Below are positions 1 through 64,000 of a DNA stretch of 64,000 bases, piece by piece (positions within the stretch are counted from its first letter, which is position 1; each line of letters opens with the position of its first letter). The translations under genes and the position numbers were made by a program. The notes under the pieces were generated by a model, which was given only the letters and a program-made list of their open reading frames with translations, did no database searches and was not told the DNA's origin. Source of the stretch: Asticcacaulis biprosthecium C19 (GTDB taxonomy: Bacteria > Pseudomonadota > Alphaproteobacteria > Caulobacterales > Caulobacteraceae). Where the stretch lies: contig NZ_GL883080.1 in NCBI RefSeq assembly GCF_000204015.1, forward strand, positions 402,504-466,503, given 5' to 3'.

Positions 1-86
1 ATAACGAACGCGGCATCTCAGGCAGATGTGTGCATACGATAGGTTTCATGGGAAGCGGGTTGAGGTGTATCTTACTGACTATGACG

Positions 87-203
87 TCACGCCCTCAACA
101 CCACCTTGATCACCAATCCCACCAACGTCACAGCGGCCACGCCGAATAGCCACAGGCCTGCGAACCACAGCCATTGCGCCATTCGTTTCGACAGAGGTTT
201 CAA
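87..203 (-). CDS. small bd-oxidase subunit (CydX-like, DUF2474 type)
   Basis: A 38-residue protein with a short basic N-terminus (KPLSKRMAQW) and one membrane helix rich in W, L, V and G, ending KVVLRA. This is the look of the DUF2474/CydX-type peptides that stabilise cytochrome bd oxidases. I chose the TTG start at 203-201. It overlaps the cydB stop codon and has a strong GGAGGG ribosome-binding site about 6 nt upstream, inside the end of cydB. The in-frame ATG at 182 has no such site and would give 31 residues. It is the third gene of a cydA-cydB-X operon. Family assignment rests on size, helix and position, since such peptides have little other signature. Confidence 0.75.
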   Translation of the reverse strand: MKPLSKRMAQWLWFAGLWLFGVAAVTLVGLVIKVVLRA

Positions 204-1204
204 TGGTAGCCCTCCTTCGGATCGATCTTGCCGCGGAACACCCAATAGGCATACCCCGTATAGGTCAGGATGATCGGCACCAATACCGCCGCGCCAACCA
301 GCAAGAAGCTCAGCGACTTGTCCGGGCCCGCCGCGTCATGGAAGGTGAGGGCGCCCGGCACGATATAGGGATAGAAGCTGATCCCGATCCCGACATAGCT
401 CAGCACGAACAGCCCAAGCGCTGCCAGGAACGGCGTCAAATGCTTGTCCGTTCGCAGCCCATGCCACAGCACATAGGCACACACCGCCAGCAACAGCGGC
501 ACCACAGCCGAGAAGAGGGCGGTCGGCCAGCCGAACCAGCGCTCGAAATAGAGCCGGTTGATAAACGGCGTCCACAGACTGACCACACCGATGAGGCCCA
601 AGGTCGCAACCGCCAGATATAACGACCACTGACGCGCCTTGTCCTGAACCAGCCCCAACGTTTTCAAATTCAGCCAGGTCGCCCCCAACAGCGCATATCC
701 CACGACAACGGCGACGCCGCAGGTCAGCGAGAACGGCGTCAACCAGTCCCACCAACCGCCGGCATATTCGCGATCAACGATCCGGATGCCCTGGACCAGG
801 GCCCCCAGGGCAATCCCTTGCGTAAAGGCCGCCACCGTCGATCCCGCCATGAAGGCGATATCCCACACCGGCTTCCAGCGCTGTGTCCGCCAGCGGAACT
901 CGAACGCCACGCCACGAAACACCAACCCCAGAAGCATCAGGATCAGCGGCACATACAGCGCCGGCAGGACGGTGGCGTAGGCCAGCGGGAAGACGGCCAA
1001 AAGCCCGCCGCCGCCCAACACCAGCCAGGTTTCGTTGCCGTCCCACACCGGCGCCACCGAATTGGTCATGACGTCGCGGTCATGTTCATCCCGAAACACG
1101 GAAAACAGGATGCCGACCCCGAGGTCAAAGCCGTCCAGAATGACATAGGCCAGAACGGCGAAGGCGATCAGCCCCGCCCAGATGGTAGGAAGATCAAACG
1201 CCAT
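200..1204 (-). CDS. cydB: cytochrome bd ubiquinol oxidase subunit II
   Basis: 334 residues, the normal length for subunit II of bd-type quinol oxidase, an inner-membrane terminal oxidase that reduces O2 to water with ubiquinol. The N-terminus (FDLPTIWAGLIAFAVLAYVI, then LDGFDLGVG) and the following NSVAPVWDGNETWLVLGGGG segment are hallmarks of the family; about eight or nine hydrophobic helices follow. The ATG overlaps the end of cydA by 11 bp, so the two are translationally coupled. The short Q-loop of the partner CydA places the pair in the cyanide-insensitive CioAB clade, which usually gives high-oxygen-affinity or stress respiration. Confidence 0.95.
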   Translation of the reverse strand: MAFDLPTIWAGLIAFAVLAYVILDGFDLGVGILFSVFRDEHDRDVMTNSVAPVWDGNETWLVLGGGGLLAVFPLAYATVLPALYVPLILMLLGLVFRGVAFEFRWRTQRWKPVWDIAFMAGSTVAAFTQGIALGALVQGIRIVDREYAGGWWDWLTPFSLTCGVAVVVGYALLGATWLNLKTLGLVQDKARQWSLYLAVATLGLIGVVSLWTPFINRLYFERWFGWPTALFSAVVPLLLAVCAYVLWHGLRTDKHLTPFLAALGLFVLSYVGIGISFYPYIVPGALTFHDAAGPDKSLSFLLVGAAVLVPIILTYTGYAYWVFRGKIDPKEGYH

Positions 1205-2606
1205 CGCGCGGCTCCTGGGCTGGCGCGGGCGTGATGCCGGCGCTACGGATGGGTCCCTTGTCGAGTTCGTGGTGCGACTTTTGATCCGGCGGCATGGCGA
1301 CCAGGCGGAAAATATAGAAGATGCCGGCGCCGAACACGACGAAATAGACCACGATAAAGGCGATCAAAGAGGCCCCGACTGCGGGCGCGTCGATATTGGA
1401 CAGGCTGTCCGACGTCCGCATCAAGCCGTAGACGGTCCATGGCTGGCGGCCGTTTTCCGTCGTCACCCATCCGGCCAGGACGGCGACGAAGCCTGACGGC
1501 GCCACCGCTACGGCCGCCCGCTGCAGCCAGCGATCGCTGAACAGGGTCTTGCGCCACCGCGCCCACAGCGACCACAGGCCGACCAGCAGCATCACAAAGC
1601 CCAGACCGACCATGATCCGGAACGACCAGAAGACGATGGCTGACTTGGGCCTATCTTCCTTGGGCCACGCCTTCAGCCCCTTGATCTCGGCATCGGCATC
1701 GTGCGCCAGGATCAGCGACCCCAGCTTGGGGATCTCGACAGCATAACGCGTTTCCTCGGCCTCATCGTCGGGCAATCCGAACAGGATCAGCGGCGCGCCC
1801 TTATGCGTCTCATAGTGCCCCTCCATCGCGGCGATCTTGGCGGGCTGGTGTTCCAAAGTATTCAAGCCGTGCATATCGCCGACCAGGATCTGCACTGGCG
1901 TGACCAGCGCCGCCATCCACATGGCCATGGAGAACATGATCTGGGCCGGCCGGCTTTCGCGGTCGCGCAGCAGGTGCCACGCGCCCACGCCCCCAACCGC
2001 AAAGGCCGTGGTCAGGAAGGCCGCCAGGACGGTATGGACCAGACGATACGGAAACGACGGATTGAAGATAATCTCGACCCAACTTACCGGGACGAACAGC
2101 CCTTCCGGCGTGATCGCGTGGCCCTGCGGCGTGTGCATCCAGCTATTGGCGGCCAGGATCCAGAAGGCGGAGATCATTGTGCCGACCGCCACCATGATCG
2201 TGGCGAACAGGTGCAGCTTTTCGCCGACCCGCTTGCGCCCGAACAGCATGATCCCCAGGAAACCGGCCTCCAGGAAGAAGGCGGTCAGCACCTCATAGCC
2301 CATCAGCGGGCCGATCACCGCGCCGGCGCGGTCCGAAAACTTCGCCCAGTTGGTGCCGAACTGGTAGCTCATGACGATGCCGGAGACGACGCCCATGCCG
2401 AACGTCACGGCAAACACGGTCTTCCAGTAGTTGAACAGCCTCAGATAGGCCTCGTCCTTCTTCCATACCCACACCGTGTTCAGCACGGCCAGATAGGAGG
2501 CCAGGCCGATCGACAGGGCCGGGAACAGAAAATGGAAGGAGACGGTGAAGGCAAACTGGACGCGGGCCAAAATTTCCGCGTTAAACGTTTCGGCTGTGAA
2601 TGACAT
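1194..2606 (-). CDS. cydA: cytochrome bd ubiquinol oxidase subunit I (CioA type)
   Basis: 470 residues, carrying the haems and the quinol site of the bd oxidase. It begins SFTAETFNAEILARVQFAFT and keeps the family motif GRQPW (in ENGRQPWTVYGLMRTSDS), a quinol-oxidation-site signature. The Q-loop between the middle helices is short, as in CioA rather than E. coli CydA. The start is the ATG at 2606, preceded by GAGGAGGA at good spacing. An upstream in-frame start at 2675 would add 23 residues of non-family sequence and is rejected. It is first gene of the cydA-cydB-small subunit operon. Confidence 0.95.
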   Translation of the reverse strand: MSFTAETFNAEILARVQFAFTVSFHFLFPALSIGLASYLAVLNTVWVWKKDEAYLRLFNYWKTVFAVTFGMGVVSGIVMSYQFGTNWAKFSDRAGAVIGPLMGYEVLTAFFLEAGFLGIMLFGRKRVGEKLHLFATIMVAVGTMISAFWILAANSWMHTPQGHAITPEGLFVPVSWVEIIFNPSFPYRLVHTVLAAFLTTAFAVGGVGAWHLLRDRESRPAQIMFSMAMWMAALVTPVQILVGDMHGLNTLEHQPAKIAAMEGHYETHKGAPLILFGLPDDEAEETRYAVEIPKLGSLILAHDADAEIKGLKAWPKEDRPKSAIVFWSFRIMVGLGFVMLLVGLWSLWARWRKTLFSDRWLQRAAVAVAPSGFVAVLAGWVTTENGRQPWTVYGLMRTSDSLSNIDAPAVGASLIAFIVVYFVVFGAGIFYIFRLVAMPPDQKSHHELDKGPIRSAGITPAPAQEPRDGV

Positions 2607-2985
2607 GGTTATGTCCTCCTCATTGGGACAGGAGCAGAGGCCCACAGCGCGGCTTAAGATGAAATGTGACCCCACGTCGCACAGGCGCGGCGATTACGAA
2701 AAATGGCTATCTGCCACATTGTTTCCTTGCGCTCCCCGGGCCGAAATTACCGCAGTCGCGGGTGCCGCCGTCAAATCGGTCGTAGCGGTGGGGCCACAGT
2801 TGTGTCGCATTTCGACATCAGTAATGATCTGTGATCGTTTCGGGACGGGGATTGTGCATTTCCCCTCTTAACAGCGTTTCAGTTTGGACTATCTTGTTAT
2901 TACGACGCGGCAAACCTATCTCAGGACGGTCGCGGCACGGGCCTTGCTGGATCTGGAAACGGCGGGGTTTGAAGCGAAGACTCAA
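2607..2985. other. intergenic region between cydA and clpS
   Basis: This stretch should hold the divergent promoters of cydA (minus) and clpS (plus). I see the cydA ribosome-binding site (about 2612-2620) and moderately AT-rich patches around 2700-2720 and 2815-2880. No clear FNR box, CtrA box or terminator can be called by eye. The clpS reading frame stays open back to a TTG at 2884, so part of this stretch could be coding if clpS has a long N-terminus. Confidence 0.4.
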
Positions 2986-3369
2986 ATGAGGTTGGTTTTG
3001 TTGCGAAGGGATATCCTGGCTTCTCGTGAAGCCACAGTTGCCGCCAGCAAGGGCACTGCGGGCACGCGCCCGGCAGGATCGCCGCTTGCCGTCGTCGAGA
3101 CCAAACCCAAGCCGCAGAAGCCGTCGCTGTACCGGGTTCTGATTTTGAACGACGACTACACGCCGATGGAGTTCGTCGTCTATGTACTCGAGCGATTTTT
3201 CAACAAATCGCGCGAGGACGCAACGCGGATTATGTTGCATGTGCACCAAACCGGAGTCGGGGTGTGCGGCGTATATACGTATGAGGTTGCGGAGACAAAG
3301 GTGGCGCAGGTCGTTGATATGGCCCGCCGTCATCAGCACCCGCTCCAGTGTACAATGGAAAAGGACTGA
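2986..3369 (+). CDS. clpS: ATP-dependent Clp protease adaptor ClpS
   Basis: ClpS binds N-degron substrates (Leu, Phe, Trp, Tyr at the N-terminus) and hands them to ClpAP. The core is intact: [20 protein letters not shown], then the Leu/Val/Met-rich binding pocket, [23 protein letters not shown] and the tail [12 protein letters not shown]. The start is uncertain: the frame is open back to a TTG at 2884, and I chose the ATG at 2986, giving 127 residues, near the usual alphaproteobacterial length of about 110-120. Family similarity only begins around 3090. clpA follows after about 360 bp containing two extra copies of the clpS tail (see the repeat at 3334-3520). Confidence 0.9.
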
Positions 3370-3520
3370 AGATGGGTGTGCTGATGACGGCAAAACTAAA
3401 GTGTCGGCACCAGCACCCGCTCCAGTGTACAATGGAAAAGGACTGAAGATGGGTGTGCTGATGACGGCAAAACTAAAGTGTCGGCACCAGCATCCGCTGC
3501 AGTGTACGATGGAAAAAGAC
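3334..3520 (+). repeat. 77-bp tandem repeat of the clpS 3' end
   Basis: The last 12 codons of clpS plus 41 bp of following DNA recur with an exact 77-bp period. Copies begin at 3334, 3411 and 3488, the third being partial. Units 2 and 3 each close a small frame of 24 codons (3372-3446 and 3449-3523), with ATG six bases after an AAGGA that is part of the preceding tail. Both encode the same peptide, ending [13 protein letters not shown] like ClpS itself. The third tail differs from the other two at four codons (CAC/CAT, CTC/CTG, ACA/ACG, AAG/AAA), all synonymous, and in its stop codon. Whether the mini-frames are translated is unknown. Confidence 0.9.
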
Positions 3521-3716
3521 TAACGCTGATATTTTTGCGTCGCTTGGTTTATTGGCGCAAGAATCAAAATAAAATCAAATAGATGAGAGGTTTATCGACA
3601 GAGGTGAAACGAGAGGTTCAGGTTCTGTTCACACATCTATGGTTAAAATCGACCTAAACCTAAATTTAGCAGTTTTGGCTTAGGTTGAGTTCGTCGGTTT
3701 AGTGAGTTCGCAGTTT

Positions 3717-3724
3717 CAGGAGGT
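3717..3724 (+). promoter_or_regulatory. clpA ribosome-binding site
   Basis: CAGGAGGT sits five bases before the ATG at 3729. It decides the clpA start against an upstream in-frame GTG at 3702. The region 3524-3716 is AT-rich for this genome and probably carries the clpA promoter; no clear -35/-10 pair stands out. Confidence 0.8.
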
Positions 3725-3728
3725 CGTC

Positions 3729-6044
3729 ATGCCGTCTTTTTCAAGCGCTTTAGAGGAAACTCTGCACCGTGCCGTCGGGCACGCCAATGCGCATCATCAT
3801 GAATATGCGACCCTCGAACACCTGCTGCTGGCCCTGATCGACGATGTCGACGCCGCGGCGGTGATGACGGCCTGCAATGTCGATCTGCCCAAGCTGCGCA
3901 CCGCGCTTGACGCCTATATCGAAACCGACCTCAAATCCCTGGTCGAGCCCCAGTCGGAAGAAGCCAAGCCCACGGCCGGCTTCCAGCGCGTCATCCAGCG
4001 CGCCGTGATCCACGTTCAATCCTCCGGCCGCGACGAAGTTACCGGCGCCAATGTCCTGGTCGCCATCTTCTCCGAACGCGAATCCCACGCCGCCTTCTTC
4101 CTGCAGGAGCAGGAAATGACGCGCTACGACGCGGTCAACTATATCGCCCACGGCATCGCCAAGAAGCCGGGAGCGTCGGAGCCGCGTTCCGTCCGCAGCG
4201 CCACCGAAGACAACAACTCCACCTCCGAGGAAAAGGCGAAAGCCGGCTCGACCGACGCCCTGACCGCCTATTGCGTCGACCTCAACGAAAAGTCGCGCCA
4301 CGGTAAGGTCGACCCGCTGATCGGTCGTTCGGCCGAGGTCGAGCGCGCCATACAGATCCTGTGCCGCCGTACCAAGAACAACCCGCTGCTGGTCGGTGAC
4401 CCAGGCGTCGGCAAGACCGCGATCGCGGAAGGCCTGGCCAAGAAGATCGTCGACGGCGAAGTCCCCGAAGTCCTGGCCGGCGCCACCATCTACTCGCTCG
4501 ACATGGGCACGCTGCTGGCCGGAACCCGCTACCGCGGCGACTTCGAAGAGCGCGTCAAACAGGTCGTCAAGGAACTGGAAGCCCATCCGAACGCCGTCCT
4601 GTTTATCGACGAAATCCACACTGTCATTGGTGCCGGCGCGACGTCGGGTGGCGCCATGGACGCGTCCAACCTGCTGAAGCCTGCCCTGGCCGCCGGTTCC
4701 CTGCGTTGCATGGGGTCGACGACCTATAAGGAATATCGTCAGCACTTCGAAAAGGACCGCGCCCTGGTCCGTCGCTTCCAGAAGATTGATGTCAACGAGC
4801 CGACGCTCGACGACACCATCAAGATCCTGCGCGGCCTGAAGCCCTACTACGAGACCTTCCACCACCTGAAATATACCGATGCCGCCATCAAGATGGCCGT
4901 GGAACTGTCGGCGCGCTACATCACCGACCGCAAGCTGCCGGACAAGGCCATCGACGTCATCGACGAGGCCGGCGCCCTGCAGATGGTCCTGCCGGAGCAC
5001 AAGCGTAAGAAGGTTATCGGACCCAAGGAGATCGAGTACGTTATCTCCAAGATCGCCCGTGTCCCGTCCAAGACGGTGTCGCGTGACGATACCCAGGCCC
5101 TGCGCGACATGAAGACCGACCTGCAACGCGTGGTCTTCGGTCAGGACGAAGCCATCGAGCAACTGTCGACCGCCATCAAGCTGGCCCGTGCCGGCCTGCG
5201 CGATCCGCAAAAGCCGATTGGCTGCTACCTGTTCTCTGGCCCGACCGGCGTCGGCAAGACCGAAGTCGCCAAGCAACTGTCCGCCACCATGGGCATCGAC
5301 CTGCTGCGCTTCGACATGTCGGAATATATGGAGCGCCACACCGTGTCGCGTCTGATCGGCGCCCCTCCGGGCTATATCGGTCACGACCAGGGTGGCCTGC
5401 TGACCGATGCCGTCGACCAGCAACCGCACGCCATCGTCCTGCTCGACGAAATCGAAAAGGCGCACCAGGACATCTACAACATCCTGCTTCAGGTCATGGA
5501 CCATGGCCAGTTGACGGATGCCGTGGGTAAGAAGGTCGACTTCCGCAACGTCGTCCTGATCATGACCACCAATGCCGGCGCTTCGGACAACCAGAAGAAC
5601 AGCATCGGGTTCGGCCGTGAAAAGGTGACGGGCGAGGACGAACAAGCCATCAAGCGCCTGTTCACCCCGGAATTCCGCAACCGCCTGGACGCCATCGTGA
5701 CCTTCCGCCAACTCAAGCCGGAGGTGATCTCGAAGGTCGTCGAGAAGTTCATCCTGCAGTTGGAAATGCAATTGGCCGATCGTCACATCTCGATCGAAAT
5801 GACCGAGGATGCCGGCAAGTGGCTGGCCGAAAACGGCTACGACGAACTGTATGGCGCCCGTCCTCTGGCCCGCGTCATTCAGGAAAACATCAAGAAGCCG
5901 CTGGCCGACGAGATCCTGTTCGGCAAGCTGGTCAAGGGCGGCCATATCCTGGTCAAGCTGACCGACGGCAAGATCGCCTTCGACATCACCCCGTCGCAAA
6001 AGGGCGCCGACAAGTCCGGCGCCAAGGCGGAGATTGTAGAGTAG
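3729..6044 (+). CDS. clpA: ATP-dependent Clp protease ATP-binding subunit ClpA
   Basis: 771-residue AAA+ unfoldase that feeds proteins into ClpP, with ClpS as adaptor. An N-terminal Clp repeat domain (residues 1-150, [20 protein letters not shown]) is followed by D1 with Walker A GDPGVGKT (223-230) and Walker [16 protein letters not shown]2 has Walker A GPTGVGKT (504-511) and Walker [12 protein letters not shown]. The ClpP-docking loop is IGFG (626-629), which marks it as ClpA and not ClpB; the long ClpB middle domain is absent. Length matches the family. The strong ribosome-binding site fixes the start. Confidence 0.97.
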
Positions 6045-6046
6045 GG

Positions 6047-6090
6047 AAAAGGCGAGGGGCCCCGGCCCCTCGACCCCGTAACCTGACGGC
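6047..6090 (-). repeat. GC-rich extragenic repeat, inverted copy
   Basis: Directly after the clpA stop, read on the minus strand, this contains GTCAGGTTACGGGGTCGAGG and then GGCCGGGGCCCCT. It closely resembles the first half of the repeats at 6178-6253 and 8848-8922 (GTCAGGTTATGGGGTCCAGG then GGCC). It can fold into a hairpin around GGGGCCCCGGCCCC and may help end clpA transcription. Confidence 0.6.
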
Positions 6091-6122
6091 GTAGATTGAG
6101 ATGCCGGCGGCTTACGAGATAG

Positions 6123-6164
6123 AAATGAAAACCCCTGGACCAAGTGGTCCAGGGGTTTTCATTT
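6123..6164. terminator. strong bidirectional hairpin terminator
   Basis: A perfect 19-bp inverted repeat: the left arm 6123-6141 and right arm 6146-6164 enclose an AAGT loop. The core is ACCCCTGGACC/GGTCCAGGGGT and the outer part is AAATGAAA/TTTCATTT. GC-rich core plus flanking A/T tracts on both sides suit termination of clpA from the left and of the secreted-protein gene from the right. Confidence 0.85.
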
Positions 6165-6177
6165 GTAATTCACAGGC

Positions 6178-6253
6178 TTCCAGCCATTCAGCCTTCGCTG
6201 TCAGGTTATGGGGTCCAGGGGCCAAAGAATGCCTCTTGGGGCCCCTGGCCTTA
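6178..6253 (+). repeat. GC-rich extragenic repeat, copy 2
   Basis: The pattern is TTCCAGCCATTCAGCC, then GTTATGGGGTCCAGGGGCC, AAAGAATGCCTCTT, GGGGCCCCTGGCCTTA. The CCAGGGGCC and GGCCCCTGG blocks pair around the AAAGAAT loop. A second direct copy lies at 8848-8922, so the pair brackets the gene at 6251-8692. Confidence 0.75.
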
Positions 6254-8692
6254 TTTCTTCACTTCCGGCCTGCGCCGTTCATCGACCTTGGCGTTGGTAA
6301 TCGTGGCAATTGTCTGCGAGGCGATCCCCCCCGGCACAACGGTCACGACGGACACGCCGTAGGTCGGCGAGCAGTCGAGCTGCCGACCGGCCGGCAGGGT
6401 CGAGCACGCGATCATAACCGCACCGGGCGTCAGTTCCTTGATCTTGACGGGCCCCGCCGGGACCTCGATCGCTGACGAGCAGGCGCCGGCGGGTACCGTG
6501 ATCCGGTCCGTGCCATTGGTGCTGAAGGTATAGACGCCCTGGACATCACCGGCCTTGCAGATTTCGAGATAGCCGGTCGGGCGGGCATTGGTGAAGGTGA
6601 CCTCGGTGACGCCGCCTGTTACCAGAGCGACACTGACGGTGCGCCCGGCCAGATCCGGCGTGCCGACCATGGCGGACGATGGTTCCACTGAGATATCAGT
6701 GACGGAAATCCCGGCCACGGCCGATTCGTTGACCGTCATGACCGTCCCGGCGGGGTAGGTACCGGCGACTTTGCACCATCCGCCCGGCCCGGGGCCAGCC
6801 GGAACCGTGACCGGGGGCCGGGCATTGGGTGACGGCGCCAGGAAGCCGAACAGTTGGCCTTGCGAAACGCCGGGACCGGCGACCTTGCAGATTTTCAGGA
6901 TGCTTGCGGCACCGCGGCTGACCTCGACATCGCCCATGGCGCCCTTGGCGTTCGACAGAGGGTTGCCGTCATAGTCGATGAAATAGAGATCCGCCGTAGT
7001 CGGCAAGGTGGTGCCACCGCCGGCATCCATCAGCGACGGCAGATGCGCACCCATCAATCCGTAGACCAGCGGACAGGTGGCGGAAACGACGGACGGCTGT
7101 TGGTTGCACGCCTGCCGGCCCAGGGTGGCGCCGGAATTTGTACCGTTCCACACCCATGGCGCCGCTGTGCGATCCAACACCTTCTGCCCGGAGGCCGGAT
7201 CGATACTGTAACCCTGGCCAAAATCCACCCCGCCGCTGCTGTCGCTGCGCCAGCCGTTGAAGACGGGTGTGTTCGGAAGATCGAAGCTGCCGTCGCCACT
7301 GTACTGCCCATAGCTGCCGGTTTCCAGTGTCCAGGTCCCGGCGGTCTTGCGGTAGCGCAGGATGCGCGAATTGTGCGCCAGGATGGAGTTTCCACTCGGC
7401 GAATTGTCGTAGCCGGCACCGACCATCAGGCCGATGTGCTCGCCACGCTCAGCCAGCAGCATGACGTCGCCGGTGGCGTTGAACGCGATGTCCGACACAG
7501 GCAGGGAGTAGCAGGCCAGCAGATACTCGACGCCGGACGGAATGTTCGGGCAGGTGGCGCCGGTAAAGGCATAGGGCGACTGCTGGTCTTTCGGGAGCGG
7601 CCTGGGATAGGCCGGAAGGTTGATCAGGAGGGTTGAGGTGCCGGCGACGGGATGGCCGGCGGCGTCGAGTTGCACCGACCATATCTGGTTGGGAACGCGA
7701 ACCCCGTTGCCATCGGTGCGCCGGAAACGGTGATCGGCATTCCACACCGCGTAGTAGAGGCGGTTGTCGGCGGCATTGTACTGGACGCCCCAGATACGTC
7801 GGCCATAATGCGTAAACTGCCCGCCCGGCGCGGCCGGGATACCGTTCTGCGCGCCATGGTCGAAGGTGACGAAACCGGTGGTGACCGGCGGGGCACCGAT
7901 CGTGGGATTGTTGAAGATATAGATCAAACCGTCGGCAAAATTGGAGACGTAGAAGGTATCCGCCTTCGGATTGTGGGCGATCTGCCCGAGACTCATGTCA
8001 TTGGTCGGTATGGCCGCGATCAGCTCGTAGGCGCCCTGTGAGCCATTGCCCGCCGGAAGATTGGCCTTCAGGCTCAGGCGCCACACGGCTCCGCCATGTT
8101 GCTTCGTGCCGGGATCGACGGGCTGGCTGAAAATACCGGGCAAGGGAGGCTGCGCAAATGCGGAACTGGTCAGCGTGGCCGGGTCGGACAGGCTTTGCAT
8201 GCCGGGATAACAGTTCGGATTGGCGCTGTTGACGTACGGGGCAGCGAACCGGCAATTGAGATTGACGTTGTTGGTCCATGCCGGCGAATACCAGCGTCCA
8301 TAGATCGAGGTTTCGGCCGCGTAGATATAGGGGCCATCCGGGTTGCGATCGATGGCCAGTCCAAACACCTGGCCGAGACGCCGCGCACTCCAAAGATGCT
8401 CAACCGCTCCGCCGGTTCCGGGCATGGTTGGGGAAAAGCCGCTTTGTTGCCATACCGCCGGCGTGGCTGTCGCCGGGGCGGACACATCCCACACCTGAAC
8501 GACCGGCCGGTCCGGATTGAAGTCGGGCACCTGTGCGGTCGTTGCGCCGTCGAGGCTTTGATGGCTGGCGACCACCCACCCCGGTGCTGACACGTCGAAG
8601 CTCGGTGTGAGTTGTGCCGCGGCGCCCGATGCGCCTCCGGCCATGATAAAAATGACCGCCAAAGCCGCGGTAGTGCTTGCAACCCGTCCCAC
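6251..8692 (-). CDS. large secreted protein with C-terminal Cys-containing beta repeats
   Basis: 813 residues with a signal peptide (TTAALAVIFIMAGGASGAAAQ). The middle 500 residues contain phrases such as GQIAHNPKADTFYVSNFADG, GVQYNAADNRLYYAVWNADH and SDIAFNATGDVMLLAERG, typical of beta-propeller-like surface proteins. The C-terminus holds two related units of about 100 residues starting ILKICKVAGPG and YLEICKAGDVQG, with VPAG and VTFTNAR/ATITNAK ends, resembling prealbumin-like beta-sandwich repeats of surface proteins. The GTG start sits a few bases after GGGGCGGA. It has no operon partner and no catalytic motif I can name. Surface structural or binding function is an inference. Confidence 0.75.
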   Translation of the reverse strand: MGRVASTTAALAVIFIMAGGASGAAAQLTPSFDVSAPGWVVASHQSLDGATTAQVPDFNPDRPVVQVWDVSAPATATPAVWQQSGFSPTMPGTGGAVEHLWSARRLGQVFGLAIDRNPDGPYIYAAETSIYGRWYSPAWTNNVNLNCRFAAPYVNSANPNCYPGMQSLSDPATLTSSAFAQPPLPGIFSQPVDPGTKQHGGAVWRLSLKANLPAGNGSQGAYELIAAIPTNDMSLGQIAHNPKADTFYVSNFADGLIYIFNNPTIGAPPVTTGFVTFDHGAQNGIPAAPGGQFTHYGRRIWGVQYNAADNRLYYAVWNADHRFRRTDGNGVRVPNQIWSVQLDAAGHPVAGTSTLLINLPAYPRPLPKDQQSPYAFTGATCPNIPSGVEYLLACYSLPVSDIAFNATGDVMLLAERGEHIGLMVGAGYDNSPSGNSILAHNSRILRYRKTAGTWTLETGSYGQYSGDGSFDLPNTPVFNGWRSDSSGGVDFGQGYSIDPASGQKVLDRTAAPWVWNGTNSGATLGRQACNQQPSVVSATCPLVYGLMGAHLPSLMDAGGGTTLPTTADLYFIDYDGNPLSNAKGAMGDVEVSRGAASILKICKVAGPGVSQGQLFGFLAPSPNARPPVTVPAGPGPGGWCKVAGTYPAGTVMTVNESAVAGISVTDISVEPSSAMVGTPDLAGRTVSVALVTGGVTEVTFTNARPTGYLEICKAGDVQGVYTFSTNGTDRITVPAGACSSAIEVPAGPVKIKELTPGAVMIACSTLPAGRQLDCSPTYGVSVVTVVPGGIASQTIATITNAKVDERRRPEVKK

Positions 8693-9014
8693 GTTCCGCC
8701 CCGACTTTATGGTTAATTTGTGGCAGTGAGCGCTTGTAGAAAAGGGACGTCAATAGTTGACGTCGGCAGAGCGGCCCGAGGCGCCGGAATACTTCGGGAT
8801 GCCGATATTTAGGACACAGTGTTATCTCGTTGTCTGAGAGCCCTGCTTTCAGCCGTTCAACCACCAATGTCGCGTTATGGGGTCCAGGGGCCAAAGAATC
8901 TCTCTTGGGGGCCCTGGCCTTAGGTTTACCGACCGTCCCATCTGCACAATCTGGCCATATTCACTTGCTAAACGCCCTCATCACGCGCACTGTGATCGCA
9001 GCTAAGGAGTCGGC
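8693..9014. other. intergenic region with extragenic repeat
   Basis: A divergent promoter region of 322 bp between the secreted-protein gene (minus) and a small membrane-protein gene (plus). The part 8693-8830 is relatively AT-rich and should hold the minus-strand promoter. The extragenic repeat copy occupies 8848-8922. AAGGAG at 9004-9009 is the ribosome-binding site of the small gene. Confidence 0.5.
8848..8922 (+). repeat. GC-rich extragenic repeat, copy 3
   Basis: TTTCAGCCGTTCAACC, GTTATGGGGTCCAGGGGCC, AAAGAATCTCTCTT, GGGGGCCCTGGCCTTA: the same order as the copy at 6178-6253, with scattered substitutions. The hairpin-forming GGGGTCC/GGCCC blocks are kept. Confidence 0.75.
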
Positions 9015-9167
9015 ATGTCGGATATGAAGCGCCATGGTCTGATCATGGTTGGGGTTTTGGTGACGGTTGTCGCTGTCCGTCTTATCTTTCCGGGCTTTTT
9101 TGACGGCATTAGCGACAGCATGGTCGACGGGATCAGCCATCTCAAATCGTGGACCCGCGGCGGCTAA
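9015..9167 (+). CDS. small membrane protein, 50 residues
   Basis: ATG at 9015 follows AAGGAG with ideal spacing. The product has a polar start (SDMKRHG), one strongly hydrophobic helix (LIMVGVLVTVVAVRLIF), then PGFFDGISDSMVDGISHLKSWTRGG. The TAA overlaps the last 4 bp of the convergent TetR gene. I do not recognise a family. The ribosome-binding site, helix and tight packing against the next gene support a real gene; function is unknown. Confidence 0.6.
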   Translation: MSDMKRHGLIMVGVLVTVVAVRLIFPGFFDGISDSMVDGISHLKSWTRGG

Positions 9168-9703
9168 CGGCCTGGTGCTTGTGGCAGCAACTGCGCCATC
9201 AGCCACGTTTCTGCTGCCACATTGAAACCCTCCAGGTCATCCGGCGCGCGCATTTGTCCCGCAATGAACAGCGCCATGCCCAGTCGCGCCACCGCCTGGG
9301 CCGTTTCAGCATCCAGTTTCAGGTCCTCACGGGCCAGCCGAACCAGATAGGCTTCGCGCAACTGATCGACCTCTTCAACGCTGCGTCCGATATCGGCGTG
9401 CCACACGCCCAGGGCACGCAGGGCGCGCTCGAACCGGTGGTCTTCCCGTGTCGCCATGGCGTTCAACCGGTCGATGCGATCGCTGCCGAGGCCGTCTACC
9501 TGCGCGATAATGTCGAGCGTCGCCTGCCGCCGCCAGTGCTCCAGCAAGGCGCTGCGGTAGGCCTCCACCGACGCAAAATGGTGGTAGAACGATCCGCGCG
9601 TCTTGCCGGTCCGAGCACACAGCGCTTCCAGGGTGATCTCGACATCGGCGACCACCAGGGCCTTTCCGGCCGTAAGCCAAAGATCGGGGCCACGTTGCGC
9701 CAT
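9164..9703 (-). CDS. TetR/AcrR family transcriptional regulator
   Basis: 179 residues. The N-terminal helix-turn-helix is recognisable in VEITLEALCARTGKTRGSFYHHFASVEAYRSALLEHWR; the C-terminal half is the ligand-binding helical domain. The ATG at 9703 shares one base with the stop of the upstream membrane-protein gene (TAATG), so the two genes are translationally coupled. A longer frame upstream has no family sequence. A palindrome at 10116-10146, just before the operon, is the likely operator, implying autoregulation together with the membrane protein. Confidence 0.88.
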   Translation of the reverse strand: MAQRGPDLWLTAGKALVVADVEITLEALCARTGKTRGSFYHHFASVEAYRSALLEHWRRQATLDIIAQVDGLGSDRIDRLNAMATREDHRFERALRALGVWHADIGRSVEEVDQLREAYLVRLAREDLKLDAETAQAVARLGMALFIAGQMRAPDDLEGFNVAAETWLMAQLLPQAPGR

Positions 9704-10095
9704 TACCTCGCCTGACGTTGGAAGCCGGCGGCGATGCCGGTTACGCCCACCGCCAGGAACAGAACCCACTGCGGCAGATCCCATGGAAACTGGCCAAAGC
9801 GCATGCCGATGGTAACGCTGAGGGCTGCGAAACTCAAGGTGAGGCCGTTCACCAGCATAGCTGGGCCTTTCCAGGCCGGTTGCCATGCGGCGCCGGCATA
9901 CACCATTGCGACGACGGCCATGGTGAGTGTCGCCATATGCCAGACGTAATAATAGATCCCGGTTTCATTGGCGTTCAATCCGGTCTGGGCCAAAAGCGGT
10001 GGCACATACTGCATCCCTCCGGCGGTGACATGCAAGACGGCAATCCCGGCCATCATAACCGCCGCCGCCGCCCACAACAGATTTATATTTCTCAT
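9703..10095 (-). CDS. four-helix membrane protein, co-transcribed with TetR regulator
   Basis: 130 residues with four predicted membrane helices (NLLWAAAAVMMAGIAVLHV, HMATLTMAVVAMVYAGAAW, AMLVNGLTLSFAALSVTIGM, PQWVLFLAVGVTGIAAGF). It is first in a two-gene operon with the TetR gene and is probably repressed by it. I cannot place it in a named family. The conserved-looking H in IAVLHVTAGG and H in YYYVWHMATL could be functional. A role in response to a small hydrophobic compound is only a guess from the regulator type. Confidence 0.7.
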   Translation of the reverse strand: MRNINLLWAAAAVMMAGIAVLHVTAGGMQYVPPLLAQTGLNANETGIYYYVWHMATLTMAVVAMVYAGAAWQPAWKGPAMLVNGLTLSFAALSVTIGMRFGQFPWDLPQWVLFLAVGVTGIAAGFQRQAR

Positions 10096-10115
10096 ATCCC
10101 GTCCATCCCATTCAA

Positions 10116-10146
10116 AAACATGCCATACATAATGGTATGTTTTTGA
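10116..10146. promoter_or_regulatory. palindromic TetR-type operator
   Basis: AAAAACATGCCAT - ACATA - ATGGTATGTTTTT: two 13-bp arms with one mismatch around a 5-bp centre. It lies 21 bp upstream of the membrane-protein/TetR operon, on the promoter side. Size and symmetry are typical of TetR-family operators. Confidence 0.8.
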
Positions 10147-10255
10147 AGCTGACGGGTCAAGCTAACACACGCCATGTTGCAGTATAGGGCTGAAGGCGTT
10201 TCCGGAAATTCACTTAAGCTATTGAAATTGTGGAAACTCCTTCGCCCAACTTGAG

Positions 10256-10310
10256 TCTCGGAGTGCGCCCCATGATACAGTTTCTACTCTCGATCTGTCG
10301 TACTTCCGTG
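10256..10310 (+). pseudogene. decayed duplicate of the 5' end of the LLM monooxygenase gene
   Basis: CGGAGTGCGCC-C-CATGAT here matches CGGAGTGCGCC-G-CATGAT at 15223, covering the ribosome-binding site and ATG. It continues GTTTCTACTCTCGATCTGTCG against GTTTTCCATTCTCGACCTGTCG. Most bases agree over about 45 bp, with a one-base indel that breaks the frame. The similarity fades further in. The two copies bracket the 1451-residue island gene. Confidence 0.65.
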
Positions 10311-10578
10311 AGGACGGTAATAAAGAGCGGAGGTTGGCACTAAGCAGCCACTCAACGATAAGGTTCAGGAAAATAAGCTGAAGCGATGGATTGCTTTATA
10401 GGGCGCCTGATATAGGGAAGGGTAGCGGAGTGGTTCGTACTTCGTAAGGGCTCGACCTTGTACATTCTTGCGTCGGAGCTAGACTCATATATTTTGAGAG
10501 CTAGCGAAGGCGCGTTCGGTATGAAAAAGCACTTTCCTGTTGTCGCGTGGCACACGGGAATATTGACCAATCGGCAAC

Positions 10579-10607
10579 TTGAGAGCGCCTGGACACTACC
10601 CTTAATT
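10579..10607 (+). promoter_or_regulatory. possible sigma-70-like promoter for the island gene
   Basis: TTGAGA, a 17-bp spacer and TTAATT, 31 bp before the ATG at 10639. Placement and spacing are good, but the -10 box is imperfect and no ribosome-binding site is evident. Confidence 0.3.
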
Positions 10608-10638
10608 TCTTAGGTCTGACTTCTCGACTATTTGCGAT

Positions 10639-13600
10639 ATGGCAAGGGACACAAATACATCGAAGTCGAAACCTGACGCAGTTCCGCACGGAGGCGCCGC
10701 AGCGATTTATGGCTTCCTCTATCAACTCACGGCATCGCTCGCCCGCGTCACCGCTATGGCTTTCGATCATGATCCTCAAAAAGCCGGCAGCCTGACAGCG
10801 ACGTTTGAACCGCCGGGCGGCGGTGATTTTACTCTTGAGCAAAGCGGTGAGCGCCGAACCATACAGTTTAAGCAACGGCAAGCTGCTCTCACTGTGGCTG
10901 ACTTAGCGGGCTCGGTCCTACCCGATCTATTTCGGGCACATTGCGTCCAGCCTGCCGACGTCTATGAGCTTCAGGCTACTCGAAGGCTTAATGGCGCAGC
11001 CGCGAGCCTGATTGCGAACCTAAAGGGGCCGCTCCCGAGCGATGAGAAGCAACTGGCCGATCTCACGAAAGCAAGGGACGCCTGCCAAACGATTTTCCGC
11101 AAGCGCAATGAGGGTGATTTAACTGGCTTTGACGCAGCTTATTCGAGCTTCGTCGCCCGGTTTGAGGTCGGCGCAGTGGTGCATCCAGACCAAGCCAAAC
11201 GCGGGGTGAAGGCGTATCTGAAACGCATTATACTCTATTCAGAGCAGGTCGATGAAAAGTTCAATGCGGCAATCGGGGCCGTGATGGCGTTATCGACAAA
11301 CAACGGGCCTCCGTTCACCTTGGAGAATCTAGTCCAATTGGTTGGAGACAATGACCTCGATGATCTAAATCCTGCTCAGCACGACAAACGGTTGCGTGAC
11401 CACCTGAGCAATGCCCTTGCCGACCGCAATTATACTGTGGGATTGGATATCCGGGCGCCATTGCCGCTAAGCGCTGGGGGATGCGTAACACGAGTAGGGG
11501 GAAGCTCCGGCAACGGCAAGTCTTGGAGCCTTTATCGAACGGCACATGAATTGGCAAAGCGAGGCACGCCGGTTCTGCTAATTACAGCAGAAACGCGAGA
11601 CGACCTGCAGGCGCAGTTCGAGGCTATAGTGCGCGGCCAAATCATGGGCTTCAATCAGCCGCTCGGCGTCAACCGTGTAGGTTCCAAATGGCGCGAAGTC
11701 CGTCAAGCGCCAAGCGAAGATATCTTCGTGTTTTGGGAAGGGTGTCGCGATCATCGCGCAATCAGTCAGATCGAGATGCAGAACGCTTTTGGTGCGGGCG
11801 TCCACTTGGTGGCAGAATTGCCGGCCGATATCTATGCAGGACATCCAAGCCTTGCAAACAAGGCTACCCATTTTGTCGGTCCCTTCACGCATCCGGACGT
11901 TTTCGATTCGTTGTCCCGGCAAAACATCTCGGCCGGGCACGTACCGCCCTCGATTGTCGACATGCTGATGCTGCCGGTTCTGTGCGGAATTTACGCAAAC
12001 CTTGCTGCGGGTTCGACGAGTTGGGAGCCGACCAACGAATACTTGGTCCTTGAGCGCTTTTGGCAAAAGGGCAAGGTGGCGGGTGGGATTTACGCCGATT
12101 TACGGCTGCGGGCCCTGGCCCTGCGTTTGATTGAAAACAAAACGGCTTTTGCTTCGTCGGCCGATCTCGACGCTTGCGGTTTCCCCCAAGAAATGGTGCA
12201 GGAACTAATAAAGGCAGGCTGGCTGAAAACAACCGATGGTCGCTGGTCGTTTGCACATGACCGGCACCTGACGTGGGCGCTCGCGGAGGCTCTGGCCGAT
12301 CAATTCTTACTTCACAAACTGAGCCCGATCGATGTTTGCATGCGCCTGCGCGAACTGACGGGCAGAGAAAAAAAACGAGAAGGCCTGTCGTATCTAGGCT
12401 TCCTTACTATGGATTTCATCTGGCTGGTAGCAAGCCAGCCATCAGCCCACGGCAAATTGCTGGAAGTCATCCGCCTGCTCGAAGACGATTCAGATCAGAA
12501 GCTGAGCCCGTTTTATACCGAAATGCTTGCAACGGCCGGTGTCCGGATTTTACCAGTGCTCAGCATGCGCGCCAAGCAGTTGGACGACAAACACCCGGAG
12601 AGCCTTGTCTTTGCGCTCACCGACGCTTTCAAGGCCATGGGGCTCAGCTCGGCCGAAATGGCGGCCTTACAGACTGACCTTTGGCTACACGGCACTGCAC
12701 CAACCAAGGCAATGGCAATAGGGTTAGGCGCGACCTGGCCCCTTCGGGATGTAGCGGATGAGGTCTGGCAAGGCTATCTGGCAGAACGGCAGAAGCCGTT
12801 ATTCCAGGAAGGTGCCTGGAATACGACGCTTCGAGATGCCATAGTCGTGGTGGCGCGGGACAGTCCTGCCTGGCTCGACAGAGTCATTGAGAGGGCGCAA
12901 CACAGCGATGAGCTTTACTACGCAAGCGATATCCTTCGCGAAATAAGTTTCCAGGCGGCGAGCCCGATTTGGAACGCGCGAAAAGACAAGCTATTTGCAA
13001 CAGTTAAACCTGAACACAAGCAAACCCTTTGCGGATTGGTAGCTGACCTTGACGACCTGGCTGAGGTGCCTCGGCTTGAAGCCATATGCCGCAACGGTGA
13101 CGTGCTTGGGGGGGCGGGATTGCAGGCGCTATGCCTTCTGTCGCCGTCTCACGGGCTCAAAGGGTTAGGGAAAGGCGATTTCAAAGGGGAACTGCCAGGG
13201 GGACGCTTATGGCTCGACAGCCTCCTAGACTATGATCCCGGTGCGTGTGAGATACTCAACGCGTGGCTGATGCAAAGAGATGCGTCCGGCCGGGAACTTG
13301 CCAGGGTATGGAACACGGCGCCTGACCGGATGGGTGAGGAGACTTTATCTACACTCCTAACCTGTTTGGTGAAGGGGTTGAACACCAATGGCGATCCAAA
13401 GGACGAGACTATCAATCTGTTGGTTGGCGTGCTTTCGCAGCCCAATATCACGCCCCAGGGCGTCAGCGCGTTTTACGCCCTCGCGGCAACAGCCCTGCCG
13501 GCGAAATTGGTGAAGCGCTTGAAGTCGCACCCTTTCGATGATCCTTCCGACAAGGATAACCTCGAGCGCCTGGTGCGGCGGTTCGGTGGCAAGGCGTTCG

Positions 13601-14994
13601 ACGCGTTTGTGCTGAAGCGTTTGGGATCGAACAATGAGGCGGACATGTCTGCAGGCCTTGCCATGGCGCCGTATTGCGAGTCGCCGGATCTCGTCCACGC
13701 CCTGGATGCGGCGCATGTTCGTATTCGGGACAAAAAGCCGTCAATCGATCTTTCGGTTAATATATGGTTTGCCCTCGAGGCCCTTGACCCCACAGGCTGG
13801 GAAGGTCGCATTCGAGCCCTGCTCACCAGTGCTCATGAGGGGGAAATCTGCCTGGCCTTGACGATGCTCGAAAAAGTGGGGCCAGAGCCTTTCGTGTCGG
13901 AAATTGCCGACGCGTTGGCGAAAAGTGAACCCTGTGGCATTGTCGAGGATCTAGCTTTGAACATGCTGTCGCGCGTGTCGCCGGGTGATGCGCTTGCACG
14001 TACACGCGCTGAGGCGCGACTTCAAACGGCTGCCTCCAAAAGCTCCAGTTTAAACGTCCTTCTCCGCGATAATGGAATCGAAGCGCGCGCGATTCTCGAT
14101 CCCTATCTTCTCGCCCAGATCGACAAGACGAGCTGGTCCACGACCGATTTGCAAGCGATTGCAATAAGATTGGAGCAAGGCGACGCCGACGACGCCTTAT
14201 GGCGGTTCGCAAAACTGCGCTTGCGGGGCGGCAGCGCCTTTGGTGACGATGCCACCGACGCCTTTGTCAAGCACCGGCCTTCCGAAATAATGCCAGACCT
14301 GCTTACGCGTGCATTTGGTCCTCCGACAGTTTTTACCAACGACCAACCCAACGCGATTTCCTCCCTTAATGACCTGGACCCCGAGAAAGCCGAAGACGCG
14401 TTCATAAAGTCGTGGAAGGATCATCCGGATCGGCGAGATGCGCTTCTTACCATTGCTTGGACGCTAAAAGGAGAAAAGCTTCTTTTTCACCTGATCAAAC
14501 AACTGCCAGAGCTTTACGAGATCGATATCGAGCGCAAACTTTTTCGCCGGGTCGCTCTGCGGCTTCGCGGCGGGGGGCGCAGTGCGCTTCGCCTATTGTT
14601 CGATGCGATGCCCGGTTTAAGCGATCAAGGCCAGGAGGCTATCGTTTCTGCCATAGGCTTCGTATCCGATACACCTGCCGATATCGATCCAATGATCGGC
14701 GATAGCGCCGCACCCGCTGTGCGCCGACACGCAAAGGAGGTGCGTCGGCGGATCGCGCAACGGGTAGAGGCGGCGGCGTTCTTCCGACAGGACCCGACGA
14801 CCGAGACCCTTCTTTATCTTTTATACGTGACCGATCCCAGCATAGCACTGGCCTATATCGACCCCTTTGCAATTCGAGCCGATCTCAAAGACAACTCAAT
14901 CTTGCGAAACATTGCAGAGTGCGAAGGTGCCGACCGGCTCAAGTCAGTTTCAGATTACCGGGCGAATCGCGTTTCGCTTCGACGGGTGGAGTGA
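10639..14994 (+). CDS. Avs-like protein: PD-(D/E)xK nuclease + STAND-like NTPase + helical repeats
   Basis: 1451 residues. The N-terminus (18-110) has GGAAAIYGFLYQL and a D63...Q76-F-K78 pattern (GDFTLEQ, RTIQFKQR), as in DUF4297/Cap4-type PD-(D/E)xK nucleases. A P-loop follows: Walker A GSSGNGKS (288-295), Walker B-like DIFVFWE (361-367). From about 420 to the end it is helix-rich with HEAT/TPR-like texture, a plausible sensor. This effector/NTPase/long-repeat order and size match AVAST (Avs) antiviral STAND proteins. It stands alone, with no methylase or toxin partner, in DNA with more AT-rich codons (TTA, ATA, AAT) than its neighbours. Defence function is inferred. The start has no clear ribosome-binding site. 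Confidence 0.75.
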   Translation: MARDTNTSKSKPDAVPHGGAAAIYGFLYQLTASLARVTAMAFDHDPQKAGSLTATFEPPGGGDFTLEQSGERRTIQFKQRQAALTVADLAGSVLPDLFRAHCVQPADVYELQATRRLNGAAASLIANLKGPLPSDEKQLADLTKARDACQTIFRKRNEGDLTGFDAAYSSFVARFEVGAVVHPDQAKRGVKAYLKRIILYSEQVDEKFNAAIGAVMALSTNNGPPFTLENLVQLVGDNDLDDLNPAQHDKRLRDHLSNALADRNYTVGLDIRAPLPLSAGGCVTRVGGSSGNGKSWSLYRTAHELAKRGTPVLLITAETRDDLQAQFEAIVRGQIMGFNQPLGVNRVGSKWREVRQAPSEDIFVFWEGCRDHRAISQIEMQNAFGAGVHLVAELPADIYAGHPSLANKATHFVGPFTHPDVFDSLSRQNISAGHVPPSIVDMLMLPVLCGIYANLAAGSTSWEPTNEYLVLERFWQKGKVAGGIYADLRLRALALRLIENKTAFASSADLDACGFPQEMVQELIKAGWLKTTDGRWSFAHDRHLTWALAEALADQFLLHKLSPIDVCMRLRELTGREKKREGLSYLGFLTMDFIWLVASQPSAHGKLLEVIRLLEDDSDQKLSPFYTEMLATAGVRILPVLSMRAKQLDDKHPESLVFALTDAFKAMGLSSAEMAALQTDLWLHGTAPTKAMAIGLGATWPLRDVADEVWQGYLAERQKPLFQEGAWNTTLRDAIVVVARDSPAWLDRVIERAQHSDELYYASDILREISFQAASPIWNARKDKLFATVKPEHKQTLCGLVADLDDLAEVPRLEAICRNGDVLGGAGLQALCLLSPSHGLKGLGKGDFKGELPGGRLWLDSLLDYDPGACEILNAWLMQRDASGRELARVWNTAPDRMGEETLSTLLTCLVKGLNTNGDPKDETINLLVGVLSQPNITPQGVSAFYALAATALPAKLVKRLKSHPFDDPSDKDNLERLVRRFGGKAFDAFVLKRLGSNNEADMSAGLAMAPYCESPDLVHALDAAHVRIRDKKPSIDLSVNIWFALEALDPTGWEGRIRALLTSAHEGEICLALTMLEKVGPEPFVSEIADALAKSEPCGIVEDLALNMLSRVSPGDALARTRAEARLQTAASKSSSLNVLLRDNGIEARAILDPYLLAQIDKTSWSTTDLQAIAIRLEQGDADDALWRFAKLRLRGGSAFGDDATDAFVKHRPSEIMPDLLTRAFGPPTVFTNDQPNAISSLNDLDPEKAEDAFIKSWKDHPDRRDALLTIAWTLKGEKLLFHLIKQLPELYEIDIERKLFRRVALRLRGGGRSALRLLFDAMPGLSDQGQEAIVSAIGFVSDTPADIDPMIGDSAAPAVRRHAKEVRRRIAQRVEAAAFFRQDPTTETLLYLLYVTDPSIALAYIDPFAIRADLKDNSILRNIAECEGADRLKSVSDYRANRVSLRRVE

Positions 14995-15234
14995 ACATGC
15001 CATTCTAAGCCGCAGCAAAGCGTCCCTCTCTATGACGTTCGCGGCCTGAGGGAAAGAATTGAGCGATTCCGCAGGCATTATTTAATTTACGCTGCCTCGC
15101 TCTAAGCGTTAAATAGGTCAAGAACGCTTTGAATTTCTGGTTTATCTTTCACTGCGGATATCCGTTTTCCGGTATCTGCCCTTCCAATCGTAACCGTCCT
15201 CCCTACATAAGCCACTCCTCCCGGAGTGCGCCGC

Positions 15235-16236
15235 ATGATCCCGTTTTCCATTCTCGACCTGTCGCAGATCAGCGAAGGCGGCACCGTCTCCGATGCCCTG
15301 GCCAATTCCGCCCGTATGGCCCAGGCGGCCGAAGCCGCCGGCTACCACCGCTACTGGCTGGCCGAACACCACGGCATGCCGGCCATCGCCTCGGCGGCAA
15401 CCGCGATCGTCATAGCCCATGTCGGCCAGGCGACAAAGACCATCCGCATCGGCTCCGGTGGCATCATGCTGCCCAACCATTCACCCCTGGTCATCGCCGA
15501 ACAGTTCGGCACGCTCGAAGCTCTGTTCCCCGGTCGGGTCGATCTGGGGCTGGGGAGGGCGCCCGGCACCGACATGATGACCGCCCGCGCCCTGCGCCGC
15601 AACATGGACTCAGGCGTCGACAGCTTCCCGAACGATGTCGTGGAACTTCAGGCGCTGATGGACGCGCCAGACGAAAACCAACGCATCCTCGCTGTGCCGG
15701 GCATGAATGCCAAGGTGCCGATCTGGCTGCTGGGCTCGTCGCTGTACAGCGCGCAACTGGCAGCGCAACTCGGACTGCCCTATGCCTTCGCCTCGCACTT
15801 TGCGCCGGAACTTCTGTTCGAGGCCTTGCACATCTACCGCAGCCGCTTCCAGCCGTCCGAACATTTGGAAAAGCCCCATACCGTGGTTGGCGTCATGGGC
15901 GTGGCGGCGGACTCGGATGCCGAAGCCGAATTCCTCTACACCTCGATGCAGCAGTCCTTTGCCAATCTGCGCCGCAATGTCCGCAAACCCTTCCCCAAGC
16001 CGTCCTACGACGCCATCGCCGACCTGAGCCCCGAAGAATCGGCGATGATCGATCACATGCTGCGCTACGCCATGGTGGGTTCATCTGCGACGATCGCAAA
16101 GCGCCTGACCGCCTTCCTGGATCAAACCCAGGCCGATGAGCTGATCATCTCGATGCCGATCCACGACATCGAAGCCCGGCTGCGCTCGCTGGAATTGTTC
16201 GCGGCGTTGCAGCCAAAACTGCGCGCTGCGGCTTAA
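15235..16236 (+). CDS. LLM-class flavin-dependent oxidoreductase (MsnO8-like)
   Basis: 333 residues of the bacterial luciferase-like fold, which uses reduced FMN to oxygenate small molecules. Family landmarks: [84 protein letters not shown], and the C-terminal [18 protein letters not shown]. These place it with MsnO8-type LLM proteins; the substrate is unknown. The ATG at 15235 has GGAG eight bases upstream. Transcribed alone; its end overlaps the convergent DUF4153 gene by 4 bp. A broken copy of its 5' end lies at 10256-10310. Confidence 0.9.
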
Positions 16237-17942
16237 CGACTGGCGGTTTGGACCTCGCCGTTGATGTCAAGATCGTTCCATTGTGGCTTGCTGGGTTTGA
16301 CCTTGCCGGCTTTGAACGCCGTGACGTCGTCGGAATCGACAATAAAAAAGATCGGGGCGATTTTCCAACGTCCTGCGTCTTCGTAGATCGTGCGCAGGCG
16401 GCGATTATCCAGGACGAGCAACTCCGCATTGCCGTCATCGTTCATGTCGAGCAACAGGACGTCGCAGGCCTTGCTTTCCTTGAAGCAGATCGACTCCCAA
16501 TCGTCCGAGGTGAAGGCTTGTTCCAGGAAGCTCGTCGGAAGCGCGGTGCCCGGTGACACAATGTGAAGGCGTTGGATTTCCGGCTTGACCATGATGACCG
16601 GTTCCGCGACGGCGTGGTCCCATCGGTCTTCGTCCTTCCAGGCCAGGGCTTCCTTGGCCTTGGCACGGATAGCGTCGGTCTTGCCGCTCTTCGCCAAACG
16701 CGCTAGCGCCTCCCGCCCATAAGTGCCGGTCTCATAGCGCAGGACCCGCCAGTCGAACTTGTCGAGCGCCACCGCGCCACTTTCCAACCGCGAGGCCTGC
16801 GAGTCGGCGCTGAGCCGCAGCGGATCAGCAAGGGGCGTCAGCACAGCCAGGAACACCGCCACCTTGACGAAGGCGAGCGAGATGTTGATCGTCTCTATCG
16901 TTGCCAGCCAGCGGCCGCGCGGCAACACCGCCGCATAGGCATACCCCAGCCCGAACAGCACGGCGATGAACACGCCGACCCCGGCCAGAAACCGCTCCGG
17001 CGTCAGACCGTACTGATGGATGCGCAGGTACAGGCTGTAGGCGGCCAGCACCGAAAACACCAACAGCAGACCACAGGCCAGCCGCGCCGACCACTTCAAG
17101 ACGACGTGAACCGGCCGTTCTTCGTCGCCCTGCTGATAGGCGGCATTGATCAGCAGCACCAGGGCGATGCAGGCCGCCAAGAGCGAGGCCGTCGCCGCCT
17201 TGGTCCGCCACAACGGCTCAAGGCCGCTGAAACACAGGCTGACGGCGAAGATGACGCCGATCAGGGTGATGACCGGCAGCAGCCATGAGAGCACGCCCAG
17301 GACCAGCGAACGGAAGGCGTGCATCAGCTTGGTCTGGACGTCACCGAGATGGACCGCCGCAGCGATCGCCAGGCCCGACGCTGGCCAGGCGAAATATTCG
17401 TTCTGGATCATGGTCTTGAACCAGTCGAAGCCGATAAAGCCCAGCAAGGTGGCGCCCAGCCACAATATGCCCCAGAACATGATGGTGAAAAGTCCGGCCA
17501 GGGCCAGTTGCACGCCACGCTTCCACGCTTCGTCGAAATACAGGGCGTAAGGCGCGATCGGCTTGCCGGCCTGGTCGCCCGAACTGACCAGTTCGTTGGC
17601 GATGAACAGGAAGGGATAGATCAGAAAGGCCAGGTTGAGAAAGAACGGATTGTACTGGTCTGTATCGCCGTGGGCCAGGCTGTTCCAGGCAATCAGCGCG
17701 ATCAGGCCCAGCGCGATCGCGCTCCAGACGCCTAAACTGATCCGGCGCATGGCAGCGGCGCTGGCCCAGATGATGAAGGCGCCGAGCGTCAGGACGGGCA
17801 CCACGATCTGCATCCACAAGACCGGCGGGTTCTTGACCGGATCCAGTTGGTCATAGAGCGCCCCCAAGGCCAGGCCAAAGACCAGACCCACGGCCAGGCG
17901 CAGGATAAGGCCCTGCTGTGGTGACAATATTTCGTTCTTCAT
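16233..17942 (-). CDS. DUF4153 membrane protein
   Basis: 569 residues. The first 360 hold about ten hydrophobic helices (for example [40 protein letters not shown]), matching DUF4153. The C-terminal 200 residues are soluble, with a [18 protein letters not shown] segment that looks like an FG-GAP/calcium-type loop. Function of the family is not established. Single gene, start ATG at 17942. Its last bases overlap the convergent monooxygenase gene. Confidence 0.8.
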
Positions 17943-17993
17943 CGGCGTCCCCCTGCGGTATCGCCAAGGGGTCTAGCATGAAATCCGCGACGG

Positions 17994-20129
17994 TTAAACG
18001 TATCGCTTCACCGCTGTGAAATAGGCCTCGATGCCAGGCGCCGGGCGCCCAATCAGATAGCCCTGAGCCTCATGGCAGTTCAAAGCCTCAAGGGCGTGAA
18101 GCTGGGCCTCCGTTTCTACCCCTTCAGCCGTGATATGAACCCCCAGTGTCTGCGCCATATCGGTAATGGCGCGGACGATCGACAGCGCATTACGGTCGTG
18201 GGGCAGGTCGCGGATGAAGGATTGGTCGATCTTGATCTTGTCGAAGGGAAAGGCGCGCAGATAGCTCAAAGAGGAATAACCGGTGCCGAAATCGTCCATG
18301 GCGATGCGCACGCCCAGCCCGCGGATGGCGTTCAGGATAGAGATATTGTGCGTCTCATGGTTCAGGATCACAGTTTCGGTGATTTCCAGCTCCAGCCGTC
18401 GCGGCGCCAGGCCCGACTCCTTTAGCGTAGTTTTGACCAACTGGGTCAGCGACTTATAACGAAACTGGACCGGCGAGATGTTGACGGCGATCCGCCAAGG
18501 CTGTGGCCAGGCGGCAGCACTGCGGCACGCTGTCCTCAACACCCATTCGCCAATGGGCCCGATCAGTCCGCTTTCCTCGGCAACCGGGATGAAATCGGCA
18601 GGCGACACCAGGCCGCGCTTGGGATGCCGCCACCGCAGCAGGGCTTCGAAAGAAACAATTTCGCCGGTTTTAAGATTCAACAGAGGCTGGAAGTGTAGTT
18701 CGAACTCGTCGCGCTCGATCGCCTGTTTCAGGTCGTGTTCCAACTCCATGCGAAGCAGAAGTTTTTCGTCCATCTCGGCACTGTAGAAGCACCAGTTGTT
18801 TCGCCCCTCCGACTTGACCCGATACAGGGCCATATCAGCGCGCGACATCAGGTTGTGCATGTCCTGAGCGTCGTCGGGTGACAGGGCAATACCGATGCTG
18901 ACCCCGACCTCTACCTGGGCGTTCGTAAGGGTGAAGGGGACCTGCATCGCTTCAACGACGCGACTGGCTAGCCCCTGGGCATCTCCGGCGCGCTCGATCT
19001 CCTGAATAATGGCAAATTCGTCGCCGCCCATGCGTGCGACGACGTCACCCCTGCGCACGCATTTTCGCAATCGCCGGCCAACCTCGATGAGCAGTTCGTC
19101 TCCGGCCAGGTGCCCGTAGGAGTCGTTGATGGCCTTGAATCGGTCGAGATCGAGACAATGCAGCGCCGTCTGCCCGTGACGCCGCCGGGCGGCGCGCGCC
19201 AGAGCCTTCTCCATGTCCTGGGTGAACAAGGTACGGTTGGCGAGGCCGGTCAGCGGATCATAGTGGGCGAGCCGCGCGATCTGGGCTTCCGCCTGCTTTT
19301 GTTCGGTCAGGTCCATCCCAAGTGTCAGTATGCTGTCGGCCTCACCGTTGGGCTTGCGCAGCACCGTCTTCTTCAACTGAATGATGCGTTCCTGACCGCG
19401 TCCATCGACGATGCGCTCTTCCTCAAGCAGCACGGGGCCGTCGCTTTGCAAAGCCTGCCGGTCATAGGAATCGTACAGCGCCGCACGCTCCGGAGCGAAC
19501 AGGTCGTGACTCGTCTTGCCGATGGTGTTTTGCGCCGTTACACCCAAAAGGGATTCGCCCGCATGGTTAAGCAGAACGACACTTTGATCCCGGGCTTGCT
19601 TGACCAGGACCATAGCCGGGATGTTCTGAATGACCATGTTGAGAAAGCCCTGGTGGCGCTGCGCCTCGGCGCCCAGGGCGATCAGGTCTTCAGTCATCTC
19701 CTGCTGGATGTGAAAGGCGCGCTGCAGATCGGCGCTGATCGCCTTCAACACAGCCAGAGACGTCCCGACGCCGTAATAACGATTGTTGTTGGTAACGATA
19801 AAGCCGCGCATCAGTTCGGACGGGCGGTCCTGCAACATGGCGCCGGTGAAATCATGCAGGGGCGTTTCGGCCTCGACCATAAGCGGTTCCCGGTCCATCA
19901 GAGCGGAAATCGCCTTGCGGGCATAAAGCGCCCGGCCAAACTCTGCGGCCATCTTCAGGTTAAAGGTATGGCGTTCGACCAGGCCCAGAACCTGGCCCAT
20001 GTCGTCCGCCACAGCCAGAACCATCAGGTCCGGTGTGTCGCGGAATAGTTCATAGACGCAGGACGCTGTCATGCCGGGAGGTATAGGAGCGATCGGATCG
20101 GCTATGTCCGATATCTGCAGGGTCTGCAT
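17994..20129 (-). CDS. c-di-GMP signalling protein: N-terminal sensor, PAS, GGDEF, EAL
   Basis: 711 residues. N-terminal 130 residues resemble a CBS/GGDEF-EAL-associated sensor (RDTPDLMVLAVADDMGQVLGLV), followed by a PAS fold (NMVIQNIPAMVLVKQARDQSVVLLNHAGESLLG). The cyclase domain has an intact MGGDEF motif. The phosphodiesterase domain starts FEALLRWRHP and keeps ETVILNHE, DDFGTGYSSLSYLRAFPFDKIKIDQSF and the late E of TAEGVETEAQ, so both activities may be present. No membrane helix is seen, so it should act in the cytoplasm. I chose the ATG at 20129 (AAGG about 9 bp upstream); two further in-frame ATGs lie upstream. Confidence 0.9.
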   Translation of the reverse strand: MQTLQISDIADPIAPIPPGMTASCVYELFRDTPDLMVLAVADDMGQVLGLVERHTFNLKMAAEFGRALYARKAISALMDREPLMVEAETPLHDFTGAMLQDRPSELMRGFIVTNNNRYYGVGTSLAVLKAISADLQRAFHIQQEMTEDLIALGAEAQRHQGFLNMVIQNIPAMVLVKQARDQSVVLLNHAGESLLGVTAQNTIGKTSHDLFAPERAALYDSYDRQALQSDGPVLLEEERIVDGRGQERIIQLKKTVLRKPNGEADSILTLGMDLTEQKQAEAQIARLAHYDPLTGLANRTLFTQDMEKALARAARRRHGQTALHCLDLDRFKAINDSYGHLAGDELLIEVGRRLRKCVRRGDVVARMGGDEFAIIQEIERAGDAQGLASRVVEAMQVPFTLTNAQVEVGVSIGIALSPDDAQDMHNLMSRADMALYRVKSEGRNNWCFYSAEMDEKLLLRMELEHDLKQAIERDEFELHFQPLLNLKTGEIVSFEALLRWRHPKRGLVSPADFIPVAEESGLIGPIGEWVLRTACRSAAAWPQPWRIAVNISPVQFRYKSLTQLVKTTLKESGLAPRRLELEITETVILNHETHNISILNAIRGLGVRIAMDDFGTGYSSLSYLRAFPFDKIKIDQSFIRDLPHDRNALSIVRAITDMAQTLGVHITAEGVETEAQLHALEALNCHEAQGYLIGRPAPGIEAYFTAVKRYV

Positions 20130-20212
20130 ACTGTAGGACCTTACCATAGATGGCCGTAACCTCACTCGAACGCTGAACTGCCTTGCAGTGCACCATAATT
20201 TCGGGAGGTAAA

Positions 20213-20323
20213 ATGAGGCTTAACGCTCGAATAAGAATCTGGTTATATTTCAATGCCTTGGCAGATATATTATCTGTACGCGGACGGTTTCATATCCGCC
20301 CCATTGTCGTCTGGGCATTATAA
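20213..20323 (+). CDS. possible 36-residue small protein
   Basis: ATG at 20213 stands right behind GGGAGGTAAA, one of the better ribosome-binding sites in the window. The frame encodes a basic, hydrophobic peptide (RLNARIRIWLYFNALADILS) ending TAA at 20323. Its last 34 bp overlap the end of the convergent histidine-phosphatase gene. No family recognised; the ribosome-binding site is the only real evidence. Confidence 0.3.
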   Translation: MRLNARIRIWLYFNALADILSVRGRFHIRPIVVWAL

Positions 20324-20919
20324 ATTTGCGCGATCGGCGCGTTGTCGGGATCCAGCGGCACCATCCGCCACAGGTCACCATCCGGTTCGAAACGCACGGG
20401 AGACGCATTGGGGCTGCTGAACATCTCGTTGAGGAACTTGCGCGTCACGGCCCGGAAGGGGATGCCGTGGAAGACATACAGACAGGTCTCGCCGCTGCCC
20501 CGATGATCGTTCACACACGAAAACACTCGGTCAATCACCTCGCCCAGCGGCTCGGCATTGTGCGGATAGTGCTTGCCGTCTAGATCGGCCAGCGGGTTCA
20601 TATGGTCACGCATCTCGTCACGGTGCTGATGGACCTCGTCGATGGTCATGCCTTCAAACAGGCCGAAATTGCGTTCGATGAGGCGGGCATCGACGAACGG
20701 TTCCAGGCCCAGCCGCTCGCCAACGATATGCGCAGTCTCCAGCGCCCGCGACAACGGGCTGGCCACAATCCTGGTAATCCCCTGGTCCACCAGCACGCCG
20801 GCGGCCACGCGCGCCTGGTCACGGCCGCGATCGTTCAGCGGAATATCGGTCGAACCCTGAAGACGCAGGTTCAGGTTCCAGTCGGTCTGGCCATGACGGA
20901 GGACGTAGAAGGCGGACAC
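20290..20919 (-). CDS. histidine phosphatase family protein (phosphoglycerate mutase-like)
   Basis: 209 residues. The catalytic motif LRHGQTDWN near the N-terminus, ASPLSRALETA, ERNFGLFEGMT and the second His in VFHGIPFRAV define a histidine phosphatase. Start chosen as GTG at 20919, giving SAFYVLRHGQT directly at the beginning; the upstream open frame lies inside the HIT gene. It follows the HIT gene with one base between, so the two are co-translated. Substrate unknown. Confidence 0.88.
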   Translation of the reverse strand: MSAFYVLRHGQTDWNLNLRLQGSTDIPLNDRGRDQARVAAGVLVDQGITRIVASPLSRALETAHIVGERLGLEPFVDARLIERNFGLFEGMTIDEVHQHRDEMRDHMNPLADLDGKHYPHNAEPLGEVIDRVFSCVNDHRGSGETCLYVFHGIPFRAVTRKFLNEMFSSPNASPVRFEPDGDLWRMVPLDPDNAPIAQIYNAQTTMGRI

Positions 20920-20920
20920 G

Positions 20921-21352
20921 TTACAACTTCGCCTTGATCTTGTCCGCCGCGGCGCGCAGGTCGCCAGGATCGGCCATGTGGCCGGCCGCGTGAGACCGGA
21001 CATGATGGCCATTATAGACCGGAATGATGTGGAAATGCAGGTGGAAGACCGTCTGGCCGGCCGATTCGCCGTTGAACTGGGCGATACGAATACCGTCCGG
21101 GTTCAGCGCGTTGCGTACAGCGGCAGCGATACGCTGGGTATGGTGGATCAGGTTCTGCAGATCGTCGGAGGACACGTCGAACAGATTGCACGCCTGCGCC
21201 TTCGGGATGACCAGGGTGTGGCCATCGGCCTGGGGGAAGGCGTCCATCAAGCTCAACACCCGGTCATCTTCATAGACCTTCACCGACGGAATGGCGCCGC
21301 TCAGGATCTTGGCGAAGATGTTGTCCGGCGCATAGGTGCAGTTCAGGGTCAT
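20921..21352 (-). CDS. HIT family nucleotide-binding protein
   Basis: 143 residues. The histidine triad HLHFHIIP is present with NGESAGQTVFHLH before it; FAKILSGAIPSVKVYEDDRVLSLMDAFPQADGHTLVIPK is the standard N-terminal half. These proteins hydrolyse AMP-linked nucleotides such as adenosine phosphoramidate. The ATG at 21352 fits family length; an upstream in-frame start at 21427 would add 25 residues of non-family sequence. Operon with the histidine phosphatase. Confidence 0.92.
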   Translation of the reverse strand: MTLNCTYAPDNIFAKILSGAIPSVKVYEDDRVLSLMDAFPQADGHTLVIPKAQACNLFDVSSDDLQNLIHHTQRIAAAVRNALNPDGIRIAQFNGESAGQTVFHLHFHIIPVYNGHHVRSHAAGHMADPGDLRAAADKIKAKL

Positions 21353-21483
21353 GATCTCGAGTCCGCTTTGTTTCTTCAAGACTACAGCCTCATGCCAAAA
21401 AGTGGCTACCACTTTTTGGATAAACATGAGGCGTCTGGTCTAAAATACTATCAACCGCGCGCCAAGAGGGGTATGACGCGCCC

Positions 21484-21855
21484 ATGATCAATGTTTTACT
21501 TGTCATGCTGGGTGGCGCCCTGGGATCCCTGGCCCGCTATGGCCTCGGTCGCTCGCTAAACAGCGCCTGGCCAATGGGGACCTTCGTCGCCAATGTCGCC
21601 GGCGGTCTGCTGATGGGCGTCCTGATGGCCTTGCTGATCGGTCCGCTGAAAGGCGAGGCCGAGCGCCTGCGCCTGCTGCTGGGCGTTGGCGTCCTGGGCG
21701 GTTTCACCACCTTCTCGTCGTTTTCCCTGGAAACGGTGCAGATGCTGGAACGCCGCGACTACGTCCAGGCCGCCGCCTATGCCGGCTTTTCGGTGGTGCT
21801 GTCGGTGGCCGCGGTCGCGATAGGTATGATGATTGTACGCAAGGTAACCGCATGA
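21484..21855 (+). CDS. crcB: fluoride ion channel CrcB/Fluc
   Basis: 123 residues, four membrane helices. GGALGSLARYGLGR at the start, NVAGGLLMGVL in the middle and VGVLGGFTTFSSFSLET, the signature containing the phenylalanine-box segment, identify a fluoride exporter of the inner membrane. The stop overlaps the rluC start (ATGA). The 56-bp leader to the left does not show a recognisable fluoride riboswitch, and none fits in the space after the divergent HIT gene. Confidence 0.95.
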   Translation: MINVLLVMLGGALGSLARYGLGRSLNSAWPMGTFVANVAGGLLMGVLMALLIGPLKGEAERLRLLLGVGVLGGFTTFSSFSLETVQMLERRDYVQAAAYAGFSVVLSVAAVAIGMMIVRKVTA

Positions 21856-22856
21856 GTAATGAAGTCAAAACCCTGTACGTCGCCGAAGGCGAAGACGGTA
21901 TCCGCGTCGACCGCTTTTTCAAGCGCCGCTGGCCGCACGTCAACCACGTCCAACTGAACAAGCTGCTGCGCTCGGGCCAGGTCCGGGTCGACGGCGGGCG
22001 GGTCAAGGCCGACACCCGCCTGGCCACCGGCCAGACCGTCCGTGTCCCGCCCTTGCCGGCCGTGCCGGATCAGGACCAGCAGAAGCGCGAACGCGCCGAA
22101 CTGTCGCCGCAGGAAATCCGCTACGCCCGGTCGCTCGTCCTGTACGAGGACGAAGACGTCATTGCCATCAACAAGCCCTCGGGCCTGGCCGTTCAGGGCG
22201 GGACCAAGACCAAGAACCACGTCGACCGCCTGCTGTCGGCCTGGGGTGAGGGGCTGGAACGGCCGCGCCTGGTCCACCGCCTCGACCGCGACACCTCCGG
22301 CGTCCTGCTGTTGGGCAAGAGCCCGTCGGCCGCGGCTCGCCTGGCCGGCGCTTTCGCCAAGCGCCGCGCCAACAAGACCTACTGGGCCCTGGTCGTCGGC
22401 AACCCTAAGCCAGAAGAAGGCTATATCGATACGCCTCTCATCAAGAAGGGCTTCCACGACCGCGAGATCGTCCAGCCGGCTGACCCCAAGGAGCCCGGCG
22501 CCGAACCGGCCGAGACCGAATACGTCACCATCGGCCGCGCCGGCCCGCGAGTTGCCTGGATGGGCCTGCGCCCGCACACCGGCCGTACTCACCAGCTCCG
22601 CGCCCATATGCAGGCCATCGGCCACAGCATTCTGGGCGATCCAAAATACGGCAATGACGAAAGCCGCAGCCTGTCGGAAGGCTTAGGGCTGCAACTGCAC
22701 CATCGCCGCATCGAGCTGCCGCACCCGACCCAGGGAACGCTGATCGTCGAAGCGCCGCTGGACCCGGTCATCAAGGCCGGCTTCGACCGCTTCGGCTTCG
22801 AACCCCACGACGCCGAACCCGACCCGTTTGTGAAAGTCAAAAAGAGGAAGAGATGA
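21852..22856 (+). CDS. rluC: 23S rRNA pseudouridine synthase, RluC/RluD family
   Basis: 334 residues. An N-terminal S4 RNA-binding domain (RVDRFFKRRWPHVNHVQLNKLLRSGQVRVDGGRVK) precedes the catalytic domain with HRLDRDTSGVLLLGKS, where the Asp is the nucleophile, and GLRPHTGRTHQLRAHM. It modifies uridines in large-subunit rRNA; the exact site cannot be told from sequence. Start ATG overlaps crcB by 4 bp and its TGA overlaps the next gene's ATG, so four genes from crcB to the ATP12 gene form one operon. Confidence 0.92.
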   Translation: MSNEVKTLYVAEGEDGIRVDRFFKRRWPHVNHVQLNKLLRSGQVRVDGGRVKADTRLATGQTVRVPPLPAVPDQDQQKRERAELSPQEIRYARSLVLYEDEDVIAINKPSGLAVQGGTKTKNHVDRLLSAWGEGLERPRLVHRLDRDTSGVLLLGKSPSAAARLAGAFAKRRANKTYWALVVGNPKPEEGYIDTPLIKKGFHDREIVQPADPKEPGAEPAETEYVTIGRAGPRVAWMGLRPHTGRTHQLRAHMQAIGHSILGDPKYGNDESRSLSEGLGLQLHHRRIELPHPTQGTLIVEAPLDPVIKAGFDRFGFEPHDAEPDPFVKVKKRKR

Positions 22857-23644
22857 CTCCAAAGCCTCTTGGCTTTGGCAAGGGCGACTGCCCGCCCGAG
22901 CCTTTGCGAGGAGCCCCACCCAATCTGCAAGCAGATTGGGATTCCACTCGCAAGAAGGGCGAATCTCAAATTCGCCCTGGGGCACCTGAGCGCATAAAAA
23001 TGGCTGTTTTTGATGTGGACGGCACTTTGGTCGACAGCCGGTCGAGCATTTTCCGCGCCGCCACCGAAGCTGCCGAAGCGACCGGCCTGACGCCACCCAG
23101 CTATGACCAGGTGCGGTCTATTGTTGGCATCTCGCTGTTCGAAGCCATTGTGCAAATGTTACCGGATCACGACGAAACGACGCACCGCGCCTATCAGTCG
23201 GCGTTTCAGGGCAGTTTTCTTCGGATACACGAGACTTCTGGATTTCACGAAACGTTGTATAGCGGTGCCGACGACCTCCTGCGCCGCCTCAAGAGCGACG
23301 GCTGGTTCCTCGGTATGGCGACCGGCCAATCGCGCCGCGGCGTCAACCGCTGCTTGAATTCCTATGACTGGCACGACCTGTTCGATGCCACCTTTTGCGC
23401 CGATGACGGCCCGTCCAAGCCCCATCCCCACATGCTGCAGGCCAATCTCAAGGCCCTCGGCTTGGATCCGCACCAAGCGGTGATGATCGGTGATACCGGC
23501 CATGACATGCGCATGGCGCGTGAGGCGAGGGTCCACGCCATCGGCGTCTCCTGGGGCTTCCACACGGTTGAAGAACTGGATCAGGCTGACCATATCGTCC
23601 ATGATTTCAAAGAATTAGAGACTGCCCTGTATGCCTTCCGATAA
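22853..23644 (+). CDS. HAD-IA hydrolase (phosphoglycolate phosphatase-like) with palindromic insert in its N-terminus
   Basis: 263 residues if read from the ATG that overlaps the rluC stop. The HAD fold starts at residue 50: MAVFDVDGTLVDS (nucleophile D and acid/base D), then MATGQSRRGV, the motif III Lys in SKPHPHML and VMIGDTGHDMRMA. Residues 2-46 look unlike any HAD protein and are encoded by a stretch of hairpins (22861-22978). An ATG at 23000 would give a normal 214-residue enzyme. Which start is used is undecided: the ATGA overlap favours 22853, homology favours 23000. Substrate is probably a small phosphate ester. Confidence 0.85.
   Translation: MTPKPLGFGKGDCPPEPLRGAPPNLQADWDSTRKKGESQIRPGAPERIKMAVFDVDGTLVDSRSSIFRAATEAAEATGLTPPSYDQVRSIVGISLFEAIVQMLPDHDETTHRAYQSAFQGSFLRIHETSGFHETLYSGADDLLRRLKSDGWFLGMATGQSRRGVNRCLNSYDWHDLFDATFCADDGPSKPHPHMLQANLKALGLDPHQAVMIGDTGHDMRMAREARVHAIGVSWGFHTVEELDQADHIVHDFKELETALYAFR
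22861..22978 (+). repeat. palindromic element inside the 5' end of the HAD gene
   Basis: Nested perfect palindromes: AAAGCC-TCTT-GGCTTT (22861-22876); TTGCGAG (22904-22910) pairing with CTCGCAA (22947-22953) around CCCAATCTGC-AA-GCAGATTGGG (22919-22940); and AGGGCGAAT-CTCAA-ATTCGCCCT (22956-22978). The stretch keeps the reading frame open. It looks like an extragenic palindromic element that landed between rluC and the HAD gene. Confidence 0.75.
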
Positions 23645-24362
23645 ACCCGCCAAGCGCGCTGACCAACTGGGCCACCGCCCCAAACGCTTCTGGAAAGAGG
23701 TCACCGTCACCGAGGGTCTCGGCATTGCCCTGGACGGCCGCCCGGTGAAAACCCCGTCGGGCGCCCATCTGGTCCTGCCGGTCCACACCCTGGCGCACCC
23801 GGTGGCGGCCGAGTGGGCAGCCGTGGGCGAACACGTCGACTACGACGCCATGCCTTTGACTCGTTTGGGTTTTGCCGCCATCGACCGCATGCCGGACATC
23901 CAGGACGAGATCGTCAGCGAGGTCCTGCGCTACGCCGAAACCGACCTGATCTGTTATCCTTCCGAATATCCGGAATCTTTGATCGCTCAGGAAGCCGAGC
24001 TCTGGGACCCCGTCCTGCATTGGGCGCGACAGGATCTGGGCCTGGAATTTCACCAGAACCTGACCCTGATCCATCGCCCCCAGCCGGCCCAGACTCTTGA
24101 GCGTTTACAAGCCTTTGTGCGCGGCATGACCCCCTACGAACAGGCCGGCCTGATGAGCGCGACGCCATTGCTGGGGTCGGTTGTTTTGGCGATGGCCCTG
24201 TGGCACGGTCACCTGACCGGCGAAGCAGCGTTTGTAGCCTCAACTGTCGGCGAAACCTTCCAGGCGGGGATATGGGGAAACGACACCGAGGCCGATCAAC
24301 GCCGCAATGGCATGAAGGCGCAGGCGGTCAGCCTGGAAATCTGGTTCAGCGGTCTGCGTTAA
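23631..24362 (+). CDS. ATP12 family F1-ATPase assembly chaperone
   Basis: 243 residues. RPKRFWKEVTVTEGLGIALDGRPVKTPSGAHLVLP, followed by LAHPVAAEWAAVGEHVDYDAMPLTRLGFAAID and YAETDLICYPSEYPESLIAQEAELWDPVLHWA, is diagnostic of ATP12, which binds F1 alpha subunit before assembly. Typical of alphaproteobacteria and mitochondria. The start overlaps the HAD gene by 14 bp. Last gene of the crcB-rluC-HAD operon; its end overlaps the convergent Mpo1-like gene by 4 bp. Confidence 0.92.
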   Translation: MPSDKPAKRADQLGHRPKRFWKEVTVTEGLGIALDGRPVKTPSGAHLVLPVHTLAHPVAAEWAAVGEHVDYDAMPLTRLGFAAIDRMPDIQDEIVSEVLRYAETDLICYPSEYPESLIAQEAELWDPVLHWARQDLGLEFHQNLTLIHRPQPAQTLERLQAFVRGMTPYEQAGLMSATPLLGSVVLAMALWHGHLTGEAAFVASTVGETFQAGIWGNDTEADQRRNGMKAQAVSLEIWFSGLR

Positions 24363-24682
24363 AGTCCGGCCCGTGCCCGGCGCTTAGCCAACTGCCCGGT
24401 CAGCCACAGGAAGAACATGTGGTAGTCGCCCACGAACGACCATAGCGGATAGGTGAACGTCGCCGGCCTGTTGTGCTCGACAAAGAAGTGCCCGACCCAG
24501 GCAAGCCCGTATCCGGCGACCAATCCCGCCAGAATCCACACCGGATTACCTGTCCAGACCACGGCCGCCAAAGCCGCAATCCCGCACGTCGAGCCCATAT
24601 AGTGCAAGGCGCGGGTCAGCGGGACGCTGTGCTCGCTCAGGTAAAAATCGAAGAAGGCGGAATAGGTGGTGTATTGGGCCAT
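24359..24682 (-). CDS. Mpo1-like membrane protein (DUF962)
   Basis: 107 residues from the chosen start: YSAFFDFYLSEHSVPLTRALHYMGST, then two hydrophobic segments and WVGHFFVEHNRPATFTYPLWSFVGDYHMFF. The H...EHNRPATF pattern is the DUF962 signature; yeast Mpo1 of this family is a dioxygenase acting on 2-hydroxy fatty acids. Fatty-acid alpha-oxidation here is an inference from the family. An alternative ATG at 24745 would add 21 residues; I prefer 24682 because the conserved part begins there. Confidence 0.85.
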   Translation of the reverse strand: MAQYTTYSAFFDFYLSEHSVPLTRALHYMGSTCGIAALAAVVWTGNPVWILAGLVAGYGLAWVGHFFVEHNRPATFTYPLWSFVGDYHMFFLWLTGQLAKRRARAGL

Positions 24683-24810
24683 TCCCCACCCTACCACGTT
24701 ACGGCGTTTTTTGAACAGCGAGGCCTCGTCCCCTTGTGCTGTCATCCGGCCGACCGTGCAGGATCTTCAAGGGGAGGTGGACCTGAGAGATGGTTTAAAA
24801 AGGTGATCGC

Positions 24811-24847
24811 ACCGCGAAAGCTATAACAAGATTTCGCGGTGCTTTTT
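24811..24847. terminator. hairpin terminator
   Basis: ACCGCGAAA (24811-24819) pairs with TTTCGCGGT (24832-24840), followed on the plus strand by GCTTTTT. On the minus strand a T-rich run lies beyond the hairpin. It sits just past the stop of the alkaline-phosphatase-family gene at 24870 and most likely ends the long minus-strand operon. Confidence 0.75.
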
Positions 24848-24869
24848 CGTAATTTGACCGGAAGACGGG

Positions 24870-26534
24870 CTATGGCTGCGTCAGCAGGTTAGGATCGATG
24901 AATTGGCGCGGAATGCCCGGTCCCTGAAACCAGGCGCCCAGCCAGGACCCACCGCCGCCATTGAAATACTCGACCCGAATGACGTGCTGCCCGGGCTGGA
25001 GTTCGACACTGCCGGTCGCCGTGATGACGCCGTGGTCGCCGTCATTGTCGACGACCGTCGCGCCGTTGATATACAGTTTGCTGCCGTCGTCTGACGCCAG
25101 GAAGAAGTCATAGGCGCCGGCGGTGTCGATGCGGATCTTGCCTTCGAAGACAACCGCGACAGCATCGGCGCGCGGCAGGTTCAGACCGTCGATGGTGAAT
25201 TCGTAAGAGGTCCCTGATGCGACGGGCTCGATTCGCGAGAAGTCGGGTAGGCGGACCGGGGATTCGGGCAGCAGATAGACCTTGTGCGTCAGGCCTTGTG
25301 GTTTGGCGGCGTCCAGCTCGAGGATGCGAAAATAGCCGGTGGCCGGAACGCTGGCGGGCTGACCGTCGACGAAGAGGGTGGCGCGTACGATGGTGCTTTT
25401 GCGAATCTCGACGGGGCCGGTATAGAGCGGAGAATCGTGTGTCGGAACGGAGTTGTCGAGCGTGTAGCGCAGGTCTCCGACGCTGTTGGGATTGCGGAGC
25501 GTCATCTGCGCTGACCGGTTGATAAACAGGCCGCCGGAGGGCGTATTGCCATCGTTTGTCGGCTCGATCACCGGCGAGGCGTAGAAGCTGCTGATGCGAT
25601 AGGCCTGTCTGGGCATCGGCTCGCCTTTAAGGACAGGCCGGACGGGGCGGCCCAACCACGCATAGGGAATGTCGACGCCCAAAAGCCAGGCTGCCGTCGC
25701 CGGCGTGTCGAAAGTATTGATCGGCAGGTCCAGTTCGACGCCCGGCGTGACGTCGTGGCCATAAGCGATCCACGGAATCTCCAGTTCGGCCAGGGTTTCG
25801 CCACCATGGCCCTTCCCGACACCGCCATGGTCGGAGGTGACGATGATGGCGGTGTCGTCGGCGATGCCGGCGTCGGAGACCGCCTGACGGATCAGTCCGA
25901 TCAGACGGTCGGCCTTGGTGACGGAGGCGTAGTAGTCGGGGGTGCCGTGGCCGTATTCATGCCCGGCGTGATCGACATGATCGAGATGGACGAACAGGAA
26001 TTGCGGGCGTTTGGCCTTGATATAGTCGACGGCCAGGGCGGTCGTGGCGTCTTCGCTGGCACCATTGACGTTGTAGTCGACAAAGCGGTGATCATAGAGG
26101 TTGCCAAAACCACTCCAGTGATAGATCGCGCCGACCTCCCAGTCCGGGTGTTGGTCGGTAATCACTTGAAAGATCGAAGGAAAAAAGGCGCCGGAGCCGG
26201 TGACTGAGGTCGGAAAGCCAAACTCCCCGACGCGCCAGTCGTTGCTGGTCACGCCATGCTGCTCTGGTCCGGCGCCACCGATCATGGAGGCCCAGTTGGC
26301 GCTGCTGGTAGTGGGCAAAACCCCACGGGCATGCAGGCTCCAGCTACCGTTTTTCATCATGTCGTGCAGTACGGGCGTGTCCGCCTTCAGGATGCCGTCT
26401 GGGCTCAGTCCGTCGATGCCAATGATAACGACGTGGCTGGGTTTGGCGGAGGTTGCGGCATCGGCCAGGGCCGCGCCCGGCAGGCAGGTCAGGAGAGCGA
26501 ACAGCAGCGAAAATCTGCGGATCGGGTTTGTCAT
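24870..26534 (-). CDS. secreted alkaline-phosphatase-superfamily hydrolase with chitobiase-C and PA14 domains
   Basis: 554 residues with a signal peptide (FSLLFALLTCLPGAALA). The catalytic domain has VVIIGIDGLSPDG (metal Asp 41), the nucleophile region LPTTSSANWASM (Thr 75 or 76), HLDHVDHAGHEYGHG and TSDHGGVGKGHGG: a type I phosphodiesterase/nucleotide pyrophosphatase fold. Residues 335-405 form a chitobiase/hexosaminidase C-like module, and 445-550 a PA14 domain (FFLASDDGSKLYINGATVVDNDGDHG), both likely glycan-binding. Start ATG at 26534 with GGAG upstream. Last gene behind the TonB receptor. Cleaving a phosphate or phosphonate ester on a glycan is an inference. Confidence 0.85.
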   Translation of the reverse strand: MTNPIRRFSLLFALLTCLPGAALADAATSAKPSHVVIIGIDGLSPDGILKADTPVLHDMMKNGSWSLHARGVLPTTSSANWASMIGGAGPEQHGVTSNDWRVGEFGFPTSVTGSGAFFPSIFQVITDQHPDWEVGAIYHWSGFGNLYDHRFVDYNVNGASEDATTALAVDYIKAKRPQFLFVHLDHVDHAGHEYGHGTPDYYASVTKADRLIGLIRQAVSDAGIADDTAIIVTSDHGGVGKGHGGETLAELEIPWIAYGHDVTPGVELDLPINTFDTPATAAWLLGVDIPYAWLGRPVRPVLKGEPMPRQAYRISSFYASPVIEPTNDGNTPSGGLFINRSAQMTLRNPNSVGDLRYTLDNSVPTHDSPLYTGPVEIRKSTIVRATLFVDGQPASVPATGYFRILELDAAKPQGLTHKVYLLPESPVRLPDFSRIEPVASGTSYEFTIDGLNLPRADAVAVVFEGKIRIDTAGAYDFFLASDDGSKLYINGATVVDNDGDHGVITATGSVELQPGQHVIRVEYFNGGGGSWLGAWFQGPGIPRQFIDPNLLTQP

Positions 26535-26572
26535 GGGTGGCTCCAGAGGTTGGGATCGGGGGGAGACGGAGA

Positions 26573-27541
26573 TTATGTTTGTCGGCCAGGGGATGGCTGT
26601 GGGCTGTCGGTAACGAGGTGCTGAAGGACGCGCTTTTCGAGCACCAGCATGGCGTTGACCTGGTTGGTACGCATCACCAGTCCGGCGGCGAGCGGGGTGG
26701 CGGCGGCGCGAACGGCATCTGCCAGGCGCTGAAACTCCGGCCGGCCCTGGCCGCCGATGCCATGCAGGGCGCACAGTTGCCGCCAGTCCTGGACGAACGC
26801 TTCCATGAGTTGGTTGAAACGCGTCAGGCGGCCGCGGCCATCAGCGTTGTCGCTGACCAGTACGAGCTCCGATCGCAAGTCCTCGACCAGGAACTGGACC
26901 TCGGCGGCGGGCATGACGGGTGAGGGCCGATGGGTCTCGGTCAAAAGCCGCGGGCGGGACTCGGGCGCCCACGCCAAGGTCCGCCACTCTTCACGCGGGG
27001 GCGGGGCGTCGCAGGCAAATCTCCAGAATGCTGCCGTTCCGGAGGTATCGGCAACGAGGTGGATACGCTCGACCTCCGAATTGTTTTCGACATGATGGCG
27101 GCGCCAGTTGTCGAAGATCCAGGCTTCACCGGCGGCCATATGGACCGACTGGCCGTCGCAGTGAAAGCGAACGGCCGGCTGCGTGGTGATCGGAATGTGG
27201 AGGCGGACACGTGTATGCCAGTGATAGTTGATGTCGGCGTGCTCGGGTACCCCGGCGCCGGCGCCAAGACGCATCAGCCGCGATCGGCCCCACACAACGC
27301 CAAACCCGGCGAGAACCTGACGGACATAGGGCAAGGCCTCAAGCCAGGCCGTCGCCAGCATCTGGCCATGAACGGCGTCCGTCTCCTGGCCCTGCACACT
27401 GATGAGCCGTGCGGCGCTGTTGCCCGGCACCTGATCGGGATGCGGCACCCAGGCCTGAGGCGGCAGGGCGGCAATCTCGGCCTGGAGGCGCGGCACATCA
27501 AACAGGATGGGAAGTTGAAAAAAAGGCTTGGCCAGGCGCAT
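26573..27541 (-). CDS. aspartyl/asparaginyl beta-hydroxylase-like protein
   Basis: 322 residues. The central double-stranded beta-helix core shows EHADINYHWHTRVRLHIPIT, then VRFHCDGQSVHMAAGEAWIFDNWRRHHVEN, with a His-x-Asp and a distal His for Fe(II) and Arg residues suited to 2-oxoglutarate. This is the Asp/Asn beta-hydroxylase class. The C-terminal 130 residues are helical and unassigned. It starts 3 bp after the stop of the TPR-sulfotransferase gene. The substrate is unknown; pairing with sulfotransferases suggests that the hydroxyl made here could be sulfated. Confidence 0.8.
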   Translation of the reverse strand: MRLAKPFFQLPILFDVPRLQAEIAALPPQAWVPHPDQVPGNSAARLISVQGQETDAVHGQMLATAWLEALPYVRQVLAGFGVVWGRSRLMRLGAGAGVPEHADINYHWHTRVRLHIPITTQPAVRFHCDGQSVHMAAGEAWIFDNWRRHHVENNSEVERIHLVADTSGTAAFWRFACDAPPPREEWRTLAWAPESRPRLLTETHRPSPVMPAAEVQFLVEDLRSELVLVSDNADGRGRLTRFNQLMEAFVQDWRQLCALHGIGGQGRPEFQRLADAVRAAATPLAAGLVMRTNQVNAMLVLEKRVLQHLVTDSPQPSPGRQT

Positions 27542-27544
27542 GGG

Positions 27545-29461
27545 TCACACTCTGTAGCGGGTGAGAGCGTCGCCCAGAGTGTCGTGTAATGGCGACATCC
27601 AGGGGGCGTAGTTTTGCCATTGTACCGTCCCCTGCGGATCGATGGGCCGGCGCACCTGCTCGGAGCTGGGTGTGCGGACGCTGCGTTGGGTCGCGTGATA
27701 GGCCAGGCAGCCGGCTTCGTAGGGAAGGCCGCAATGGGCCAGCAAACGCCGGACCTGGCGATCGAGATCCGCTACCAGGTCCTCGTACTGAATGTGCATG
27801 ACCCGGCCCGGCAGTACGCGATCCCAATGGGCCATCACATCGAGATAGGTGCGGTAATGCCGGCCGATGTCCACCAGATCGTAGCTGAACATCTGGTTCG
27901 ATCCACCGAACAACTGCTTGAAATTGCTGAAGCCGCTGGCCATCGGCTCGCGCCGCACGTCGACGATGATGGCGTTGGGCATAAGGAGATGGATCAGGCC
28001 GATATGCCAGAAATTGTTCGGCATCTTGTCGACAAACATGGCTCGGCCCTCACGGCGATAGGTGTGGGTGTCATCGAGGTAGCGCTGGGCCAGGCGCTGC
28101 GCGGCCTCGGGTGTCATCCGCCGTGCGGCGGCCAGGTCGACAGGCAGGTGGCAGGCGGGGTCGCGGCCAAAGAGCTCAGCGGCGTAACGCTCAATCTCGG
28201 TGAGTTCCTGGGTGCCTTCGACGGAGGAGTGCGAGGCCAGAATCTGTTCGATAAGCGTCGATCCGGACCGCGGCAGGCCGACAACGAAGATGGGTACGGG
28301 CGAGGGGGCCGCCAGACCCCAGCCCTGGCGCCGTGCGAAAAAATCCACAGTAAAGCTTTGCTGCAATCGCGTGGCGCAGGCTTCAGCGACCTCAGGGCTG
28401 TAGGTGCTGGTGCGTTTGCGCAGCGCATTGCCCTGAGCGTAACTGTGCCAGGACAACTCATAAGCCCGACGGTCTTCGAGCGCCTTGCCCAGGGCAAAGC
28501 TGAGATAGATCCGGTCCATATCCTGAAGGTCGTGTTTTTGCAGGGCGGCGCGCATCCGCATGATGTCTGCGTCGCTGAAACGATAGGTTTTGAGGTTGGC
28601 CAGGCCGAACCAGGCCACGCCATAGTCCAGCTTCGCCGCCAGGGCGGCGTGATAGTCGGCAAGGGCCTCATCATACCGGCCGGTGATCTTCAGCGCATGC
28701 GCCCGCCAGTAGCGCAGGTCGGCGATTTCGGCCGCCGGCAGTGCCGGTCCGCCAGGGCTCAGCAACCGATCGTACAGAGCGATCACCGGTTCATAATCGC
28801 CGAGCGCCACGCAGGCAGCGGCATATTGTTTGAGATAGTCACGGTGGTCCGGGTTGTGGGCCAGCAGGTGCTCCGCCTGTTGCCGCGCCGGCAGGGGCTT
28901 TTGGCTTTGCAACAGGACCAGGGCGTAGTCGAGACGCGCCGCGTGATAATCGGGGGCGCGGGCCAGCACCTCCTCGAGCAGGGCTTCAGCTTCATCCAGC
29001 CGGCCGTCATCGTTCAGGATACGGGCCAGCATCCGCGCCGCGCCGATATTGTCCGCGTCACAGTCCAGGTAGTCCCGAATGACGTCTTCAGCCTCTTTCA
29101 GGTCGCCGTCGGCGTACAGACTGTTGGCAACCACCACCTGGGGCGGCAGGCTACGCAACTGGGCCAGGGTTTGAGCGGCCGCTGCCGCCTGGGCGGGGAC
29201 GCCTGTCAGCCGGTAGAGCTGTTCCAGCATGTCCCAACTTGCGGGTAGAGTCGGATTGAGACGCACCGCCTCCTGCAACGCAGCAATGGCCGAGGCAGTG
29301 TCGCCTAGACCCACGTGACAGTGGCCTTGCTCCTGATAAAGGCGGCTGAACCGCGGATAAAGCGTCTGCAGGTGGGCGAGCCTTGCGAGGGCGTCGTCGT
29401 TACGGCCTTGCTGGCGCGCCATTTGGGCCGCCTTGAGCTGGGCGTCGCGATCGGCCGTCAT
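27545..29461 (-). CDS. TPR-repeat sulfotransferase
   Basis: 638 residues. The N-terminal 360 are TPR units (for example AIAALQEAVRLNPTLPASWDMLEQLYRLTG and DEAEALLEEVLARAPDYHAARLDYALVLL). The C-terminal 260 form a PAPS-dependent sulfotransferase with the 5'-phosphosulfate loop VVGLPRSGSTLIEQILASH and the later IIVDVRREPMASGFSNF. Overlaps the upstream hydroxylase gene by 4 bp. Probably cytoplasmic, with TPRs binding the acceptor. The acceptor, perhaps a peptide or glycolipid, is not known. Confidence 0.88.
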   Translation of the reverse strand: MTADRDAQLKAAQMARQQGRNDDALARLAHLQTLYPRFSRLYQEQGHCHVGLGDTASAIAALQEAVRLNPTLPASWDMLEQLYRLTGVPAQAAAAAQTLAQLRSLPPQVVVANSLYADGDLKEAEDVIRDYLDCDADNIGAARMLARILNDDGRLDEAEALLEEVLARAPDYHAARLDYALVLLQSQKPLPARQQAEHLLAHNPDHRDYLKQYAAACVALGDYEPVIALYDRLLSPGGPALPAAEIADLRYWRAHALKITGRYDEALADYHAALAAKLDYGVAWFGLANLKTYRFSDADIMRMRAALQKHDLQDMDRIYLSFALGKALEDRRAYELSWHSYAQGNALRKRTSTYSPEVAEACATRLQQSFTVDFFARRQGWGLAAPSPVPIFVVGLPRSGSTLIEQILASHSSVEGTQELTEIERYAAELFGRDPACHLPVDLAAARRMTPEAAQRLAQRYLDDTHTYRREGRAMFVDKMPNNFWHIGLIHLLMPNAIIVDVRREPMASGFSNFKQLFGGSNQMFSYDLVDIGRHYRTYLDVMAHWDRVLPGRVMHIQYEDLVADLDRQVRRLLAHCGLPYEAGCLAYHATQRSVRTPSSEQVRRPIDPQGTVQWQNYAPWMSPLHDTLGDALTRYRV

Positions 29462-30081
29462 CCTACTGTGTCCCCTGCTGGCTTGGCCAACCAGTCAGGC
29501 TCAGCTTGCTCGGTGTCATAGTATTCGAAGATCAGATGGACCCGGTCGGTATCCCCGTCGTTGCGCACCCAATGCGGACCCAGATTGTCGACCTCGACCG
29601 CCTGTCCGGGCGGAAAATAGTGCGGAGCGCCGCCAAAGAAGGACACCACCTTGGGGTTGGTCAGGATTGGAACATGAATCTTGTGCGGCCATTTGGCGGC
29701 CAGGTTGGCGTCGATGTGTGGGTGAATGATGCCACCCGGCGGCATGGCGGCCAACATGACCCTGGGGAAGGCGGCCTGCCGGTAGCCATAGCTCGCTACT
29801 GCCTGAGCCAGTACCGGTTCCACCAGGTCGCGCCACTGCGGCCAGGCGCTGCGATCGTGCGACCGGCGCCAGTCCAGGACGCTGTCGACAAAGCGAAAAA
29901 CCATATGGCGGGTTTCCCCCAGGGCCTCGAACCGGTTCGGTTTGCCGGCATTCTCCTCGCGCCAGACCGCCTGCGGGATCGCCATGACAGCGTCGCGGAG
30001 AGGGGCGATATCGACCGGACCGAGATGGCGAACGCCTCTAGTCTTGCGGAGATTGGCGGAGGGCAGAGGGTCAGTCGTCAT
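29458..30081 (-). CDS. aspartyl/asparaginyl beta-hydroxylase domain protein
   Basis: 207 residues, essentially a stand-alone hydroxylase domain. MPPGGIIHPHIDANLAAKWPHKIHVPILTNPKVVSFF gives the HxD iron ligands. GQAVEVDNLGPHWVRNDGDTDRVHLIFEYYD gives the distal His and the Arg for 2-oxoglutarate. Overlaps both neighbours by 4 bp (ATGA junctions), so production is coupled to the two sulfotransferases. It belongs to the same broad family as the protein at 26573-27541 but is much shorter, so the two probably act on different positions or substrates. Confidence 0.85.
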   Translation of the reverse strand: MTTDPLPSANLRKTRGVRHLGPVDIAPLRDAVMAIPQAVWREENAGKPNRFEALGETRHMVFRFVDSVLDWRRSHDRSAWPQWRDLVEPVLAQAVASYGYRQAAFPRVMLAAMPPGGIIHPHIDANLAAKWPHKIHVPILTNPKVVSFFGGAPHYFPPGQAVEVDNLGPHWVRNDGDTDRVHLIFEYYDTEQAEPDWLAKPAGDTVG

Positions 30082-30734
30082 CTCGCGTCCTCGAAACTAT
30101 AGCCGAACAGGTCGAGATCCTGAGCATAGCGCGCCGCAACCCCCGCAATCAGGGCGTCGTCATAATAGTGGCGATAATCGCCATGGCGGCTGCCATTAAC
30201 GTGGCCGAGCGGCTGTGATGGGAAGCCAAGACGGGCGCAGATGCGGTCATACGAGCCCTGCATGTCTTCGACTCGGCCGACCATATCCGTCAGGAGGGTA
30301 TTCCCGTCGTCATCGACCAGCAGTGAGGCCTGGGGCTTGAACAGGATATGGTCTTGCGGTGGCGCGACAAACAGGAAGTGGTGCATGACCTCGCGGGGGG
30401 CGCGCTGAAAGGCATCGCTGTCGCGCAACATGAAGGCGCAGTAGGAAACGAAACGCGCGAACGGATTGCGCACGAAGGCAAACTTGAAATAGGCGGCAAA
30501 GGCGTCGTCGCCGAGATAAGGTCGCACCTGCCGCAACGACAGATGGCCGTGCTGGATGGCGGCCAGATCATGCCAAGGGAAGCGTTTGTTGACGAACAGC
30601 CCCACCTGTTCGACGTCGTCGTCACCCAGATGTTCGCGCAGCGCCTGGCGCACGGAATGGGTGCCGGTCTTGGGAACCGCCGCAAAAATGAAACGATGAT
30701 GATGGGAAATGATCACAGGGCTCAACACTTGCAA
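30078..30734 (-). CDS. sulfotransferase family 2-like protein
   Basis: 218 residues. SHHHRFIFAAVPKTGTHSVRQALREHLG carries the PAPS 5'-loop (PKTGT), and FAFVRNPFARFVSYCAFML the 3'-phosphate region. This is the carbohydrate-type family 2 layout. First of four tightly joined genes (sulfotransferase, hydroxylase, TPR-sulfotransferase, hydroxylase), separated from the TonB receptor by 55 bp holding a hairpin (30740-30767). The target is unknown. Confidence 0.82.
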   Translation of the reverse strand: MQVLSPVIISHHHRFIFAAVPKTGTHSVRQALREHLGDDDVEQVGLFVNKRFPWHDLAAIQHGHLSLRQVRPYLGDDAFAAYFKFAFVRNPFARFVSYCAFMLRDSDAFQRAPREVMHHFLFVAPPQDHILFKPQASLLVDDDGNTLLTDMVGRVEDMQGSYDRICARLGFPSQPLGHVNGSRHGDYRHYYDDALIAGVAARYAQDLDLFGYSFEDAR

Positions 30735-30739
30735 AGACA

Positions 30740-30767
30740 GCGCCCCACCTCCGGGAAGGTGGAGCGC
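30740..30767 (-). terminator. intra-operon hairpin after the TonB receptor gene
   Basis: On the minus strand GCGCTCCACCT-TCCCGG-AGGTGGGGCGC forms an 11-bp stem with one mismatch, followed by TGTCTTTG and not a full T-run. It lies between the receptor stop and the sulfotransferase start. A partial terminator or 3'-end stabiliser is likely, so that downstream genes are expressed less than the receptor. Confidence 0.55.
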
Positions 30768-30789
30768 GTCTTCATCACACAGTTTTACG

Positions 30790-33603
30790 TCAGAATTTGT
30801 AGGCCAGGCCGAACATGTAGGTCGTCCCGCTTTGGTTCTGATTGTAGAGATACTCGTTCTGTCCCCAGAACTGCGTATCCTTCTGGTTGGTCAGGTTGAT
30901 CGCATTCAGCGACAGTTGAAGCTTGGCGTTGATGTTGTAGAACGCCGCGGCGTCGACATAGGTCGATTCCTGGAAGCCACGCGTGCTGGCACTCATAACC
31001 GAACTGCTGCGGCCCGAGTACCACTTGCTGCGGTGGCTGAGCGAAGCGCGCGCGCCCCAGACCTCGGTCTCATAGTAGACGGTGGCGTTGTAGCTGGTTT
31101 TGGAGATGCCCGTGATCTCGATCGGGGCATCGACAGACGTGTAGTTGGCGACCACGCCCAGGTTATCGAAGGGGGCCGGAAGGAAGGACAACTGACCCTG
31201 TGCCACCAGTTCGAAGCCGGTGAGCGTCTTCGTGCCGGAAATATTGACTGGCATCGAGAACTCATCGACGATCGTGTTCTCATTGGCGCCCGGGATGGTG
31301 CCGGAAGGCACGCCCGTCTCGCTGAACGGGATGTTTTCGAGGTTCTGAGAATCGATGAAGTTGGTAATCTTCTTCTGGAACACGCCGGCCGAGACCAGCC
31401 CTGTCTTGCCGAAATAATATTCTACCGACAGGTCGAGCGTATCGTCCTTGTAGGGCTTGAGGTCCGGGTTGCCGCGCGAGGCCGAGATTTCGCAGTTGTT
31501 TACGGCGTCTGGCTTGCTGAAATCGCAGTCTTCGTTGGACTGAAAAGCGCTGCCCTTGGCGGCCATGGAGCCGAGACCCGGACGGTTCAGGTTCTGGGTG
31601 GCGGAAAAACGCACCAGAACGTCCGGAGTCATCTCCAGCACCGTGTTAAGGGCTGGAAGCACGCCGGAATAGCTGCCTTCAACGTCGGCCGTGCCAAGAT
31701 AGGCATAGCTGTCGCCCTGAATCCAGCCAACGCTGCGGGTGTCGGTCTGGTAACCGCGCAGACCAATATTGCCGCGGAAACGCTTGCCGAACAGTTCGCT
31801 GTCCCAGTCGGCCTGAACAAATTCCGAGATCGTTGATTCCGTCGTGTCGTAGACGTTCTCGATGTCCTGGAGTGCGCCGCCCGTCCCGTCTCTGTTCGGG
31901 CCGAAACGGTGGTATTCGTTATACTTGGCAAAGGCCTTGCCATAGTCGCCGATCAGCCAGGAGCCGAATTCGTTGGTATAGACCGAGGTGATGTCAGCGA
32001 CCGACGTGCCGCGCGTCTTGGTGCGGGTTCCGTTGACGTTGTCGTCATAGAACTTGTCGATTCCGCCTTGCGAGAAGCGGTGATAGGCAGCACCCGCCCG
32101 CAGGGTCCACACGTCCGAAAGTGCATAGCTAGCGTTGAACTCAGCTTCGCGCAGTTCGGACTGGTTGTTGAAACCGCGGTAGTAGAAAGAGTCCATGACG
32201 TAATTGTCGGGGTCGGTCGTATCCCAGTTCGGATACTGGAAAGAGGCCGAGCGGCCGTCGCTGCCATAGTCGGCGATCAGGTTGCCCCTGGCGCGCATAT
32301 ACAGCTTGTCGTCATAGGGCGTCTCATAGGTCGACTTCTCATAGCCGATATGGCCTTCGAGGGTGAGGCGATCGGACAGGTTCCACTTGCCGGTCAAGGC
32401 AATCTGATCGAAGCGGTTTTCGTTCAGCGAGCGGCGGTGTTCGCTGCCAAACGTCGTGCCTGTGACATCGGTCATGGTAACGTAGTTGCTGCTGTCCCAG
32501 GTTAGATTGTTGATCACCGACGCGGTCTGGAAGGCCGTTGGCCAAACAGTGCTGGCGGCCGTGTCGAAGGCCACCGAACCGGACGAGGCCAGCGGCCGTG
32601 TCGCGAGGTGCACTTCGCTGCGCTCTGTGGTGTATTCGCCATGCAAAACGTCCAGGGTGAGCAGCATGTTCTCGACCGGACGCCACTGTACTGCAGCGGT
32701 CAGGCCCAGGCGCTCCTGGTCTGAGTTCCAGGACGAGATGCGGTTGCCGTCGGCGAAATACAGGTCGCCGGACAGGAACTTAGCCTGCTGAGCCGTGGTC
32801 AGTTTGGAGATGTTCAGGCCCTTGGCGACCAGTTCCGCCATCTTGCCGGCGCTGGGCTGCTCGTAATTATAGGTGTTGTGGCCCTGCTCGGTGGTCTCGC
32901 GCGTGCTGTAGGCGGCCGACACAGCAATACCGAAGCGGTTGTCCCAGTTATAGCTGTACAGGGCGGCGATGCGCGGCTGGACATCTTGGGTATATTCGTT
33001 GGTGCCGATCTTGACCGACAGCGCACCCTTGCTGCCCGGCTTATAGTCAAAGGGCTTGCCGGTATAGAGGCCCACCGTTCCACCCATGCCGCCCTCTTTT
33101 TGTGCGGCTTCAAAGGTCTTTTCTACCTCTACCCGTGAAAACAACTCCGACGCGAAAATGTTGAAGTCGAAGGCGCGGTCGCGCGAACGCTGGCCACGGC
33201 TGTCCTGGGCCGAGTCGACATTGCCCAGTACTTCCATGCCGTTGAGTTGAACGCGGGCAAAATCGGGCCCCAGGCCGCGCAGGGAGATGCGACGGCCTTC
33301 GCCGGCTTCACGTGTGATCTGCACGCCGGGCAGGCGTTGAAGCGATTCTGCGAGGTTGAGTTCAGGGAACTTGGCCATGTCTTCGGCGACGATGGCATCG
33401 ATTTGAATATTCGAGCTGCGCTTCAGTCGGCGAGCATCGCTCAGCGATTTACGAAAACCGGTGATGACGACCTCGACCGGCGCGGTCTCTGCGGCCGACG
33501 ACGCGGTTTGCGATGATGTCGTGGTGTCTGTTTGCGCGAAAGAAGGCGCAGCGATCAGGAGGAGGGCGCCGGCAGCTGCGCCCGTCATGAGCATGTTCTT
33601 CAT
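30790..33603 (-). CDS. TonB-dependent outer-membrane receptor
   Basis: 937 residues with signal peptide (LMTGAAAGALLLIAAPSFAQ). The plug domain begins VVITGFRKSLSDARRLKRSS and contains VAEDMAKFPELNLAESLQRLPGVQITREAGEGRRISLRGLGPDFARVQLNG. The rest is beta-barrel, ending YMFGLAYKF with a terminal aromatic as expected. This is the large caulobacterial receptor type often tied to glycan or other scarce nutrients. It is preceded by a ladder of TTTGTG-like boxes (33694-33758) and a DeoR gene, and is followed by the sulfotransferase/hydroxylase genes. Ligand unknown. Confidence 0.93.
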   Translation of the reverse strand: MKNMLMTGAAAGALLLIAAPSFAQTDTTTSSQTASSAAETAPVEVVITGFRKSLSDARRLKRSSNIQIDAIVAEDMAKFPELNLAESLQRLPGVQITREAGEGRRISLRGLGPDFARVQLNGMEVLGNVDSAQDSRGQRSRDRAFDFNIFASELFSRVEVEKTFEAAQKEGGMGGTVGLYTGKPFDYKPGSKGALSVKIGTNEYTQDVQPRIAALYSYNWDNRFGIAVSAAYSTRETTEQGHNTYNYEQPSAGKMAELVAKGLNISKLTTAQQAKFLSGDLYFADGNRISSWNSDQERLGLTAAVQWRPVENMLLTLDVLHGEYTTERSEVHLATRPLASSGSVAFDTAASTVWPTAFQTASVINNLTWDSSNYVTMTDVTGTTFGSEHRRSLNENRFDQIALTGKWNLSDRLTLEGHIGYEKSTYETPYDDKLYMRARGNLIADYGSDGRSASFQYPNWDTTDPDNYVMDSFYYRGFNNQSELREAEFNASYALSDVWTLRAGAAYHRFSQGGIDKFYDDNVNGTRTKTRGTSVADITSVYTNEFGSWLIGDYGKAFAKYNEYHRFGPNRDGTGGALQDIENVYDTTESTISEFVQADWDSELFGKRFRGNIGLRGYQTDTRSVGWIQGDSYAYLGTADVEGSYSGVLPALNTVLEMTPDVLVRFSATQNLNRPGLGSMAAKGSAFQSNEDCDFSKPDAVNNCEISASRGNPDLKPYKDDTLDLSVEYYFGKTGLVSAGVFQKKITNFIDSQNLENIPFSETGVPSGTIPGANENTIVDEFSMPVNISGTKTLTGFELVAQGQLSFLPAPFDNLGVVANYTSVDAPIEITGISKTSYNATVYYETEVWGARASLSHRSKWYSGRSSSVMSASTRGFQESTYVDAAAFYNINAKLQLSLNAINLTNQKDTQFWGQNEYLYNQNQSGTTYMFGLAYKF

Positions 33604-33903
33604 CAGATCTCTCCAGGGATGACAAGGGGGCGGGACGATCGCGATGCACGGGACATGCTACGCAGACGACCTCAGGCGGAGCGATAGCGCTGCTTTGTGA
33701 CAATTGTGTTCTTTGTGGGCAAAAATGTGAGCTTTTGTGAATTTGTGTTGCGAATGTGTTGCTCTGGAGATGCAATTCATCAGCTTACGGCACAAGTCGT
33801 GCAGCGCGACCGGCCTGAGGTCACGCAGAGAGATGTGCGACGAGGCGAGCCGCGGCGTCGGAGACTATCTATTAAAAAAAGGGGGGGGGAGGCGTAAGCG
33901 GTC
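33604..33903. other. promoter region of the TonB-receptor operon
   Basis: 300 bp between the DeoR gene stop and the receptor start. The receptor ribosome-binding site (GGAGAGAT on the minus strand) lies next to 33603. The array of short boxes at 33694-33758 is the main feature. At about 33870-33891 a run of seven A and eight or nine G follows the DeoR gene, a homopolymer tract that could vary in length. Confidence 0.6.
33694..33758 (+). promoter_or_regulatory. ladder of seven TTTGTG-like boxes upstream of the TonB receptor
   Basis: Hexamers at 33694 (TTTGTG), 33703 (ATTGTG), 33712 (TTTGTG), 33724 (AATGTG), 33734 (TTTGTG), 33742 (TTTGTG) and 33753 (AATGTG). Steps are 9, 9, 12, 10, 8 and 11 bp, close to one helical turn. 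They lie 91-155 bp upstream of the receptor start. Short direct repeats in helical phase are typical DeoR-family operators, and a DeoR gene is adjacent. AAATGTG at about 34895 and TTTTGTGG at about 34922, before the DeoR and phosphonate genes, look related. Confidence 0.55.
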
Positions 33904-34656
33904 TCAGCCTATCAGGACTTCCGCGTCCCGCAAGGCTTCAAGCAGTTGCGCCGGCGGCGCGGTATCGGTGATAAAAATATCGACGTCCTTGAAATCAAGC
34001 GCCTTGACGATGCCTTGCCGTTCAAACTTGGTCGAGTCCGCCAGGACAACGACTCGGGACGCCAGCGGGCATAATCTGGCCTTCAAAGTCGCCTCCGGAT
34101 AATGAATATCGAGCAGGCCACGCCGTGAATCGATGGCGCTGATGGAAAAAAACGCGAGCGCCGGGGTAAACTGGCTCATGAAGGCTTCGGTGGCGGTGCC
34201 AAAGCAGGACTGGTAGTGGTCATCGATCTCGCCGCCGCCGAAAAACACCCTGCAGTCGTTTTTGCCGGCCATTTCCCGCGCGACTTCCAAGGCGTTGGTG
34301 ATGATGTTGAGATGTCGCTGCTTCGACAAAGCCCGGCTGAGCCAATAGGAGGTGGAGCCGGAGTCGATCAGGATCGTCATGCCATCTTCGACAAGCTGTG
34401 CTGCCTTGAGCGCTATAGCTTGTTTCTTTTCTGCATTCTGGTTGCGGCGGGTCAGGTACGGCGCTTCAGCGGCGGTTTCCTTCAGCGTAACGCCCCCGCG
34501 CACGCGGTAGGCCTGACCTTCGGCCTCCAACTGGCGAATGTCGCGGCGGATGGTTTCGTCGCTGACGTCAAACCGTTGCGCCAGATCCGCAATGGTGCAG
34601 GTCCGGTGCAGTTGCAGCAGATTGTAGATTTCGGACTGACGGGTTTCCTGCAGCAT
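33904..34656 (-). CDS. DeoR family transcriptional regulator
   Basis: 250 residues. The N-terminal winged helix (RQSEIYNLLQLHRTCTIADLAQRFDVSDETIRRDIRQLEAEGQAYRVRGGV) is the classic DeoR signature. The C-terminal sugar-phosphate-sensing fold shows GMTILIDSGSTSYWLSRAL, FFGGGEIDDHYQSCFG and VVVLADSTKFERQG. DeoR proteins usually sense phosphorylated metabolites. The ATG at 34656 has AGGGGA upstream; the longer open frame to 34821 lacks family sequence. It sits between the TonB operon and the divergent phosphonate operon and is well placed to control both. Confidence 0.92.
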   Translation of the reverse strand: MLQETRQSEIYNLLQLHRTCTIADLAQRFDVSDETIRRDIRQLEAEGQAYRVRGGVTLKETAAEAPYLTRRNQNAEKKQAIALKAAQLVEDGMTILIDSGSTSYWLSRALSKQRHLNIITNALEVAREMAGKNDCRVFFGGGEIDDHYQSCFGTATEAFMSQFTPALAFFSISAIDSRRGLLDIHYPEATLKARLCPLASRVVVLADSTKFERQGIVKALDFKDVDIFITDTAPPAQLLEALRDAEVLIG

Positions 34657-35092
34657 GCGTCCCCTGGACAGTAATCCTGGCTCGTCGAGATGTGGTGCCT
34701 TTACAACCGCTTGCCGGCCAATGCCACTTAAAAGTCGTGGCGACGCTTCTTCATCGTGAAGCGCGACCGGTCGTTGCTGCATCATTTCACGCACGCCCAT
34801 CCTCACCCGTTCAACGGCCATACGTTTCGTCAGCCAGTTTTAAAGTCCTTGAGCCGGCTTATCGACCGACACTGGCGCTCTGTCGTAAGGGCTAAATGTG
34901 ACATAAATAACCTAAAAGCGAAGTTTTGTGGAGTTCTGTATTTTTCACGAGGCATTAAATTGGTAAATTGTCATAAATCCGACCGAAAGCCACGCAAACC
35001 TGTCATCATTGTAGGGTAGTCGACTTTGCGACGAGGCTGAAACCGGATGCGACGCCTTTCTGAAGCTTGACCCAATTCCCAGGAGCACAATC
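34657..35092. other. divergent control region between DeoR gene and phosphonate operon
   Basis: 436 bp without a convincing gene. The part 34880-34990 is AT-rich (TAAATGTGACATAAATAACC, TATTTTTCACGAGGCATTAA, AATTGTCATAAATCC) and should hold promoters and operators. AAATGTG and TTTTGTGG boxes resemble those at 33694-33758. AGGAG at 35081-35085 is the ribosome-binding site for the HD gene. Confidence 0.5.
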
Positions 35093-35671
35093 ATGATCGG
35101 CACGCAGGCCCTTAAGCAGGAAATTTGCACCTTGTATCTGCGTGAGGGGCATAACGGTTACGGTCTTTATCACCTCAATCAGCTTCAGCACGGCCTGCAG
35201 GCGGCGGCGCACGCCCAGGCTCAGGGCCTGTCCGCGGCCCTGATCGTCGCCGCCCTGCTGCACGACGTCGGACATATGGTGCACGACCTGGGCGAAACGC
35301 CAGCCGAGGCGGGGGTCGACGATCGCCACGAAGAGGTGGGCGCGCAGTGGGCCGCGAAGCGTTTTCCGCCCGACGTCAGCGAACCCATCCGGCTACATGT
35401 TGCGGCCAAACGCTATCTGTGCGGAGCCGAAGACGGCTACGAGGCCACCTTGTCGAAGGACTCTGTCATCTCCCTTGCCTTGCAGGGCGGCGCAATGGAC
35501 GGCAAGGAGCAGGCGGCGTTTCTCGCCCAGGCCCATGCCCGCGAGGCGATTGCCCTGAGGCGAATCGACGATATCGCCAAAGATCCCCATGCGACGACCA
35601 GGCCGTTGGAGGTCTTCCTGGACGCCTACCTGGAACAGGCTCTGTGCGGGTCAGGCGGTGAGCCGGCATGA
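35093..35671 (+). CDS. PhnZ-like HD-domain oxygenase of phosphonate operons
   Basis: 192 residues of the HD family found in phosphonate operons (TIGR03276). Metal-ligand candidates line up with PhnZ: H33, H57-D58 (LLHDVGH), H79, H102, plus K106. PhnZ is a di-iron enzyme that splits 1-hydroxy-2-aminoethylphosphonate into glycine and phosphate. Y23 falls where PhnZ has its lid tyrosine, but the position of PhnZ Glu27 holds a Tyr (Y26), so the substrate may differ. No PhnY-type hydroxylase is in the operon. The stop overlaps the next gene (ATGA). Confidence 0.85.
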   Translation: MIGTQALKQEICTLYLREGHNGYGLYHLNQLQHGLQAAAHAQAQGLSAALIVAALLHDVGHMVHDLGETPAEAGVDDRHEEVGAQWAAKRFPPDVSEPIRLHVAAKRYLCGAEDGYEATLSKDSVISLALQGGAMDGKEQAAFLAQAHAREAIALRRIDDIAKDPHATTRPLEVFLDAYLEQALCGSGGEPA

Positions 35672-36819
35672 TGACCACGCCATCCTTCCCAACCACGACC
35701 TATGATCTGGCCATTGTCGGCGCCGGCGTCGTGGGGCTGGCCCATGCGTACCTGGCCGCATCGGCCGGACTGAGGGTTGTGGTCATCGAACGCGATGGCG
35801 CCGCCAATGGCGCGTCGGTGCGCAATTTCGGATTTATTACCGTGACCGGCCAAAAGCGCGGCGAATTCTACCAACTGGCCCGGCGTTCGCGGGCAATCTG
35901 GCAGACGGTTATCGCCGAACTGGGGCTGAGGGCCGAACACGAAGGCCTCTATATGTGCGTGCGCCGCCCGGAGTCGGAAGCTATTTTGGACGCCTTCCTG
36001 CGGACGGAGATGGGCGAAGGCTGCCGTCTGCTGGCGCCATCCGAACTACCCATCCCGCTGTCACTGGACGTCAGGCGGGTGCTGCACTCGCCCCACGAGG
36101 TACGCCTGGAATCGCGCGACGTCATCCCGCAGGTTGCCGAAAACCTTCGGCGCCGGCTCGGCGTCGATTTTCTCTACCATTGTACGGCGCTGGACGTTTC
36201 ACACGGCCAGATCGCGACCAGCCTGGGCACCGTGAGGGCCCGCAGCGTTGTTGTCTGCCAGGGCGACAATCTGAGTGGTGTCTTCGCGTCGCGTCTGCCC
36301 AGCTTCGGCGTAAGTCGCTGCAAGCTGCAGATGTTGCGGCTGGCCTCGCCCGGCTATCGTCTGCCGGGTTCGATTATGTCCGACCTGGGGCTGGTGCGCT
36401 ATCTGGGTTACAGCGAGTTGGATGAGGCCGCCGCACTCAAAATTCGACTGGAGTCCGAGCAGCCACAGCACCTGAAGGCCGGCGTCCATCTGATCGTCGT
36501 GCAGGGCACCGATGGCAGTCTGGTTGTCGGCGACAGCCATAGCTATGATCATACACCCGATCCCTTTGGGCTGGAAGCCATCGATGACCTGATCCTGGAC
36601 GAGTACCGGCAAGTCCTCGGCGCACCACCGCCCGTGCTGGAGCGCTGGATCGGCACCTATGCCGTGTCGGATCAGCAGTTATACTTCATCGATACGCCCG
36701 ATACCGACGTGCGCCATGTCGTGGTCACCTGTGGCGCGGGGGCGTCCACCGCCTTCGGTATCGCCGAAAAGACGCTTTCAAGCCTGGGAGTCGAGCTTCA
36801 TGCCACCATCGTCGGATAA
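35668..36819 (+). CDS. TIGR03364-type FAD-dependent oxidoreductase (phosphonate locus)
   Basis: 383 residues of the DAO fold. The dinucleotide-binding start is DLAIVGAGVVGLAHAYLAASAGLRVVVIERD; the next segment GASVRNFGFITVTGQ and C-terminal VVVTCGAGASTAFGIAE are as in TIGR03364 proteins. That family sits in phosphonate operons, and oxidation of 2-aminoethylphosphonate or an N-alkyl derivative to phosphonoacetaldehyde would feed the next gene, PhnX. Coupled to the HD gene by an ATGA overlap; the phnX start lies 20 bp inside its end. Confidence 0.85.
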   Translation: MMTTPSFPTTTYDLAIVGAGVVGLAHAYLAASAGLRVVVIERDGAANGASVRNFGFITVTGQKRGEFYQLARRSRAIWQTVIAELGLRAEHEGLYMCVRRPESEAILDAFLRTEMGEGCRLLAPSELPIPLSLDVRRVLHSPHEVRLESRDVIPQVAENLRRRLGVDFLYHCTALDVSHGQIATSLGTVRARSVVVCQGDNLSGVFASRLPSFGVSRCKLQMLRLASPGYRLPGSIMSDLGLVRYLGYSELDEAAALKIRLESEQPQHLKAGVHLIVVQGTDGSLVVGDSHSYDHTPDPFGLEAIDDLILDEYRQVLGAPPPVLERWIGTYAVSDQQLYFIDTPDTDVRHVVVTCGAGASTAFGIAEKTLSSLGVELHATIVG

Positions 36820-37648
36820 TTCGCCCATCAAGGCCTGCATCTTCGACTGGGCCGGTACCATGATCGACTTTGGCTGCTGCGCGCCGGTCGTCGCCTTGCA
36901 TGGTGCCTTCGCTGAGATCGGTTTGTCGTTGAGCGACGCCGAAGCCCGCGCTGATATGGGCATGGCCAAGCGGGCGCACATTCACGCCATCCTGAGCCGG
37001 GCGCCGCAAAGATCGGCTTTCGAGGCCATGGCTGGGCGTGCGCCGGCGGACGCCGATATCGACGACCTGTTTCGCCGGGTTGAACCCAGGATGGTGGCCG
37101 CAGCCGGGCAGCATACGCGCCTGATCGACGGGGCAACTGAACTGGTGCGCTATCTTCGGACGAAAGGTGTCAGGATTGGCTCGGGAACCGGCTATAGCCG
37201 GTCGATGATGGGCCAGATCCTTGCCGCCGCCGCCGACCAGGGCTACGCGCCGGATCTGGTGGTCTGCGCCGGTGAAACCCTGGAGGGTCGGCCGTCGCCT
37301 TTGATGACCTGGAAGGCCCTTGTCGAACTGGGCGTCTGGCCGGCCCGCACGGCGATCAAGGTCGATGATGCGGTGGTCGGCATCCACGAAGGCTGCGAAG
37401 CCGGCACCTGGACGCTGGGTGTGGCTGCCAGCGGCAACGGCGTCGGTCTGCCGCTTGACGCTTTCCTGTCCCTGACGCCGGAGCAACGCCAGGCGCGCAC
37501 CATGCCGGCGGCTCAGGCTTTGGCGGAGGCCGGGGCGGACTACGTCGTGGGCAGCGTGGCGGATATCCTGGGCCTGCTGCCAGAGATCGAAGATCGTATC
37601 CGCGCCGGCGAACGCCCCGGCACAGCGCCTTGCCGCATCAGTATTTAG
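36800..37648 (+). CDS. phnX: phosphonoacetaldehyde hydrolase (phosphonatase)
   Basis: 282 residues of the HAD superfamily. The nucleophile motif FDWAGTMIDFG has the Asp-Trp-Ala-Gly-Thr form special to phosphonatase, and MGMAKRAHIHAIL carries the Schiff-base Lys that activates phosphonoacetaldehyde. GSGTGYSRSMM and IKVDDAVVGIHEGCEAGTWTLGVA complete the HAD motifs. Cleaves the C-P bond to acetaldehyde and phosphate in the cytoplasm. The ATG at 36800 gives the family length. Third gene of the operon. Confidence 0.95.
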   Translation: MPPSSDNSPIKACIFDWAGTMIDFGCCAPVVALHGAFAEIGLSLSDAEARADMGMAKRAHIHAILSRAPQRSAFEAMAGRAPADADIDDLFRRVEPRMVAAAGQHTRLIDGATELVRYLRTKGVRIGSGTGYSRSMMGQILAAAADQGYAPDLVVCAGETLEGRPSPLMTWKALVELGVWPARTAIKVDDAVVGIHEGCEAGTWTLGVAASGNGVGLPLDAFLSLTPEQRQARTMPAAQALAEAGADYVVGSVADILGLLPEIEDRIRAGERPGTAPCRISI

Positions 37649-37748
37649 ACAGGCGCGTTCACATCGCAAATCGCCCTCGGACCAAACGCCTGTCACATGT
37701 TTCGGTCATAGGGTGCGCTTCAACGGGCTTGCACGGGGATAGCCATTC

Positions 37749-39029
37749 ATGACCAGCGCCACCAAGACCACCGCTTTGACGCGGTGGCTGCAGACGGCCC
37801 CTGCGCCGCTGTTCGTTCTCTATGGCGGGCTGATGGCGTTTGGCGCCTATTTCGCCATGTACGCCTTTCGCAAACCGTTCACGGCCGCCAGCTATGCCGA
37901 GGTCGGCGACTGGGTGGTCGACTACAAGATCGCCTTGGTAATCGCACAGGTCTTCGGCTATGCCCTGTCGAAGCTGATCGGCATCCGCTTCGTGTCGGAA
38001 CTTCCTGGCCGGTGGCGGGCCCTGGCCATCGTGGTTCTGATCGGTCTGGCCCAACTGGCCCTGGTCGGGTTTGCGGTCGTCCCGGCACCGCTCAATATCG
38101 TCTTCTTGTTTCTGAACGGCCTGCCGCTGGGCATGATCTGGGGGCTGGTCTTCGGTTTCCTGGAGGGGCGGCGGACTTCGGAAATCCTGGGCTCTATCCT
38201 GTGCGCCAGCTTTATCGTGTCGTCGGGTGTGGTCAAATCGGTCGGCAAATGGTTGATGCTGCAAGGCTATGCCGATGAATTCACCATGCCGGCGATCACC
38301 GGCCTGTTGTTCGCGCCGCTGTTGGCCGTCTGCGTCTGGGGATTGACGCACCTCCCGCCGCCCAACGCCGCCGACATGGCTGCCCGCGTCGAACGCGCGC
38401 CTATGGACAAGGCGGCGCGACGCGTTTTGTTTTCCGCCTACGCACCGGGCCTGGTCGCTTTAATCCTGCTGTATGTCATGCTGACGGCGCTAAGGGATTT
38501 CCGCGATAATTTCGCCGCCGAGATTTGGAAGGGCGTTGGTCTGGGCGAGCAGGCCGCGCTGTTCACGCTGACTGAGATACCCATCGGACTGTTGGTCCTG
38601 TGCGTCATGGCCGGGCTTGCCATTTTTCGTAGCAATCGGACCGCCATCTTCGCCAATCTCGTTCTTATCGGGGTTGGTTTGTGCCTGACCGCCGGAGCCA
38701 GTATCGTCTTTTATCTGGGACTCATCGGCCCGGTGCTTTGGATGGTGCTTTTAGGCGCCGGGCTCTATCTGGCCTATACGCCCTATAACGGTCTGATGTT
38801 CGACCGCCTGCTGGCCGCGACCGGCAAAGTGGGGACGGCAGGGTTTCTCATCTACGTCGCCGATTCGAGCGGCTATCTGGGCTCGGTCGCATTGCTTTTG
38901 TTCAAGAATTTCAGTGGTCTTCACCTGCCGTGGGTGGAATTCATGATCGGGGCATCGGCGCTCAGCGGCGTCGTCGGGCTGGGGCTGCTGATCTACGCCA
39001 GCCTTTATTTCTCGCGGCGGTTTTCGTAA
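37749..39029 (+). CDS. MFS-like transporter, DUF5690 family
   Basis: 426 residues with about twelve membrane helices. The N-terminal YGGLMAFGAYFAMYAFRKPFTAASY and LEGRRTSEILGSILCASFIVSSGVVKSVG segments are typical of DUF5690, an MFS-related family. It follows phnX after 100 bp on the same strand, so uptake of an aminophosphonate or export of a product is the natural guess. No substrate is established from sequence. Confidence 0.8.
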   Translation: MTSATKTTALTRWLQTAPAPLFVLYGGLMAFGAYFAMYAFRKPFTAASYAEVGDWVVDYKIALVIAQVFGYALSKLIGIRFVSELPGRWRALAIVVLIGLAQLALVGFAVVPAPLNIVFLFLNGLPLGMIWGLVFGFLEGRRTSEILGSILCASFIVSSGVVKSVGKWLMLQGYADEFTMPAITGLLFAPLLAVCVWGLTHLPPPNAADMAARVERAPMDKAARRVLFSAYAPGLVALILLYVMLTALRDFRDNFAAEIWKGVGLGEQAALFTLTEIPIGLLVLCVMAGLAIFRSNRTAIFANLVLIGVGLCLTAGASIVFYLGLIGPVLWMVLLGAGLYLAYTPYNGLMFDRLLAATGKVGTAGFLIYVADSSGYLGSVALLLFKNFSGLHLPWVEFMIGASALSGVVGLGLLIYASLYFSRRFS

Positions 39030-39036
39030 TTGGACA

Positions 39037-40185
39037 TCACGGTGTCTTTTTGAACGGCGATGCCTCGTCCCCCAGGACGGACATATGTTGCAGAACGGCC
39101 TGCCGTTCCTGGGCGAGATACGCTGCCACCGGCGCCCGCAGCCGTGCATCGCGGATATAATGCGCTGAATAGACCGGGTGGGGCAGGTAGCCGCGTGACA
39201 GCTTGTGCTCGCCCTGGGTACCGGCCTCGACCCGCTTCAGGCCACGCGCGATAGCAAAGTCGATCGCCTGGTAATAACAGACCTCGAAATGCAGGAAGGG
39301 CAGGTCGACATGGCAGCCCCATTGCCGGCCATACAGCACGTCTTCGCCGATGAAATTTACTGCCCCCGCCACCGGCCTGTCGCCGTCATAGGCGAAGACC
39401 AGCAGCATCCGGTCGCGCAGTGTTTCCGCCACCATGGGAAAAAACTCCCGCGTCAGATAGGGCGTTCCGGTACCCCATTTGCGTTCATAGGTGTCGGCAA
39501 TAAAGTCATAGAGCTGGTCGAGATGGCCCTGGGTTATGTCATTACCTGTGATCTGGCGCACATCGACCGCCGCCTGAACATCCCGGCGTTCGCGCCGTAT
39601 AACCTTGCGCCGGTTCGACGACAGTGCCGCCAGAAAATCGTCAAACGAGCCATAGCCCGGGTTATCAAACCAGAACTGCTGATCCTGGCGCAGCAGGAAC
39701 CCATTGTCCCCGAGCATTTCCCACTCTTCGGCGGTAGGAAACGTCACGTGCAGCGACGACAACTGATTGCGATTACAGACCGACATGGCAGCCTCGGCCA
39801 AAGCGGACCGCACGACCGGATCGGGTGATAACAACCGTGGCCCCGTTACGGGTGTGAACGGCACCGAAGCCTGCAGCTTGGGGTAATAGGCGCCACTGGC
39901 CTGTTCATAGGCCCGTGCCCACGACTGGTCGAAGACATACTCGCCCATGGAATGCGACTTGACGTACAGCGGCATTACACCGACCACGGTGTCACCGTCC
40001 GACAGGGACAGGTGTGCCGGCTGCCAGCCCGTGCCGGAGCCGACGCTGCCACTACGCTCAAGGGCGTCGAGATAGGCGAACGCGGTAAACGGATTGCCGT
40101 CCGGGCGTAAGGCGTCCCAGGCGGCTTGACCGATCTCGGAAATGGCTTCGTGCAGGCGAAGCCTTAGTTCACTTGCCTCCGGCAT
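39037..40185 (-). CDS. FemAB/GNAT-like protein (DUF482, PF04339)
   Basis: 382 residues. It has NPFTAFAYLDALERSGSVGSGTGWQPAHL, VVGVMPLYVKSHSMGEYVFDQSWARAYEQA, FAYDGDRPVAGAVNFIGEDVLYGRQWGC and FEVCYYQAIDFAIARGLKRVEAGTQGEHKLSRGYLP, the conserved order of the DUF482 family. Its GNAT-like fold suggests acyl or aminoacyl transfer; the acceptor is unknown. The start overlaps the M20 peptidase gene by 17 bp, so the two are co-expressed. Confidence 0.88.
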   Translation of the reverse strand: MPEASELRLRLHEAISEIGQAAWDALRPDGNPFTAFAYLDALERSGSVGSGTGWQPAHLSLSDGDTVVGVMPLYVKSHSMGEYVFDQSWARAYEQASGAYYPKLQASVPFTPVTGPRLLSPDPVVRSALAEAAMSVCNRNQLSSLHVTFPTAEEWEMLGDNGFLLRQDQQFWFDNPGYGSFDDFLAALSSNRRKVIRRERRDVQAAVDVRQITGNDITQGHLDQLYDFIADTYERKWGTGTPYLTREFFPMVAETLRDRMLLVFAYDGDRPVAGAVNFIGEDVLYGRQWGCHVDLPFLHFEVCYYQAIDFAIARGLKRVEAGTQGEHKLSRGYLPHPVYSAHYIRDARLRAPVAAYLAQERQAVLQHMSVLGDEASPFKKTP

Positions 40186-41578
40186 AGATCTTGATCAGCT
40201 TGTAGAAAAGCCGCCGGCCATCAACGACCGACTGGACCTGGATGCGCTCGTTCAGGCCGTGGGCATTGCCGCCATCGGGGTCGACGAACATGCCGCGGAA
40301 ACCGTAGCTGGGGATGCCGGCGGCCGAGGTATGGATACTGTCGGTCGCGCCCAGCGTCATCACCGGGATCACCGGTACACCCGGATAAATCTCCGCACTG
40401 ACCTTTTCGATTGGCCCCAAGATTTCGGGAGGCATTTTTGGCGTCGGCGTGGCCGGGCTGCGGTGACCGTCGGTTTCGACCTTGATGGCCGGGTCACCGA
40501 TCGCCTCGACCAGGGTGGCCTGGACGGTCTCAACCGGCACACCCGGGAAGATCCGGCAGTTGACATTGGCCGTCACCGTCTGGGGCAGGGCGTTGGGTGC
40601 ATGGCCGCCATTGATAAGGGTCGCGACACAGGTGGTGCGCAAGGTGGCGTTCAGGCTGGTGTCTTTGCTAAGCGTCGCCTCGGCCGCAGCATCGGCGGGA
40701 TTGGCGACAATGGCGGTCATGGCCGCCCCGATCTCACCGCCGCGTAACTTGGCGGTGCGCGTAAAATAGGCGCGGTTGGCATCGTTCAGCATCACCGGGA
40801 ACCTGTAGGCCGACACCTTCTTCAACGCATCGGCCATGGCGTAGATGGCATTGTCCGGGCGCGGGCGTGAACTGTGGCCGCCCGTGTTGGTGGCGGTCAC
40901 GGTAAAGTCCTGATAGACCTTCTGCGCCGCCTCGATGTTCAGCGCTACGCGCTTGCCCTGGGCATCCAACTCACCGCTGGCGCCTTCATTGATCGCGAAG
41001 TCGGCATCGATCCACGCCTTGCGCTCGTTGGCCAGGTAGCGGGCGCCATTGAACACGCCCTCGGTCTCCTCGCCACAGGTCAGTGCCACCTTGATCGACT
41101 TTTTCGGCTTGTAACCCTCCTGCTTGTAACGGATCAGGGTGTCGACGAATATGGCTGCCTGGGCCTTGTCGTCAGTGGTACCGCGGCCATAGAAATAGCC
41201 GTTCTCTTCGATCAGGCTGTAGGGATCACGGACCCAGTCCGAGCGCTTGGCTTCCACGACGTCGATGTGGGCCAGAAGCAGGATGCCCTTGGCGGGCTTG
41301 TCCGAGCCTTGCAAGGTGGCGACCAGAAGCCCATCCTTGGGCGCATCGACCGGTGCATAGATATGCAGATCGGCGTCGGTATAGCCGGCCGACCTCAGCC
41401 TCGCTGCCATGCGTTCGGCGGCCAGGGTGCAAGAGCCGTCGGAATGCTGGGTATTGGTCTCGACCAGTTCCTTGTACAGGTCGCGGAAGGCGGGCCATCC
41501 GTCGCCGGATGTATCGGCGGCGACAGCGGGGGCCGCCAGAGACAGGGCGGCGGCAAGGGCGACAAGGCTGGTTTTCAT
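40169..41578 (-). CDS. secreted M20 family metallopeptidase
   Basis: 469 residues with a signal peptide (MKTSLVALAAALSLAAPAVA). The di-zinc site is visible: LLLAHIDVVEAKRSDW (His, Asp), YGRGTTDDKAQAA (Asp), CGEETEGVFNGARYLA (Glu-Glu), and AINEGASG further on. The dimerisation insert follows GGHSSRPRPDNAIY. Acts in the periplasm or outside on peptides or acyl-amino acids. The start ATG at 41578 has GGAG upstream. First gene of a pair with the FemAB-like gene. Confidence 0.92.
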   Translation of the reverse strand: MKTSLVALAAALSLAAPAVAADTSGDGWPAFRDLYKELVETNTQHSDGSCTLAAERMAARLRSAGYTDADLHIYAPVDAPKDGLLVATLQGSDKPAKGILLLAHIDVVEAKRSDWVRDPYSLIEENGYFYGRGTTDDKAQAAIFVDTLIRYKQEGYKPKKSIKVALTCGEETEGVFNGARYLANERKAWIDADFAINEGASGELDAQGKRVALNIEAAQKVYQDFTVTATNTGGHSSRPRPDNAIYAMADALKKVSAYRFPVMLNDANRAYFTRTAKLRGGEIGAAMTAIVANPADAAAEATLSKDTSLNATLRTTCVATLINGGHAPNALPQTVTANVNCRIFPGVPVETVQATLVEAIGDPAIKVETDGHRSPATPTPKMPPEILGPIEKVSAEIYPGVPVIPVMTLGATDSIHTSAAGIPSYGFRGMFVDPDGGNAHGLNERIQVQSVVDGRRLFYKLIKIYAGGK

Positions 41579-41663
41579 GGGAGGCTCCTGAAGCAGGCAA
41601 GTGGTAACGCTAGCACCCTATTTGCGGGCGCACAATCCGCTCAGTCAGGCTTGGGCACCTCAA

Positions 41664-43358
41664 TCAGGTCCTGGAAAACGTGTCGCGCGCGGTGACAAGG
41701 ATGGTATGCGCCACCGCCCAGAATAGCAGAACCGCCGCGCCGGCGATTACCACATGCGCCGCACCGCCATGCAGGGCAAACCAGACGAGGCCAATCATGC
41801 TGTACCACTTCAGACGGAAGCCCCATTCGCCCAGGAGCGGGATCAGCGGGCGATGCGCCAGCACCGTCACAGCCACAGCGGCAGCGACTCCCGGCCACCA
41901 GGCGTCGGCACCAGCACGCGCCACGTCGTTCAGCAGGACAGCCGTCCCGGTCGCCAGGCCAAGAACCATCAGACCGTACAGCAGGCGCCCCCATTTCGGC
42001 CACGACAGCCAAAGTTCGAACATCGGCCGCTGGCCGTAGGCGCTGACAACGGCGGCCGCAACCATGGCCGCCGACATTTGCAAAAATGGCATCAAAGGCA
42101 CCAGGTTGAAGGCCAGAACCAGCCACCAGGCCAACAGGTAGATTTCGCTGAAGGCGGCGCGAAGTTGCCACGGCAACTGGCCGTCGCTCGTGTCGGCCTG
42201 TCCGGTGGTGCGAGCCCACATCGCGACGACCAGTGACGCGGCGGCGACGGCCAGGGCTGTAATTGGCGAGGCGGGCAGGGCGGCGGCTGCGGCTAAGGCC
42301 GCGACAATGGCCAGCGCCCAGCCATAGCGCAGCCAGACAGGCGCGCCGTAGACAAAGGCGCTCAGCCACATCCGGCGTGGCATTTCAAAGCCGTAGACGC
42401 CGATGAGCGACGCCACTGCAAACGCTGGCGGAATGATCAGAAGGATGCTGAGCGCTGACCATTCCGGCGGCAAAAGCCATTGTCCCAGCAACAGCCCGAC
42501 CAGGCAGGGTGGCGATGCCGCGGCGAAGCGCAAACCCCACGTACCGAGCTGCGGCCGGGCCTGATAGTCGTCCCATTGCGCCACGGTTTCGCTGTTGAGG
42601 TCGGCGATTGCGGTGGGGTATTCTCGCCGCACCACATCCAGTAAATCGGAAATCTTGTGGGTGGGCGCCTGGCCCAGAAGGCGGCTGAGCACGGTCACCG
42701 GTTTAGGCGGAGCGGACAGGATCCGGTAGGCCGCATTGTGCTCGGAATCGGCCTTGCGGATTTCACCGAGGAAGTTCAGGTCCCGCTGCCGCGCCAGGAT
42801 GCGCTGAACATGAAAGTGGTCGCGTTGTCTCAGGCCGCGTCCGCCCCAGCCGAAGCGGTCGCAGCCGGGCGCGATCAGGATATCCGTTCGCGGTGACCGG
42901 TTGGCGATCAGCCAGGCCAGCCATTCTTCGGTGGCGGCGTGGACATCGACCAGGTCCATGGCGGGAGATTTGAGCACCGCTGTGAAGGCTGCCAGAACGG
43001 CGTCGGGATCGACCTGGCGCTTGCGCAGCAGGTTTTCCAGTCGGCCCTGCAGACCGGCATGGATCTGGCGCGGATCAGGCGGCGACGGTTCAGCCGCATC
43101 CTGAGCCGCCTCTACCGGCGTGGCCTCGACCTTCTCCGGCTTTTTGAGCGAAGGGAAGACGAAGACGCTGTCGCCGCTATCGTCGACCCCAGCCAGGGCA
43201 CGCTCATAGGCGGTGCGCAGGGTCTTGAAGCCTTCCGGGTCGTCCTCCGGATTGGTTTCCTTCAGCCGGCGGGCATAGGCGCGCTTGATCTCTTTTTGAT
43301 CGCGCGTGCGAGCGATGCCCAGAGTGTCCCAGACCGAACCGGTCACAGCCCCGGTCAC
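41664..43358 (-). CDS. membrane J-domain protein, partner of the adjacent HscC
   Basis: 564 residues. The N-terminal VWDTLGIARTRDQKEIKRAYARRLKETNPEDDPEGFKTLRTAYERAL is a divergent J domain; the canonical HPD tripeptide is not obvious (KETNPEDDPEGF stands in that place). The second half has around ten hydrophobic helices. GTG at 43358 overlaps the hscC stop (GTGA), giving tight coupling. E. coli HscC works with membrane J-like proteins DjlB and DjlC, and this pair has the same arrangement. Clients unknown. Confidence 0.75.
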   Translation of the reverse strand: MTGAVTGSVWDTLGIARTRDQKEIKRAYARRLKETNPEDDPEGFKTLRTAYERALAGVDDSGDSVFVFPSLKKPEKVEATPVEAAQDAAEPSPPDPRQIHAGLQGRLENLLRKRQVDPDAVLAAFTAVLKSPAMDLVDVHAATEEWLAWLIANRSPRTDILIAPGCDRFGWGGRGLRQRDHFHVQRILARQRDLNFLGEIRKADSEHNAAYRILSAPPKPVTVLSRLLGQAPTHKISDLLDVVRREYPTAIADLNSETVAQWDDYQARPQLGTWGLRFAAASPPCLVGLLLGQWLLPPEWSALSILLIIPPAFAVASLIGVYGFEMPRRMWLSAFVYGAPVWLRYGWALAIVAALAAAAALPASPITALAVAAASLVVAMWARTTGQADTSDGQLPWQLRAAFSEIYLLAWWLVLAFNLVPLMPFLQMSAAMVAAAVVSAYGQRPMFELWLSWPKWGRLLYGLMVLGLATGTAVLLNDVARAGADAWWPGVAAAVAVTVLAHRPLIPLLGEWGFRLKWYSMIGLVWFALHGGAAHVVIAGAAVLLFWAVAHTILVTARDTFSRT

Positions 43359-45058
43359 AGCCAAGTCTCGCCTTCCAGCGAGTCGAGATGGCTGCTGAGC
43401 TCCGTTCGGGCCCGTTCGACCAGACGCGGGTCCTGGCTGTCGAGGACGGATTCGAACTGGCTGATCAGCCGGGCGATATGGTCGCGGACGTCGCCGAGAT
43501 GGTTCTCAAAGGCGCGATTGGCCCGTGCCATCAGGGCGCGATTGGTGTCGGCGTCGCGCGGATGAACCTTCAGCGCCTCCAGCGCCTTGCGCTGTTTCTC
43601 CAGATCGGCGCCGGACGGGCCATCTTCATCGACGATGACGAGTTGCCGCCGTTCGCCGGTCGCCGGCACGTGGACGTCGACCTCCAGCAGACCATTGATA
43701 TCGTAGGTAAAACGGACCTCGATAAAAATTTCGCCCGCCGGCCGGCGCGGAATCGGCACCCGCAGCTTGCCGAGGGCGACATTGTCGACAACGAAGCGCG
43801 ACTCGCCCTGATAGATCTCGACCTCGATTTCGGACTGGCCGTCCTGCAGGGACGACAAGACTTCAATCCGGCTGACCGGCACCGTGGTGTTGCGTTCAAT
43901 GATCGGCGAGAACAGGCCGGACCGGACGTGGCCTGAGGCATCGCGCTCACCTGTGGCGACGCCCAGGCTGAACGGGCAGACGTCGGTGACCGCGACTTCT
44001 TTCAGCGCGACGTCGCGCGCCTTCAGCCCGGCCTGAACGGCGGCCCCCAGGGCGACCGCCTCGTCGGGGTGGACGGTCTGCGAAGGAAAGCGGCCGAACA
44101 TCTTGGTCACCGCCCGGCGTACCACTGGCATGCGGGTGGCGCCGCCCACCAGGACAATCTCCTTCAGGGCGGCGGCATTGATCTGGCTGTCGCGCAAAGA
44201 TCGCAGGACAGGTTCGCGCAGACGCTCAATCAGCGGCGCCGCCAGGGCCTCGAAGCTGTCGGTGGTCACGGCGTGGCTGTAGGCCGTGTCGCGCCAGACA
44301 ACGTCCATAGAGGCCTCACTGGCGTTTGTCAGTGTGCGGCGGGCGCGTTCGGCGGATGCGCGCAGCTTTTCGCGCAGGGCATCCTCTTCGCCGGACTTCA
44401 GCTTCCAGTCGTCGCGGAACTTGTAACGCATGTCATTGACCAGCAGGTCGTTGAAATCCTCGCCACCCAGCCGGGCATCGCCCGTCGAGGCGCGAACCTC
44501 GATAACGCCTTCGAAGATTTCCAGAATGGAAACGTCAAAGGTCCCGCCGCCCAGGTCGAAAACGAGGAACTGCGATTCGTCGTCCAGAAGATGGATGCCA
44601 TAGGCCAGAGCCGCGGCGGTTGGTTCGTTGAGCAGGCGCTCGACCTTTAACCCGGCCAGTTCGCCGGCACGGCGCGTGGCTTTGCGCTGTTTGTCATTAA
44701 AGTAGGCGGGGACGGTGATAACGGCTTCGGTGACCTTTTCGCCCAGATACGCTTCGGCATCGCGTTTCAGCGAGGCCAGGACCAGCGCCGACAGTTCCTC
44801 GGGTGAGAACAGCTTCTTGCCCAGCCGCGTCTCGCGTTTGGCGCCCATATAGCGTTTGAAGGCCGTGGCGGTCAGGTTCGGATGGGTCGATTGCCGTTCG
44901 CGCGCCGGCAAACCGACCAGGACGTCGCCATTGTCGTCGATCCCGACGGCCGACGGCGTCAGGTTGTGGCCCAAACTATTGGGAATAAGTTCGGCCTTAC
45001 CGTCGCGAAACACAGCCGCGGCGGAGTTGGTCGTTCCCAGGTCAATACCGATTATCAC
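43355..45058 (-). CDS. hscC: Hsp70 family chaperone, HscC type
   Basis: 567 residues, shorter than DnaK (about 640) and lacking a long C-terminal lid. Full actin-like ATPase signatures are present: IIGIDLGTTNSAAAVF, FLVFDLGGGTFDVSILE and IVLVGGATRMPVVRR. The substrate domain (FSLGVATGERDASGHVRSGLFSPII) and VKVERLLNEPTAAALAYG-like segment (LKVERLLNEPTAAALAYG) agree with HscC. GTG start with AAGGGGG upstream. Co-translated with the membrane J-protein that follows. Confidence 0.9.
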   Translation of the reverse strand: MIIGIDLGTTNSAAAVFRDGKAELIPNSLGHNLTPSAVGIDDNGDVLVGLPARERQSTHPNLTATAFKRYMGAKRETRLGKKLFSPEELSALVLASLKRDAEAYLGEKVTEAVITVPAYFNDKQRKATRRAGELAGLKVERLLNEPTAAALAYGIHLLDDESQFLVFDLGGGTFDVSILEIFEGVIEVRASTGDARLGGEDFNDLLVNDMRYKFRDDWKLKSGEEDALREKLRASAERARRTLTNASEASMDVVWRDTAYSHAVTTDSFEALAAPLIERLREPVLRSLRDSQINAAALKEIVLVGGATRMPVVRRAVTKMFGRFPSQTVHPDEAVALGAAVQAGLKARDVALKEVAVTDVCPFSLGVATGERDASGHVRSGLFSPIIERNTTVPVSRIEVLSSLQDGQSEIEVEIYQGESRFVVDNVALGKLRVPIPRRPAGEIFIEVRFTYDINGLLEVDVHVPATGERRQLVIVDEDGPSGADLEKQRKALEALKVHPRDADTNRALMARANRAFENHLGDVRDHIARLISQFESVLDSQDPRLVERARTELSSHLDSLEGETWL

Positions 45059-45120
45059 TGTGGTTTCCCCCTTGATATCCGTTACTTAATAGACGCGAGG
45101 AAAGGGGGCAAGCCGTCGAA

Positions 45121-45588
45121 TCAGCGCCGGTCCAGAACCTCGATCACCGCGTCAATTTCGACCGCAAAGCCCAGCGGAATCTTGTACATGCCCACGGCCG
45201 AGCGGGCATGCCTGCCGGCATCGCCCAGGACAGCTACCATCAGGTCGGAGCAGCCATTGATCACCTGGGGGATATCGTAAAAATCCGGTCCCGCCTGAAC
45301 GAAACCGTTCAACTTGATCACCCGCACGACATTATCCAGGTCGCCGGCAGCGGCCTTCATCTGGGCCAGCAGGTTCAAGCCACAGATTCGCGCGGCTTCC
45401 ACACCCTGGTCGACCGACAGGTCGGCGCCGACCGTACCTTTCAGCCCGCCCTTGCCGTCATTCGACACCTGGCCGGAGATATGGATCAGGTTTCCGGTAC
45501 GCACGAAGGGGACATAGTTGGCCACCGGCGCGGCGGCCACAGGCAGGGCGAATCCGAGCGTGGCAAGGTTAAGTTCGGCTTTCGACAT
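45121..45588 (-). CDS. RidA family protein
   Basis: 155 residues of the YjgF/YER057c/UK114 fold. The sequence NYVPFVRTGNLIHISGQVSNDGKGGLKGTVGADLSVDQGVEAARICGLNLLAQMKAAAGDLDNVVRVIKLNGFVQAGPDF is a textbook match, though it belongs to the longer subfamily and ends VIEVLDRR. RidA hydrolyses reactive enamine/imine intermediates; the catalytic Arg of true RidA is not certain here. Good GGGGGA ribosome-binding site. Monocistronic, divergent from divK. Confidence 0.9.
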   Translation of the reverse strand: MSKAELNLATLGFALPVAAAPVANYVPFVRTGNLIHISGQVSNDGKGGLKGTVGADLSVDQGVEAARICGLNLLAQMKAAAGDLDNVVRVIKLNGFVQAGPDFYDIPQVINGCSDLMVAVLGDAGRHARSAVGMYKIPLGFAVEIDAVIEVLDRR

Positions 45589-45836
45589 GAGTCCCCCATA
45601 TGAGTCTCTAAGGGTTGCGAGACGCCGTCCGGCGACTCCATTGCGGTTGCAATTTCGCGCTCTATACCTTGTTTCTTAAGGGTTTTGAAAGGGTATTTTT
45701 ACCTTCTGTTACCTTTCCCTTCACCTCGGCTTAAGACTAACCGTGTAGAACCGTAACAGTAAAATAAGCCGGGCCGCCATGAAGCTGCCGCGTCGGCATG
45801 CGTGATGGTTTTTGGGGCTACACAGGTTTACCGCGG

Positions 45837-46205
45837 ATGATCAACAAGAAGGTTCTCATTGTCGAGGACAACGAGCTGAACATGAAACTGTTTCATGACC
45901 TGCTGGATGCGCAGGGCTATGAGACGTTTCAGACCGGCGAAGGCCTCTCCGCCCTGACCCTGGCGCGTCAGCACCGCCCGGACCTGATCCTCATGGATAT
46001 CCAGCTGCCCGAAATCTCCGGCCTCGAAGTCACCAAGTGGCTGAAAGAGGACGATGAGCTCTCGCACATTCCGGTGGTGGCCGTGACGGCCTTCGCCATG
46101 AAGGGCGACGAGGAGCGCATCCGCGAGGGAGGCTGTGAGGCTTACATTTCCAAGCCGATCTCGGTCACCCATTTCCTCGACACGGTGCGCAAGTATCTGG
46201 GCTGA
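45837..46205 (+). CDS. divK: single-domain response regulator DivK
   Basis: 122 residues, nearly identical in pattern to Caulobacter Div[21 protein letters not shown], phospho-acceptor Asp 54 in [68 protein letters not shown]. DivK controls cell polarity and CtrA activity via PleC, DivJ and DivL. ATG at 45837 chosen because the family begins there. The 248-bp region to RidA should hold its promoter. pleD follows after 3 bp, the same order as in Caulobacter. Confidence 0.97.
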
Positions 46206-46208
46206 GCC

Positions 46209-47576
46209 ATGACCGCGCGCGTCCTGATCGTCGACGACATTCCGGCCAATGTCCGCCTGCTGCAGGCGAAACTCGAGGCTGAGTATTACGAAGTCATGAC
46301 CGCGCACGATGGCCAGTTGGCCATCGACATGGCCGTCGAGCACCAGCCGGACATCATTCTGCTGGACGTCATGATGCCGGAGATCGACGGTTACGAGGTC
46401 TGCCGCCGGCTGAAAGAAGCGGCCGAAACCCGCCACATTCCGATTATCCTGATCACTGCCCTGGACGGTCGCGACGATCGCCTGTCTGGCCTGGAAGCCG
46501 GGGCTGACGATTTCCTGACCAAGCCTGTCGACGACGTGATTCTGATGGCGCGCCTGCAGGCCCTGGTCCGGCTGAAACAGATGGCCGACGACCTGCGCGC
46601 CCGCGAAGCCTCGTCACGCCGTGCCGGTCTGATCGACAACGATGTTTACCAGCGCCAGATATCGGCCACAGGTAATGTGCTGGTGCTGGACGACAATGTC
46701 CGCCAGGCCGAACGGCTGATGGTGCAACTGGGCGAGGACCACCGCTGTGCCTATGAGACCGATCCGGCCCGGGCGCTGAAGATCGCTGCCGGCCGCGTCG
46801 ACCTGGTCGTGCTTAATCTCCTGGCGAAATCCTTCGATCCTCTGCGCTGGGTGGCGCAAATGCGGTCCAACGAAGCCACGCGCCAGCGCCCCATCCTGGC
46901 TATCGTCAATGCCGACGAACGCAAGCGGATGCTGAAGGCCCTCGAACTGGGCGTCAATGACGTGGTGCCGCGTCCAGTCGATATGCAGGAACTGCGCGTA
47001 CGCGCCAAGACCCAGATCCGGCGCAAGCGCTACGGCGACTTCCTGCGCAACATCCTGGACCGCAGTCTGGAACTGGCGGTCACCGATCCCTTGACCGGCC
47101 TGAACAATCGCCGCTTCCTGGATCACCAGCTCAGTGTCCACCTGTCGCGCCATATCAAGGGCGGACCGGTGGTTTCGGTGCTGATGCTGGATATCGATTT
47201 CTTCAAGAAGATCAATGACGGCTTCGGCCATGACGCCGGCGACGAGGTTCTGCGTGAATTCGCCCGTCGGGTCAGCCTGTCGGTCCGCGCCATCGATATG
47301 GCTTGCCGCTATGGCGGTGAGGAATTCGTGGTGCTGATGCCGGAAACCGAAGACCGCGATGCGCTGAATATCGCCGAGCGTGTACGCGCCCAGATCGCCG
47401 ACCAGCCCTTCGTTCTGGCCGACGGCCGGCAACTGGATGTGACGGTGTCGGTCGGGGTATCGACCTCGCGCGGGTTAGGCGATTCGCCTGAAACGCTCAT
47501 CAAGCGCGCCGACGAGGCCGTCTACGAGGCAAAGCAGTCCGGCCGCAACAAGGTCGTCGTCAGGGCTGCGGCTTAA
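46209..47576 (+). CDS. pleD: diguanylate cyclase response regulator PleD
   Basis: 455 residues: a receiver domain with Asp 53 (IILLDVMMPEIDGYEVC), a second degenerate receiver (about 155-275), and a GGDEF domain with active site YGGEEF. The inhibitory-site RxxD (RAID) comes just before it, so product inhibition is likely. PleD drives the swarmer-to-stalked transition by making c-di-GMP at the stalked pole. Length equals the Caulobacter protein. It forms an operon with divK. Confidence 0.97.
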   Translation: MTARVLIVDDIPANVRLLQAKLEAEYYEVMTAHDGQLAIDMAVEHQPDIILLDVMMPEIDGYEVCRRLKEAAETRHIPIILITALDGRDDRLSGLEAGADDFLTKPVDDVILMARLQALVRLKQMADDLRAREASSRRAGLIDNDVYQRQISATGNVLVLDDNVRQAERLMVQLGEDHRCAYETDPARALKIAAGRVDLVVLNLLAKSFDPLRWVAQMRSNEATRQRPILAIVNADERKRMLKALELGVNDVVPRPVDMQELRVRAKTQIRRKRYGDFLRNILDRSLELAVTDPLTGLNNRRFLDHQLSVHLSRHIKGGPVVSVLMLDIDFFKKINDGFGHDAGDEVLREFARRVSLSVRAIDMACRYGGEEFVVLMPETEDRDALNIAERVRAQIADQPFVLADGRQLDVTVSVGVSTSRGLGDSPETLIKRADEAVYEAKQSGRNKVVVRAAA

Positions 47577-47762
47577 CCCCCGCAGCAGACCGCCCACCAG
47601 GAATTCTACCAAAGCCATCGCAGCGTCTGTCAGGGACGGTGTCACCTCGCTCGGTTTGCGCAGGCACGAAAAAGCCGCGTCCGAATCAAAAACTCAAAAA
47701 CGCGGCCAAATCAATCAACCGGGCGAGGGGACCTCACCTGGAATAACAGCAAAGGGAAGATC

Positions 47763-47930
47763 CTACTTGATCTTGCCTTCCTTGAAGTCGACATGCTTGC
47801 GCACGACCGGATCGTACTTCTTCAGTACCATCTTTTCGGTCTTGGTGCGGGCGTTCTTCTTGGTCACGTAGAAGAAGCCGGTGTCCGCCGTCGAGTTCAG
47901 GCGGATCTTGATGGAGGCGGGCTTCGCCAT
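47763..47930 (-). CDS. rpmG: 50S ribosomal protein L33
   Basis: 55 residues: [40 protein letters not shown] and [14 protein letters not shown], an exact L33 pattern of the zinc-independent type, as no CxxC pairs are present. ATG at 47930, with AAGGAC upstream on the minus strand. Convergent with pleD, the same neighbourhood as in Caulobacter. Confidence 0.97.
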
Positions 47931-48128
47931 GGCTAAAGTCCTTAGAGTTACGGTCGCACGAAGAGTGCGCGGAAAATAAGAGCGCGGAACATACTCACGG
48001 AGCCAGCAAAGTCAACCGCCAATCCCGCAATTTGGCGGAATATTTGTGGCGGTTGCGCCTGGGGCCGCCAAACCGGGGATTGACACGCCACCGTCATGGT
48101 CTTCACTAGACCGCGCAGGAGACAACCC

Positions 48129-48617
48129 ATGGATACAAATTCGCCCGCCCGACCGGTTGCTGTCAAGGCCCTGGAGGTCGCAACGCGCACCCGGCCCTCC
48201 AACTATCCTGAACCCTATTTCTCGATGATGGCCGGGCGCGAAAAGCGCACCTTGGGCGATCTGTTCGGGCTGAGCAATTTCGGCGTCAACCTGGTGCGCA
48301 TCCTGCCCGGCGGCCAGTCGGCACTGCGCCACTGGCATACCCGTCAGGACGAGTTCGTCTATGTCGTGTCTGGCCGGCCCATCCTGATCACCGACGCCGG
48401 CGAAACCCAGCTGGAGCCTGGCATGTGCGCCGGCTTCAAGGCGGGTGTGGCCGACGGTCACCGGGTGGTCAACCGCACGGACGAAGAGGTCGTGTATCTG
48501 GAGGTCGGCGACCGCACGCCGGGTGACGCAGCCACCTATCCCGACGACGATATCCAGGCCAATCAGATCGACGGCCAGTGGGTGTTTACCCATAAGGACG
48601 GATCGGCGTTTCCATGA
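48129..48617 (+). CDS. cupin domain protein
   Basis: 162 residues. A single cupin barrel: VNLVRILPGGQSALRHWHTRQDEFVYVVSGRPILITDAGETQLEPGMCAGFKAGVADGHRVVNRTDEEVVYLEVG, with H-x-H...E and distal His for a metal. ATG at 48129 with AGGAGA upstream. Overlaps the AraC gene by 4 bp. Function of this type is usually a small-molecule sensor or isomerase; no substrate can be named. Confidence 0.88.
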   Translation: MDTNSPARPVAVKALEVATRTRPSNYPEPYFSMMAGREKRTLGDLFGLSNFGVNLVRILPGGQSALRHWHTRQDEFVYVVSGRPILITDAGETQLEPGMCAGFKAGVADGHRVVNRTDEEVVYLEVGDRTPGDAATYPDDDIQANQIDGQWVFTHKDGSAFP

Positions 48618-49441
48618 TCTTTCGCGAACAGGCACCGTCCTCTGACCTTGCCGCTGTGATCGACCGGTTCTGGTATTTTGAGCCCGAAGCCATCGATCCC
48701 GAAAGCTACGAGCACGTCATTGTGCCCGAAGGCACGGCCGGCCTGTGCCTGATCGAGCCCATCCCGCAGATCGGCGCCTTCATCAGCCTGACCGGGCCGG
48801 CGGAGCGGGCGGTGCGCGTGCCGGTCCAGCGTGGTCTGCGCTACTGGGGCCTGCGCCTGCGCACCGGCGCCATTCGCGCCGTGCTGGGCCTGGAGGCGGA
48901 AACCCTGACCAACGGCATGGTTTATCTGCTCGCCGCCGTGCCGGTCCTAGGGGCGGAGATGATGGCAGCCTGCTGTGGTGCGTCGTCCCTGACCGACTTC
49001 GCCGCCCGCTTCGAAGCCGTGGCACGCCGCCATGTTCAGCCTGACCGGCTGGACTCGACCGTCTGCGAGATGGTGCGACGGATCCATTCGGGTGACGGCT
49101 TTACGCCCCTGGCGGAGATCGTGACCGGATTTGATATTGGCGAGCGCCAGCTGCGCCGACGGTTCCTGAAGGAGACCGGCCTGACGCCCAAGATCTATGC
49201 CCGGCTGCGGCGGGTGCGCCGGGCGGTGCTCGACCTGGCTTACGAGCGGCCCAAACAGGTGGCGGCGGTGTCCTATGACCACGGCTATGCCGACCAGCCC
49301 CATTTCACGCGCGAACTGAAGGCGGTGTTCGACCTGTCGCCGCATCAGTTGTCGGCCTATCTTCACCAGATTCGCCTTTTCAACGTTCGGGACGTCGACG
49401 ATGTCCGAAACCTTCAAGCCGGGCGTAACGCGGCGGAGTAG
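48614..49441 (+). CDS. AraC family transcriptional regulator
   Basis: 275 residues. The C-terminal double helix-turn-helix is clear: EIVTGFDIGERQLRRRFLKETGLTPKIYARLRRVRRAVLDLAYERPKQVAAVSYDHGYADQPHFTRELKAVFDLSPHQL. The N-terminal half (DLAAVIDRFWYFEPEAIDPESYEHVIVPEG) is the DUF6597-like domain common in such regulators. Coupled to the cupin gene by an ATGA overlap, so it probably regulates that gene and its own. Confidence 0.9.
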   Translation: MIFREQAPSSDLAAVIDRFWYFEPEAIDPESYEHVIVPEGTAGLCLIEPIPQIGAFISLTGPAERAVRVPVQRGLRYWGLRLRTGAIRAVLGLEAETLTNGMVYLLAAVPVLGAEMMAACCGASSLTDFAARFEAVARRHVQPDRLDSTVCEMVRRIHSGDGFTPLAEIVTGFDIGERQLRRRFLKETGLTPKIYARLRRVRRAVLDLAYERPKQVAAVSYDHGYADQPHFTRELKAVFDLSPHQLSAYLHQIRLFNVRDVDDVRNLQAGRNAAE

Positions 49442-49467
49442 ACTGTCACCATCATCAGGAGACGATT

Positions 49468-50028
49468 ATGTTCAAAGCTATTGTATGCGCTGCGGCCCTC
49501 GCGGCCATGAGTGTATCGGCGGTCTGCGCCCAGGAAGCTGCCAAACCGGCGGCCAACGCTGCCGCCATCGCCAAGCTGGACGGCATGAAGGGCGTGTGGA
49601 AGGGGGAGGCCCAGGGCTTCAACCAGAGCGGCCCATTCAAGCTGACCCAGACCGAGCGCGTCGGTACCATGCTGGGCGGCGATGTCCTGGTCATCGAGGG
49701 GCGCGGCTACGATCCGGCGGGTGCCTTGCAGTTCAACGCCTTTGCGATTCTGTCGTGGAGCAACGACAAGCAGAAGTACGAGCTTCAGGCCTACAATGCC
49801 GGCCGTTCGGGGACGTTCAAGTTCGATCTGACGCCGACCGGAGCGGTATGGGAAATCCCGGCCGGACCGAATGCCCGCGTGGTCAACACCATCACGCTCA
49901 GCGGCGATACCTGGCATGAGGTTCAGGAATATGTCGCCGAAGGTCAGCCGGCGCGGAAAATCTTCGAAATGAACCTGAAGCGCGTGTCCGAAACCGAATG
50001 GCCGGCCGCCGGCGCGGTGACGCCGTAA
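49468..50028 (+). CDS. exported DUF1579-like protein
   Basis: 186 residues with a signal peptide (MFKAIVCAAALAAMSVSAVCAQ). The mature part, GMKGVWKGEAQGFNQSGPFKLTQTERVGTMLGGDVLVIEGRGYDPAG and later AYNAGRSGTFKFDLTPTGAVWEIP, has the beta-barrel look of DUF1579/lipocalin-like exported proteins. AGGAGA ribosome-binding site. Periplasmic; function unknown. Confidence 0.75.
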   Translation: MFKAIVCAAALAAMSVSAVCAQEAAKPAANAAAIAKLDGMKGVWKGEAQGFNQSGPFKLTQTERVGTMLGGDVLVIEGRGYDPAGALQFNAFAILSWSNDKQKYELQAYNAGRSGTFKFDLTPTGAVWEIPAGPNARVVNTITLSGDTWHEVQEYVAEGQPARKIFEMNLKRVSETEWPAAGAVTP

Positions 50029-50096
50029 GGATTGAAGGCACTCATGGGCGCGTAGCGCTCGCGGTGCATGCACCTTCCTCAGAGGGGGCAAATACG

Positions 50097-50200
50097 TCCT
50101 GAAGTTCGTGTTGTTCGTGTTGTTCGTGGTCAAAATCTTACCGTGGGATGTCAGACCAACGACGGTAAGGGATTCACCACGAACAACACGAACTTCAGGA
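50097..50200. repeat. nested inverted repeat between DUF1579-like gene and rnr
   Basis: The outer arm TCCTGAAGTTCGTGTTGTTCGTG (50097-50119; quoted as TCCTGAAGTTCGTG plus TTGTTCGTG) pairs with 50178-50200. TTGTTCGTG is repeated in tandem within the left arm. An inner arm CTTACCGT (about 50137) pairs with ACGGTAAG (about 50162). The unit lies between convergent genes and could act as a terminator, but has no T-run. Confidence 0.7.
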
Positions 50201-50258
50201 TGAGCGGGAACGTTTCGGGTTGAAACGCGCGAAATGCGCCTGTGGTGCCGTTCCAGGC

Positions 50259-52634
50259 CTACCTTTTCTTCTTCTTCATGTTCTTGACGCCGGGTTTTGG
50301 GCCTTTCGGCTCGTCACGGAAGCCCGGCTTTTTCGTCGGCTTGCCGCGCACATTCGGTGTCTTTACCCGATTGCGCATCCCCAGCCGCGGCCGGGGTGCA
50401 CCAGGGTCACCGACTTCAGGTTCGCTCAGCACCTTGAACACCAGCCCGCCGGTGATCGGCATAGCCTCCATCAGTTCGACCTCGATCGTCGCCCCCAGCC
50501 GCCAGCGATAACCATGGCGCTCGCCGATCAGGGCGTGCTGGACATCGTCATGGACGTAATAGTCGTCCCGCAGCGACGACACGGGAATGATCCCGTCGGC
50601 GCCGGTATCGGTCAGCTTTACGAACAACCCGAACCGCGTCACGCCGACGATCCGGCCCTGGAAGGTCGCCCCGACCTTGTCGTGAAGGTAGGAGGCGATA
50701 TAGCGCTCGATGGCCTCGCGCTCGGCCTGCATCGAGCGGCGCTCGGTGGCCGTGATATGCTCTGCCGTATCCTGCAAGGTCTTGATCTCGTAATCCGTCA
50801 AGCCATCGTCGCCCAGTTTCAGCGCCCGGATCAGTGCCCGGTGGACCACCAGGTCGGCATAGCGCCGGATGGGTGAGGTGAAGTGGCCATAGTGGTCCAG
50901 GTTCAGTCCGAAATGCCCAAAATTTTCCGGGCTGTAATGGGCCTGCATCTGGGTGCGCAGGACCACCTCATTGATGATCTCGGCGTGCGGGCCTTCCTTC
51001 TGCGATTCCAGCAACTGGTTGAACCGCGGCGTGCGCGGCGGCTCGCCCTTGGCCCACGGCAGCCCCAGGGTGGCCAGGAAGTCGGCCAGGTTGTTGATCT
51101 TCTCCAGGCTGGGCGCTTCGTGGACGCGATAGATCAGTGGCGTCTTGTGCTTTTGCAGCGTCTCGGCGGCCGAGACATTGGCCTGGATCATCATCTCTTC
51201 GATCAACTGCATGGCGTCGAGCGACACCCGTCGCTCGATCCGCTCGACATTGCCGTCCTTGTCGAGATAGACGCGGCGTTCCGGCGAATTGATCTGTAGG
51301 GGCTGGCGGACCTGGCGGCCGCGCGTCAGGCAGGCATGGGCCGCCCACAACGGCTTCAGCAGGCTGTCCAGGATAGGACCGGTCTTGTCGTCAGGCGTAC
51401 CGTCGATGGCGGCCTGGGCCTGTTCGTAGGACAGTTTCGCCGCCGATCGCATCAGGCCGCGGACGAACTTGTGGCTGATCTTGCGGCCTTCGCGATCGAA
51501 AACCATGCGCACGGCCAGGGTGGCGCGATTCTCGCCCTCCTGGAGGCTGCACAGACCGCTTGACAGCACGTGCGGCAGCATCGGTTCGACGCGGTCGGGG
51601 AAGTAGGTCGAATTGCCCTTGTCGCGGGCGTCGCGATCGAGGCTGGAGCCCGGCGTGACATAGTGGGCGACGTCGGCGATGGCCACCCACACCACCCACC
51701 CGTCGGGATTGGCGGCATCGTCGTCGGCGTGGGCGTAGACGGCGTCATCGTGGTCCTTGGCGTCGACAGGGTCGATCGTGACAAAGGGAAGATCGCGCAG
51801 GTCGGTGCGCTTGCCGAGGCCAGGCGCCTGGGCCGACTTGGCCTCATCCTCGGTTGAGGTCTGGAAGCCAATGGGCAGACCATGGCTGTGGATAGCCATG
51901 ACCGAGGCGATCTTGGGCGAATCCTCCTTGCCGATGACCTCGAGAACGCGGGCGGGCTTGGGGCCGAACCGGTGCGTGCCGCCGACGGGGGCCGCGACCA
52001 CGACATCGCCGTCTTCCAGCGTGTCGAGGTTTGAGCCAGTCAGGATATAGCTGTCCTTTTCCTTGCGGATCACCGATTCCAGGCGGATCTCGCGCTTGCC
52101 GATGCGAACGACACCGACAAGTTTCGGGGCACCCTGGTCGAGGATCTTGATCAGGTGGGCAATCCAGCCATCGGCGGCTTTCTCGAAGCGCACATACAGC
52201 CGGTCACCGAGCTTGGGCGGGGTTTGCTGGACAGATTTCTTGAGTGGCGCCAGGCGGGCCAGCGGCACAGCCTCATTTTGCGTTGCGCTACCGCTTCGCT
52301 GCTTGAGCGCATCGGGCTTCCCCCACCTGGCCCACAACTCGCCGTCAATATCCTGTTCGACGACCTCGACGACGCCGGTCTCGGGAAGTTGCCCCATGGC
52401 GCCGAAGGTCTTGCGGCCACGTTTGTCGAGCTTGCCGCCGTCAGCCAGGGCTTTCAGCCGCTGGCGAAGGGCACGGCGGTCTTCGCCCTTGAGGCCGAAC
52501 TGCTTGGCGAGGTCACCGACATCGACTTCGCGCGAGGCCTGCAAAGCTTCCAGGAGGGTTTTATCGTCCGGCAGTCCGGACGGGGCGCGCGGGGCATCTG
52601 CCTTGACCGCGCGAAAAGGTTTCTTCTGTTTCAT
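50259..52634 (-). CDS. rnr: exoribonuclease R
   Basis: 791 residues. An N-terminal helix-turn-helix-like RNase B/R start, then cold-shock domains, then the RNB catalytic domain with FVTIDPVDAKDHDDAVYAHADDD (metal Asp residues), VADVAHYV and YFPDRVEPMLPHVLSSGLCSLQEGENR, GHFGLNLDHYGHFTSPIRRYADLVVHRAL. A C-terminal S1 domain (ATFQGRIVGVTRFGLFVKLTDTGADGIIPVSSL) and a basic tail ending KKKKR follow. Degrades structured RNA 3' to 5'. Part of the conserved dprA-topA-rnr block. Confidence 0.96.
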   Translation of the reverse strand: MKQKKPFRAVKADAPRAPSGLPDDKTLLEALQASREVDVGDLAKQFGLKGEDRRALRQRLKALADGGKLDKRGRKTFGAMGQLPETGVVEVVEQDIDGELWARWGKPDALKQRSGSATQNEAVPLARLAPLKKSVQQTPPKLGDRLYVRFEKAADGWIAHLIKILDQGAPKLVGVVRIGKREIRLESVIRKEKDSYILTGSNLDTLEDGDVVVAAPVGGTHRFGPKPARVLEVIGKEDSPKIASVMAIHSHGLPIGFQTSTEDEAKSAQAPGLGKRTDLRDLPFVTIDPVDAKDHDDAVYAHADDDAANPDGWVVWVAIADVAHYVTPGSSLDRDARDKGNSTYFPDRVEPMLPHVLSSGLCSLQEGENRATLAVRMVFDREGRKISHKFVRGLMRSAAKLSYEQAQAAIDGTPDDKTGPILDSLLKPLWAAHACLTRGRQVRQPLQINSPERRVYLDKDGNVERIERRVSLDAMQLIEEMMIQANVSAAETLQKHKTPLIYRVHEAPSLEKINNLADFLATLGLPWAKGEPPRTPRFNQLLESQKEGPHAEIINEVVLRTQMQAHYSPENFGHFGLNLDHYGHFTSPIRRYADLVVHRALIRALKLGDDGLTDYEIKTLQDTAEHITATERRSMQAEREAIERYIASYLHDKVGATFQGRIVGVTRFGLFVKLTDTGADGIIPVSSLRDDYYVHDDVQHALIGERHGYRWRLGATIEVELMEAMPITGGLVFKVLSEPEVGDPGAPRPRLGMRNRVKTPNVRGKPTKKPGFRDEPKGPKPGVKNMKKKKR

Positions 52635-52678
52635 TCCCGCTAATGTAGGGATTCGTCGGCGACTATGCCAATCTTATT

Positions 52679-52999
52679 TCAACCGCCCGGTACACGGATC
52701 TGTTTTGCCAGGAACTTGTAACGTGGCTCATCCACATCCAATTTCATGATCCCGGCGATGGCGAGAATGTCTGCCATCTCAATCTTCGAGATCGGAATAT
52801 CGTCTTCGATCAGGAAATCAGCCAGCACTTCAAGCGCCAAGCCATTTTCATTATGCTGAACATAATCGATGACTTGGGCGGTCCTTTCACCATCCAGGCG
52901 GTCGGCAAAAAGGTCGGTTAACCCGGCTATTCGCTGCTGGAGGAAGACGTAAAAGGCGTGCCGCTTTTTCGGATCATCCTTTACGTCCTCCCACTTCAT
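52679..52999 (-). CDS. MafI-like small helical protein between topA and rnr
   Basis: 106 residues. LFADRLDGERTAQVIDYVQHNENGLALEVLADFLIEDDIPISKIEMADILAIAGIMKLDVDE matches the general pattern of MafI-type immunity proteins (helical, with a GLALEVL-like centre followed by I-x-I-S). The ATG lies 2 bp after the topA stop, so it is co-translated with topA. Base composition is noticeably lower in GC than either neighbour. No toxin gene is next to it. Either an orphan immunity gene or a small protein of other use; the family call is from pattern only. Confidence 0.6.
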   Translation of the reverse strand: MKWEDVKDDPKKRHAFYVFLQQRIAGLTDLFADRLDGERTAQVIDYVQHNENGLALEVLADFLIEDDIPISKIEMADILAIAGIMKLDVDEPRYKFLAKQIRVPGG

Positions 53000-53001
53000 A
53001 G

Positions 53002-55614
53002 CTACGCCGTCTTTGCTTTCTTGGCAGGGGCCTTTTTCGCGGTGGTGGCCTTCTTGGCAGCGGGTTTCTTGGCCGCAGCCTTCTTCGCCGGGGCCTTCTT
53101 GCTCGTCACACCACCCTTGGCGGCGATCAAAGCCAGGGCCTGTTCGACCGTCACCGTCTCCGGCGTCATTTCCTTAGGCAGGGTGGCATTGACCTTGCCG
53201 CATTTGACGTACGGACCGTAGCGCCCGGCCATCACCTGGATCTTGTCGCCGCTCTCTGGATGGTCGCCCAGTTCCTTCAAAGCCGCCGCCGCACCGGCTC
53301 GGCCGGGACGGCCACCGCCCGCGCGCTTCTCGGCGATCAGGGTGACGGCGCGATTCAGGCCGACTTCAAATATTTCCTCAAAACCGGAAAGGTTGGCAAA
53401 GGTGCCGTCCGACGCCACGAAGGGACCGAACCGGCCCAGGCCCGCCGTAATCGGCTTGCCGTCTTCCGGATTGACCCCGACCGTGCGCGGCAGGCTGAGC
53501 AGTTTCAGCGCACGCTCCAGATCGATGGTGGCCGGCGGCCAAGCTTTCGGCAGGCTGGAACGTTTAGGTTTATCCTCTTTCGATTCGGCTTCGCCAAGCT
53601 GCACATAGGGTCCAAAGCGGCCGATCTTCAGCGAAACCATCTTGCCGGTTTCGGGATCGGCCCCGAGGTCGCGATCGCCGGACGCTTCTGAATTACCTTC
53701 AGAATCCGGCGAACCAACTGGGCGGGTAAACTTGCACTCCGGATAGTTGGAGCAGCCGATAAAGGCGCCGAAACGCGATGTTTTCAGGCTGAGCAAACCG
53801 GTCGAACAGGTCGGGCAGGCGCGTGGGTTCGACCCGTCACCCTTGTCCGGGAAGATGTGCGGCCCCAAGGCTTCGTTCAGCGTGTCCAGCACCTGGGTGA
53901 CGCGCAGTTCGGTCATGCCGTCGGCAGCAGCATGGAAATCTGTCCAGAAATCTCGAAGTAATTGCTTCCAGTTCAGTTCACCAGCCGACACCAGGTCGAG
54001 CTTCTCTTCCAGGTCAGCGGTGAAGTCGTACTGGACATATTTGTGGAAGAACTGATCCAGGAAGGCGGTGACCAGACGGCCCTTGTCCTCCGGGATGAAG
54101 CGATTCTTGTCCATGCGGACATAGGCGCGGTCGCGCAGCACGGTCAGGATCGAGGCATAGGTCGACGGCCGGCCGATGCCCAGCTCTTCCAACTTCTTCA
54201 CCAGGGTGGCTTCGGAATAGCGCGCCGGCGGTTCAGTAAAGTGCTGGGCCGGCTTAATCTCATGCACCTGGGTGGCGGTGCCGGCGCGGACGGCGGGCAG
54301 GCGGCCGCCGTCTTCGTCCTCAACCTCGTCCTTGCCTTCTTCGTAGACCGCCAGATAACCATCGAAGGTGATGACCTGGCCGGTAGCGCGCAGACCCGTC
54401 TGCTTGTCGCTGGACAGGATGCTGATGACCGTGTTCTCGACGCGGGCGGCCTCCATCTGCGAGGCGACTGTGCGCTTCCAGATCAGCTCATACAGACGCG
54501 CCTGGTCGGGATCCAGATGACGCAGGGTGTCCGGGCGGCGGAACATGGAGGTCGGGCGGATGGCTTCGTGGGCCTCCTGGGCGTTCTTCGCCTTGACCTT
54601 ATAATGGCGTGGTTCAGCGGGAACATAGGCCGCGCCGAAACGCTCGCCGATCATGCGGCGATTCTCGGCGATGGCATTGGGTTCGATAAAGACGCCGTCG
54701 GTCCGCATATAGGTGATCAGACCGGTCGTCTCGCCGCCGATATCGACACCTTCGTACAGTTTCTGGGCCGTCTGCATGGTGCGCGACGCCGAGAAGCCCA
54801 GTTTGCGCGCGGCTTCCTGTTGTAGGGTCGAGGTTGTGAAGGGCGGGGGCGGGGTTTTGCGGCCGGGCTTTTGTTCGACGTCCTCGATCGAGAAGGACGA
54901 TGTCTGTATGGTGTCGCGTGCGGCATGGGCCAGGACTTCGCTGTTCAAGTCGAACTTGGCCAGCTTCTTGCCGGCCAGTTGTACCAGCCGCGCGGTGAAG
55001 GGCGGTGACTCGGCGGAAACCTCACTCTCGACGGTCCAATATTCCTCGGTCCTGAACTTTTCGATCTCGATTTCGCGGTCGACGACAATCTTCAGCGCCA
55101 CCGACTGAACCCGGCCGGCCGAACGGGCGCCCGGCAGCTTGCGCCACAGCACGGGCGACAGGGTGAAACCGACCAGGTAGTCGAGGGCGCGGCGGGCCAG
55201 ATAGGCCTCGACCAGCTCCATATCGAGCTCGCGCGGCGCGGCCATGGCCGCCTGCACCGCTGACTGGGTGATGGCGTTGAAGGTGACTCTCTGGACGACC
55301 TTGTCCTTCAGTACGCGCTTCTTGGTAAGGACTTCCAGCACGTGCCACGAAATGGCTTCCCCTTCGCGGTCGGGGTCGGTGGCCAGGATGACACGGTCGG
55401 CCGATTTGACGGCATCGGCGATATCGCTGAGTCGCTTGGATGACTTGGGATCCATGTCCCAGGTCATGGCGAAGTCCTCGTCGGGCTTCACTGATCCGTC
55501 CTTCGACGGAAGGTCGCGGATGTGGCCATAGGAGGCCAGGACCGTGTAGCCCTTGCCGAGATACTTGTTGATGGTTTTGGCCTTGGCCGGGCTTTCAACA
55601 ATAACGACGGTCAT
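53002..55614 (-). CDS. topA: DNA topoisomerase I
   Basis: 870 residues. Toprim start VVIVESPAKAKTINKYLGKGYTVLASYGHIRDLP, DPDREGEAI (metal site), active-site Tyr region GLITYMRTDG, then Zn-finger CPTCSTGLLSLKTSRFGAFIGCSNYPECKF. Three more degenerate topoisomerase C-terminal repeats (GRFGPYVQLG, GRFGPFVASD, GRYGPYVKCG) follow, and a Lys/Ala-rich tail of (K/A)KKAPAKKA repeats. Relaxes negative supercoils. ATG at 55614. Confidence 0.97.
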   Translation of the reverse strand: MTVVIVESPAKAKTINKYLGKGYTVLASYGHIRDLPSKDGSVKPDEDFAMTWDMDPKSSKRLSDIADAVKSADRVILATDPDREGEAISWHVLEVLTKKRVLKDKVVQRVTFNAITQSAVQAAMAAPRELDMELVEAYLARRALDYLVGFTLSPVLWRKLPGARSAGRVQSVALKIVVDREIEIEKFRTEEYWTVESEVSAESPPFTARLVQLAGKKLAKFDLNSEVLAHAARDTIQTSSFSIEDVEQKPGRKTPPPPFTTSTLQQEAARKLGFSASRTMQTAQKLYEGVDIGGETTGLITYMRTDGVFIEPNAIAENRRMIGERFGAAYVPAEPRHYKVKAKNAQEAHEAIRPTSMFRRPDTLRHLDPDQARLYELIWKRTVASQMEAARVENTVISILSSDKQTGLRATGQVITFDGYLAVYEEGKDEVEDEDGGRLPAVRAGTATQVHEIKPAQHFTEPPARYSEATLVKKLEELGIGRPSTYASILTVLRDRAYVRMDKNRFIPEDKGRLVTAFLDQFFHKYVQYDFTADLEEKLDLVSAGELNWKQLLRDFWTDFHAAADGMTELRVTQVLDTLNEALGPHIFPDKGDGSNPRACPTCSTGLLSLKTSRFGAFIGCSNYPECKFTRPVGSPDSEGNSEASGDRDLGADPETGKMVSLKIGRFGPYVQLGEAESKEDKPKRSSLPKAWPPATIDLERALKLLSLPRTVGVNPEDGKPITAGLGRFGPFVASDGTFANLSGFEEIFEVGLNRAVTLIAEKRAGGGRPGRAGAAAALKELGDHPESGDKIQVMAGRYGPYVKCGKVNATLPKEMTPETVTVEQALALIAAKGGVTSKKAPAKKAAAKKPAAKKATTAKKAPAKKAKTA

Positions 55615-55857
55615 GAAGTCTCTTTAAAAATATTCGGTTTCGCGCGGGAGGGGAGAAGGCGACGCGGCGCCCTGGCAGCCGGTCCGGCCGTCGATGGCAG
55701 GCATACATGCTAATCGATTCTGTCTGTGTCAACGGTTATGGCTGTGGACCGCATTTTGCTGAGCGGGGGAGGGTAAGGCCGCGGTGGGCGATTTTTTTTA
55801 CAAAATCAGCATCTTATTGCTTAGCCGCTGTCTACCAGTTTCCTGTGACATTTCCTG

Positions 55858-56976
55858 TCAGCTAGCGACGTAGCCTCCCTCGACCTCGGTTATCAGGCCG
55901 GCGATCTCAAGTTCGCACAGGGCGCTGAGCGCCACATGGACCGGCGCACCCGCCAGACGGATAAGCTCGTCGCGCGAAACCGGCGTCGCCCCGGCCAGTT
56001 CGCGCAGGCGTCGGGCAGCTTTGGCGATATCGCCATCCTGGCCGTCGGTCGGGAAGATCAGCGGGGGCACCGGCCAGCGTGGCGAAGGCTGCGCAAAGAC
56101 GCCGAACTGGGTTTCCAGCACCCGGATGATATCCTCGGCGCTCTCGCACAGGGTGGCGCCCTGGCGCAGCAGGTCGTTGCTGCCGCGCGCCCGAGGATCC
56201 AGCGGCGAGCCCGGCACCGCAAAGACTTCGCGGTTCTGTTCCAGCGCCAGCCGCGCGGTGATGAGCGAGCCCGACCGCAGTTCCGCCTCGACCACCACCA
56301 CGCCTAAAGACAACCCCGAAATCAGTCGGTTGCGGCGGGGAAAGTCGCGCGCCTGGGCGGTGTAACCGACCGGACTTTCCGAGACCAGCAGACCCTGTTC
56401 GCGCAGGCGTTGGTAAAGGGCGGCATTATCCGGCGGGTAGACATCGTCGATTCCGCCGCCCAGGACCGCGATGGTGCCGGTGGTAAGCGTCGTCTCATGC
56501 GCCCGCGCATCGATGCCGCGCGCCATACCTGATACGACCTGAAACCCGGCAGCCCCCAGTTCATGCGCCAGGATCTGGGCCATCTTCTGGCCGGCGGCCG
56601 AGGCATTGCGGGCGCCGACAATGGCCACGGCCCGCGTGTGGGGTTTCAGGGGGCCGAGCGTCCACAGGACGGGCGGGGCGGCATCGACCTGGCTCAGCAG
56701 GGCCGGGTAGTCGGAGTCCCCCAGAAGCACGAGCCGGGCGCCGATGGCTTCGGCGCGCGCCAACTCGTCGTCGATGCGGGCCTGCGGGACCGCGACGAAG
56801 GTTCCGCCTGTCTGTTTGACGAGATTGGGGAGTTCTTGCAGGGCGCGTTCGGCCGAGCCGAATCGCAGCATAAGGCTGGCAAAATTGACCGGTCCGACCC
56901 GGTTGGTGCGCGCCAGCCGCAGCCGGGCGATGCGTTCGGCGTCACTGTCGGCGGCGGCGATGCGTTCGAAAGGCAA
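55858..56976 (-). CDS. dprA: DNA-processing protein DprA
   Basis: 372 residues. N-terminal SAM-like helices, then the Rossmann fold VAIVGARNASAAGQKMAQILAHELGAAGFQVVSGMARGIDARAHETTL, GGGIDDVYPPDN, RNRLISGLSLGVVVVEAELRSGSLITARLALEQNREVFAVPG, and a C-terminal winged-helix domain (SRDELIRLAGAPVHVALSALCELEIAGLI). Loads RecA on incoming single-stranded DNA in transformation. A TTG start gives the family length; no ATG fits. Upstream of topA by 243 bp. Confidence 0.95.
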   Translation of the reverse strand: MPFERIAAADSDAERIARLRLARTNRVGPVNFASLMLRFGSAERALQELPNLVKQTGGTFVAVPQARIDDELARAEAIGARLVLLGDSDYPALLSQVDAAPPVLWTLGPLKPHTRAVAIVGARNASAAGQKMAQILAHELGAAGFQVVSGMARGIDARAHETTLTTGTIAVLGGGIDDVYPPDNAALYQRLREQGLLVSESPVGYTAQARDFPRRNRLISGLSLGVVVVEAELRSGSLITARLALEQNREVFAVPGSPLDPRARGSNDLLRQGATLCESAEDIIRVLETQFGVFAQPSPRWPVPPLIFPTDGQDGDIAKAARRLRELAGATPVSRDELIRLAGAPVHVALSALCELEIAGLITEVEGGYVAS

Positions 56977-57206
56977 AAAATTTGTGCTCCGAAATCTGCA
57001 ACGGAGACGCTAACAGGAGTGGGCTGCCATCGCAAGATGCCGGTTATGCCCGATTTGTGACTCGCGTCCCAGGTAAGACGGCTTGATTCGTCATAAAGGC
57101 GCGGTAAAAGCATAGCGGGCGGATAAGGTTTTAGTAGCGTACGAACCACGCCACCATGCCCGAAAGCGTATGTATCGGGCTTACATTCGTTTTCGGAGAT
57201 TTTAGG

Positions 57207-59999
57207 ATGACGTACATTTACGGTACGGTCGGCACAAATGGTACCAACGGTACAGCCGGCACCAATTCAACCAATGGCACGGTCAACGGCACCAGCGGCA
57301 GTGCCGGGACGGCGGCGACTTCGGGGCAGTCCCTGACTTTCCTGATGGATCAGGATGACTGGGATCCCGCGCTATATCTCGTAGGCGGCAGTGGTGGCTA
57401 TGGCGCCTATGGCGGCGCGGGTGGTTCGGGCTATTACACGACTACCAATAACTACAATGGCGCTGGTTATCTGGTTTCGCGCAACACCGCTGTATCGGAC
57501 GGCGGCAATGGCGGCGCCGCGGGCAAAGGTGGCAACGGCGGCCATTCCACGCTTACCGCGTCGAGCCTGATCGCCATCGACAACCAACACCTCGAGACCC
57601 AAGGCGGCAGCGGGAACGCTGGTTACACCGGTGGCACCGGTGGCAGCACTTACAATGGCTATTACGTCAACAATCCTTACGCCAATGGCTACTACGTCGG
57701 ACCGACCCTTTATTATTATGGCTTCACAGAAACACAGGCTGGTGGCTACGGCGGTTTCGGCGGCGCGGGCTCAGCCGGCGGCACGGGGGGCAACGGCACG
57801 ACCACGGCTGATGCTTCAACCTTCATGGGCTATTACACCACCGTACGCGCCTATGGCGGTGGTGGCAATTATGGCGGCTCCGGCGGTGGCGGTGGCAATG
57901 GCGGCCATGGTGGCGACGGCGGCGTCGGTGGTGCGGGTGGCAACGGCGGCAAGGCGACGGTCAATGTCACCAACAGCTTCGGCAACTTTTACGGCAATAC
58001 GACTCTAAGTGCCCAGGGTGGTTTGGGCTATGCCGGTGGTACCGGCGGTAATGGCGGCACGGGCACAACCAATTCCTATGATTATACGGCGCCGGGTGTT
58101 TATACCTATAGCCAGACCTTCGACCACGGTTCGGGCGGCATTGGCGGCAAGGGGGGTAACGGCGGTTCGGCCGTCATCAACTACACCGGTAACACCATCG
58201 TGGGCGACAACACCGCTGAAACCTTCTACCTCTACAACACCCTTGCCTCCGGCCTGCGCGGCGTCGGGGGCGTCGGCGGTTATCACGGCGGGACCACAAC
58301 CCGGGCCAGCAGCGGCGCCAACGGCGTCACAGGGTCGACCGACCTGACCATTTCCGGCAACACCTTCGACGGTGGTGCCGGCAACGACACGTTTTACTTC
58401 TACATCCTCCATACCTCGGCCGACCAGTCGAGCTTTGGCAGCCTGGGCGCGATCGTCGTCGACCTGAACGCAGGTACCTTTGTCTTCGGTGGCAACAGCA
58501 ATGCCATCCTGAATGTCGAGAACGTCACCATCAACGCGCTGGAGCGCTACTACAATGCCTCCAGCGTCCTGGTCGACGCCACGCCGGGCGTCTCCCTGAC
58601 GGGCAGCAACACCAATAACACCCTGACGACAGCCACGGGCAATGACAGCCTGTGGGGCCTGGGCGGCAACGACGCCCTGGATGGAGGTGCTGGCGCCGAT
58701 GCCATGAATGGTGGCGCGGGTGACGACACCTACTCGGTCGACAATGTCGGTGATACGGTGTCAGAAACCACGTTAGGCAGCGATTCCGGTGGGTATGACC
58801 TGGTCAATGCCTCGGTGACCTACACCTTGGCCGACTATGTCGAGGCCCTGACTCTGGGAGGCTATGTCAACACTGACGGTACCGGCAATGCTAGCGACAA
58901 CGTCATCAACGGCAGCTACTATGTCAATGTTCTCAATGGCCTGGGTGGCAAGGACCGCATCTTCGGCAGCAACGGCAACGACACCTTGAACGGTGGGGAT
59001 GGCAATGACTATCTCGACGGCGGAGCCGATGTCGATTCGATGATCGGCGGCCTGGGCGACGACACCTTTATCATCACCCAAGTGGGCGATATCGCCGTAG
59101 AAGCGGCCGGCGAGGGCAAGGATACCGTGCTGTCGTCCATCACCTACTCGCTGGTGGGGCAGGTGATCGAGAACCTGACCCTGACCGGGTCTTCCACCAT
59201 CAATGGCACCGGCAATGGCGTCGGCAATGTCATTATCGGCAACTACTACAACAACGTGCTGAACGGCGGAGCCGGCGCCGACACACTGATCGGCGGTAAC
59301 GGCAACGACACCTATGTCGTTGATGTGGCCGGCGATATCGTGACGGAAGCGCCCGCTCAAGGCACGGACACGGTCGAATCGTCTATCACCTGGACGTTGA
59401 AAACCAATCTGGAGAACCTGACCCTGACAGGTGCCGTTAACATCAACGGCACCGGCAATGCCGGCAACAATGTCATCACCGGCAATTCCGGGACAAACGC
59501 TTTGTCCGGCGGCGCGGGTAACGACAGCTATTACATCCAGAACACCACCGACACGATCAGCGAATCGACCGGCAATGGCACAGACATTATCTATTCGTCA
59601 GTAAGCTACACCCTGTTCGGCGCGGTTGAGACCCTGGCCCTGACCGGTGCCACCAACATTGATGCCACCGGCAACTCGCTGGTCAACACGCTGATCGGCA
59701 ACGACGGCGACAATGTTCTGAACGGCAAGGGCGGGGCGGATACCTTCACGGGTGGGCTTGGTTCGGATACCTTTTTCTTCCAGACCAGCAGCGGCGCTGA
59801 CCGGATCACCGATTTCAACGCTGCCCAGAACGACTGGATCAATGTCAACGCCTACTCCGGCGGCGTGGTCAATGGCGGCGGGGTGACCATCACCGATGCC
59901 GGCGGCGGCAACACCCTGATTACCATGGGGGCCAACAACATCACTGTGCTCGGCGTCGCCTATAACGACGCCGGCCTGCTGAGCCATATTATCTGGTAA
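57207..59999 (+). CDS. glycine-rich RTX-type exported protein
   Basis: 930 residues without a classic signal peptide. The first 400 are Gly/Asn/Ala-rich runs (GGNGGAAGKGGNGG, GGSGGGGGNGGHGGDGG) with Tyr-rich segments (NGYYVNNPYANGYYVG). From about 480 on there are repeated calcium-binding nonapeptides (LGGNDALDGGAGADAMNGGAGDD, GGNGNDTYVVD) typical of type I secretion substrates, ending FNAAQNDWINVNAYSGG...LLSHIIW. Start ATG at 57207, with GGAG upstream; an upstream in-frame start lies at 57156. No type I secretion genes are next to it. A surface adhesin or matrix protein is likely. It interrupts the dprA-plsY neighbourhood. Confidence 0.85.
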   Translation: MTYIYGTVGTNGTNGTAGTNSTNGTVNGTSGSAGTAATSGQSLTFLMDQDDWDPALYLVGGSGGYGAYGGAGGSGYYTTTNNYNGAGYLVSRNTAVSDGGNGGAAGKGGNGGHSTLTASSLIAIDNQHLETQGGSGNAGYTGGTGGSTYNGYYVNNPYANGYYVGPTLYYYGFTETQAGGYGGFGGAGSAGGTGGNGTTTADASTFMGYYTTVRAYGGGGNYGGSGGGGGNGGHGGDGGVGGAGGNGGKATVNVTNSFGNFYGNTTLSAQGGLGYAGGTGGNGGTGTTNSYDYTAPGVYTYSQTFDHGSGGIGGKGGNGGSAVINYTGNTIVGDNTAETFYLYNTLASGLRGVGGVGGYHGGTTTRASSGANGVTGSTDLTISGNTFDGGAGNDTFYFYILHTSADQSSFGSLGAIVVDLNAGTFVFGGNSNAILNVENVTINALERYYNASSVLVDATPGVSLTGSNTNNTLTTATGNDSLWGLGGNDALDGGAGADAMNGGAGDDTYSVDNVGDTVSETTLGSDSGGYDLVNASVTYTLADYVEALTLGGYVNTDGTGNASDNVINGSYYVNVLNGLGGKDRIFGSNGNDTLNGGDGNDYLDGGADVDSMIGGLGDDTFIITQVGDIAVEAAGEGKDTVLSSITYSLVGQVIENLTLTGSSTINGTGNGVGNVIIGNYYNNVLNGGAGADTLIGGNGNDTYVVDVAGDIVTEAPAQGTDTVESSITWTLKTNLENLTLTGAVNINGTGNAGNNVITGNSGTNALSGGAGNDSYYIQNTTDTISESTGNGTDIIYSSVSYTLFGAVETLALTGATNIDATGNSLVNTLIGNDGDNVLNGKGGADTFTGGLGSDTFFFQTSSGADRITDFNAAQNDWINVNAYSGGVVNGGGVTITDAGGGNTLITMGANNITVLGVAYNDAGLLSHIIW

Positions 60000-60026
60000 G
60001 TAGGATCGCGCACGATCTGAAAAGAG

Positions 60027-60049
60027 CCCCGGCTATTCAATAGCCGGGG
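60027..60049. terminator. terminator shared by the RTX gene and plsY
   Basis: CCCCGGCTATT - C - AATAGCCGGGG is a perfect 11-bp hairpin followed by TTTCTTTTTT on the plus strand, a strong terminator for the RTX gene. The plsY stop codon (TAG, 60035-60033) lies inside the left arm. Confidence 0.9.
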
Positions 60050-60686
60050 TTTCTTTTTTGGCGCCGATCTTCGGCTCCTCGCCTTTGAGAAGGCGGCGGA
60101 TATTGTCGCGGTGGCGGATATAGATCAGGACGGCCATGAACACGGCCATCCCCAGGAACGGGTAGGGCTGGTCAAACACAAAGGCTGAAAGCGGCACCAC
60201 GAGGGCTGCGGCCACCAGGGCGGACAGCGAGGAGATGCGGAAAATCGCCGCCGTCAGCAGCCACAGTCCGGCGGCCAGAAGGCCCATCGGCCAGGCGGCA
60301 GCAAACAGGGTGCCCAGGAAGGTCGCAACGCCCTTGCCGCCCTTGAAACGCAGCCACACCGGAAACAGGTGGCCCAGGAAGGCAGCCGCGCCGGACAGAG
60401 CCATGGCCTGGCGGCGGGTTTCGATATCAGCCCCGATCAGGAAGGTAACCAGCAAGGCCAGCCCCACCGCGGCCGCACCTTTTCCTGTGTCGCCGAGAAA
60501 GGTGATGAGGGCCAGGTCCTTGCGGCCCGTGCGCAACACATTGGTGGCGCCGATATTGCCCGATCCGACGCTGCGGATATCGATGCCGGCCAGCCGCGTC
60601 GAGACATAGCCGAACGGGATCGAACCCAGCAGGTAGCCACCGGCCAGGGCGAGGGCAAAGATCAGAAGATCAGGAGGCGTGTTCAA
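60033..60686 (-). CDS. plsY: glycerol-3-phosphate acyltransferase PlsY
   Basis: 217 residues, five or six membrane helices. ALAGGYLLGSIPFGYVSTRLAGIDIRSVGSGNIGATNVLRTGRK and LGHLFPVWLRFKGGKGVATFLG are the two conserved catalytic loops of PlsY, which moves acyl groups from acyl phosphate to glycerol-3-phosphate. The C-terminus extends beyond the last helix with a charged tail (GEEPKIGAKKETPAIE). In Caulobacter plsY also lies next to pyrC and dprA. Confidence 0.96.
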   Translation of the reverse strand: MNTPPDLLIFALALAGGYLLGSIPFGYVSTRLAGIDIRSVGSGNIGATNVLRTGRKDLALITFLGDTGKGAAAVGLALLVTFLIGADIETRRQAMALSGAAAFLGHLFPVWLRFKGGKGVATFLGTLFAAAWPMGLLAAGLWLLTAAIFRISSLSALVAAALVVPLSAFVFDQPYPFLGMAVFMAVLIYIRHRDNIRRLLKGEEPKIGAKKETPAIE

Positions 60687-60702
60687 ATTTTCGGCCTGCC
60701 AA

Positions 60703-60777
60703 GCGCATCCCCAAAGGGATGCGCGTTAAAACTATCATTGGAGCGCCGATCCGATCTCATCGGATCGAAAAAGCGCT
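60703..60777. repeat. paired palindromes between plsY and the pyrC-like gene
   Basis: GCGCATCCC-CAAA-GGGATGCGC (60703-60724), then AGCGC(60742)...GATCCGAT-CTC-ATCGGATC (60748-60766)...GCGCT (60773-60777). Small extragenic palindromes, possibly stabilising or ending the pyrB/pyrC-like transcript. Confidence 0.7.
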
Positions 60778-62076
60778 CTAACCTTGATCGTAGACGAGAC
60801 GTCCGTCCACGAAGGTTTTCAACACCTTGCCCTGTAGCGTGCGATTCTCAAAGGGTGAGTTCTTCGATTTCGACAGGATGTCGCGTTCGCGCAACGCAAA
60901 CGGCGCGTCGATGTCGACCATAATCAGGTCGGCGGGTGCTCCCCTGGCCAGCCGTCCTGCCTCCAGACCGAGGATCTGGGCCGGGTTTATGGTCACGGCG
61001 CGGATCAGGTCCAGCAATGGCACCTCGGCATCCAGGTGCAGGCCTATCAGGGCCGGCAGCAGGGTCTGCAGCCCAATAGCGCCGGGCGCGGCTTCCGAGA
61101 ACGGCAGGCGCTTGTCCTCTGCCGGGGCAGGGCAGTGGTTGGACACCACGACATCGATCAGCCCGCTTTCCAGCGCCGCCACTAGGGCCTGGCGGTCGCG
61201 TTCCGAGCGCAGCGGCGGGTCGAGCCGGTAGAAGGTACGATAGTCGCCGATATCGATCTCGTTGAACACCAGATGGTTGATGCTGGCCGAGGCATAAACT
61301 TCCAGCCCCTTGGCCTTGGCGCGTTCCAGAGAGCCCAGACCTTCGCGGGTCGAGATCTGGTCGACCAGGAAACGCGCACCGGTGAGTTCGGCCAGGGCCA
61401 GGTCGCGCTCCAGGGCGATGCGCTCGGACAGGGCGGTCACGGACGGCAGGCCCATCCGCATGGCCATCTCGCCCGAGGTGGCGACGGCGCCTTCCGACAG
61501 CCACGGCTCCTTGGGGCGGTGAGCGATCAGGGCGTTGAAACCATTGGCATAGGTCAGCACGCGGCTGAGGATCTTGCTGTTGACGATCGGGCGGTCGACA
61601 TCGGTGAAATAGACCGCGCCGGCCTGGACCATCAGGCCGATCTCGGCCAGGTGCTTGCCGTCGGCGCCCTTAGTGGCGGCACCGGCCGGGTAAACGTGGA
61701 CCAGTTCGATGTCGCGGGCCCGGCGCAGGATGAAATCGACCATGGCCGGTCCGTCGATGACCGGATCGGTGTCGGGCTGGACCACGAAGCTGGTCACGCC
61801 ACCGGCGGCGGCAGCCAGGCTGGCCGATTTCAGGGTTTCCTTCGGTTCGGAGCCGGGCTCGCCGGTCTTGACCCGCATGTCGATCAGGCCCGGCATGACG
61901 GCGTTGCCGTCGCAGTCGATGACCTTCATCCCAACCTGTCCGGCGGGCGGATGTTCGCCGTGGATGATATCGGTGATGACGCCGTCGGCGATAATGACCG
62001 AACCGGGGCCGTCATAATCACTGGCCGGATCGACCAGGCGGGCGTTGACGAAAGCAATGGCGGCTGAATCAGACAT
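60778..62076 (-). CDS. dihydroorotase-like pseudoenzyme (PyrC'/PyrX type)
   Basis: 432 residues of the amidohydrolase fold, next to pyrB. The zinc-binding sequence should read His-x-His after PGLID. Here it is PGLIDMRVKTGEPG, so R68 and K70 replace both histidines. The later His of CHVST is replaced in LVDQISTREG, and the catalytic Asp of ATDHAPH is Asn in VVSNHCPAPAEDK. Metal catalysis should be lost. Non-catalytic PyrC' subunits are known to hold aspartate transcarbamoylase together in Pseudomonas, and that role is likely here. ATG at 62076. Confidence 0.88.
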   Translation of the reverse strand: MSDSAAIAFVNARLVDPASDYDGPGSVIIADGVITDIIHGEHPPAGQVGMKVIDCDGNAVMPGLIDMRVKTGEPGSEPKETLKSASLAAAAGGVTSFVVQPDTDPVIDGPAMVDFILRRARDIELVHVYPAGAATKGADGKHLAEIGLMVQAGAVYFTDVDRPIVNSKILSRVLTYANGFNALIAHRPKEPWLSEGAVATSGEMAMRMGLPSVTALSERIALERDLALAELTGARFLVDQISTREGLGSLERAKAKGLEVYASASINHLVFNEIDIGDYRTFYRLDPPLRSERDRQALVAALESGLIDVVVSNHCPAPAEDKRLPFSEAAPGAIGLQTLLPALIGLHLDAEVPLLDLIRAVTINPAQILGLEAGRLARGAPADLIMVDIDAPFALRERDILSKSKNSPFENRTLQGKVLKTFVDGRLVYDQG

Positions 62077-62111
62077 GGATGCCACCCATTTGAGCAACGT
62101 CTATTTTCTTA

Positions 62112-62288
62112 TACTCCCCCGCTATGCGGGGGAGGTGGCTGCCCGCGAAAGCGTGCAGTCGGAGGAGGAATTTCTTGGCACCGAACTCTGGGGAACAGAC
62201 CTTAAGCGACCGCACCGACGGAGGGCCAAATCCCCCTCCGTCTGGTCGCTCCGCTCCCATCCACCTCCCCCGCATAGCGGGGAGTGTA
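62112..62288. mobile_element. MITE-like palindromic element between pyrC-like gene and pyrB
   Basis: About 177 bp bounded by inverted ends: CTCCCCCGCTATGCGGGGGA plus GGTGG on the left (62114-62138), and CCACC plus TCCCCCGCATAGCGGGGAGT on the right (62261-62285). Each end is itself a small hairpin. The interior holds GGAGG/CCTCC blocks and no reading frame of note. It looks like a non-coding miniature element or large extragenic repeat. Confidence 0.65.
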
Positions 62289-62317
62289 AGCTATTATTCG
62301 GCGTTCGCTGGAAGGGT

Positions 62318-63316
62318 TCATCGATCATTCTCCAGCCGGGCGGACAGCGAGGCCAGCACAGCCATGCGGGCGGCGACGCCCATCTCGACCTGGTCCTGAA
62401 TCAGCGACACCGACAGATCGTCGGCGACCTCCGAATCGATCTCGATGCCGCGGTTCATCGGCCCCGGATGCATGACGCGGACATTTTTCGCCGCCACGGC
62501 CAGCTTTTCGCGATCCAGGCCGAAGAAGCGGTAATATTCCCGCGCCGACGGGATAAAAGCGCCGTCCATGCGTTCCAACTGCAGTCGCAGCATCATCACC
62601 ACGTTCGCGCCGGCAATACCTTCGCGCATGTCGTGATAGACCTCGACGCCCCATTGGTCGGCATCGCCGGGGATCAGGGTCGGTGGTCCGACCAGCCGGA
62701 CATTCGCGCCCATATTGCTGAGCAGGATGAGGTTGGAGCGGGCGACGCGGCTGTGGGCGACATCGCCACAGATGGCAACGGTCAGACCATCGACATGGCC
62801 GAAGGCCCGGCGGATCGACAACATGTCCAGCAGGGCCTGGGTCGGGTGCTGATGCTGGCCGTCGCCGGCATTGATCACCGAACAACCGACCTTCTGCGAC
62901 AGCAGGGCCGCGGCTCCGGAGGCCGAATGGCGCACCACCAGCAGATCGGGCTTCATGGCGTTCAAGGTCACGGCCGTATCGATCAGGGTCTCGCCCTTGG
63001 CGACCGACGAGGTCTTCATGCTCATATTGACCGTATCGGCGCCCAGGCGCTTGCCGGCGATCTCGAAGCTGGACTGGGTCCGCGTCGAGTTCTCGAAGAA
63101 CATGTTGACCAGGGTGCGGCCCTTGAGCAGGTCCAGTTTCTTGGTGGTCTGGCGGTTCAGGTCGACGAAGACATCAGCCAGGTCCAGCAGCGCCATGATG
63201 TCAGGCGGATCCAGGTCTTGGGCGGCGAGGAAGTGGCGCTTGGGGAAGGCACTCAGCCGCGCGCCGATCAGGTCGTTGACATTTGAGTCGCTGGGAGACA
63301 TTTCGAATTCCACCAT
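62318..63316 (-). CDS. pyrB: aspartate carbamoyltransferase catalytic subunit
   Basis: 332 residues. The carbamoyl-phosphate loop [22 protein letters not shown], then [47 protein letters not shown] and [14 protein letters not shown] are all intact. First committed step of pyrimidine synthesis. The start is at 63316; a second ATG five codons in is possible. Paired with the pseudo-dihydroorotase downstream across the MITE-like element. No pyrI regulatory gene is seen. Confidence 0.96.
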
Positions 63317-63372
63317 TTGGCTGCCTTGTGGCCAATAATGGTCAAAAGCACAAGCGGAAGGATGACAGTTTC

Positions 63373-64000
63373 ATGAAAAGCCAGTCTCAAAAGGCGGCCG
63401 ATTTCGCTGCACTGCATCAATCAGGTTGCTTTGTCATCCCTAACCCCTGGGACCGCGGTTCAGCGCTGATGCTGGCGGGCTTGGGTTTCAAGGCCCTGAC
63501 CACGACCAGCGCCGGCTATGCGCGCTCGATCGGTGTGACAGATTATCGCGCCGGCCGGGATCACGTTCTGGCCCACTGCCGCGATCTGGTGGACGCGACG
63601 GATCTGCCCCTGGCGGCCGACCTGGAGGACGGTTTCGGACCGACGCCGCAAGACTGCGCTGAAACGATTCGTCAGGGTGCCGAAGCGGGTCTGGTCGGCG
63701 GTTCGATCGAGGACTGGCGCGCCGACGGGACCTTCTACGACATCGAAGCCGCAGCTGACCGCATACGAGCTGCCGCCGAAGCGGCGCGGTCGCTGAGCTT
63801 TCCGTTTCAACTGGTGGCGCGGTGCGAGAACTATCTGCGCGGTCGGCCGGATTTCGCCGATACGGTTCGCCGGCTCCAGGCCTATCAGGAGGCGGGAGCC
63901 GATGTATTGTATGCGCCGTGCCTGACGACGGCCGACGAGTACACGACTCTGCTGCGTGAGGTCGACCGACCGGTCAATGCTTTGGGGGGAATTGGAAATC
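63373..64000 (+). CDS. isocitrate lyase/PEP mutase family protein, cut by window end
   Basis: 209 codons from ATG 63373 to the window edge without a stop. KAADFAALHQSGCFVIPNPWDRGSALMLAGLGFKALTTTSAGYARSIG, VDATDLPLAADLEDGFG, GGSIEDW and LVARCENYLRG are the PEP mutase/isocitrate lyase superfamily core, with acidic metal-binding positions in DLEDGF and IEDW. Members include oxaloacetate decarboxylases and carboxyvinyl-carboxyphosphonate mutases; the exact reaction cannot be told. Divergent from pyrB; the C-terminus lies outside the window. Confidence 0.88.
   Translation, partial: MKSQSQKAADFAALHQSGCFVIPNPWDRGSALMLAGLGFKALTTTSAGYARSIGVTDYRAGRDHVLAHCRDLVDATDLPLAADLEDGFGPTPQDCAETIRQGAEAGLVGGSIEDWRADGTFYDIEAAADRIRAAAEAARSLSFPFQLVARCENYLRGRPDFADTVRRLQAYQEAGADVLYAPCLTTADEYTTLLREVDRPVNALGGIGN

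Follow-up and report, generated by a model that had tools for sequence, protein, structure and literature searches.

A conserved TonB receptor operon with two sulfotransferases and two PF05118 hydroxylases in a phosphorus-scavenging context in Asticcacaulis biprosthecium and its relatives

What do two sulfotransferases and two hydroxylases act upon when they are encoded directly behind a TonB-dependent receptor? The question is raised by a locus of Asticcacaulis biprosthecium C19 that lies in the 64,000-nucleotide stretch of contig NZ_GL883080.1 analysed here (the window). The answer that we favour, at a probability of roughly 35%, is that the locus is a phosphorus-scavenging uptake operon with a dedicated cytoplasmic hydroxylation-sulfation cassette, and that this cassette acts on the receptor.

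Coordinates and profile searches bear out the genes, order and spacing given in a preliminary description of this DNA: the minus-strand operon reads TonB receptor, ST2, HYD1, TPR-ST and HYD2 (Table 1). ST2 and HYD1 overlap by 4 bp, as do HYD1 and TPR-ST, while a gap of 3 bp separates TPR-ST from HYD2; the intergenic gaps of the operon are 55 (or 73), 3 and 38 bp, and all other junctions overlap. The start of ST2 may be the GTG at 30716 and not the TTG at 30734, since relatives start at that residue. The receptor has a signal-like N-terminus; the cassette enzymes have none. A sixth gene, encoding a PF01663 phosphodiesterase with an ATG start and a signal-like N-terminus, follows HYD2 after 38 bp on the same strand and is a member of the operon in A. 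biprosthecium C19. It is also found directly downstream in Asticcacaulis sp. AC402 and in two Erythrobacter MAGs (loci L051, L086 and L098). The preliminary description had overlooked this gene, together with the phosphonate context and the occurrence of ST2-HYD1 on its own in Lysobacter.

Table 1. Features of the operon and its surroundings; positions are those of the window
Feature	Position	Strand	Evidence or remark
TonB-dependent receptor (TBDT), first gene, 937 aa, signal peptide	30790-33603	-	PF00593/PF07715, TIGR01782
Receptor residues 562-572 (NEYHRFGPNRD), insertion	31888-31920	-	cassette receptors only
ST2, PF03567 sulfotransferase, 218 aa	30078-30734	-	PF03567 E 7e-13
HYD1, PF05118 2-oxoglutarate/Fe(II) hydroxylase, 207 aa	29458-30081	-	PF05118 37.6 bits, cut-off 22.6
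TPR-ST, TPR repeats and PF13469 sulfotransferase domain, 638 aa	27545-29461	-	PF13469 164.5 bits
HYD2, PF05118 hydroxylase with C-terminal extension, 322 aa	26573-27541	-	PF05118 52.5 bits, cut-off 22.6
Exported PF01663 phosphodiesterase/nucleotide pyrophosphatase, chitobiase-C-like and PA14 domains (sixth gene)	24870-26534	-	
Receptor upstream region, repeated CACAAA elements	33604-33903	-	candidate operator of DeoR-family regulator
DeoR/GlpR-family transcription regulator	33904-34821	-	PF00455, PF08220
PhnZ/TmpB-like HD-domain oxygenase	35093-35671	+	TIGR03276 189 bits, below cut-off 214.6; relative, not certain member
PbfD-type FAD-dependent aminophosphonate oxidase	35668-36819	+	TIGR03364 362 bits, cut-off 285
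Phosphonoacetaldehyde hydrolase PhnX	36803-37648	+	TIGR01422 303.7 bits, cut-off 220
DUF5690 protein, probable membrane transporter of phosphonate cluster	37749-39029	+	PF18943 503 bits

The first line of evidence that these genes form a unit is their conservation. In 38 loci of Caulobacterales and Sphingomonadales the five genes are colinear, in the same order and at 50% identity or more, and the spacings of -4, -4 and +3 are mostly preserved. Because order and most spacings are kept in these 38 loci and the catalytic residues are invariant, the arrangement is not due to chance. Of 299 Caulobacterales genomes drawn without bias, 8 carry receptor orthologues (at least 73% identity), and it is these same 8, and no others, that have HYD1 orthologues of at least 70% identity. 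The preliminary description had proposed looking for conserved co-occurrence of the enzymes with the receptor, which is thus found (38 loci, 8/8 genomes), and had regarded shuffling of the genes in relatives, or loss of the iron or PAPS residues, as evidence against its reading; the order is strictly kept, and the residues are invariant or conserved in relatives. A class-wide draw of 385 genomes contains the cassette only in A. biprosthecium C19 itself and therefore adds no co-occurrence data. Distance correlations between the genes of 0.45-0.82, obtained after removal of mis-called ST2 entries, are given no weight because they lack a housekeeping baseline.

The second line of evidence is the state of the enzymes. 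Both hydroxylases exceed the curated PF05118 cut-off and carry the HxD...H iron triad and the 2-oxoglutarate-binding arginine: H122-x-D124, H170 and R180 of HYD1 are invariant in 35 sequences, and H101-x-D103, H149 and R159 of HYD2 in 21. The predicted structure of HYD1 has the AspH fold (Z 14.5), although identity with human AspH is only about 10%; PiuC is a fold-level match only (Z 12.0, predicted structure), and neither hydroxylase belongs to the PiuC-like sequence family. ST2 and TPR-ST both qualify as PAPS-dependent sulfotransferases by model score and by their 5'-phosphosulfate and 3'-phosphate loops. The PKTGTH and R89-N-P-F motifs of ST2 are invariant, and its predicted fold is nearest to heparan sulfate 6-O- and 2-O-sulfotransferases (Z 10.6 and 10.2, respectively); searching the PDB with phmmer was uninformative for HYD1 and returned no match for ST2. 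In TPR-ST, PRSGST, E419, D478 and R503/R504 are conserved, the catalytic glutamate E419 in 43/43 sequences. In sequence, its catalytic domain matches human protein-tyrosine sulfotransferases (TPST1, E 1.4e-4), but a polyketide sulfotransferase scores almost equally. Its repeats match OGT (E 1e-12), which likewise joins a TPR superhelix to a transferase domain, although OGT is a glycosyltransferase; the superhelix of TPR-ST may serve, as in OGT, as a substrate-holding arm.

The probable cargo is indicated by the surroundings. Phosphonate-degradation, phospholipase-C or phosphodiesterase genes lie beside 34/38 cassette loci and at 1 of the 39 loci in which no receptor orthologue was detected (p 3e-16; this and the other p-values of locus comparisons given here are optimistic, as related loci are not independent). 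In A. biprosthecium C19 the PbfD-type oxidase and PhnX both exceed the cut-offs of their models, and a canonical PhnW is absent from the genome; the DUF5690 gene recurs at cassette loci. The same combination of a TIGR03364 oxidase, a family with members of known activity, and PhnX without canonical PhnW is found in hydrolytic aminophosphonate clusters (the PbfD2 route; PMC10590968), the account of which mentions neither TonB nor sulfotransferases. Phosphonate or phospho head groups would be set free by exported phosphodiesterase or phospholipase-C enzymes and taken up through the TonB receptor, and PbfD-PhnX would convert 2-aminoethylphosphonate (AEP), or its N-methyl form, to acetaldehyde and phosphate. 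It is very unlikely, in our opinion, that the imported phospho(n)ate is itself the substrate of the cassette enzymes, for example with HYD1 or HYD2 replacing PhnY and making a 1-hydroxyphosphonate for the PhnZ-like oxygenase. A PhyH-type PhnY is indeed missing beside the PhnZ-like gene, and the receptor-linked oxygenases PiuC/YbiX have been suggested to transform an imported substrate (PMC12004947); but it is hard to see what sulfation of a nutrient would achieve, PhnZ is absent from some cassette loci, and PbfD-PhnX already accounts for AEP. HYD1 as a PhnY substitute was rejected, since Lysobacter carries ST2-HYD1 with no phosphonate genes.

The receptor itself scores 610.6 bits against TIGR01782 (cut-off 310); the siderophore-receptor model CirA, with a cut-off of 745, gives it 37 bits. 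Free or carrier-bound amino acids are among the substrates that PF05118 enzymes can hydroxylate, and HYD2 is closest by sequence to L-proline cis-4-hydroxylase, both of which would suit a cassette that makes a sulfated, hydroxylated small ligand (siderophore-like or a signal) to be secreted and re-imported by the receptor. Such a ligand is nevertheless highly improbable: the unit shows no gene for making a scaffold (NRPS, NIS or precursor peptide), the gaps leave no space for a small ORF, and the surroundings speak of nutrient degradation, not iron. The siderophore-like ligand of the preliminary description, and a RiPP with a small precursor gene, were accordingly rejected on the CirA score, the missing scaffold gene, the lack of precursor space and the phosphonate/phosphodiester neighbourhood.

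The third line of evidence concerns the coupling of the two reactions. In two Asticcacaulis loci (L057 and L091) HYD2 and a sulfotransferase domain form a single protein, and hydroxylase-sulfotransferase fusions are common in other Caulobacterales, which gives good support to a coupling of hydroxylation with sulfation. Adjacent pairs also exist elsewhere. Together with the strict gene order and the invariant residues, these arrangements uphold the earlier proposal of a coupled module tied to the receptor. ST2-HYD1 and TPR-ST-HYD2 would each add a hydroxyl and a sulfate to one acceptor, for which the receptor polypeptide before export is the favoured candidate. It should be noted that the fusions are not near receptors and that a receptor link was rejected as a general rule for PF05118, TonB receptors lying near 2/40 other PF05118 loci and 2/20 random loci. 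ST2 is immediately upstream of HYD1 in 78/80 loci, Lysobacter among them; the pair stands alone in Lysobacter genomes without the operon's receptor (best match 36%), where this pair at least must act on something else. Receptor-free pairs and fusions are compatible with a general envelope role, in which the cassette, under phosphorus limitation, would hydroxylate and sulfate a lipid, lipid A or a surface glycan and so provide anionic groups without phosphate. PF05118 also includes lipid hydroxylases such as LpxO, the ST2 fold is closest to glycan sulfotransferases, and the cassette sits among phosphorus-scavenging genes. We consider such remodelling rather unlikely: lipid or glycan synthesis genes do not recur in the operon, PHO boxes in the 64-kb window are not above chance (4 matches, 3.4 expected), and against the LpxO equivalog model of NCBIfam (cut-off 500) HYD2 reaches a weak 19.4 bits and HYD1 has no match.

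That the receptor is the acceptor is suggested by the wider behaviour of TPR-sulfotransferases. A TonB receptor lies within 4 kb of the TPR-ST gene in 30/40 sampled loci and 2/59 controls (p 1.5e-14). A same-strand receptor no more than 500 bp away is present at 24/40 loci and 0/59 controls (p 1e-12); these 24 are apparently co-transcribed. None of the 40 loci contains a PF05118 gene, which counts against the favoured reading. The partner receptors fall into at least 8 groups with less than 35% identity, and the cargo genes vary by locus. As TPR-STs pair with unrelated receptor families and cargo genes, a single cargo is probably not what they modify; the receptor, or something that receptors share, is the likelier acceptor. 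Some of the partner receptors have non-phosphorus cargo genes, which also argues against phosphorus-sparing remodelling. The preliminary description had named the receptor as a possible acceptor; the pairing strengthens this candidate, which we hold tentatively. An acceptor shared by many receptors, such as a TonB/ExbB-type partner or a lipoprotein, would account for TPR-STs following many receptor types and for the solitary pairs of Lysobacter; yet no candidate protein was found to recur beside the enzymes and the operon structure points to the receptor, so we judge it unlikely. More broadly, though still speculatively, enzymes encoded next to TonB receptors might sulfate them in the cytoplasm ahead of export, and in this branch hydroxylate them as well, in a general maturation system of which TPR-STs are the common part.

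Comparison of receptors with and without the cassette gave 37 cassette-specific polar positions, an enrichment of tyrosine (p 0.019, uncorrected) and one insertion of interest, with no convincing modified site. The NEYHRFGPNRD insertion is found only in receptors with the cassette, and its E563, Y564, H565 and R566 are invariant in the 21 aligned cassette receptors. Judged from the alignment, it is a candidate modified or ligand-contacting loop. Sister receptors of 46-51% identity work without the cassette, which also speaks against the favoured reading.

Among the nearest known systems are CciT-CciO of Caulobacter, PiuA-PiuC and Fiu-YbiX, in which a receptor likewise shares its transcript with a cytoplasmic Fe(II)/2OG oxygenase, there of unproven substrate (PMC12004947, PMC12004943). 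Those oxygenases are PiuC/YbiX-like, the cargo is iron and no sulfotransferase is described, whereas the present locus combines two sulfotransferases with PF05118 enzymes and genes for phosphorus cargo. A comparable case is that of Xanthomonas, where the bacterial sulfotransferase RaxST sulfates a tyrosine of RaxX, a protein encoded beside it, for export (PMC6637879). RaxX, however, is a small secreted peptide, while the present operon encodes an outer-membrane receptor as neighbour and has hydroxylases in addition. Every enzyme family of the operon is already known. Neither the receptor-plus-cassette unit nor a general coupling of TPR-STs to TonB receptors is described in the literature searched, in agreement with the earlier remark that no described pathway has this gene set. 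Whatever the acceptor, the locus supplies a candidate for an organic-phosphorus receptor, with phosphonates among its cargo, in relatives of Caulobacter and Sphingomonas. Were the acceptor the receptor, the cassette would represent a covalent maturation step for outer-membrane nutrient receptors and a bacterial counterpart of protein tyrosine sulfation and Asp/Asn hydroxylation, and a so far uncharacterised class of sulfotransferases would gain a function open to testing.

A minor observation concerns regulation. Four Asticcacaulis loci, L051, L057, L083 and L091, each with a close DeoR homologue, have two to three CACAAA/TTTGTG elements upstream; the other complete loci have 0 or 1.

The five-gene TonB receptor operon of the preliminary description proved exact in gene order and coordinates, every gene lying on the minus strand. 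Family searches assign the receptor to TIGR01782 and the enzymes of the adjoining cassette to PF03567 (sulfotransferase ST2), PF05118 (hydroxylase HYD1), TPR-PF13469 (sulfotransferase TPR-ST), and PF05118 (hydroxylase HYD2). The gene junctions include two overlaps (4 and 4 bp) and one 3 bp gap, and a sixth gene, 38 bp beyond the fifth, encodes an exported PF01663 phosphodiesterase. The iron and PAPS residues, whose loss had been named as a refutation of the proposed chemistry, are present: the iron/2-oxoglutarate ligands are invariant in HYD1 (H122, D124, H170, R180) and HYD2 (H101, D103, H149, R159), and PAPS-loop residues are kept in ST2 (PKTGTH, R89) and TPR-ST (PRSGST, E419, D478, R503/R504). 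Judged by these residues, the cassette enzymes are intact. The AlphaFold models of HYD1 and ST2 are confident (pLDDT 91 and 86, respectively); the best structural match of HYD1 is AspH (Z 14.5, rmsd 3.3, 169 residues), which leads the proline hydroxylases by no more than about 1.5 Z. For ST2, the top matches are the heparan sulfate 6-O- and 2-O-sulfotransferases, at Z 10.6 and 10.2. The TPRs of TPR-ST are OGT-like, and the best solved relatives of its sulfotransferase domain are protein-tyrosine sulfotransferases, a polyketide sulfotransferase being nearly tied.

A HYD1 search of reference genomes yielded 80 loci, which were chosen by HYD1 similarity and share descent, so that p-values overstate their independence. 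Of these, 38 carry the complete five-gene set (each gene with 50% identity or more), with the order kept and the overlaps mostly kept, in relatives of Caulobacter, Asticcacaulis, Brevundimonas, Phenylobacterium, Novosphingobium, Sphingomonas, Sphingobium, and Erythrobacter; the conserved co-occurrence that the preliminary description proposed to look for is thus borne out. In a separate, independent draw of 299 Caulobacterales genomes, the same eight, and no others, hold orthologues of both the receptor (at least 73% identity) and HYD1 (at least 70%).

The receptor gene is preceded by a DeoR/GlpR-type regulator gene and by divergent genes for a PhnZ-like oxygenase, a TIGR03364 (PbfD-type) oxidase, the phosphonoacetaldehyde hydrolase PhnX, and a DUF5690 protein. 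PbfD enzymes oxidize 2-aminoethylphosphonate and its N-methyl derivative to phosphonoacetaldehyde; those of the PbfD2 subgroup mostly do without PhnW (PMC10590968), which is consistent with the lack of any PhnW above cut-off in the source genome. CACAAA repeats upstream of the receptor occur in the source genome and at Asticcacaulis loci with a close DeoR homologue, and hardly anywhere else; since the repeats track this homologue, the regulator probably controls the operon. Phosphonate, phospholipase C-type, or phosphodiesterase genes accompany 34 of the 38 complete loci vs 1 of 39 loci without a detected receptor orthologue, flanking genes being taken from a simple ORF script and labeled by sequence similarity, and three of the 39 (L060, L070, L099) being cassette loci truncated by a contig end. 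PhnZ- and DUF5690-type genes are present at L060. Cassette-free sister receptors in Caulobacter (46–51% identity; for loci L132–L139, 45–46% by BLAST and 49–50% by genome search) are transcribed divergently from a PI-PLC-like gene, at L132–L139 in every case, which suggests a cargo of phosphoinositides or glycerophosphodiesters. Together with the phospho-genes of the cassette loci, this ties the receptor family overall to phosphorus esters.

The operon combines two recurrent links, one between hydroxylase and sulfotransferase and the other between receptor and TPR-sulfotransferase. As to the former, HYD1 lies immediately downstream of ST2 in 78 of the 80 loci. Those of Lysobacter and Luteimonas are among them; here the pair has no other cassette gene beside it and mostly sits with a hemolysin-III gene on one side and prfC on the other. 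At L057 (Asticcacaulis sp. AC466) and L091 (A. currens), HYD2 and a C-terminal PF13469 domain share one reading frame. Single-chain PF05118-PF13469 fusions of 600–740 aa, HYD2-like in their hydroxylase part, are common at other Caulobacterales PF05118 loci, away from TonB receptors and often followed by a TPR-ST. Gene fusion and adjacency are classic hallmarks of enzymes that act one after the other or together. The suggested coupling of hydroxylation with sulfation is upheld by this adjacency and by the L057 and L091 fusions, and we infer that the hydroxylase and sulfotransferase pairs work on one acceptor.

The second link was seen in 40 TPR-ST loci from 40 Caulobacteraceae genomes (L207–L246), searched without regard to the cassette and hand-picked from the result list, mostly among high-scoring entries. 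Thirty of the 40 have a TonB receptor no more than 4 kb away, vs 2 of 59 ordinary control genes at random loci of related genomes; on the same strand and within 500 bp, in either gene order, the counts are 24/40 and 0/59, these 24 pairs being apparently operonic. The two other TPR-STs of the source genome lie 148 bp and 3.6 kb, respectively, from a receptor gene. Caulobacteraceae TPR-STs are thus general neighbors of TonB receptors. The partner receptors divide into eight or more groups with less than 35% identity between them, the window receptor family being absent among them, and the nearby cargo genes encode phosphonate enzymes, enolase-superfamily enzymes, amino-acid permeases, an aldehyde dehydrogenase, and a tryptophan halogenase; given this variety, a sulfotransferase role specific to one cargo is unlikely. 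No PF05118 hydroxylase gene was found at the 40 loci.

A hydrophobic N-terminus is present in the receptor and in none of the four cassette enzymes, so the reactions would occur in the cytoplasm. The simplest common acceptor would be the receptor chain, modified there ahead of export, for which the sulfation of RaxX by RaxST (PMC6637879) may serve as a model. Against the receptor as acceptor, ST2-HYD1 pairs and hydroxylase-sulfotransferase fusions are also found away from receptors, Lysobacter has no window-type receptor, and no modified site could be singled out from the receptor sequence. The most probable of four alternatives is that a lipid or glycan is sulfated, a change of the envelope that would spare phosphorus. 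A different envelope protein as target comes next; a role in processing an imported compound ranks third, and a secreted ligand is the least probable. Receptor sulfation, if shown, would be categorically new. The operon belongs with receptor operons carrying auxiliary enzymes, the nearest described being the receptor-oxygenase pairs for iron CciT-CciO, PiuA-PiuC, and Fiu-YbiX (PMC12004947, PMC12004943). The open-licence full texts searched contain no description of a system that combines a TonB receptor with TPR-sulfotransferases or with both sulfotransferases and hydroxylases.

Locations of features in the window and at compared loci (L numbers)
Feature	Location	Remark
DeoR-PhnZ intergenic region	window 34822-35092	TTTTGTG and TTGTCATAAATC; like receptor upstream repeats and half PHO box
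TPR-STs near receptor genes, source genome	L205:6424-10636, L206:3152-11302	
PF05118-PF13469 fusions	L147, L151, L155, L160, L162, L165, L169 and others in L145-L184	
ST2-HYD1 without rest of cassette, Lysobacter relatives	L088-L092, L095, L100-L106, L108-L111, L117-L120, L122, L126	fixed chromosomal site
TonB receptor, tryptophan halogenase, sulfotransferase gene in series	L219:3055-5700	another modification-type enzyme beside a receptor
1451-aa protein	window 10639-14994	
947-aa protein	window 57156-59999	

Elsewhere in the window, the 1451-aa protein has a Walker-A-like GGSSGNGKS, low third-position GC, and no matches in Pfam (E 1e-3) or PADLOC, and is possibly an unrecognised, horizontally acquired NTPase. 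In the 947-aa protein, an N-terminal repeat resembling GTNGTNGT is accompanied by glycine-rich stretches and by RTX-like GGxGxD repeats.
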